Part shown: in pieces, positions 1 through 28,459 of the stretch
Numbering within the stretch: position 1 is the stretch's first letter
Layout: every line of letters begins with the position of its first letter
Source of the DNA: a virus
Strand: one strand, 5' to 3'
Virus record (IMG/VR): IMGVR_UViG_3300025151_000213
Span: 1 to 28,459 of that record
Length of the DNA: 28,459 nucleotides
Translations under genes and position numbers: made by a program
Notes under the pieces: model-generated
The model's input: the letters and a program-made list of their open reading frames with translations, nothing else
Told to the model about the DNA's origin: nothing
The model's database searches: none

Positions 1-2
1 AT

Positions 3-116
3 GTTGGCGACATACTGGATTTAGCTCGTAACCCCGAACAACATTGGTCGTTTGAGGAATCTATGGGAAGAAGGGCAAGACAAAATGCAAAGAATCGTAT
101 TTTGGGCAAACAATAG
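3..116 (+). CDS. 3' end of an unknown gene
   Basis: An open frame enters from the left edge and ends at TAG 114-116, giving the last 37 residues of a protein. The tail is rich in Arg, Lys, Asn and Gln and ends in ILGKQ. The frame has no stop back to the window edge, and the next gene follows closely, as elsewhere in this compact genome. The fragment is too short for any family assignment. It could also be a chance open frame, because only 114 bases are visible. Confidence 0.5.
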   Translation, partial: VGDILDLARNPEQHWSFEESMGRRARQNAKNRILGKQ

Positions 117-154
117 TGAAATGTTAAAGTCAATTGTCCTTCGTATATCATCCA

Positions 155-610
155 ATGGGTAATCTCGGAGAGTCGTTTGACACCGCTTGGAATCTGGTTA
201 AGGAAGAACCAGATGAATCAACAGATGCTTGGGATGATGTTCATTATAGAGGTAAAGATAATTGTGATAGCTGTGGTTCATACAGGGATCCCAATAGCGA
301 TTATTGCAGGGAATGTTTTGACGGAGCTACGCCAAGAAATAGAGAAAATCCACATCTTCTTGATGGAAAATTAGATGATGTTATGTTATCATCAAGTGAT
401 GCTTACTCATTATGGGATGAAGGCTACGAACCTAACTATGACTTAGTGATACAATCCGCAATAGAGCTTCTTGAGAACATGGGCTACAAAGTTACCCCAC
501 CCAATAATGAAGGGATGGGAGATAATTCAGAATTAGAAAACGACCATGATTTACTACGGCTTTTAATTTCACAACAAAAGTATGAAGAGGAACAGGATAA
601 TCTTGACTAA
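155..610 (+). CDS. Tagged small acidic zinc-ribbon protein 1
   Basis: This is a 151-aa acidic protein of unknown function. It opens with the shared peptide ESFDTAWNLVKEE (about residues 6-18), the first of seven consecutive genes carrying this tag. A zinc-ribbon-like pair CDSC...CREC follows in the first third (CxxC, 12 residues, CxxC). The C-terminal half is acidic and helical with no recognised domain. ATG 155 is chosen because it puts the tag near the N terminus as in the sister genes; a TTG at 134 in the same frame is possible and neither has a strong ribosome binding site. It sits 21 bases ahead of the next tagged gene. The Cys pairs suggest a structural zinc site; a role in the virion or in host takeover is open. 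Confidence 0.8.
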   Translation: MGNLGESFDTAWNLVKEEPDESTDAWDDVHYRGKDNCDSCGSYRDPNSDYCRECFDGATPRNRENPHLLDGKLDDVMLSSSDAYSLWDEGYEPNYDLVIQSAIELLENMGYKVTPPNNEGMGDNSELENDHDLLRLLISQQKYEEEQDNLD

Positions 611-631
611 CAAGGAAATGAGGCGAAAAGA

Positions 632-1234
632 ATGAGTAGTTTTGAAGATGCGTGGAAATTAGTCAAGGAAGATGACGATGATTGCGAGTGCATAACCACC
701 GATATGAGTGGCAATTGCACCCATTGTCTAAGAACACCTGAAGAACAGGCCAAAAGGGATGGGAGAGCTTTGCGATACGAAGATTCTAAAGAATACAAAA
801 AGGACATGAAGAAGGCGATGACTGATGAAGAAATGGTCTATGTGAAGATGCCCAAGTCTATGCTTCCAGTGATAGAGATGCTAACTCAAAACCCAGAAAT
901 GTGGTTGCACACAGGTACAGACATAGGGGGCGATTTCGCAGGTCTTTCAAGAAACAGGCCAAGCGAAAAAGAGCTTTTTCATGACGATTGGGAAATGCAA
1001 GACGATGAAAGAGCATCCCTTAGTAGCATGGATCAATACTCAGATGATTTCCCTTATGATTTGAATTACAGATTGGGATATGACCGAATCGGTGAAGGAA
1101 ATTACGGTGAAAGCGGATTTAGCTATGACCATGACCGACACGGACAAAGAGGAAGGGTTGAAAGAATGAATATGCTTGCATTATTACAAAGATTGGCCGA
1201 AGGCGAATATGAAGATATGAGGAATATATTTTGA
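632..1234 (+). CDS. Tagged acidic protein 2
   Basis: This is a 200-aa protein of unknown function beginning MSSFEDAWKLVKEDDDD, so the shared tag occupies residues 3-12. Right after it comes a Cys group (CEC then CTHC) that could bind a metal, then an Arg/Lys/Glu helical part and a C-terminal half rich in Asp, Tyr and Gly. ATG 632 is preceded by GAGGCG at 619-624, a purine-rich stretch that recurs in front of several genes here. It lies 21 bases after the previous stop and 10 bases before the next tagged gene, so the group is probably one operon. The body resembles neither neighbour, only the tag is shared. Confidence 0.82.
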   Translation: MSSFEDAWKLVKEDDDDCECITTDMSGNCTHCLRTPEEQAKRDGRALRYEDSKEYKKDMKKAMTDEEMVYVKMPKSMLPVIEMLTQNPEMWLHTGTDIGGDFAGLSRNRPSEKELFHDDWEMQDDERASLSSMDQYSDDFPYDLNYRLGYDRIGEGNYGESGFSYDHDRHGQRGRVERMNMLALLQRLAEGEYEDMRNIF

Positions 1235-1244
1235 GGCGATTAAG

Positions 1245-1712
1245 ATGAGTAGTTTTGAGAAGGCATGGTCTGTAGCTAAGAATGAGAGATTCGGAGAGAA
1301 GTTTAACGAAAAGCTGCGAAGGATGAAGGAAGGTGCAAGAGGCGTTCCAGAGAAGTTTAGCGACTTAAGATCCACGACACCAGAAAGAGATAACTTTGAT
1401 GTTATGGCTGAGATACTTGGAACGGATTCGGATGGAGTCGTAGATGAGTATGAAAGGCTCAAGGATATGTTTGACCATGAACCGCCTTCACATTCAGCCC
1501 CCAATGCTCTTGGTTCAAAGGGTCTGATTGATAGAGCAAGAAAAGCTGGAAAAGGCCCTGTAAAGAAATCAGAAGAAGCCATGTTCGTAGATGATGTAAG
1601 AGAGTTAGTCATGCAAGGCTATGAAGTCATGGATGCTGTAAGGCAGGTATCACGCATTCTCGGACTCAATGGTTCTAAATTGATGCGAGCTTATGTGGAG
1701 GCGTACCGATGA
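1245..1712 (+). CDS. Tagged helical protein 3
   Basis: This is a 155-aa protein starting MSSFEKAWSVAKNERF, with the shared tag at residues 3-12. Unlike most of the tagged group it has no Cys pair and is not strongly acidic; it is Lys/Arg rich and looks largely helical. The C-terminal 50 residues (VDDVRELVMQGYEVMDAVRQ...) look like a helix-turn-helix or helical bundle, with a pattern like small regulatory or nucleic-acid-binding helices, but no family is recognised. GAGGCG lies about 10 bases ahead of ATG 1245. The stop overlaps the next ATG by 4 bases, implying translational coupling. Confidence 0.82.
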   Translation: MSSFEKAWSVAKNERFGEKFNEKLRRMKEGARGVPEKFSDLRSTTPERDNFDVMAEILGTDSDGVVDEYERLKDMFDHEPPSHSAPNALGSKGLIDRARKAGKGPVKKSEEAMFVDDVRELVMQGYEVMDAVRQVSRILGLNGSKLMRAYVEAYR

Positions 1713-1924
1713 CCGCATTTGACAAGGCATGGAAAATTGCCAAAGAGGAAACAGCGAAATGCACCCAATGTGACAAAGAAATCACAGAAGGTTTTCTTGA
1801 TCAATCGGCAGGTTGGTTTTGTTCAGAAAAATGTTTGAACAAATATAGCCCCGGATTCATTGATTCACAAGAACATAAGGATGCCTTTGAGAGTGGAGAT
1901 ACGGTTTGGACTACAGTAGAGTGA
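1709..1924 (+). CDS. Tagged zinc-ribbon protein 4
   Basis: This is a 71-aa protein: the tag MTAFDKAWKIAKEET is followed directly by a Cys4 ribbon, CTQC, then about 20 residues, then CSEKC. The spacing is like TRASH/MYM-type or other treble-clef zinc sites, where an aromatic WFC often precedes the third Cys as here. It is the shortest clear case of the architecture tag plus zinc knuckle, and so the best model for the group. GGAGGCG at 1697-1703 precedes ATG 1709, whose first base lies inside the previous gene (ATGA overlap). Function is unknown; a protein-protein adaptor or nucleic-acid contact would fit. Confidence 0.85.
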   Translation: MTAFDKAWKIAKEETAKCTQCDKEITEGFLDQSAGWFCSEKCLNKYSPGFIDSQEHKDAFESGDTVWTTVE

Positions 1925-1929
1925 TTAAG

Positions 1930-2433
1930 GTGGCTAAAGATTCTTTTGAAAAAGCATGGGATGTTGTGAAAGCACGGCCAATTCCCCCTAATGTGGAAGC
2001 ATGGTTGAATGATTATTTTTCACACGAAGATTCAGATGACCAAATGTTCTTCGCTAACCCTAAAACGGGGCAAATTGGCGAGGACATACCATACTCTAAA
2101 TGGAGAGAATTAAATCCCGAAAGCGACATATCCGACCATTGGTATCGTTCTTATGCTTGCGATTGTAATATGAGTGGGGCAGATAAACGAGAGAACTTGG
2201 AAAGATTATTTTTGGATGCTTTAGCTGAAAATCCGAATGCCGATTTAGAAGAATTGTATAACGATTACATGAATGAAGCTCAATGGGAAGGCGGTGGTCA
2301 AGGTCGCTCAAAAAAATGGGCAAAGTCGGTGAGGGAAGCTACTGATGACGAACCCGCTTTCGGAAGATGTGGTCATTGTGGCGGGCAAGCTTCTTTAGAT
2401 CCAAAAACAGGACTTTGGGGGCAATTCTTTTGA
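1930..2433 (+). CDS. Tagged protein 5 with a terminal half zinc ribbon
   Basis: From GTG 1930 this encodes 167 aa starting MAKDSFEKAWDVVKARP, with the tag at residues 5-14. GTG 1921, which overlaps the previous stop, is an alternative; TTG 1906 is less likely. The middle is acidic with many Trp, Tyr and Asn and no recognised fold. The protein ends with CGHC and about a dozen further residues, so only one half of a CxxC...CxxC ribbon is present. The reading frame stops exactly where the next tagged gene begins (TTG 2430 overlaps TGA 2431-2433). That suggests either a truncated ribbon or a site where a new tagged gene was inserted or duplicated. Confidence 0.78.
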   Translation: MAKDSFEKAWDVVKARPIPPNVEAWLNDYFSHEDSDDQMFFANPKTGQIGEDIPYSKWRELNPESDISDHWYRSYACDCNMSGADKRENLERLFLDALAENPNADLEELYNDYMNEAQWEGGGQGRSKKWAKSVREATDDEPAFGRCGHCGGQASLDPKTGLWGQFF

Positions 2434-2582
2434 CGGTATTCGACAAGGCTTGGGGTGTCGTGAAAGCAGTATGCCCCGAATGTGGCGAGGATAGGCCACC
2501 TTACGATTATTCGCATGGGCAAAAGATGTGCGACTTTTGTTATGAGAGCGATTACCATCAAGGTACGAGGGATGTAAAATGA
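2430..2582 (+). CDS. Tagged mini zinc-ribbon protein 6
   Basis: This is a 50-aa protein read from TTG 2430: MTVFDKAWGVVKAVCPECG, then a second pair CDFC about 17 residues on. It is nothing but the tag plus a classical Cys4 zinc ribbon. TTG is supported because it puts the tag at residue 2-11 as in the sisters, because it overlaps the previous stop in the coupling style of this genome, and because GGGGG lies at 2417-2421. No ATG lies in frame between 2367 and the tag. A 17-base stretch coding the tag core is identical to the next gene, so these two copies probably duplicated recently. Confidence 0.78.
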   Translation: MTVFDKAWGVVKAVCPECGEDRPPYDYSHGQKMCDFCYESDYHQGTRDVK

Positions 2583-2603
2583 CCGCATTCGACAAGGCTT
2601 GGG
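2438..2603 (+). repeat. 17-base identity between two tag-coding segments
   Basis: ATTCGACAAGGCTTGGG occurs at 2438-2454 and again at 2587-2603. Both copies encode F-D-K-A-W in the tags of adjacent genes. Other tag copies use different codons for the same residues (TTT/TTC, GAA/GAC, GCA/GCG/GCT), so this identity points to recent duplication or gene conversion rather than constraint on the DNA. Confidence 0.85.
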
Positions 2604-3163
2604 AAGTAGTCAAATTAGACGCATATGAAATGGCAGTAGCCGAAAGGTTTAGTGATCCCCGTGACTTTATGACTGATGAACGCATGAGAGCCAAACTCAT
2701 GGGAATGCCATTTGAAAAGGTGCGTTCAGGGGCTAATCATCCAATGGGCGATCTTGACTATCGTTATTTGGATAAACCAAGTCAGTTAGAACATATGGCA
2801 GATGATGAACTTAAAGCGATTTATGATCAGATGGTGCGGTTAAAACTGATGGGTGATTCTGAAGGCACACCTATGCAAATCGTTAGCCCAAATGATCACT
2901 ATGCCGATTTGCCTGAAGGCACACCTATGTACCCTTGCGCAGTCGAGGTGTGCGATGAACTTATACCGTATGAAGGGAATGCTGTGTGTGATAGGTGCAG
3001 CGAAATAGCCGGAAATCATGGGCCGGGTGCATCTAAATCAAGTCCTGAACACGATGAACGAATCTGTGATTATGGCGATTGCATGAAACCAGCTGTGGGT
3101 GTTAGTGGTGGGGAAGGATCAGCGAGCTGGCTTTGCGATGAACATTGGGATGAGTGGTTCTAA
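2579..3163 (+). CDS. Tagged protein 7 with two zinc sites
   Basis: This is a 194-aa protein beginning MTAFDKAWEVVKLDAYE, tag at residues 3-12. Residues 20-95 are helical and charged. Two Cys groups close the protein: a C-x4-C...CDRC ribbon around residues 120-140 and a C-x4-C...CDEH motif in the last 35 residues, the latter like the Cys3His sites common in phage proteins. An in-frame 17-base direct repeat (2859-2875 and 2913-2929) gives a repeated EGTPM peptide before the first zinc site. ATG 2579 overlaps the previous stop and follows GAGGG. It is the last gene of the seven-gene tag array. Confidence 0.83.
   Translation: MTAFDKAWEVVKLDAYEMAVAERFSDPRDFMTDERMRAKLMGMPFEKVRSGANHPMGDLDYRYLDKPSQLEHMADDELKAIYDQMVRLKLMGDSEGTPMQIVSPNDHYADLPEGTPMYPCAVEVCDELIPYEGNAVCDRCSEIAGNHGPGASKSSPEHDERICDYGDCMKPAVGVSGGEGSASWLCDEHWDEWF
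2859..2929 (+). repeat. In-frame 17-base direct repeat
   Basis: CTGAAGGCACACCTATG is present at 2859-2875 and 2913-2929. The 54-base period keeps the frame, giving EGTPM twice, 18 residues apart, in tagged protein 7. It looks like a small internal duplication. Confidence 0.85.
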
Positions 3164-3226
3164 GTCCTATCAATAGCGTTGTTCGGATTGAAAAGGAACA
3201 TATACGCATAGGGGTGCGTCATTGTC

Positions 3227-3364
3227 ATGGCTGACAGCTCCGAGCCGGATATGTTAGTCGAATTGTTGGCATTTACGATAGTGCTACCATTAACCATGAT
3301 ACTGTGGCCTATGTTCAAGATTATTGATTTTACCGTAGCTCTAACCAGAAAGTTAGGGTTTTAG
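3227..3364 (+). CDS. Small single-pass membrane protein
   Basis: This 45-aa frame runs from ATG 3227 to TAG 3362-3364. It starts with an acidic head (MADSSEPDM), then one hydrophobic stretch at about residues 10-35 (LVELLAFTIVLPLTMILWPM), then a short basic tail ending TRKLGF. That layout predicts one membrane helix with the acidic N terminus on the outer side and the positive C terminus in the cytoplasm. GGGGTG at 3211-3216 lies 10 bases before the start. It stands in the main intergenic gap. Its small size leaves some doubt, but composition and hydrophobicity are those of a real gene. Role unknown; a holin-like or membrane-remodelling role is only a guess. Confidence 0.6.
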   Translation: MADSSEPDMLVELLAFTIVLPLTMILWPMFKIIDFTVALTRKLGF

Positions 3365-3369
3365 TTAGG

Positions 3370-3457
3370 TGCGAGAGGAAGCAAAGAAAGAATGTATGAA
3401 TTGCAGCCATACTTTTAGGGGAGTCAAGAACGATAGACGAGTCAGCTTCCTCTCGCA
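3370..3457 (+). ncRNA. Candidate structured RNA closed by a perfect 13-bp stem
   Basis: TGCGAGAGGAAGC (3370-3382) and GCTTCCTCTCGCA (3445-3457) are exact reverse complements with a 62-nt loop. Inside the loop GTATG and CATAC (about 3393-3411) can form a second hairpin. A T-rich stretch (AATTTTATT) follows the stem. The element lies between two genes in the only sizeable gap of the window. It is not a tRNA: there is no T-arm, and the stem is continuous for 13 pairs. It could be a small RNA, a leader structure for the downstream gene, a terminator, or a DNA site such as a packaging or replication signal. Confidence 0.5.
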
Positions 3458-3529
3458 ATTTTATTACTACTACAATTCATTATGAATAATGCGGTAATCT
3501 TTTGATGAATGGTAATACACATTGTTAGC
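3458..3529 (+). promoter_or_regulatory. Possible promoter/operator region before the GP88-like gene
   Basis: This non-coding, AT-rich stretch has a TATA-like TTTTATTA at 3459-3466 and a 13-base palindrome ATTCAT-T-ATGAAT at 3475-3487. The spacing to the gene start is compatible with an archaeal TATA box plus an operator, but no BRE was clearly seen. It follows the 13-bp stem, so a new transcript may begin here. Confidence 0.3.
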
Positions 3530-5278
3530 ATGAGTGGTAGCGTTAGCCCTTTTGAAGAGGGTTGGTCTATCACTAAGGAATCCGATGAAAAACCGGATAG
3601 GTTTGATTTTAATGCAGAATACGATCCTACTGGATTAGTCCCAGAGGGCTATGCAGAAAAGCATCCAAACGAGTATTGGGAAGAAGCTCACGGCAAAGGT
3701 TCTAATCCCCGTGATTGGGAAGAAATGTCAGAAGAAGAAAGAGATGCGTATGATGAAAGGTACTTCTCTAACCCCATGCCTTATCCTCGACCTTTGGGTT
3801 TGCTACCACATTCCGAGATAAACAGATACCGTGATTTGTTGGATGAGTTTAGAACGCAGTTTTCAAGGTTTGAGCATAATCCCAATCTTTCTGAAGATGA
3901 ACGCATGGAATTAGCTGTGTCGCTGTTTGACCCTGCAAACGAAGCTGCGAATCTTAGTGAGGACTTTGCTGAGGCGATAGCCAATGAAATAACATACAGA
4001 TCTCAAGAGCAGACTGTTGATCACATGAGAAGGGGCGATTTACATTCAGGGGGTTGGAAAAATGACGGCACACCTTTCAAGCCAAGAGGCGATTCAAAAC
4101 ACCTGCCTTTCTCCCAACAATTCCAAGATATTCATACAGGCGAACCGATGACCATTCGCTCTTTGCTACTGAAAGCTCTTGGCGATCCCGATGAAATGCT
4201 ACATTGGAGTGAAAGGTTTGGTGGTAAAGCCCCTTACAGTAAAAACGATAGAAGTGTTTTCAATTGGGTAGGTTCGAATAAGGATAAATTAAATCAATAT
4301 CTTGATGAAAATAGAGTAGATTGGATAACAGACGAACCTCAACCAATAGCTCCATTAAGCGACCTTACTGATTTGACGGGCAAAAAACAGAAGCTGTTAG
4401 CTGAGGATTTGATTGGTGGTGGCTTTTCATTTACATCAAAGATGCCCGGAGGGTCGTTGGCCTTCCCAGCTCATACTTGTGATGTAGGAATGAGATTAGC
4501 TGGAATAAAAACGGCAGGTTGCCATGCTTGTTATGCAACAAAAGGCAGGTATCCATTGAATAACAAACAAATCCAAATGTATGATAATCTTCACGCTTTA
4601 ACCAGAAATGATCCAAGATATGCCTCAGCATTATCTGATAGAATAAAGGCGCAAATGATGTTTGAAGGAGAACCTTATTGGAGATGGATGGATAGTGGCG
4701 ATTTACAAAGAGGCAAAGGAGAAACAAAAAAGAACTTTGGAGCTAAGCATTTTGCCCAATTGATAGACATAGCAAGAAATCTTCCTCAAGGTAAGTTTTG
4801 GCTACCTACTCGTCAAATGGGGGGTGTCAAACAAGTTATGGATGAAAGAGGAATTGATGCCCTGCCTGATAATCTAAAGACTCGATTATCTGTTCCTTTC
4901 ATCGGTCAAGCTTCAGATAATGAAGTAAATCGAATATTCGGTCTGTCGAATGTTACAAGTCTGTTAGATGAGCTGAAAGAAATGAGGAACATAGATGTGA
5001 GCGAGATTTCTTCTATTGATCCTTCAAGTAAGATATGCCCTGCTTCGGCATTAGGCGGTAGCTGTGATGATTATGATTGTAGAGATTGTTGGGAACATGA
5101 AGGCCCTATTAGCTACAATCTTCATACTCCTCTGGGTGGTAAAAACCGCCCAATAGAATTACTGCAAACCAAACCCGGTATGCCCGCTATGGAGTTAGAT
5201 TACGGAGAAGATTATCGGCCATTCGCAAGAACCGTAGATGATGGTTTGGATATTCGTCAATTCATGCGTAAAACATGA
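3530..5278 (+). CDS. Tagged GP88-like cysteine-rich protein
   Basis: From ATG 3530 this encodes 582 aa. Residues about 7-16 (PFEEGWSITK) are a variant of the shared tag. The next 270 residues are acidic and unrecognised. The C-terminal half resembles the phage 'gene product 88' family: SKMPGGSLAFPAHTC, then a GCHACYATKGRY block, a DSGDL block and a FWLPTRQ block. Visible Cys residues are C317, C331, C334 and then C503, C512, C517, C520, suggesting one or two metal or iron-sulphur sites; the family's reaction is not established to my knowledge. ATG 3530 fits the tag position; ATG 3509 is an alternative. Fusion of the tag to a probable enzyme-like domain sets this gene apart from the small zinc proteins upstream. 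Confidence 0.75.
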   Translation: MSGSVSPFEEGWSITKESDEKPDRFDFNAEYDPTGLVPEGYAEKHPNEYWEEAHGKGSNPRDWEEMSEEERDAYDERYFSNPMPYPRPLGLLPHSEINRYRDLLDEFRTQFSRFEHNPNLSEDERMELAVSLFDPANEAANLSEDFAEAIANEITYRSQEQTVDHMRRGDLHSGGWKNDGTPFKPRGDSKHLPFSQQFQDIHTGEPMTIRSLLLKALGDPDEMLHWSERFGGKAPYSKNDRSVFNWVGSNKDKLNQYLDENRVDWITDEPQPIAPLSDLTDLTGKKQKLLAEDLIGGGFSFTSKMPGGSLAFPAHTCDVGMRLAGIKTAGCHACYATKGRYPLNNKQIQMYDNLHALTRNDPRYASALSDRIKAQMMFEGEPYWRWMDSGDLQRGKGETKKNFGAKHFAQLIDIARNLPQGKFWLPTRQMGGVKQVMDERGIDALPDNLKTRLSVPFIGQASDNEVNRIFGLSNVTSLLDELKEMRNIDVSEISSIDPSSKICPASALGGSCDDYDCRDCWEHEGPISYNLHTPLGGKNRPIELLQTKPGMPAMELDYGEDYRPFARTVDDGLDIRQFMRKT

Positions 5279-5336
5279 TAGTAATCCTGTCATCTATAAC
5301 AACGCTCATAAGGCTCTCATATTACAGACCGATACG

Positions 5337-5486
5337 ATGAGCCAGCACGTTTCGGTAGTGATGTGGGAAGAATTGTTCCGCAGAATGGAGAAAGAAAGGG
5401 GTCGAGAATCCAAATCATCGTATGTGAATCATGCGTTGCAGCACTACTTTAGGCTCATAGACGAGCAAAAGGAAGGAAGAAAATGA
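5337..5486 (+). CDS. Ribbon-helix-helix DNA-binding protein
   Basis: This is a 49-aa protein: a short strand (HVSVVMWEELFRRM), a turn (KERGRESKSSYV), and a second helix (NHALQHYFRLIDEQ). The pattern strand, helix with hydrophobics at i/i+3/i+4, small Ser before the second helix and a final basic tail is that of CopG/Arc-type ribbon-helix-helix repressors, which bind operators as dimers. ATG 5337 lies 58 bases after the GP88-like gene; the frame stays open upstream into that gene but only this start gives the compact fold. Its stop overlaps the next ATG. It may regulate this operon, possibly through a palindrome such as that at 3475-3487. Confidence 0.62.
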   Translation: MSQHVSVVMWEELFRRMEKERGRESKSSYVNHALQHYFRLIDEQKEGRK

Positions 5487-5950
5487 ATGGATCATCACAA
5501 ATACCAATGTGGCAACCACCAGCGGAATCAACAGGGAATAGGGTTGATGTTAATCTAATAGCTATGCTTCTATGGCAATCGCTTCTTACAGGCGTTGCGG
5601 TAGGCATATCTCACAAGAATTGGTATCTACCAGAAGCAACACCAGCTGAAATGGGATTACAATACGGACTAATCGCATTCGGCTTCTTATGCACATCTAT
5701 GGTGTTATTCCAAGTCGGTGGAATAAGAGATAGCATGGCTATGAGAGCTGAGTTTTCAAAAGAAGCGAGTTATGATAAGTGGTTTAGGAATCAAATGCAA
5801 ATGACGAACAGGCGTATGCAAAAACAACAATATTACCAAGAGCTACAGGGGCAGATGGCCTCAATGCAAGCTCAGGCGCAGGGGAGAGAGTTATTTGGAC
5901 TCCCTAATACATCTGCTTCGGATGAGGATGACGGGAAGTCCAACAATTGA
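5483..5950 (+). CDS. Two-helix membrane protein with a Met/Gln-rich cytoplasmic tail
   Basis: This is a 155-aa protein. After a polar start there are two likely membrane helices, at about residues 25-43 (LIAMLLWQSLLTGVAVGI) and 60-78 (YGLIAFGFLCTSMVLFQV). The C-terminal half is a charged and Gln/Met-rich helix (about 90-135, QMTNRRMQKQQYYQELQGQM) likely to form a coiled coil, ending in an acidic tail. It starts the cluster of small membrane proteins around the GTPase gene. GGAAGGAAG precedes the ATG, which overlaps the previous stop by 4 bases. No family was recognised; a scaffold that gathers partners at the membrane would fit. Confidence 0.78.
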   Translation: MNGSSQIPMWQPPAESTGNRVDVNLIAMLLWQSLLTGVAVGISHKNWYLPEATPAEMGLQYGLIAFGFLCTSMVLFQVGGIRDSMAMRAEFSKEASYDKWFRNQMQMTNRRMQKQQYYQELQGQMASMQAQAQGRELFGLPNTSASDEDDGKSNN

Positions 5951-5966
5951 AGCAGGTGGGAAGTAA

Positions 5967-6188
5967 ATGTGGCCTTTTTCAACAAGACAAGAAAGACAAG
6001 CAGCGGAAATGGCTCAGATCCTTGCGGAGAACTCCTACGAAAGAAAGATGGAGAGAATGGCGGGTTGGGTTCGCACCGTTGTAGCGTTGGTATTGGGAAT
6101 CGGTGGTACTTTCGCTACGTTAATCATATTAGACGAATTGGGAACTTCGCCAGTCGGCCTGTGGGAGTATTTGAAAGACCAACTCTAA
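5967..6188 (+). CDS. Small single-pass membrane protein
   Basis: This is a 73-aa protein. Residues 1-33 form a charged amphipathic helix (RQERQAAEMAQILAENSYER), then one membrane helix at about 36-57 (VVALVLGIGGTFATLIIL) and a short acidic tail. GCAGGTGGG lies 6-14 bases before ATG 5967. An overlapping frame from 5969 is longer by a few residues but has no such pattern. The gene lies between the two-helix membrane protein and the GTPase, 13 bases from the latter, so a shared membrane function is likely though not shown. Confidence 0.75.
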   Translation: MWPFSTRQERQAAEMAQILAENSYERKMERMAGWVRTVVALVLGIGGTFATLIILDELGTSPVGLWEYLKDQL

Positions 6189-6201
6189 GTGGGTTGGTCG
6201 C

Positions 6202-6930
6202 ATGAGTGCAGTTATCGCAGGGCATCTGCTAATTAGCTCGGTTCATGCTTTACAGAAGTTTTACCGTATTCTTAGACCGTATCGTGTAGGAATCTATGGC
6301 CCAAGCATGACAGGTAAAACCACATTAGACCAATACCTAACTGTTCCGGGCGATATAGATCCAATACCAATTGAAATGCGAACATCTCATCCTATGGTCA
6401 ATGGTCAAGCTAAGCTCCCCAGTCCTCACAGGAAGTTAGTCAAATACAAAAAAGATAGAATCCCTATTTCCAATTCAGATATTGCAGGGCAAGCCCAATT
6501 TAGAAATCTCTGGATTGAAGATATGTTTAGTCGTAAGTGTGAGATAGTCATATTCATGGTTGATCATAGAGTATTGACCAGTCCTTCCTTTGCCAAAGAT
6601 TCGTTGGCTTCATTCAAGTATCTAATAGATAACATAACTCGAAAGGATGTCAGCACGGCCATATCCAGAAAAGCACGAAAAACATCTCGTAGCAACTATA
6701 TGCCTAAAGTAGTGGTATTCTTAGTGAATAAAATGGACTTATGGTGGTCGCCTCAAGCTCAATACCTTTGGGATAATAATCTGCAAAGAGAACACCCTAT
6801 CGTTGCCCCCTTCAGAAATGAGCTAAGACGGCTAAGAAAAGCTGGAGTTAGAGCCGATATAGATGCAATATCGGCACAACATGGCGTGAATGTTGAAAAG
6901 GTGTTAATATCTATTGTAGAACTACTGTAA
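6202..6930 (+). CDS. Small Ras/Arf-like GTPase
   Basis: This is a 242-aa P-loop GTPase. G1 is GPSMTGKT (residues 33-40), G3 is DIAGQ (93-97), G4 is NKMD (176-179) and G5 is ISA (223-225), with beta strands just before each (VGIY, EIVIFMVD, VVVFLVN). The order and the DxxGQ form are those of Ras/Arf/SR-beta-like GTPases, which hydrolyse GTP and switch between two states. Residues 1-24 (MSAVIAGHLLISSVHALQ...) are hydrophobic and could anchor it to the membrane. An insertion with many Lys/Arg/Ser lies between G3 and G4 (about 135-170). It is flanked by membrane proteins. Such a GTPase is rare in viruses; capture from an archaeal host is likely. Its effector and target are unknown. Confidence 0.82.
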   Translation: MSAVIAGHLLISSVHALQKFYRILRPYRVGIYGPSMTGKTTLDQYLTVPGDIDPIPIEMRTSHPMVNGQAKLPSPHRKLVKYKKDRIPISNSDIAGQAQFRNLWIEDMFSRKCEIVIFMVDHRVLTSPSFAKDSLASFKYLIDNITRKDVSTAISRKARKTSRSNYMPKVVVFLVNKMDLWWSPQAQYLWDNNLQREHPIVAPFRNELRRLRKAGVRADIDAISAQHGVNVEKVLISIVELL

Positions 6931-6973
6931 AACACGGAATGCTTAATTGGTTGTCAAGGTTGGGATAGCTAAC

Positions 6974-7957
6974 ATGAGCTGGACTGGGAACATCATGCCC
7001 AACTGGATTGCGGGTAATCCAAACGCAAAATTAGCAGGTTTAACTGATGAACAATTGAAGCAGGTAGCAGTAAATACAGGGCTTGCATTTCCTATGTTGA
7101 AAGCCCAACAAAGAGCTGAAATCGCAAGTGCCGGAGCTACTGGTGGCTACGGTGGTTCTGAGGAAGTAGTGCCTACGGTTGAAGTCCAATTAGTGCAAAA
7201 CCCCGACAACCCCAAAAAAGCAAGAAAGAAAAACATCAAAAAATTACGAAAGGCGTTGAAGCCACCGAGCTATTTGTTGGGTCTTTGGAGAATATACCGA
7301 TACAATGGAACATTTGAGTGTGCTTGCTGTGGCGTTGATGTGAGGCGATTCCTTGAGGGAGATAACGACTATGCTCAAATTATTGATTATGATCTGCCCG
7401 GTAAGGTCAGTTTAGCTGATTTGTATTGGTTTGACGATGAAACGGGCAATTCAATAATCCCTCATGCTCGAACAAGAGGCGATCATGGAGATGAAATGAA
7501 TAGCACACTATGTCCGGCTCATTTGCATATCTATCACACATTGAGAAAGCTGGTGCAAGAGGATGAAATGTCTGCCGAAGGCTTACGCCCAGTCAGTAAA
7601 GGTACTAAGTTCCTCAAAGTTCCCGGTATGGGTGCTTTGATGGGGGGTTCTTCTGCCCAAAACCGTTCAACAACCGAATCCTTGTTAAAATACGAACCAT
7701 TCTTCAAGATGATTCAGCAAGACACCAAACACAAGAAGGGCATCGTTTTGACTCAATATCCCAATCCTATAACAGGTGTGGCCGATTTAGTGTCGGTTAC
7801 ATTTGATCTTAGAGCCTTGCAGATGAGTGATGCTATGACTCAAAGGCAAGCAATTGGCCTTCAAAACGCCAATATGACCCAAAATACAATACCACCTGCA
7901 CAGGCAGGGGTTAATCAAAGTCCTCAGACAAACGCAACGGGACAACAAACAATTTAG
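6974..7957 (+). CDS. Unknown protein with a Cys/His zinc site
   Basis: This is a 327-aa protein from ATG 6974 (MSWTGNIMPNW); TTG 6947 is an alternative. Residues 40-90 are Lys-rich. The centre holds C116-A-C118-C119 and later C180-P-A-H183-L-H185, likely one zinc site, within a globular stretch with strands (LIQ, YDLPGKVSLADLYWFDD). The last 70 residues are rich in Gln, Asn, Thr and Pro with no charge pattern, a typical disordered tail. The gene is close after the GTPase and just before the Met/Gln-rich protein, so all three may act together. No family was recognised. Confidence 0.75.
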   Translation: MSWTGNIMPNWIAGNPNAKLAGLTDEQLKQVAVNTGLAFPMLKAQQRAEIASAGATGGYGGSEEVVPTVEVQLVQNPDNPKKARKKNIKKLRKALKPPSYLLGLWRIYRYNGTFECACCGVDVRRFLEGDNDYAQIIDYDLPGKVSLADLYWFDDETGNSIIPHARTRGDHGDEMNSTLCPAHLHIYHTLRKLVQEDEMSAEGLRPVSKGTKFLKVPGMGALMGGSSAQNRSTTESLLKYEPFFKMIQQDTKHKKGIVLTQYPNPITGVADLVSVTFDLRALQMSDAMTQRQAIGLQNANMTQNTIPPAQAGVNQSPQTNATGQQTI

Positions 7958-7972
7958 GAAGGAGAAATAGAA

Positions 7973-8590
7973 ATGGGCTGGTTTTTTAATAGAGGAAGCG
8001 AAACCCCAACGCAACAATTCGGTGCATCAAATAGCATGGGAATGACGGGCATGGGGGGATATGGAATGCAAGCAGGTATGGGTGCTGGAATGATGGATCC
8101 GATGATGATGCAACAGATGGGGCAAAATCCTATGATGCAACAGATGGCTAATGACCCAGTTATCGCCACATCAAGATTGTTGCAGTATTACGATCCTCTA
8201 AATCAATTCATTGTAGCTAATCAATTTAGCATGATGATGGATTTAGTAGCAGAAATCGTCACACTATCTCTAAAGGACTTCTTTTCCAATGTTCAACTTG
8301 CAGCAGGTGAAGATGGTAAGCTCAGTTTAGACACAACTACGCTCCCCGCTAACATAGCAACACTATCTCCTGAAAACCTTGCTTTGACCTTACAGACCTT
8401 GAGGCAATCCGCCCAACAACAGCTTCAGATGAATCAACAGCAAACACAAATGCTACTGCAAGCACATAACCCTATGATGAACAATCAACCGGGATTCTTT
8501 GGTAGCTTAGTCGGTGGCCTGTTAGGTCAGCAAATGCAGCAACAAGGCGGTATGGGAGCTATGGGTGCTGCGGGTGCAGCTTTGATATGA
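7973..8590 (+). CDS. Met/Gln/Gly-rich protein with a hydrophobic end
   Basis: This is a 205-aa protein starting MGWFFNRGSETPTQQ. Residues 20-58 are an extreme Met/Gly/Gln run (MGMTGMGGYGMQAGMGAGMM and on). The middle is helical (QFSMMMDLVAEIVTLSLKDF), followed by a Gln-rich helix near 140-165 and a Gly/Ala/Met C terminus (GSLVGGLLGQQMQQQGGMGA). GGAAGGAG lies 7-14 bases ahead of the ATG. The ends look like sticky, membrane- or self-associating segments. No family is known to me; a membrane-facing virion component or partner of the neighbouring membrane proteins is possible. Confidence 0.75.
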   Translation: MGWFFNRGSETPTQQFGASNSMGMTGMGGYGMQAGMGAGMMDPMMMQQMGQNPMMQQMANDPVIATSRLLQYYDPLNQFIVANQFSMMMDLVAEIVTLSLKDFFSNVQLAAGEDGKLSLDTTTLPANIATLSPENLALTLQTLRQSAQQQLQMNQQQTQMLLQAHNPMMNNQPGFFGSLVGGLLGQQMQQQGGMGAMGAAGAALI

Positions 8591-8600
8591 GGGGATTGAA

Positions 8601-8738
8601 ATGAAAGAAGGTGTTAGAGCAAGATACTGGAGCAAGTTCAAAGCTCGAAGAAAGCATTTTCTTTCTGGTAAATATCGTTTGAAAAAGAATAGACAAAGAA
8701 AAGTATTCTTTAGCAAAGCAAAGGGGGAAGAAGAATAA
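8601..8738 (+). CDS. Tiny highly basic protein
   Basis: This is a 45-aa frame from ATG 8601 to TAA 8736-8738. It is strongly basic through its first 41 residues (for example ARYWSKFKARRKHF and KYRLKKNRQRK) and ends GEEE. GAGGGGATTGAA directly precedes the ATG. Its stop overlaps the ATG of the next gene, and it fills a gap that would otherwise be empty, both of which favour a real gene. Composition suggests binding to nucleic acid or to acidic membrane surfaces. Such small size prevents a firm call. Confidence 0.68.
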   Translation: MKEGVRARYWSKFKARRKHFLSGKYRLKKNRQRKVFFSKAKGEEE

Positions 8739-8992
8739 TGAAGGAAGATGAAAGGCAACAAAGAACGCCTTATGGAACAACAATGGCTGATACGACAATG
8801 GAAATGTTTGCACCGAATAAGATGTTGGTTGAAAGTGCAACAATGATTTTCATTATATCCTTCATGCTTCTAATTACATCTGTAATGCTTTGGAAAGGCC
8901 CATCTATGGATCCGACATTCTCTATGGTTGCTATATTTGGTGTATTTTTCACATTCTTCCTTGCAGTTAGACAATATGCAGCTTTTCGCTAA
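8738..8992 (+). CDS. Two-helix small membrane protein
   Basis: This is an 84-aa protein with a polar 30-residue N terminus and two membrane helices, at about 34-52 (ATMIFIISFMLLITSVMLW) and 61-78 (FSMVAIFGVFFTFFLAV), joined by a short loop (KGPSMDPT). The tail is short and basic. Two short helices with a hairpin loop resemble phage holins in size, but many small viral membrane proteins look like this and no lysis enzyme is nearby. The ATG overlaps the previous stop by one base, so it is coupled to the tiny basic protein. Confidence 0.77.
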   Translation: MKEDERQQRTPYGTTMADTTMEMFAPNKMLVESATMIFIISFMLLITSVMLWKGPSMDPTFSMVAIFGVFFTFFLAVRQYAAFR

Positions 8993-9009
8993 GCCCCCCA
9001 TCTTTGCCG

Positions 9010-9411
9010 ATGGCGGGGCAGTACCGCCCACCAACACCTGCGGGCTTCTATCAACAGCCTTCTCAAAACAAGCGGTTTTCACCACTTGATTTTAACAAAG
9101 ATGGGAAGGTCAATTTTGCAGACATAAAGTCTGTAGCTGATAGAAATAAAGATGGTAAGGTGGGGCTTGATGATTTACACGCTTTGGCTGATCAAGTATT
9201 GCCCAATAAGAAACAATGTTCTCGGTGTGGGAAGCCGTTGAAAAAGAAATCAAAGTATCAAACAGGTGTATGCGTTGAGTGTTATCGAAATCCAACTGAT
9301 GAAGAAAGGTGTATAGCAGTAACATCATCGGGCGATAGGTGTCAAAGGCGTATATCGGATAAATCGCAAAAGGGGTATTGTGGCATACATCTACGCAAGC
9401 ATGAAGCGTAA
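9010..9411 (+). CDS. EF-hand/dockerin-like calcium and zinc protein
   Basis: This is a 133-aa protein with three parts. Residues 1-22 are Pro/Gln rich. Residues 27-62 contain two calcium loops, D27-x-N29-x-D31-G-x-V...D38 and D44-x-N46-x-D48-G-x-V...D55, 17 residues apart, in the pattern of dockerin-type EF-hands. Then come a Cys4 ribbon (C70, C73, C88, C91) and a C101-x9-C111-x12-C124-x2-H127 site like those in several phage zinc proteins. ATG 9010 is preferred over TTG 9004. Dockerin loops often mediate protein-protein docking, so an extracellular or virion role with calcium is plausible. The full combination is unusual to me. Confidence 0.78.
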   Translation: MAGQYRPPTPAGFYQQPSQNKRFSPLDFNKDGKVNFADIKSVADRNKDGKVGLDDLHALADQVLPNKKQCSRCGKPLKKKSKYQTGVCVECYRNPTDEERCIAVTSSGDRCQRRISDKSQKGYCGIHLRKHEA

Positions 9412-9445
9412 TAGCCAATAACGATGGTATAACATGGGGTAATAC

Positions 9446-10156
9446 ATGAGTGGTAGGCGGATACGCAAGAATTGTCCCTTCTGCCAACACCCCGAAAGAG
9501 ATTCTATTGAGTTAGACATAAGAGCTGGAAAGCTTGATGTTAATGATGTAGATAGGGATCAAGGTTGGGCTAATGGTACGGCACATAGGCACATGAGAAA
9601 CCATGCAGGTGCTTTCTTCAATGAGTCTAATGTGGATTGCCCTGTTTGTACGCACCCAGAAAGAGCTGAGATTGAAGCTGCGATTCTTGACCATAGAGCT
9701 ACAATAATTGATTTCTCGGAAGAATTAGATATTCCCGAATTGACCATTACTCATCACATGGAGAAACATACCAAGCCTCTAATTCAAAGACAGGCGAATA
9801 TTGAGGTTATACCGAAAGCAATCCAAACCACACACGACAGCTTGAATCGTGTTGAGTCTAACATGAATAGAATGGATACTTTACTATCTATGCACTTAGA
9901 TAGGTTAGAAGAACAGATGGTTGAAAATGCAGATATGGTATCAAGCAAGGATTTAGATCTCGCCATTAAGATGCACCGTGAAGTCCGTGAAACATTGGGC
10001 GAGTTAGCTAAATGGATGGATAAGCTCAAGGAAGTGGATAAGGTTGAAAGTGTGTCTGTAATCACCATAATGCAAGAGTATTTCTCGGAGAAGGCACCAG
10101 ACGAGTGGAGAACGATTAGACAGATGTTAGCAGAAGCGGGGGTGATGGATGAATGA
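9446..10156 (+). CDS. Duplicated CxxC-HMxxH zinc protein, candidate small terminase
   Basis: This is a 236-aa protein. Two repeats share one layout: C10PFC13-x-HPERDSIE...H49MRNH53 and C65PVC68-x-HPERAEIE...H104MEKH108. The gap from second Cys to first His is 36 residues in both, so one zinc-bound helix-turn-helix-like unit has been duplicated. Phage proteins with CPxCxHPxR followed by a helix-turn-helix and H-x3-H are DNA-binding. The C-terminal half is helical and oligomer-like (repeated acidic/basic heptads 125-200). A DNA-recognition zone plus an oligomerising zone upstream of the head genes suits a small terminase subunit, but this is an inference. A regulator is the alternative. Confidence 0.72.
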   Translation: MSGRRIRKNCPFCQHPERDSIELDIRAGKLDVNDVDRDQGWANGTAHRHMRNHAGAFFNESNVDCPVCTHPERAEIEAAILDHRATIIDFSEELDIPELTITHHMEKHTKPLIQRQANIEVIPKAIQTTHDSLNRVESNMNRMDTLLSMHLDRLEEQMVENADMVSSKDLDLAIKMHREVRETLGELAKWMDKLKEVDKVESVSVITIMQEYFSEKAPDEWRTIRQMLAEAGVMDE

Positions 10157-10653
10157 GCTACCATATTGGAAGAAGGCCGGAAGAATTGCAGCTCAAAGAA
10201 GGGCCGTATAGCAACTACGAATCAGTATTGCATGGCGATCTTCCTACTACATACGATGGCCTATTCGAATTGCTTGACGCTATGGACTATGTGATTAAGG
10301 AATGGGGAGAGTCAATGATTCCCTTTGGTTTGTCTGATATGGCTGAAGAAGTATCACATGAGATATACAGTCATAACATAAACACAAGGTTTGCGATTTA
10401 TTCATATTTAGATGATGAAAGCTCCGAGCAGATGGACTTCGTTGATGTTATGAAGCAGATGAATAAGCTCAAGAACGCATATCTTCCATTAGCTAAATCC
10501 TATGCAAGAGTTCCATCCCTATCTCATTGGTATCTCAACTTACCTATGCGTGTTGCAGCGTCTTTCAAAGGCATTAGGCAACTTGAAAGAGATAGAGCAA
10601 GAGAGGCAATTAGAAGAGAGGATGACATAGCAAGAAGGGGGTTGTATAAGTGA
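10153..10653 (+). CDS. Unknown helical protein
   Basis: This is a 166-aa protein, mainly helical, with an acidic first two thirds and a strongly basic last 35 residues (QLERDRAREAIRREDDIARR). No Cys motif and no membrane segment are seen. GGGGGTGATGGATGA lies directly before ATG 10153, which overlaps the preceding stop by 4 bases, and its own stop overlaps the next gene. The coupling ties it to the candidate small terminase and to the basic-tail protein. No function was recognised. Confidence 0.75.
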   Translation: MSYHIGRRPEELQLKEGPYSNYESVLHGDLPTTYDGLFELLDAMDYVIKEWGESMIPFGLSDMAEEVSHEIYSHNINTRFAIYSYLDDESSEQMDFVDVMKQMNKLKNAYLPLAKSYARVPSLSHWYLNLPMRVAASFKGIRQLERDRAREAIRREDDIARRGLYK

Positions 10654-12011
10654 GTTACGATGACGATGCTCATGATTCAAGGTCTTGGGGGCCAGCTTTT
10701 TGTGAAACTTGCGGGGATGTTGAGCTTGACGATCACGATTACGGTCAAGGAGTTAGACAATGCGACCAATGTTGGGATAAGGAAGTTTTGGGCGATTCTT
10801 ACTTCACCGATTTTGATGATGATTTTAAGGAATTAAACAAATCGTCTATTCAGAAAATAGCAGCCAATCCCCGTGATATTGGGAATATATGGCGACCACG
10901 AACCCAAGAGATGACTGGTGGTTTCAACCCAAGACAGGTCTTAGATCTGCAAATCAACCCCAATGAAGATGATGATGATTTAGCTCATAACTCTCGCAAC
11001 ACGACTGAGGATACAGAAAGCAGGGATCAAGCTGACCCCGATAAGAGGCGTGAAAGAGCTTTGAGAGAATTGATGCCCGGACTACAACACATACAAATCA
11101 AACCAGAAGTTATGTCTGATGTAATCGAGCGTTCTCCAAGATTTGAGGAAGAAAACCAACTTCTTGAGTCAAGATTGGGAGTGGATTTGGGTGCAAGAGG
11201 ATTATCCTTCTCGGCTGGCGCACATAGAGGCACAGTTAGAAGTGATACACCGTATGTGAATTATGGTCGAGGCACTACCAATGCCTTCGGCAAGTCAGAA
11301 GATTTACTCAAAGCTGCAAAAGACAAGTACAAGTCACGCAAGTATGAAGATGACGAGGATGATGAAAAGCCTAAGAAGAAATCAAACAAGCGTGAAAAGA
11401 GGTCTAACAAGCGACCTGCTAAGAAAGGCAAGGCCAAAAAGAAAGCAAAAAAGAAGATGCCGATGCCTAAGAGGGGGGCTGCACCACCACCAAGAAGCGG
11501 TGGGTCTGAAGCTCAGATGCCTCTCAAGTTCCGCAATCCCGGCCAATATAACCAACAGCAATCAAAGAGGCGAATGGGTGCAGGTAGTCCAATGCCTGAT
11601 ATGAAACAGGGCAGGGGAACAAAGCTACCACCTTCACCTAACATGGGAACAAGGATGCCTATGCCTATGAGAGAAGAATCAAGAAAGCCCGATAAGCTCA
11701 CAGACAAAGAGCTTGGCGACCCTCTTGGTTCAGAAGATCCGTTAAAGATGCTAAAATCAAAAGGTGGTTTGGGTAGCTTAAACAGAACAGAAATCATCGG
11801 CCTCAAAAAGAAAATTGAGGCGTTGATGAGAAAATTAGAGAAATTGACGAAGGCAACACCCGAAAACGAAGCAAAGGATAAGGAAGGTGCTACGCCCAGT
11901 GAAGATACTGCAAGCGCACCTCAAGGCGGAACAGAAAACGATGAGAAGCCTTGGATGTTCTATCATGATGCTACTCCCCTCTTAGTAGCGGGAGTAGTGG
12001 GCAAGAAATGA
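10650..12011 (+). CDS. Zinc-ribbon protein with a histone-tail-like basic block
   Basis: This is a 453-aa protein from GTG 10650, which overlaps the previous stop. Residues 18-41 form a Cys4 ribbon (CETC...CDQC). An acidic central part follows. About residues 240-277 are an intense Lys/Arg block (KREKRSNKRPAKKGKAKKKA), preceded by an acidic run. Pro/Met/Gly-rich disordered sequence follows, then a coiled coil around 375-400 (EIIGLKKKIEALMRKLEKL) and an acidic tail. The basic block resembles histone H1 or viral core-protein tails that neutralise packaged DNA. A role in DNA condensation or capsid core assembly is inferred. AAGGGGGTTG precedes the start. Confidence 0.76.
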   Translation: MSYDDDAHDSRSWGPAFCETCGDVELDDHDYGQGVRQCDQCWDKEVLGDSYFTDFDDDFKELNKSSIQKIAANPRDIGNIWRPRTQEMTGGFNPRQVLDLQINPNEDDDDLAHNSRNTTEDTESRDQADPDKRRERALRELMPGLQHIQIKPEVMSDVIERSPRFEEENQLLESRLGVDLGARGLSFSAGAHRGTVRSDTPYVNYGRGTTNAFGKSEDLLKAAKDKYKSRKYEDDEDDEKPKKKSNKREKRSNKRPAKKGKAKKKAKKKMPMPKRGAAPPPRSGGSEAQMPLKFRNPGQYNQQQSKRRMGAGSPMPDMKQGRGTKLPPSPNMGTRMPMPMREESRKPDKLTDKELGDPLGSEDPLKMLKSKGGLGSLNRTEIIGLKKKIEALMRKLEKLTKATPENEAKDKEGATPSEDTASAPQGGTENDEKPWMFYHDATPLLVAGVVGKK

Positions 12012-13852
12012 GCCGTTCATGGATGTTTGACCCTGATTACTTCACCATCCAGAAAGGATGGGGGGTCTATGACCTTGACCAAGTGATAGAGGCTTTTGTC
12101 AATGGTCAAGGTGCTGCGGTTCAAGATTTAATGCAATTAGACCATCATAATGTTCGAGAGGGTTTGTTATCGGGGGTTGAGATAGATGCAATAGACATGG
12201 CTATCCGTAATGCTTTGATTACAACAGAAGTGTATGAGGTATTGCATAGTGGCCCTACCGATCCCCAGTTTGAAAATGCTGCAAAATTAGCTATACAGGC
12301 GGGCGCACCTATCATCAATACTGCAATTCAACAACAAAATCAAATCAATGCAGGTAGAGGAATACCGCCCATGCCTATGGCTTTTCAATCAGATAGAACA
12401 GGGGCGGTTCAAGTCAATGCGCCTTGGGTTCATGGTGCATCTGCTGAACCTAAACAAGTTCTTCTACCGGGAACAAGACACGCAAATCCATTTGACTCAA
12501 ACAATCAATTGATTACTCACATAACCAGCTCTAATACAAAACGAGAAGAAGGTTGGGCAAGACCATACGAAGAAGCTTTACAATCATCTGGAAGAGAGGA
12601 AAAGAAACGAAACGACAGATACATTCGAGGACACAAGGATCTTAGCAATCGTAATCTAATATCATTTCACGATAACAATCAGGCTTTACAAATGAACACC
12701 GCAGTTCGTGAGCATTTTCAACAAGCTCTTGCTCAAGGGTTAGATAGAGCTTCAGCCATAAATCACGCAAAGGAGATGTGGATGCAAGACAACAGGGCAT
12801 TCCACATGACTGGGCATCATCACCATGCCCAAGAATCAACCTATGGCCGTGTTATACGCCCAGATGATGGTGAGCAACCGTTCTCCGATGCGGAGATAGA
12901 ACATGAAATGCAGATGAGGCAGGGTACTGACCCCGAAGTGACTCAAGCTCCGCAGACTAATCCATCAGCAGTTATACACCCCGATCATAGAGATACTACA
13001 TGGCTGAAAAATATGGTATCTAATCAAAGGCATTCATTCTATGACAAAGATACAGGAATCGCCAATCCAAAGGTAGTGAGCTACCTAACCGACCACCATT
13101 TCATGGATGAGATGGAAGCTTCGCAATTCATAGAAGATGTGAGTAGAAAACAGAACGGTATGCCTACAAGTGGCAGTATCAAGAATAGATTCTTAGAAGC
13201 TCTACTCAATCATCATGTAACTCAATCATCAGCAGTACCCACATGGTATGACGATGCACCACCGCCCAATGTAGCTGAGGCATTAGACCCCTCACAAGCT
13301 GCGGTACAACAACCGACTGAGGCACTACAACGACCCGAACCGATTACAGTTCATACTGCACCACCGCCTGAAGCACCCGAACCGCCCGTAGCCCCAATAG
13401 CTCGACCAGAAGCAAATACTCCACCCCCATTGGTTTCATCACCAATACCTACTCTAAATCATCAACACGGTATAAACACAAATATACCATTGACGGGTGC
13501 AGATGCACAGGGTATAGGCGGGGGCGGTATTATGGATCAGATAGCTACTATTCTTGGCCGTATAGCTGGAAACAGGACTATCTTGCGTTCTGAGGATGCC
13601 AATCAAATAGAGCAATATCTTGAAAATGTGCAAATGGAGATTGCTAAGGCCGTTTTAGAGGACAGTTATGATGTACCTACTTTCGATATAAACTCTCCAA
13701 CGGACATAGCTATGATGGGGGCGCACATCCAAAGACCCACTTCTGATGTAATCAGTATATTATTTTCAAAAGGCGATTGGAGAAACATCGCTAAGACAAT
13801 AGGCGTTCAGCATGAACAGGTGCAAATGGTGAAGGTGGCATTCCATGAATGA
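12008..13852 (+). CDS. Large probable virion protein, Pro/Gln-rich
   Basis: This is a 614-aa protein starting MSRSWMFDPDYFTIQKGWG. The first 100 residues are helical, followed by polar stretches with many His and Gln. Residues about 400-500 are rich in Pro and Ala (for example APPPEAPEPPVAPIARPEA), clearly disordered. The last 100 residues are helical again (MDQIATILGRIAGNRTI...). A GW pair near residue 17 faintly recalls the shared tag but does not match it. Its long low-complexity centre, size and place before the terminase suggest a structural or internal protein. Unidentified; a scaffold-like or tail-linked role cannot be excluded. Confidence 0.72.
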   Translation: MSRSWMFDPDYFTIQKGWGVYDLDQVIEAFVNGQGAAVQDLMQLDHHNVREGLLSGVEIDAIDMAIRNALITTEVYEVLHSGPTDPQFENAAKLAIQAGAPIINTAIQQQNQINAGRGIPPMPMAFQSDRTGAVQVNAPWVHGASAEPKQVLLPGTRHANPFDSNNQLITHITSSNTKREEGWARPYEEALQSSGREEKKRNDRYIRGHKDLSNRNLISFHDNNQALQMNTAVREHFQQALAQGLDRASAINHAKEMWMQDNRAFHMTGHHHHAQESTYGRVIRPDDGEQPFSDAEIEHEMQMRQGTDPEVTQAPQTNPSAVIHPDHRDTTWLKNMVSNQRHSFYDKDTGIANPKVVSYLTDHHFMDEMEASQFIEDVSRKQNGMPTSGSIKNRFLEALLNHHVTQSSAVPTWYDDAPPPNVAEALDPSQAAVQQPTEALQRPEPITVHTAPPPEAPEPPVAPIARPEANTPPPLVSSPIPTLNHQHGINTNIPLTGADAQGIGGGGIMDQIATILGRIAGNRTILRSEDANQIEQYLENVQMEIAKAVLEDSYDVPTFDINSPTDIAMMGAHIQRPTSDVISILFSKGDWRNIAKTIGVQHEQVQMVKVAFHE

Positions 13853-15146
13853 CTTGATTCTCAAAGCTCGTTTGTATGAGCAAGAGCAACTTGAGAAAGG
13901 CTTGGGGCAAATGGCCGTCAATGCTTTTGATAGAGTTACAGGGACAAGCGGAGATTTATCGGAGGGGGCAACAAATCGGAATCCCTTCCCATTCGGAAGA
14001 AACAAAAATGCACCTGCTAATCAACCTCAAGAAGCACCTACTCAAGAAGCACCTACTCAAGGGCCTCAAGATCTAAGACCCGGACAGGAAGAAATGAATC
14101 GCAGGGCAAATAGCAATCCCAATGCAGGTTTTGACATGGGTAATATGGGCGATGCTATGAGTATGTTCAATACAGACGCACCCGCATCTCAACAGAATAG
14201 AAGAGTTAGAACAGGCGGTGCTTTGAGAAATACTCTTGGTGCTGTGAGAGATGCAGGTTCAGCTATGGCTTCTGGTAATTTACCAACCGCATCTAATCGA
14301 GCTGCGGCTCAAAGAGATAGAACGGGAATGAGTCAAGAGGAACAATCATCTCTTGTTGGGCAACAAGACGCTTCAATGTTCAGCCAACAACAACAAAGCA
14401 AACAAGCAGGTCAAAATGCGGGGTATGCTAAGCTCATGCAAAACGCTCCGGGTTTAGCTTCAGACCAAGCAAAACAAACAATGGGCAATATACAAAGCGG
14501 TCAAGATCCATTAGCTAATTCTCAAACAGGGGTGGCTACAGGCGGTAATACTACTAATTTCATGAATCAATTCGCATCCGGTGTCGGCAATTTGATCGGT
14601 CAAGGCATGAATGCTTACAACGCCCAAAGAGCTAACCAATCCAATGTAGGAGTAGGGTCAGCAGGGCAAGGCATACCACAAGCATCGCCACAACAAGCCT
14701 CCACAACAGGAACGCCAGTGAATCAAGCACAGCCCAAACCAAACGCTTCTGGGGGGCAACCTGCTCAGAATCAGCAACCGTATAATCTTGGAGAAGAAGC
14801 GAAAAGAGCATTTGGAAATACAGCAATAGCGGATTCTCAGACGGCATTAACCGAGGCGAAGGAGAGGGCGAATACAAAGGGTGGCTTTGGAACAGGGGTT
14901 ATGTCTAATCTTTTGACGGGTGGAATGGCTGGTGTGGCGAGGGGCGCGTATAACGCATACCAAAGGCATCAGGGCAGACAAGATGTAGCCAATGTGCAGA
15001 ACCGACAACAAAGGCTGATGGCGGGAGATCCATCTGCTATACAAGCTTCAGAAGATATTCTCGACCATTACTATGGAATCCATAAAGCAAGATTGGAGAT
15101 AACTGACAGGCGAAGTACGGAGGTAGTTCGACTTGCCTACAGATGA
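13845..15146 (+). CDS. Asn/Gln/Gly-rich probable virion protein
   Basis: This is a 433-aa protein with a helical start (ILKARLYEQEQLEKGLGQ), then 280 residues dominated by Gln, Asn, Gly, Ala and Thr without hydrophobic cores, including three copies of a QEAPT-like unit near residues 60-72. Toward the C terminus a Gly/Ala patch (GTGVMSNLLTGGMAGVARGA) may associate with membrane or other proteins, followed by a helix. GAAGGTGG lies ahead of ATG 13845, which overlaps the previous stop by 8 bases. Such composition is common in internal or decoration proteins and in membrane-penetrating virion proteins; no family was recognised. Confidence 0.72.
   Translation: MNDLILKARLYEQEQLEKGLGQMAVNAFDRVTGTSGDLSEGATNRNPFPFGRNKNAPANQPQEAPTQEAPTQGPQDLRPGQEEMNRRANSNPNAGFDMGNMGDAMSMFNTDAPASQQNRRVRTGGALRNTLGAVRDAGSAMASGNLPTASNRAAAQRDRTGMSQEEQSSLVGQQDASMFSQQQQSKQAGQNAGYAKLMQNAPGLASDQAKQTMGNIQSGQDPLANSQTGVATGGNTTNFMNQFASGVGNLIGQGMNAYNAQRANQSNVGVGSAGQGIPQASPQQASTTGTPVNQAQPKPNASGGQPAQNQQPYNLGEEAKRAFGNTAIADSQTALTEAKERANTKGGFGTGVMSNLLTGGMAGVARGAYNAYQRHQGRQDVANVQNRQQRLMAGDPSAIQASEDILDHYYGIHKARLEITDRRSTEVVRLAYR
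14028..14057 (+). repeat. 15-base tandem repeat
   Basis: CAAGAAGCACCTACT occurs twice in tandem and a third, partial unit follows, giving QEAPT-QEAPT-Q in the Asn/Gln-rich protein. The repeat keeps the frame. Confidence 0.8.
15119..15124 (+). promoter_or_regulatory. Ribosome binding site fixing a TTG start
   Basis: GGAGGT at 15119-15124 stands 8 bases ahead of TTG 15133, at the 3' end of the previous gene. No in-frame ATG lies between it and the tag-coding segment, so TTG is the most likely start of the next gene. Confidence 0.65.
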
Positions 15147-16116
15147 TATATTTGACCAAGCTTGGAATGTTGCTAAAGGTTGGAGATTACCTTCGTCTGA
15201 TGATTGGAATCAGATGGATGAGAGAAGAAAGCGTGGTGGGCCATTACCAAAGACAGGCAAGGCCAAACCCAAACCACAGTTAAGCGAAAGAATCCTTATT
15301 GATGAACAATATACGATGGAAGATGCTCTTGCAGATGAGGCAGCGGGTTATGGTAAGATTTACCGTTTGCCTAATGGGGATTATGAGTTCGTAGGGCATC
15401 ACCCTAATCCCGAAGCTGAAGATGTTGAGAAAGGCTTCTTTGACGATTTCGCAAGAAAGGTGAAGCAGAAGCAGAAGGAACAAGAGGCTCTAAACGAATA
15501 CATAGTCAATAATCTGATTAGGAATCCCGATGGACTGGAAGCTGGCGTTGCAGCCCATCATCGAGCGTTAGAGGCTATGAACAGGCCACCACCACCTGCT
15601 ATGCCTGAGTCGGTAGATTCCATCACGGCCACACCGCCACCAAGAGAGCGTGATAGTGTTGAGCCAAGCGAAATCCGACCAGAAACCGTTAGAGCTGAGA
15701 TTCCTCGAACAGGATTTAGAGGCGGGGCTGAGGGTGCGCCTACACCGCCTACACCCAATTCGGTTGATGAGGATGAAGATGAGGATGAAACAATTCTTCA
15801 AGCTTCAGAACCGCACCAAGTAGCAGATAGCTGGACTGTCGTTAAGGATCCATTCGCAAACCCGTTCTTCAATGAAAACTTTGCATCTCTAACTGAGGAA
15901 CAACCACCCGAAGTTACGCACGATGATACGCCCACATTCTCACTTCAGCCCGATTTAATCAAGGGCGACTCACCAGAAGATGCTCTCAAAAACGCAGGTT
16001 TTGATGCAAGACAAGGAGATGATATGAGCCTATTACCATCAAGTGCATTCAACAAGGGGGATGTTGCACCAAGAGCTGATACAAGCTTGCTACCTGCGGG
16101 GTGGGATACTGAGTAA
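15133..16116 (+). CDS. Tagged acidic/Pro-rich protein before the terminase, with a possible second tag
   Basis: This is a 327-aa protein from TTG 15133 (MPTDDIFDQAWNVAKGW): the shared tag is at residues 7-15, although this gene is 12 kb from the tag array. A helical part follows (about 95-150), then a Pro/Thr/Glu-rich disordered part with a DEDEDEDE run near residue 215. A second tag-like segment, DSWTVVKDP at residues 232-240, keeps W234 and K238 but lacks the Phe. The remainder is acidic with short repeats of SLLP-x. TTG is supported by GGAGGT 8 bases upstream; it overlaps the previous gene by 14 bases. It is likely a virion or internal protein; the function is unknown. Confidence 0.74.
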   Translation: MPTDDIFDQAWNVAKGWRLPSSDDWNQMDERRKRGGPLPKTGKAKPKPQLSERILIDEQYTMEDALADEAAGYGKIYRLPNGDYEFVGHHPNPEAEDVEKGFFDDFARKVKQKQKEQEALNEYIVNNLIRNPDGLEAGVAAHHRALEAMNRPPPPAMPESVDSITATPPPRERDSVEPSEIRPETVRAEIPRTGFRGGAEGAPTPPTPNSVDEDEDEDETILQASEPHQVADSWTVVKDPFANPFFNENFASLTEEQPPEVTHDDTPTFSLQPDLIKGDSPEDALKNAGFDARQGDDMSLLPSSAFNKGDVAPRADTSLLPAGWDTE

Positions 16117-16372
16117 TAACTTTGAGAAGGCTTGGAATATAGCCAAACAAACTCCTGAGCAATCAGCATTTGAAATGCAGATTTTTGAAAAGTATGGTCA
16201 CAACATCGCAACGCAACCGTTTTATGAATTAGGGCAATATTTGACCTTGTATTATTTGTTTGATGAGCATCATATAGCTACATGGAATCAATCAAAAAAT
16301 AGTGGATTTATTTTTGATGACGATACGGTATCAAGGGTTATTGAAAGTAATAACGATGGGGTGCTTGAATGA
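16109..16372 (+). CDS. Tagged small protein 10, probable CTG start
   Basis: This is an 87-aa frame ending at TGA 16370-16372. The tag appears as NNFEKAWNIAKQT. If the tag is at the N terminus as in its sisters, the start would be CTG 16109 (M-S-N-N-F), preceded by GGGGTG at 16098-16103 and overlapping the previous stop; ATA 16106 is unlikely. An in-frame ATG at 16061 would add 16 residues to the front. The body is rich in Phe, Tyr and His, with an acidic end, and no domain was recognised. The stop overlaps the terminase ATG by 4 bases. Confidence 0.65.
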   Translation: MSNNFEKAWNIAKQTPEQSAFEMQIFEKYGHNIATQPFYELGQYLTLYYLFDEHHIATWNQSKNSGFIFDDDTVSRVIESNNDGVLE

Positions 16373-17784
16373 GCGATGCCGTTCAAAAATTAGCCAGTAA
16401 GGTTGATTTTGAGATGGGGAGGCGTGACTTCCAATACTTCTTTGAGGATATATGCGGATTCCAGCTCGCACACTTTCACAGGGAATGGTATGAGAATGCT
16501 GAGAACAACAGTAAGATATGCGTTATAGCAAGTCGTGATCACGGCAAATCCGTATTCTTTAGATGCTACTTGCTATGGAAGATGGCTTACAACCCCAATA
16601 CTGAGGTTCTATTCTTCAGCCACAGTCAGCACCAGTCTATTGACCACATGAGTAAAATGGATGAGCTGATAGTCACTACACCTGCTTTAGCCCATCTAAA
16701 ACCAAAGAGAGGTTGGGCTAAGCAGTTATTCAAGATGACCAATAGATCATCTATTCGAGCTATGTCTATCGGTAAAGCGGTTCGTGGGGCGCACCCTGAT
16801 ATTGTAGTGCTTGACGATATTCTATCCAGTGAAGCTCAGACTCAGCTAAAATCCATAGCTACATGGTTCTATACTGCACTTCTACCCGTTCTGCACCACA
16901 CAGCTCAGATGTGTATTGTAGGAACGCCTTTCTCATATACTGACTTGTATTCTGAGCTAAAGGGCTTGGATGGATATTGCGTTAGGGAATATCCCGCAAT
17001 CAATGAAGCTACAGGAGAACCACTATGGCCGGAGAGGTGGAATCTTGATGCGTTGAATGCTCGTAAGGGTGAGATGACTTCTATTGCATTCACAAGAGAG
17101 TATCTATGCAAACCGATAGCAAGTGAGTCCAGCTTGTTCCCAGAAGAAACATTAGAGCGTGTGAAAGATGACTCTTTGGCTTTGTCTTACTATCCCGATA
17201 CAGATGAGCATCTGAATTACTACATCGGTTGGGATCCGGCAATTAGCGCAGACAGGAGAGCTGACTATACTTGCATGATAGTAATAGGTATGGATGAGAA
17301 TAGACACAAACGCATCGTTCATGTTCATCATGAGAAAAATATGGATTTCAATCAGCAGATAGACAAAATCATAGAATTGAACGCTCGATTCAATCCAGTC
17401 ATAATAGAGCTTGAAACGAACAACTTTGCTATGGCTTTTAATCAAGTTCTTCAAGAAATTAGCGATTTACCTATCAAACCGTTCAATATGAGTCGTATGA
17501 GAAAAGAAGCTTTGATTCATACCTTACAACTACACTTTGAGCAGAAGCATCTGATTATTCCGTACAAAGATGAAGGTGCTACTCGAAGGCACATGAATGC
17601 TTTATTGACCGAGTTATCTTACTTCACTATGCTTGAGAATGGTAAGATGGAGAGCTTGGGGGCGCATGACGATATGGTAATCGCATTGGCTCTATCAGTT
17701 CAAGCTACTAAGGAATATAGAGAGAACATTGTCATACTTGACGGTGCTACATGGCAAAGAAGGTTGGGGTGGCAAGATGCGTGA
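16369..17784 (+). CDS. terL: Terminase large subunit (packaging ATPase-nuclease)
   Basis: This is a 471-aa DNA-packaging motor. Walker A is SRDHGKS (residues 55-61) after a hydrophobic strand (ICVIA). Walker B is IVVLDD (145-150), the usual acidic pair. An IVGTPF strand (about 184) is typical of motif III. The nuclease part shows GWDPA with D289, then IIELE with E347/E349, and HDDM with D434/D435, the RNaseH-like metal ligands. It cleaves concatemeric DNA and pumps it through the portal into the prohead. Length fits the family. GGGGTG lies just ahead of ATG 16369. The portal follows one gene later. This is the firmest identification in the window. Confidence 0.93.
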   Translation: MSDAVQKLASKVDFEMGRRDFQYFFEDICGFQLAHFHREWYENAENNSKICVIASRDHGKSVFFRCYLLWKMAYNPNTEVLFFSHSQHQSIDHMSKMDELIVTTPALAHLKPKRGWAKQLFKMTNRSSIRAMSIGKAVRGAHPDIVVLDDILSSEAQTQLKSIATWFYTALLPVLHHTAQMCIVGTPFSYTDLYSELKGLDGYCVREYPAINEATGEPLWPERWNLDALNARKGEMTSIAFTREYLCKPIASESSLFPEETLERVKDDSLALSYYPDTDEHLNYYIGWDPAISADRRADYTCMIVIGMDENRHKRIVHVHHEKNMDFNQQIDKIIELNARFNPVIIELETNNFAMAFNQVLQEISDLPIKPFNMSRMRKEALIHTLQLHFEQKHLIIPYKDEGATRRHMNALLTELSYFTMLENGKMESLGAHDDMVIALALSVQATKEYRENIVILDGATWQRRLGWQDA

Positions 17785-19114
17785 GAGAAGATACATTGAG
17801 CCATTGGTCGGTGTTGAAACCCTTGCAGACTCACTTGACATTAGGAAAAACCCATTGGCCGCAGCAGGTTTAGCAGCAGTAGGTGGTTTCGCCACTGGTG
17901 TAGGTTCTGAAGCTACACGGATAGCTCAAGAGAAGGTCGAGCAAGCTACGAAAGATCTGCAAGCATCGCAAAAAACAGATGCTGACAGGGCTAAGAGGGC
18001 TAAGACTCAAGAAGGGCAGGGGGCGGAGATTGAAGGGATGAACAATTCGCAAAGCTCTTCTCCGTCTGCTGATGTTGATGAAGAAGTGTCTGCACCAACT
18101 GAAGATGGACTACCAACCGACCTTCAATTATCTCTTGACAAGAATTGGTTTTTGCATAATTTCGGCATGACTGGTTCTGAAATGGCCTCACTATTGATAC
18201 AGAAACAAGAGTTAGAAGCTTTAGACGCATTGTATCCTTTGCTTCTTGCTGAAAAAAGAGCTATTCTATCCTCTTTTCCCGGCGTATCGCCACATTTGGT
18301 AAAGCATCTGCCTTTGACTGATGTTGATTACGATAGGTTAAACAGATATTCTGATAGATTGGGCATCCCATTTCGAAGATTCGTTAAGATGTGGGAAGCT
18401 GCAAATACATCAGAAGCAAGAAATGATTCATACAATATATGGAAATCTGTTGTTGATGCCGATCAGCGTATTTCAAATCGAGAAAGAAACATACTGCAAC
18501 AATGTTCAGATTTGTTAATTCGTAAGGGGGCTTTGAATGCTCATACTTTGAAGTTCAATGGCGTTAGTGCAAGTCCGGCTGAGATTTCATCACTAATCAA
18601 ATCACACGGATTTTTGTTTGATATTGTTTCTGTTGGTGTAGTCAGTAAGTCTGTTGGTAGGGGTTTATTCTATGACATAAAGAGGCGTGATGTGATTCTA
18701 AAAGATGCCCCACGATTCTTGGCGGGGTTAATTGAAAGCGGGTCAAACATCAAGTTTGATGTAAGATCCAATCCACGCATAGAGCTAAGCTTCAAAGCTC
18801 CTACTGCACCTTGGTATTCAGATGCTTTGAACAAAGAAATGGAGATTGAGTGCGTAAAGCCATCAACGGGCGGTTTGATAATAGAAGGTGAAAGGGGTGT
18901 TTTGAAGGCATTAGATATGGCTTTACCACATATAACATCTAAAAACCACGAAGCATTCATGTTAGAGAAGGCTCTCAGGCACGATAGGAATGCCCTTACT
19001 GTGATGGTGCATGATTCATTGGATAAAAAGAAACAAGTGAAGTTTTTGAAAAGTAAGAGATTATCTGTAAGTGAGTTTGACCTAATGAAGGAAGAGGTGA
19101 TGAAGAGTGGTTGA
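17777..19114 (+). CDS. Unknown head-module protein between terminase and portal
   Basis: This is a 445-aa protein from ATG 17777 (MRERRYIEPL), which overlaps the terminase stop and follows GGGGTGG. A Gly/Ala-rich hydrophobic helix is at about 27-45 (LAAAGLAAVGGFATGVG). A charged coiled region (QEKVEQATKDLQASQKTDAD) and a Ser/Asp-rich linker follow. The C-terminal two thirds looks globular, helices first and then strands (IKFDVRSNPRIELSFKAP). No family was recognised. Its place between terL and portal is conserved-looking and its single hydrophobic helix is odd for a packaging protein; membrane targeting of prohead assembly is one possibility. Confidence 0.78.
   Translation: MRERRYIEPLVGVETLADSLDIRKNPLAAAGLAAVGGFATGVGSEATRIAQEKVEQATKDLQASQKTDADRAKRAKTQEGQGAEIEGMNNSQSSSPSADVDEEVSAPTEDGLPTDLQLSLDKNWFLHNFGMTGSEMASLLIQKQELEALDALYPLLLAEKRAILSSFPGVSPHLVKHLPLTDVDYDRLNRYSDRLGIPFRRFVKMWEAANTSEARNDSYNIWKSVVDADQRISNRERNILQQCSDLLIRKGALNAHTLKFNGVSASPAEISSLIKSHGFLFDIVSVGVVSKSVGRGLFYDIKRRDVILKDAPRFLAGLIESGSNIKFDVRSNPRIELSFKAPTAPWYSDALNKEMEIECVKPSTGGLIIEGERGVLKALDMALPHITSKNHEAFMLEKALRHDRNALTVMVHDSLDKKKQVKFLKSKRLSVSEFDLMKEEVMKSG
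19094..19100 (+). promoter_or_regulatory. Ribosome binding site before GTG start of portal
   Basis: GAGGTGA is complementary to the end of archaeal and bacterial 16S rRNA and stands 6 bases before GTG 19107. The same heptamer precedes the starts at 21282, 22942 and 27797, which supports all four starts. Confidence 0.75.
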
Positions 19115-20891
19115 TAAGAAGCGAATGGATAAGATATTTTCAGCCGTTGGATTGGATATGGAAAGGCACACCACGCCTATTCCATCTATGCCGTTATTTA
19201 CATCTGGTGTGCAAGAACCGCCCCTGCTTCAAGGAATTACCATTCCAGCTCTATATGCTGCCGCATACGAATGTATGGTTCTCAGGTCTATTTTGAATCA
19301 TCTTTGTGTTGAAACATTCAGAAAAGGGTGGGGATGGAAGCCGAAGTTTGTCGTCAAGAGCGTAGATACAGACCGTAAGTTCAACCAAGAGTATGAAATG
19401 GATCCTGAAACAGGTGGCGAAGTAAGGAAGGCAGATAGGGCGCAGATAGAATATGCAGATGCCATATTCAACAATGTCAATGGTATGGGTCAGACATTCA
19501 TAGACATTCTAAGAGAAATTGAAATGGATTTGAACATTGTAGATGACGCATACCTAATAGTCACGAAAGAGTATTTCATTGACCCCAAAACAAAAACAGC
19601 TACCTTCTTTAGAATCAAGGAGATTTCAAGAGCTGACCCTATATTCATGAGAATACTTTCAGACAAGAGAGGGGTTAGAGGCGGTTCTCAATACACAAGT
19701 TTGGTTGATAGAGCGTTTAGAACAACAGACCCAGATGCGGTTTGCCCAACGACTGGTATGCCCGTAGTACCTATTCATTACATGAATCTCGCAGGTGTGG
19801 GTTCGGGTCAAGTCTATACTGAAGGTGAAGTTATTCACATTAGTAAGTGGTCGCCATCTAAATTGTATGGTCGAAGTCCTGTAGCTACAATGTGGCGACA
19901 AGTAAATACTCTCATAGCTATGGATAACTATGTCTATTCAGCTTACCAAAAGAGAAGGATGCCGAGAGGCGTTATGGTGATCAAATCATCAAATATGGAA
20001 ACGGTTGAGAGGACAGCTCGTAATATCCAAGAGCATCTTGAGCGTGATCCCAATTACATTCCTACGATTGGTGTTGAAACCGAATCCGGCAGGGGTGGTT
20101 TAGAGTATGTTCGTATGATGGATACGCTTGAGGAATTACAATACATACCTATCAAAGATGATATTCGTCAAAGAATATCTGCATTCTATGGGGTTTCAAA
20201 TGTATTCATGAATGATGTATCGGGTGGGGGTCTGAATAACGAAGGTATGCAGATTGTAGTTAGCAATCGTTCCGTATCATTCTCCCAGTCAATTTACAAC
20301 AGACTACTATTCCCTGCGTTGCTTGAAGCGTTTGGTATAGATGAATGGGAGATTACGCTTACGCCTCATGAAGAGGAAGATGAGATTATGCAACTACGCA
20401 GGGATGAGATGGCTATCCGCAATATGATGCAGATGAAGCAATCAGGGTTCAATGCTAAGTTAAGAGATGATATAGACGATGTATATCTCAAGTTTGATTA
20501 TTCAGAACCAAGTGAGGAAGAAGTAGCTGCACAAGAAGCTGCGATGGCTCAAGAACAAGGCGGTGGTCAAGCACCTGTTCAAAAAATGGGGCAGTTTGAG
20601 CTATTCAAAAGAGATGTAACCGATCCTGTTCATGGTAGCATCCCAGACGCTTCAGCTATGGTATCTACAAGAGGTTCTGGTATCAAGCCACTTCGAGAAG
20701 GTGGTGTAGCTCAAACAAGAGGCGGGCAGACAAAAAAGAATCAAAGAGTAATACACAATGAAGGCTCTCCTACATCTTCTAAAGGCAATAAAGATACAGA
20801 TAAAACATCAGCCGAGAAGATAGCTGACGCTAAGCTGAAAAGATTGAATATAGACGGGCAACGAGGTAAGAGTGATGAAAACTCTCAATAA
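19107..20891 (+). CDS. Portal protein
   Basis: This is a 594-aa protein of portal size. It begins with a wing-like mixed part and has the typical stretch EVIHISKWSPSKLYGRSPV, then AMDNYVYSAYQKRRMPRGV, and later a long helix and the RQRISAFYGVSNVF...GGGLNNEG block, all characteristic of phage portals of the HK97/SPP1 type. A Gln/Ala/Glu-rich disordered tail follows. Twelve copies would form the ring at the capsid vertex through which TerL pumps DNA. GTG 19107 is chosen because GAGGTGA lies at 19094-19100. It is the second marker of the head module. Confidence 0.88.
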   Translation: MVDKKRMDKIFSAVGLDMERHTTPIPSMPLFTSGVQEPPLLQGITIPALYAAAYECMVLRSILNHLCVETFRKGWGWKPKFVVKSVDTDRKFNQEYEMDPETGGEVRKADRAQIEYADAIFNNVNGMGQTFIDILREIEMDLNIVDDAYLIVTKEYFIDPKTKTATFFRIKEISRADPIFMRILSDKRGVRGGSQYTSLVDRAFRTTDPDAVCPTTGMPVVPIHYMNLAGVGSGQVYTEGEVIHISKWSPSKLYGRSPVATMWRQVNTLIAMDNYVYSAYQKRRMPRGVMVIKSSNMETVERTARNIQEHLERDPNYIPTIGVETESGRGGLEYVRMMDTLEELQYIPIKDDIRQRISAFYGVSNVFMNDVSGGGLNNEGMQIVVSNRSVSFSQSIYNRLLFPALLEAFGIDEWEITLTPHEEEDEIMQLRRDEMAIRNMMQMKQSGFNAKLRDDIDDVYLKFDYSEPSEEEVAAQEAAMAQEQGGGQAPVQKMGQFELFKRDVTDPVHGSIPDASAMVSTRGSGIKPLREGGVAQTRGGQTKKNQRVIHNEGSPTSSKGNKDTDKTSAEKIADAKLKRLNIDGQRGKSDENSQ

Positions 20892-20900
20892 GGATTGTAT

Positions 20901-21272
20901 ATGCTAAGAGGATTGATAGATATGGGCGAAGCACTATTTGACCTCTCAAAAATGGATCCTATGGCTCGCAGATGTGTAGCTTCTGTTGAAGCCATGCAGA
21001 AAGCAATTGACTTGAATAATAGAGATGATGTAGCAAAGCATCTTGAAGCTGCTACAAACGCTCTCAAAGCTCTTTCAGAAGATTTAGTCCTTCACGATAC
21101 CCTGCATAAAGCACTTGGTAATCAAATTAGTTCGGATGAGATAAGAAAGGGTGTTACTTACACCCCTCAGAACACGGAAGGCAACTTCAATGGTGGAGAA
21201 GATGCTATTGCTTACGGTGTTGTAAGACCCGGTAGAAGCGATAAGCTCTATCGAAAGCATCAAGTGTTCTGA
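20901..21272 (+). CDS. Small helical head-module protein
   Basis: This is a 123-aa protein starting MLRGLIDMGEAL. It has a helical core (CVASVEAMQKAIDLNNRDD, then AKHLEAATNALKALSEDLV) with hydrophobic heptads and a polar C terminus (residues 80-123). AAGGA lies ahead of ATG 20901; TTG 20895 and ATG 20922 are alternatives. It sits between portal and protease. Helical proteins here are commonly scaffolds, connectors or minor head proteins. No family was recognised. Confidence 0.7.
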   Translation: MLRGLIDMGEALFDLSKMDPMARRCVASVEAMQKAIDLNNRDDVAKHLEAATNALKALSEDLVLHDTLHKALGNQISSDEIRKGVTYTPQNTEGNFNGGEDAIAYGVVRPGRSDKLYRKHQVF

Positions 21273-21277
21273 GGTGA
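21271..21277 (+). promoter_or_regulatory. Ribosome binding site for GTG 21282
   Basis: GAGGTGA overlaps the previous stop and lies 4 bases before GTG 21282, which has no in-frame ATG nearby. It fixes the start of the next gene. Confidence 0.7.
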
Positions 21278-21281
21278 AAAG

Positions 21282-21824
21282 GTGGCGGGATTTACATCAG
21301 ATAGAGGGTCAATAGCAGACCGAATGAGAGCTTTGTCTATTCGTTCAACTCTTATTCAGAAAGCTGGGCCAGCAGATCCTAATGCTGCTATGATGGCTTC
21401 TGACCCTAATACACCCGCAGGTGCAGGGTTAGCTAATACTCAACCTGTTCAAGACCAATCTCTTGTTCCCCCAGTAGTACCTGCTTCCGCAGCAGGTAAG
21501 CAATACTACGATGAGCTATTATCGGCTGCCGGACAGTTAGGCGATATGCTTGGTTCAAGAAAGGGCTACTTGGCTCAATGGGCAAGTAATGGTATGCCGA
21601 GTGAGGGTATATCCCAATTTGATATGGTATTAGGATTGGTTATGGAAAAATACGATGAGATGTTTTCTTTGTTGGCGGCTATGCAGAAAGACCCACAGGT
21701 TATGACGATGTTAGAGTATGATGCACCCGTGCAAGCACCTAACATGACTGAAATAGCAAATCCTAATGTGGCGAACCCGCCCGTGAATGGTTTGAATAGT
21801 ATGCTTGGAGGTATGGGATTATGA
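21282..21824 (+). CDS. Unknown head-module protein
   Basis: This is a 180-aa protein from GTG 21282 (MAGFTSDRGSIADRMRAL). The first 60 residues are Ala/Pro rich and flexible. A helical core follows at about 65-145 (QYYDELLSAAGQLGDMLGS, then MVLGLVMEKYDEMFSLLAAM). The end is Pro/Asn/Gly-rich with a final NSMLGGMGL. It follows the portal region and precedes a coiled-coil protein with which its stop overlaps. No family was recognised. Helical, Ala-rich composition fits a scaffold or minor capsid component. Confidence 0.72.
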   Translation: MAGFTSDRGSIADRMRALSIRSTLIQKAGPADPNAAMMASDPNTPAGAGLANTQPVQDQSLVPPVVPASAAGKQYYDELLSAAGQLGDMLGSRKGYLAQWASNGMPSEGISQFDMVLGLVMEKYDEMFSLLAAMQKDPQVMTMLEYDAPVQAPNMTEIANPNVANPPVNGLNSMLGGMGL

Positions 21825-22150
21825 GTGATGAATCCGGTGAATTGGAAATATTGAAGCAAGTAGTAGGAGAGCTTCGTGCATTAAATGAAAGAATTGCTTT
21901 TGTTGAACATGAGAATCTGGAGCTACGCAAAGCTGTTTCTGATCCAGAAACATTGATGCAAAAAGCAGGTTGGATGAGATTTACTACTCCTCATGCAGCT
22001 GAAACATTTGACCCGTTGAATAGAGCAGGGTCTGATGATATGAGAATTGATACTCCTTTCGAAGGTTCGGGCGACCTATTTACCAAATCAAAAAGTCGCT
22101 ATGATGAGCTACAGGAATGGATAGACGCAGAAGAGGCGACACGGACATGA
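21821..22150 (+). CDS. Short coiled-coil head-module protein
   Basis: This is a 109-aa protein. Residues about 5-40 form a clear coiled coil (LEILKQVVGELRALNERIAF), followed by a polar, Asp-rich body and a helical end. GGAGGT at 21808-21813 precedes ATG 21821, which overlaps the previous stop. Its own stop overlaps the next ATG at 22147. Coiled coils between portal and protease are often scaffolding parts, but the function is not shown. Confidence 0.72.
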   Translation: MSDESGELEILKQVVGELRALNERIAFVEHENLELRKAVSDPETLMQKAGWMRFTTPHAAETFDPLNRAGSDDMRIDTPFEGSGDLFTKSKSRYDELQEWIDAEEATRT

Positions 22151-22932
22151 ATCACGGATTTGCATATCACGACCCAATGGAAGATACCCCAGAAGGCCAG
22201 CTTTTGGCAATCGTCAAACAATTAGAAGATGTAGTCAAGTCAAAGAATAGCAGTATGGCTTACATGGATAAAAACATGAATTGCATGAATTGTAGCGATA
22301 GTGACGAAGGATGCGAAGATTGCTCACCAAAAGACACTAAGAAATCTGCAAAAGACGGATACAAATCAGACAGGGGCGATAGAAAGATGCCCGATCTTCC
22401 ATCCCCTAAAGGGAATAAGAATATGGCGGGCAAAGGCAAGAAAGGCAAGAAGCCCTTAGTCGGTGGTCAGAAAAATCTTGACAAAGACAATGATGGCGAC
22501 ATTGATGGCGATGATTTCAAACAAATGCGTAAGGAAGATGCTACTACTGCATTCCTAAGAGAGAGAGGCATTATCGTCAAATACGAACAAGAAACATCTG
22601 TTGATAATGTCGTGCCTCAACTTATGGAAGTATCAGGAAGCGAACAGATACGAGCAACTGTGTATAGCACTAATCAAAGAGTTCCTTACATGGAAGATGG
22701 GCCATCAAGAAGCCCAATTAGTGAGGTTGCGAAAATGCCGTCAGTAGCTCAAACAGGCTATGGTGCAGACGGTTCATCCTTGCACATGAAACTAAACGAT
22801 GGCGGTGGAGTAGCTGACAATATAGACCAATGGGAAGAAAAATTGACTCAGCTCAAGAAATCTTATCCCGGTAAAGTCGGCATCATCGAGGAAATTGCGA
22901 GCCTTACCGAACAAGTCTATGCTCGCCTGTGA
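22147..22932 (+). CDS. Cys-cluster and EF-hand protein
   Basis: This is a 261-aa protein from ATG 22147, whose ATGA overlaps the previous stop. GAGGCG lies upstream; an ATG at 22117 is less likely. A Cys group CMNC...CEDC occurs at about residues 45-60, a basic Lys/Gly stretch follows (residues 65-105), then an EF-hand-like loop D112-x-D114-x-D116-G-D118-I-D120...D123. The rest is mixed, ending in a helix. A zinc site plus a calcium loop echoes the protein at 9010. Cations often stabilise capsids, so a minor head protein is plausible; not proven. Confidence 0.74.
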   Translation: MNHGFAYHDPMEDTPEGQLLAIVKQLEDVVKSKNSSMAYMDKNMNCMNCSDSDEGCEDCSPKDTKKSAKDGYKSDRGDRKMPDLPSPKGNKNMAGKGKKGKKPLVGGQKNLDKDNDGDIDGDDFKQMRKEDATTAFLRERGIIVKYEQETSVDNVVPQLMEVSGSEQIRATVYSTNQRVPYMEDGPSRSPISEVAKMPSVAQTGYGADGSSLHMKLNDGGGVADNIDQWEEKLTQLKKSYPGKVGIIEEIASLTEQVYARL

Positions 22933-22937
22933 GGTGA
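22931..22937 (+). promoter_or_regulatory. Ribosome binding site for the 1137-aa gene
   Basis: GAGGTGA lies 4 bases ahead of ATG 22942 and overlaps the previous stop. Confidence 0.72.
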
Positions 22938-22941
22938 GCGT

Positions 22942-25900
22942 ATGTCGGATGAGTTAGTAAGAAGAAGAACAGAAACCTTACTCTCCGCACTTACTGGTGC
23001 TGAATACGACATAGACCTATACAAGGAAGAATTAGGTGTCGTTGAAACGCCTCAAGATGCAGCTACTCTTGCAGTAGCTTCAGACCCACCCCCATATTCA
23101 ATGAGAGATTTGGATAACCCGATGGATCCTTCAACAATGGTCATCCCTCAAGACATGAATGCTTATCTTAGCGGTCATACAAAGATTTCAACAAGCTATG
23201 CGGGTGATTGGCCTGAAGCTGATATAGACAATAGATTTGGAAAACATCACCCATTTCATCCCGAATCAAATAGCTGTCCTCTATTGCACGGTGCAGTTCA
23301 TGGTAGCCCGATGTATGCCGAACACATTCTTGGATTCATTAACCAATTAGGCGATAATCGAGAGGCAGAAAGGAGAATTAGAAATGATGTTAGGCCGATC
23401 TTTGACATTATGGGCGACCCTACTGAATCTATGTTAGATCTTTACAACATAGATAGAAGTCGTTTTGCCGAGCTTTCTGATGAGGGATACATTGAGAATA
23501 AGAAAACCGAGCTTACAAATGACTTTGGGTTGCTATCCTACTTGTTTGGCTTAGAGTACCAAACATCTCAACAACGTGATTCATTTATGGATTTGATGAG
23601 TAGGTTAGGAGAAACAGAAGATGGTTCTCCCGAAGCTAAAACGATATACAACAAGTTAGCTGAAAAGACAGGCATATCATGGGGCAGGGCATTACGCAAT
23701 TGGAGAGATAGATTTACGCCTTTGGCTTCATGGTGGATGCGACCTGCCGATAAATCTGGGCCTGTTGAAGCAGGGGCTGATGCGACAGCTCCAGATAGGC
23801 ATCACAATTCGCCTTGGAATCTAAGTGAAGAAGGGATAGTACCTAATCATAATCACCATTGGTGGCAACCATTCCTATACTGGGGTGGCGTAGGCCGAGA
23901 TATTAACTCGTTGAAAACAATGTTTTCTGAAAGTTATTCAAAGATATTCAATGGTTCTTGGCTTGGAGATATGTTATTTGATGGAATACCATTGATGGGT
24001 CGGCATTCAATTGCAGGTTCTCACTTCCCAATGGCTGCTAATACTGAAGCAGGTCAAGGAGAGTTAGCTGGTGTTGTATCATCCGACTCAATGGCCGATT
24101 TAGATTTTGAAAGAAAGCGAGCTAATTGGAGTGGTGCTGCTTCCTTCCACCACCATCTGCATCCTTCTGAAATACAATCTCAAGGTTCAATGATGGAGAT
24201 TCCGCATAGTGCTTACATGATCGCACCATTTGGTAGAGCTATGATGAATGTTGGAGAACATGGTGCGCCTCTTGCACAGTTCATTGGTATGAGTCATCCA
24301 AACTCTAACCCTGATTATCACAAGCTTCACAATTCATTCTTTGCAGAAGCTGACAAGGCATTAACCAGAGAAGCTATGCGACTTGCAGGTATAGTAAATC
24401 AGCAATTAGGTTCAGAAGTGTTAATTGGAAGTCTAAGCGAAGATGCTTGGAGTGATGTTGAAGCTAATACCATAGCAAGAGGAAACATACAGCAATTGAT
24501 GGTTGCAGCAAATTATTCACTAATGAAATATGGAGATACAGGTGGTCATTCAGTAATGCCCTTAGCAGATCTTAGCTCAGGTCAGTTATCATCACAAGAT
24601 GGAACATTAGGCCCTGTTGCTCCCACATCAATGGGGGTTGTTCCACCAATATACAATACAGGTAATACCGATGCTTGGGGTCATAGAATGCCCGCTACAT
24701 TGATTTGGTCTGACGATCCAGCTACCGGGATAACTTTCTCGTTAGCTGAACAGCCATTTACAATCATGCAAAGAACAGCTCATGAGGGTCATGTCCGTAT
24801 GATAGACCCTGCATATAGCAAGAAACCTATTCAAACTAAAGATGAAGATATTAGATTGCTAACATCAAATCACATGGGTTATCCTTCTCTCGTTACAGAT
24901 TTGCATAAGTCGGATGATGATTATGAACCAACAGGTGTGTTTGGCAAGAAGCTTATCACACCAGCTCATGTAGTAAAAGACATAGATGATTTGACTACTT
25001 TGAAAGGATTTAGCGGTGATTGGATTGTTCAACACAAACCATCAGGTGAGCGTATGCTTATCGAGAAAAGAGGCAAAAGCATAGAACCCCGTGTTCCAAA
25101 TACCATATCTAAAGATCTAAAAGATATGAAAGGCGATTTTACCTTTGATGCGTATTTGGATGATGAAACATTGAATGTTGTTGATTTGTTAGTGCATAAA
25201 GGAACGGATTTATCGTTTGAGCCATTGGAAGATAGAATCAATGTTTTGAGGACATTATACCATTCAACGGATAACATTCACTTCCCTGCACCTTCTAATT
25301 GCGTTAATTCAGATGATGAAGGACTGGTAAAGGCGATTGCTTCTTTTGATAGAGGTGAGTTCTTAATTCGAGATGCTACATCTACATTCATCAAAGAGAA
25401 AGATTTGCATCCTAAGTGGGTATTATTCGCCAATGATGATATTTCCAAATCAAAAATATATCCGCCTTTACCAGAAGTGATGGTTAAAGGGAATACTGTA
25501 ATCTTAGAATATCCAGAAATCTTATCTCCAGTCAAGGTAATGTTGGCTAAAGATGAAGATGGAATATACATTGATACTTACGAAGGGCAACCCCATTTGG
25601 TAAAACAAGCTCAATCTCAAGAAGTCCTTTGGACTCCACCTGTTGCATTCTTGCTGAAAGAAGGCGGAGCTGGTGGTGGCGATGGTGGCGGTGGAGGTAC
25701 AGGAATGGTATCTTCAACCACCGAAGGAACATACCAACCCGTTCATTCAGTAGCTACAAAGCGAAAGAAGCGTAAGCTTGTTGAAAAAGCACCTGCAATA
25801 ATTGATGATGAAGAGGAAGATAGCGTTCATCACATGATGGGTCATGTTAGAGAGGCAATAGATGATGCTGAAGAATCTCTTAGCTCAGAAGAGTTAGAAG

Positions 25901-26355
25901 AAAAGGTTGAGGGGTTGAAGCACGACCACTTGCTAAGATTTGGTGGCGAATACGGCATCGAGCAGACGGAAGATAACAAATGGACTTTGAATGAAGCTAT
26001 TGATGACGATATAGCAGATACTACTGTCGTTGAGAAGTTTGCATTTCCTCGAATGAATAGAGCTTCAGCCGATGGTGGAGCTTGGTCAGGTATGCAAGCA
26101 GACATTACAGCACCGATGGGTGCAACAGAAATAACCGATGAAAACAATACTACTTTTGCTGATCCTAAGAATGAAGATAGGGAAGCCGATGAGATAGAGA
26201 TTCCTAACCTTACATTAGACCCTGCATCTGAGGTTGAACAGCCGCAACTTGAGTTTGAAGGCGAGAAAGTAATCATGAGAATACCAATCAAGGAAAAAAA
26301 AGAAGAAAACGCTGATTTAGAGGCACAGCCCACGATTCGCACGGATTCGGTGTAA
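22942..26355 (+). CDS. Giant head-module protein with a ligase-like nucleotidyltransferase segment
   Basis: This is a 1137-aa protein, the largest here, between a small head protein and the protease. Residues 1-660 match nothing I know and are rich in His clusters (102-106, 287-288, 303-306, 403-407) with Trp and Met. Residues about 680-840 resemble the adenylation domain of ATP-dependent DNA ligases: K699-PSGER704 matches motif I KxxGxR, VVDLLVHKGTDL (746-757) with a downstream LEDRINVL matches motif IIIa, and EGLVK (793-797) matches motif IV. The motif III Glu is not evident (FDA at 735-737), so activity is uncertain. A Gly linker is at about 908-922, then a basic patch and an acidic C terminus. 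Inferred to be an internal or structural protein. No OB-fold domain was recognised. Confidence 0.7.
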   Translation: MSDELVRRRTETLLSALTGAEYDIDLYKEELGVVETPQDAATLAVASDPPPYSMRDLDNPMDPSTMVIPQDMNAYLSGHTKISTSYAGDWPEADIDNRFGKHHPFHPESNSCPLLHGAVHGSPMYAEHILGFINQLGDNREAERRIRNDVRPIFDIMGDPTESMLDLYNIDRSRFAELSDEGYIENKKTELTNDFGLLSYLFGLEYQTSQQRDSFMDLMSRLGETEDGSPEAKTIYNKLAEKTGISWGRALRNWRDRFTPLASWWMRPADKSGPVEAGADATAPDRHHNSPWNLSEEGIVPNHNHHWWQPFLYWGGVGRDINSLKTMFSESYSKIFNGSWLGDMLFDGIPLMGRHSIAGSHFPMAANTEAGQGELAGVVSSDSMADLDFERKRANWSGAASFHHHLHPSEIQSQGSMMEIPHSAYMIAPFGRAMMNVGEHGAPLAQFIGMSHPNSNPDYHKLHNSFFAEADKALTREAMRLAGIVNQQLGSEVLIGSLSEDAWSDVEANTIARGNIQQLMVAANYSLMKYGDTGGHSVMPLADLSSGQLSSQDGTLGPVAPTSMGVVPPIYNTGNTDAWGHRMPATLIWSDDPATGITFSLAEQPFTIMQRTAHEGHVRMIDPAYSKKPIQTKDEDIRLLTSNHMGYPSLVTDLHKSDDDYEPTGVFGKKLITPAHVVKDIDDLTTLKGFSGDWIVQHKPSGERMLIEKRGKSIEPRVPNTISKDLKDMKGDFTFDAYLDDETLNVVDLLVHKGTDLSFEPLEDRINVLRTLYHSTDNIHFPAPSNCVNSDDEGLVKAIASFDRGEFLIRDATSTFIKEKDLHPKWVLFANDDISKSKIYPPLPEVMVKGNTVILEYPEILSPVKVMLAKDEDGIYIDTYEGQPHLVKQAQSQEVLWTPPVAFLLKEGGAGGGDGGGGGTGMVSSTTEGTYQPVHSVATKRKKRKLVEKAPAIIDDEEEDSVHHMMGHVREAIDDAEESLSSEELEEKVEGLKHDHLLRFGGEYGIEQTEDNKWTLNEAIDDDIADTTVVEKFAFPRMNRASADGGAWSGMQADITAPMGATEITDENNTTFADPKNEDREADEIEIPNLTLDPASEVEQPQLEFEGEKVIMRIPIKEKKEENADLEAQPTIRTDSV

Positions 26356-26416
26356 AACATCCTGTCAGCATTGACAACCTATCATTCATATACCATTGAA
26401 TAACGATAGTCTGACA
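26356..26416 (+). promoter_or_regulatory. Leader before the protease gene
   Basis: This 61-base gap holds an AT-rich TTCATATACC that could be a TATA-like element and two copies of TGACAACC, one in the gap and one spanning the start codon. No clear ribosome binding site precedes ATG 26417, so a leaderless transcript or weak start is possible; TTG 26396 is an in-frame alternative. Confidence 0.25.
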
Positions 26417-27757
26417 ATGACAACCGCAGGGGCTATGCTACAACCCTCCCTTAAGTGGAGTGCAGTAGGCTCAGATTTCATTCTAAAATCACAGGTTGGT
26501 GGCGATCTATACATCGCTGGTTATGCAAGTGTAGATATGGTAGATAAGCAGGGTGATAGGATTCCCGGTGAAGCTTTGAAAAAGGCATTTGAGAAGTTCA
26601 TGGAGAATAAAGCATTCAGAAATGTTCAGCTCGCTCATAGCGGAATACAAGTCGGAGAGGTTGTTGCCGACCATCAAGATTCACAAGGCCGTGTGTGGAA
26701 ATCCGAAGTGGATGATCACGGCCTCTTTGTCGTTTGTAAGATACGAAGCGACATACAGAAGGCGAGAGAGGTGCAGAACCAAATTAGGGATGGCGACCTG
26801 CGAGCCTTTTCAATAGGAGGGCAAGCATTGTTCCGTGTATCAAAGCATACACCAGAACATGGATCCCACCGTGAGATTACCGAGCTGGAATTGCATGAGG
26901 TTACTCTATGCAAGAAAGGAATAAACCCCGAAGCTCGTTATACAATCCTAAAGATGGATGAATCTGAAATAGAAAAAGGAAGTGAGAAATTGACTGAAAG
27001 CGAAGCATTGACTGAAATAAGAGATGGACTTGCCCGTGTGCTAAAACACATGGATGATGGATCATCTGTAGCTAAAACGACAACTGAGAACAATGATGCA
27101 GTAGCATATATTGATACTCTTGAAAAGTTTGCCCATGAGCAAGGAATTGACCTTGACAAGCTACGAGGCCACTTTGGACTTGAGAAGGCATACTTAGCAG
27201 GTGTAGATGGTAACAGCGGCCACACCCATAGGGGTCAGGGCGATGAAGTAGGTAGCGGAGAAGATGCTTCCGAGCCTTCATATCCATCTCTTGCAGCACC
27301 GGGCGGTAACAAATATGTTATCAAGCAACCCGGAGTATCTAACATGGCTTACAACAAGCCATCTGGAAACAGGAATGTAATCAAATCCCGCAGAAGCAAG
27401 CCATCTGGTGAAATTACACCAGCAGGTCTTGAGAAGGGATACAGGGCATACGCCAGTCTAAGAGATGAGGAAGCTCTCAAAGACTTGGTTAAGGCTGACT
27501 GGGAATCCCGCTACGCTGCTGAAACAGCAAGAGCTTTGGAAGTTCAGAAATCGAAAGATTACTCAGGACAGATTGAAGCTCTAAAGAGCGAAATCGCATC
27601 CCTTAGAACAACTAACAGCGAGATCCAAAAGTCTGCTGTCGTTCAACCAACAGATATTCGAGTCCCCACGCATGAGGAATATGCAGCTATGGGTACTGAC
27701 CTTGATGGCTGGAGAGCCGTTGAGGACTTAGCACGGAGGGCTGTAAGAGGCAATTGA
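26417..27757 (+). CDS. HK97-type prohead protease with scaffold-like tail
   Basis: This is a 446-aa protein. The N-terminal 180 residues are the capsid-maturation serine protease: AGYASVDMVDKQGDR, a His in VQLAHSG (H74), then AFSIGG with S132, and a final LELHEVTLCKKG strand with the usual Glu and Val. His and Ser match the family's catalytic pair. The remaining 260 residues are acidic and then helical, with a coiled coil near the end (GQIEALKSEIASLRTTNSEI), as in proteases fused to a scaffold domain that the enzyme removes during maturation. The capsid gene follows 39 bases later, as expected. The protease would also be the enzyme most likely to process tagged internal proteins. Confidence 0.87.
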   Translation: MTTAGAMLQPSLKWSAVGSDFILKSQVGGDLYIAGYASVDMVDKQGDRIPGEALKKAFEKFMENKAFRNVQLAHSGIQVGEVVADHQDSQGRVWKSEVDDHGLFVVCKIRSDIQKAREVQNQIRDGDLRAFSIGGQALFRVSKHTPEHGSHREITELELHEVTLCKKGINPEARYTILKMDESEIEKGSEKLTESEALTEIRDGLARVLKHMDDGSSVAKTTTENNDAVAYIDTLEKFAHEQGIDLDKLRGHFGLEKAYLAGVDGNSGHTHRGQGDEVGSGEDASEPSYPSLAAPGGNKYVIKQPGVSNMAYNKPSGNRNVIKSRRSKPSGEITPAGLEKGYRAYASLRDEEALKDLVKADWESRYAAETARALEVQKSKDYSGQIEALKSEIASLRTTNSEIQKSAVVQPTDIRVPTHEEYAAMGTDLDGWRAVEDLARRAVRGN

Positions 27758-27785
27758 TTGCTTCTTTGAAATCGGAGAATAAATT

Positions 27786-27792
27786 GAGGTGA
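27786..27792 (+). promoter_or_regulatory. Ribosome binding site for the capsid gene
   Basis: GAGGTGA stands 4 bases ahead of ATG 27797, the strongest site in the window and fitting for a highly expressed gene. Confidence 0.78.
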
Positions 27793-27796
27793 AAAA

Positions 27797-28459
27797 ATGA
27801 GTGGATCAAGAGGATACATTAGAACAATAGAAGATATGGAACGCCTGTACTACGGTGCAGGTGCTGGTGACAATGCGTGGGCATATAGTGGAACAGACCT
27901 TCTCAAGGCTGATTCTCCGCTAATGAGTACCACAGCAGGTACTTACCAAGCAATTTTTGGCCGAAAGGTATGGTCGCAACTCAACCAAGAGTTCAACGCC
28001 TTCTCAATTCTGCCAAAGAAGCCATGGGAGAAATCCGGTTGGAGAGTCGTCACAGCTAAGCCTAACGCAGGTGCAGTAGGTGGCGGGCTTCCTGAGAACG
28101 GAACACTACCAGATACAATCAAGCCTACCTTTGCTCATGTAAGTGACAAACCACGCACAGTAGCTCACACATTCGATCTGAGCGAAACCGCTATGTTCCT
28201 TGCAGACAAAGATGACGGTCTTGGAGATGCAAGAGCTGTTATGAAGATGGAGATGGCTAAGCATCACGCTGAAGTCATCAATAAAATGCTTCTAAGCGAT
28301 ATAAGCAATCGTTCAACTACTTTGAACGACTTTGAGTCATTGGATCGCTGTCTTTCAGCAACCAACATTGAAACTACAAGCTTCAGCGATGTAGCTGCGG
28401 GCGACCACAAGCAATACAACATTGACAGGGCAGACGATGGTTCTTCCCAGTCTTGGTAT
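27797..28459 (+). CDS. Major capsid protein (5' part)
   Basis: The open frame runs from ATG 27797 to the window edge, 221 residues without a stop. It follows the protease and carries the expected features: a helical N-terminal arm, the stretch FNAFSILPKKPWEKSGWRV, a VGGGLPENGTLPD loop, and AHTFDLSETAMFLADKDDG, similar to HK97-fold capsid proteins of archaeal tailed viruses. A strong GAGGTGA ribosome binding site precedes it. The protein would form the icosahedral shell. The C-terminal part is outside the window. Position after terL, portal and protease makes this call robust even with limited sequence similarity. Confidence 0.82.
   Translation, partial: MSGSRGYIRTIEDMERLYYGAGAGDNAWAYSGTDLLKADSPLMSTTAGTYQAIFGRKVWSQLNQEFNAFSILPKKPWEKSGWRVVTAKPNAGAVGGGLPENGTLPDTIKPTFAHVSDKPRTVAHTFDLSETAMFLADKDDGLGDARAVMKMEMAKHHAEVINKMLLSDISNRSTTLNDFESLDRCLSATNIETTSFSDVAAGDHKQYNIDRADDGSSQSWY

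Follow-up and report, generated by a model that had tools for sequence, protein, structure and literature searches.

Many otherwise unrelated proteins, encoded on the late-gene strand of one clade of archaeal tailed viruses, share a nine-residue peptide at their N-terminus, and a Lys is conserved at the junction between this peptide and the bodies behind it. We propose that this FxxAW tag is a capsid-targeting and processing signal, and hold it to be probable that the bodies are released in the head, packaged and injected. The preliminary description of the window (the whole stretch of DNA analysed, 28,459 nucleotides of IMG/VR record IMGVR_UViG_3300025151_000213) had suggested a packaging tag similar to that of T4, possibly processed by the protease encoded in the window. 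This is the best-supported reading, in line with the retention of the tag by orthologues, the Lys junction, the co-occurrence of an S78 protease, the restriction to the late strand, the type of cargo and the near absence of the motif in the host.

The motif F-[DE]-x-A-W-x-[VIL]-x-K is present, in frame and within residues 4-16, in all seven products in which it was originally noticed. These are encoded on the plus strand at 155..610 (151 aa, weak zinc-ribbon match; tag FDTAWNLVK, 176-202), 632..1234 (200 aa; FEDAWKLVK, 641-667), 1245..1712 (155 aa; FEKAWSVAK, 1254-1280), 1709..1924 (71 aa, weak zinc-finger matches; FDKAWKIAK, 1718-1744), 1930..2433 (GTG start, 167 aa; FEKAWDVVK, 1945-1971), 2430..2582 (TTG start, 50 aa, with a zinc ribbon match of E=7e-4 that lies under the curated cut-off; FDKAWGVVK, 2439-2465) and 2579..3163 (194 aa; FDKAWEVVK, 2588-2614). 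While these seven copies are real, their description as seven consecutive genes falls short of the window, which holds at least ten tagged genes in two clusters, the three further tags starting at 3551, 15151 and 16121. Scanning the six frames of the window with a position-specific score returned exactly ten tag sites, and lowering the threshold a great deal added no other.

The eighth gene (3509..5278, plus strand; tag FEEGWSITK, 3551-3577) encodes a GP88 domain (PF17338, E=2.5e-12); the order of its parts is tag, an extra domain, LLLK/ALGDPDE (Lys at 4172-4174; here and below the slash marks the junction) and the GP88 domain. In relatives the GP88 part follows the tag directly, with no extra domain in between, so that the copy in the window looks like a two-cargo polyprotein. 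The ninth gene (15133..16116, plus strand; FDQAWNVAK, 15151-15177) contains an internal tag relic, DSWTVVK/DPFANPF (15826-15846), ahead of its conserved C-terminal domain; since several relatives have a Glu and not a Lys at the equivalent position, this C-terminal element is a Lys site in some viruses but not in all. The tenth gene (16112..16372, plus strand, 86 aa; FEKAWNIAK, 16121-16147) stands directly before the terminase gene.

Relatives of the virus were gathered by means of the terminase large subunit (16369..17784, plus strand; PF17289; phrog_38, E=2e-74). The related IMG/VR contigs yielded 614 non-identical tagged ORFs with 575 unique tags and about 200 mutually unrelated body clusters, and a possible start lies within 20 residues of the tag in 606 of the 614. 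These final counts exclude matches to the strict pattern in unrelated contigs (such as L059, L066, L070 and L078), which lie inside long ORFs and were rejected as chance. The usual form of the tag is M-T-A-F-[DE]-x-A-W-x-phi-phi-K (phi, hydrophobic), and when 129 unrelated tagged proteins are aligned the tag alone is common to them, with W8 and K12 invariant. A lack of the tag in orthologues would have refuted the packaging proposal, but orthologues keep it while their bodies diverge; in the 1245 family F, A, W and K are invariant in all 11 members. The repertoire of tagged proteins varies between relatives, and some lineages are poor in the tag, the SAG virus contig and G009 carrying only 1-2 strict tags each.

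The occurrence of the tag is not due to chance: the reversed motif gave no match in the first loci, against 191 for the real one, and none in each of 34 related records, in which the real motif has 1-17 matches per record. The variation in codons remarked on in the first seven copies extends to 127 tags on unrelated bodies, in which Phe is encoded by TTT (67) or TTC (59) and Lys by AAA (67) or AAG (60); these tags comprise 104 different peptides and 120 different DNA sequences. A DNA-level repeat as the source of the tag is thereby ruled out; many DNAs stand behind one peptide pattern, and therefore it is the peptide that is under selection. The one-faced helix that had been suggested agrees with a hydrophobic moment of 0.56, versus 0.34 ± 0.014 in shuffled tags. 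Both AlphaFold2 models, of low confidence, place a helix at residues 3-11 that ends just before Lys12; the model of the 1245 family (pLDDT 57) was too poor for a structure search.

Conservation stops at the last residue of the tag, which is Lys in 97% of tags, no residue exceeding 23% at the next position. Met follows directly in 16% of tags, which fits the expectation if tags were fused onto intact genes. The same bodies also occur untagged, where the portal tail, some other head protein or a different body takes the place of the tag, and in 58 of 82 such contexts a Lys stands exactly at the junction (24 contexts are without it), preceded by a hydrophobic P3 residue in 53 of the 58, although some of these contexts resemble degenerate tags (e.g. 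xxAFRLLK), which inflates the independence of the counts. Taking the best context for each body, the junction Lys is found in 13 of 21 body clusters (p=9e-12 versus a background of 5.7%). Three bodies illustrate the exchange of leaders: FELFK/RDVTDP in the portal versus AWELVK/RDVRDP behind the tag, DVLK/ARRKYKGRKY in a head protein versus FEDAWSISK/GKRKYKGRKY, and PLIK/MPIYHP in a polyprotein versus AWDLVK/MPIYHP. Isolated conserved Lys residues of head proteins follow the same pattern: among 13 of them, 10 have a hydrophobic P3, as against 29% for other residues (p=4.5e-4), and 9 are followed by Ser, Ala or Gly (p=4.8e-4). We predict that the tag-final Lys is the cleavage residue, and together with the conserved Lys of the junctions it is the strongest new evidence from the sequences for a tag that would be cleavable.

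HK97 gp4, the type S78 enzyme, cuts after Lys (P1). The window encodes a head maturation protease of this family (26396..27757, plus strand; Peptidase_S78, E=1e-11), a candidate for the enzyme that would cut after the tag Lys, and it carries conserved hydrophobic-x-K sites of its own (26474-26488, 27374-27385 and 27614-27631). A Peptidase_S78 of the HK97 type is encoded in 25 of 26 tag-bearing records, the lone exception being a 30-kb fragment. The major capsid protein (27797..28459, plus strand, truncated by the end of the window) has an invariant TDLLK/ADSPL-type site just ahead of its conserved N-arm (Lys at 27905-27907). This site has the same pattern as the tag end and is the predicted maturation site; the capsid protein of HVTV-1 aligns there with MSK/ADNL. 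By sequence, the capsid protein found no match among solved structures at E≤0.01. The C-tail of the portal protein (19107..20891, plus strand) reads FELFK/RDVTDPVHG (FELFK at 20595-20609), and its body is a separate tagged protein in L013, in the form MSAFDLAWELVK/RDVRDPIHG, and in L015. A head-module protein (10650..12011, plus strand) contains DLLK/AAKDKYKSRKY (SEDLLK at 11295-11312), the same spot being occupied in relatives by the full tag FEDAWSISK (L020) or by DILK, DVLK or DIIK. A second one (12008..13852, plus strand) has a conserved N-terminal F-x-I-x-K (12041-12055), which is a predicted cleavage site.

We propose that a short amphipathic helix docks with its F..AW..phi face onto some part of the prohead during assembly; candidates for this partner are the scaffold, the N-domain of the capsid protein and the C-terminal region of the protease. 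Inside the prohead the S78 protease would cut after the tag-final Lys, leaving the untagged body free in the head; fast-changing enzymes and zinc-ribbon bodies would thus be packaged alongside the DNA and would reach the archaeal cell upon infection. The tagged bodies include D12 and C5 DNA methylases, a GP88 domain, many zinc ribbons and YHGT proteins similar to ADP-ribosyltransferases (ART). The ART assignment is suggestive only: the match is weak (best E=0.47), and with an AlphaFold model of pLDDT 67 the six best Foldseek matches all belong to the ADP-ribosyltransferase superfamily, none of them being significant. By analogy, the DNA methylases and ART-like proteins resemble known injected phage proteins and, if our reading is right, probably act against host defence or in taking over the host. 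Alternatively, the tag and the phi-x-K sites might be where ordinary minor head proteins, scaffold proteins and polyproteins are processed, their bodies being structural or degraded scaffold and never injected. Several tagged or Lys-junction proteins do belong to the head module (the portal tail and the 10650 and 15133 genes), but about 200 unrelated and quickly replaced bodies, DNA methylases and ART-like proteins among them, are unlike a structural set and the repertoires differ among relatives, so we consider such cleavage without delivery improbable.

Tags are confined to one clade of Poseidoniales (Marine Group II) tailed viruses; the association with these archaea is seen in a contig of the single-cell genome of Ca. 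Poseidoniales AG-422-I20, which encodes a capsid protein 78% identical. For Magrovirales a genome of 90-110 kb with a virus-encoded PolB would be expected; tag-bearing contigs reach 108-111 kb, and PolB was found in one of seven tag-bearing virus records, of which many are fragments. In another unlikely reading FxxAW..K is a short linear motif that is never cleaved and brings late proteins to some factor of the host or the virus (polymerase, clamp or membrane complex), the Lys being part of the interface. An amphipathic helix with a single hydrophobic face would suit such docking, which would also explain why F, A and W are so strongly conserved; it leaves unexplained the junction Lys where FxxAW is absent and the fusion of the same bodies to portal and head proteins. 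Moreover, the motif is nearly missing from 116 Poseidoniales genomes (9 matches versus 1 in the control, at most one per genome) and is restricted to the late-gene strand, with none on opposite-strand genes in 19 tiled records. Mimicry of a host short linear motif is weakened by this near absence and was discarded as the main reading. The late-strand restriction would equally suit loading of cargo into the tail or baseplate, which is very unlikely, as the prohead proteases of HK97 and T4 act inside proheads and one body family sits on the C-terminal tail of the portal, a part that in known portals points into the head. That all tagged proteins are a single paralogous family with bodies diverged past recognition is hardly credible in spite of their common start MTA-FDKAW and clustered genes, and is largely ruled out by the bodies, which come from several distinct known families (D12 methylase, C5 methylase, GP88, zinc ribbons) and are also found untagged elsewhere.

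For the clade as a whole, we lean towards regarding the tag as a general cargo code, one exchangeable nine-residue address-and-release peptide: any protein fused behind it would be loaded into the prohead, freed by the S78 protease at the Lys and injected together with the genome, and cargo modules would move to portal tails and head polyproteins as well. If this is true, about 200 hardly annotatable protein families become predicted injected effectors, and for these uncultured viruses, among the ocean's most abundant archaeal viruses, the tag shows straight from sequence which effectors are injected. What archaeal tailed viruses inject would become testable, and a short peptide would be at hand with which to load proteins into an HK97-type shell. 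The literature searched, in which magrovirus work was covered incompletely so that a prior description is possible, held no capsid-targeting tag of an archaeal virus, or any on such a scale.

The closest cultured relatives by portal and capsid protein are the Druskaviridae HVTV-1 and HCTV-5, which have a similar head gene order. The tag was not found in the head region of HVTV-1 (best score 2.4 versus a cut-off of 13), and we did not retain it as an ancestral trait of Druskaviridae. HK97 shares the protease family (gp4, Peptidase_S78) but is not known to have tagged cargo; to our knowledge, its capsid protein is the only processed substrate besides the protease itself. In phiKZ-like phages and SPN3US a single prohead protease removes N-terminal propeptides from several proteins of the head, ejected ones included, but these propeptides are mostly long (111-254 residues), are cut after Glu and have no short common tag (PMC10052503). 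In P1, the N-terminal signal of DarB suffices to send a reporter into the head and the N-terminus of DarA, part of an antirestriction cargo, is removed by the head protease (PMC9024508, PMC12810830); unlike the FxxAW tag, the Dar N-termini have no common consensus and form no multi-family tag. The tag is laid out like the capsid-targeting sequence (CTS) of T4, an N-terminal propeptide of 10-19 residues that the prohead protease removes from IPI, IPII, IPIII and Alt; in IPIII, residues 4 and 7 serve targeting and residues 8 and 10 processing, and the cargo includes an ADP-ribosyltransferase and a restriction inhibitor (PMC9026906). Both are short N-terminal peptides on otherwise different proteins; in T4 the first half serves targeting and cleavage falls at the end, as is proposed here for the FxxAW tag. 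The tag sequence is unrelated and the hosts are archaeal; T4 gp21 cuts after Glu, whereas for the tag a Lys site and a protease of the S78 type are predicted, which sets it apart from the T4 CTS and gp21 system proper. Where T4 has a handful of tagged proteins, the archaeal-virus clade has about 200 body families, and these, unlike those of T4, also move among the tag, the portal tail and other head proteins.

The seven copies of the N-terminal nine-residue tag F-[DE]-x-A-W-x-[VIL]-x-K that the preliminary description had placed in genes between 155 and 3163 are all present, in frame and in the genes named. A score-matrix scan of the window in six frames added three further tags, FEEGWSITK at 3551, FDQAWNVAK at 15151 and FEKAWNIAK at 16121, and no site beyond these ten. 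The window, an IMG/VR virus record, codes for a terminase, a portal, a Peptidase_S78 protease (the HK97-type head protease family) and an HK97-type capsid protein. The product of the tagged gene at 3509-5278 has a GP88 domain (PF17338, E=2.5e-12), separated from the tag by ~200 extra residues that shorter relatives lack. The window also encodes a small GTPase-like protein in the late region (6202-6930; GTP_EFTU / Arf / Roc, best E about 6e-4) and a small late protein with an EF-hand/dockerin-like repeat and zinc-ribbon-like cysteines (9004-9411).

To collect relatives, IMG/VR was searched with the terminase and scanned twice for the tag pattern; the last scan alone lists 69 contigs with tags (by count of rows). 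Once chance matches are set aside, 614 tagged ORFs remain; no two are identical, and they carry 575 distinct tags. A possible start lies at most 20 residues away in 606 of the 614. The reversed motif, used as a control, gave zero matches. The bodies, i.e. the remainders of the tagged proteins, form 202 clusters with undetectable mutual similarity, and the tag is the sole common part in an alignment of 129 tagged proteins. As had been claimed for the first copies, codons vary freely, and almost every tag DNA is distinct, therefore it is the peptide and not the DNA that is kept. Tags are confined to the late-gene strand, with zero tagged genes on the opposite strand in 19 tiled records. One 690-residue protein of a relative (contig L077, 7411-9480, minus strand) carries four tags, at residues 8, 327, 478 and 636, with a new segment after each one, and is likely a cargo polyprotein.

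Conservation of the tag breaks off sharply: position 9 is Lys in 97% of tags, and no residue exceeds 23% at the next position. The body that stands behind FELFK in the portal C-tails of the window and its near relatives is a free tagged protein in two relatives, L013 and L015; the free form in L013 reads MSAFDLAWELVK/RDVRDPIHG (the slash marks the junction after Lys, the predicted cleavage point), and the L013 portal is without this body. In the 10650-type head protein, DILK, DVLK, DLLK or DIIK occupies the spot at which one relative carries a full tag; the same holds for a 22117-type head protein and for several proteins with two domains. Lys stands exactly at the junction in 58 of 82 distinct untagged contexts, and in 53 of these 58 the residue two positions ahead of it is hydrophobic. 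Decayed tags probably account for some of these contexts, which lowers the number that are independent, but for the portal and head-protein cases such an origin is not clear. With one best context per body cluster, Lys is found in 13/21 versus a background of 5.7% (p=9e-12), and an earlier, smaller test agreed (Lys 26/32; 6/8 families, p=2e-6). A conserved PVQK closes the portal C-tails of relatives, and what comes after it differs considerably, being zinc-ribbon-like in some (L044, L096).

An invariant TDLLK/AD stands right before the conserved N-arm of the capsid protein, and the HVTV-1 capsid protein aligns there with MSK/ADNL. Isolated conserved lysines in the variable parts of head proteins have a hydrophobic residue two before in 10/13 (29% for other residues) and are followed by Ser, Ala or Gly in 9/13 versus 23% (p about 5e-4 each). 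Peptidase_S78 is encoded in 25 of 26 tag-bearing records, the exception being a 30-kb fragment, and the S78 protease of HK97 cuts the capsid protein after Lys. Taken together, these observations make it plausible that the virus's own prohead protease cuts after the last residue of the tag, as its P1 Lys. Against this, Glu takes the position equivalent to the tag Lys in some 15133-type proteins. The protein encoded ahead of the terminase has, close to its C-terminus, a widely conserved W-[TNS]-[VI]-V-[KE]-[DN]-PFANPF element (window 15826-15846 and relatives), in which Glu replaces Lys in some lineages. Since trypsin also cuts after Lys, viral processing would look the same as sample digestion in ordinary tryptic proteomics; a different enzyme or labelling of N-termini is called for.

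One contig of the Ca. Poseidoniales single-cell genome AG-422-I20 encodes a 78%-identical capsid protein. Searched against the phage collection, the capsid protein had matches in haloviruses of the HVTV-1 / HCTV-5 group only, and the portal matches the same group and one Methanomassiliicoccales virus. Taken with contigs reaching about 110 kb, these matches place the window among the tailed viruses of Poseidoniales, or magroviruses broadly understood, whose relation to Druskaviridae is set out in the ICTV profile (PMC12999244). Of seven tag-bearing records searched for PolB, most of them fragments, it turned up in only one. The single-cell virus contig has two tags only, both directly ahead of the terminase, a position resembling that of the window's second cluster. 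That the tag is a short linear motif of the host is unlikely, 116 Poseidoniales genomes holding 9 scattered matches versus 1 in the control.

Descent of the tagged proteins from one diverged paralogous family is very unlikely, their bodies being of different domain families. Recognisable domains include D12 and C5 DNA methylases, GP88 (in the window itself), HTH, many small zinc ribbons, and ASCH-like and HNH/GH-E-like domains, both under the curated cut-off. One ten-member family starts K/MPxYHGT; the six best matches of its low-confidence model are all ADP-ribosyltransferase-superfamily proteins, none significant. Met directly follows 16% of tags, which would fit fusion of the tag to genes that were intact.

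With a Lys site and an S78 protease, this cannot be the T4 system proper, and the tag is not homologous to the capsid-targeting sequence (CTS) of T4. It probably works like one, hence what the tag works like and what it belongs to differ. In HVTV-1 (58000-82000), genes 113, 115 and 116 share another repeated element of head-module proteins, around YVDSPxEAPEGVQVQxG, carried by a zinc-metalloprotease-like, a zeta-kinase/ART-like and a small protein; it is possibly a different shared module with a similar job.

The earlier remark on a helical face is supported: F, A, W and the hydrophobic residues lie on one face of an amphipathic helix. We propose that this helix docks the tagged protein into the prohead, where the protease would cut after the tag Lys, and the freed body would stay with the DNA and then be injected. 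Phe4 and Ala7-Trp8 would serve targeting, with Lys12 as the cut site. In known portals the C-terminus points to the inside of the head, and portal-tail fusion may offer the same body another route inside, with the same release site. In T4 IPIII, residues 4 and 7 in the first half of the 10-residue CTS are for targeting, and residues 8 and 10 at its end for processing (PMC9026906); the tag, in its predicted roles, likewise has targeting residues first and the processing site last. The body repertoire resembles the comparable lists of injected proteins of T4 (Alt, IPI; PMC9026906) and P1 (Dar; PMC9024508).
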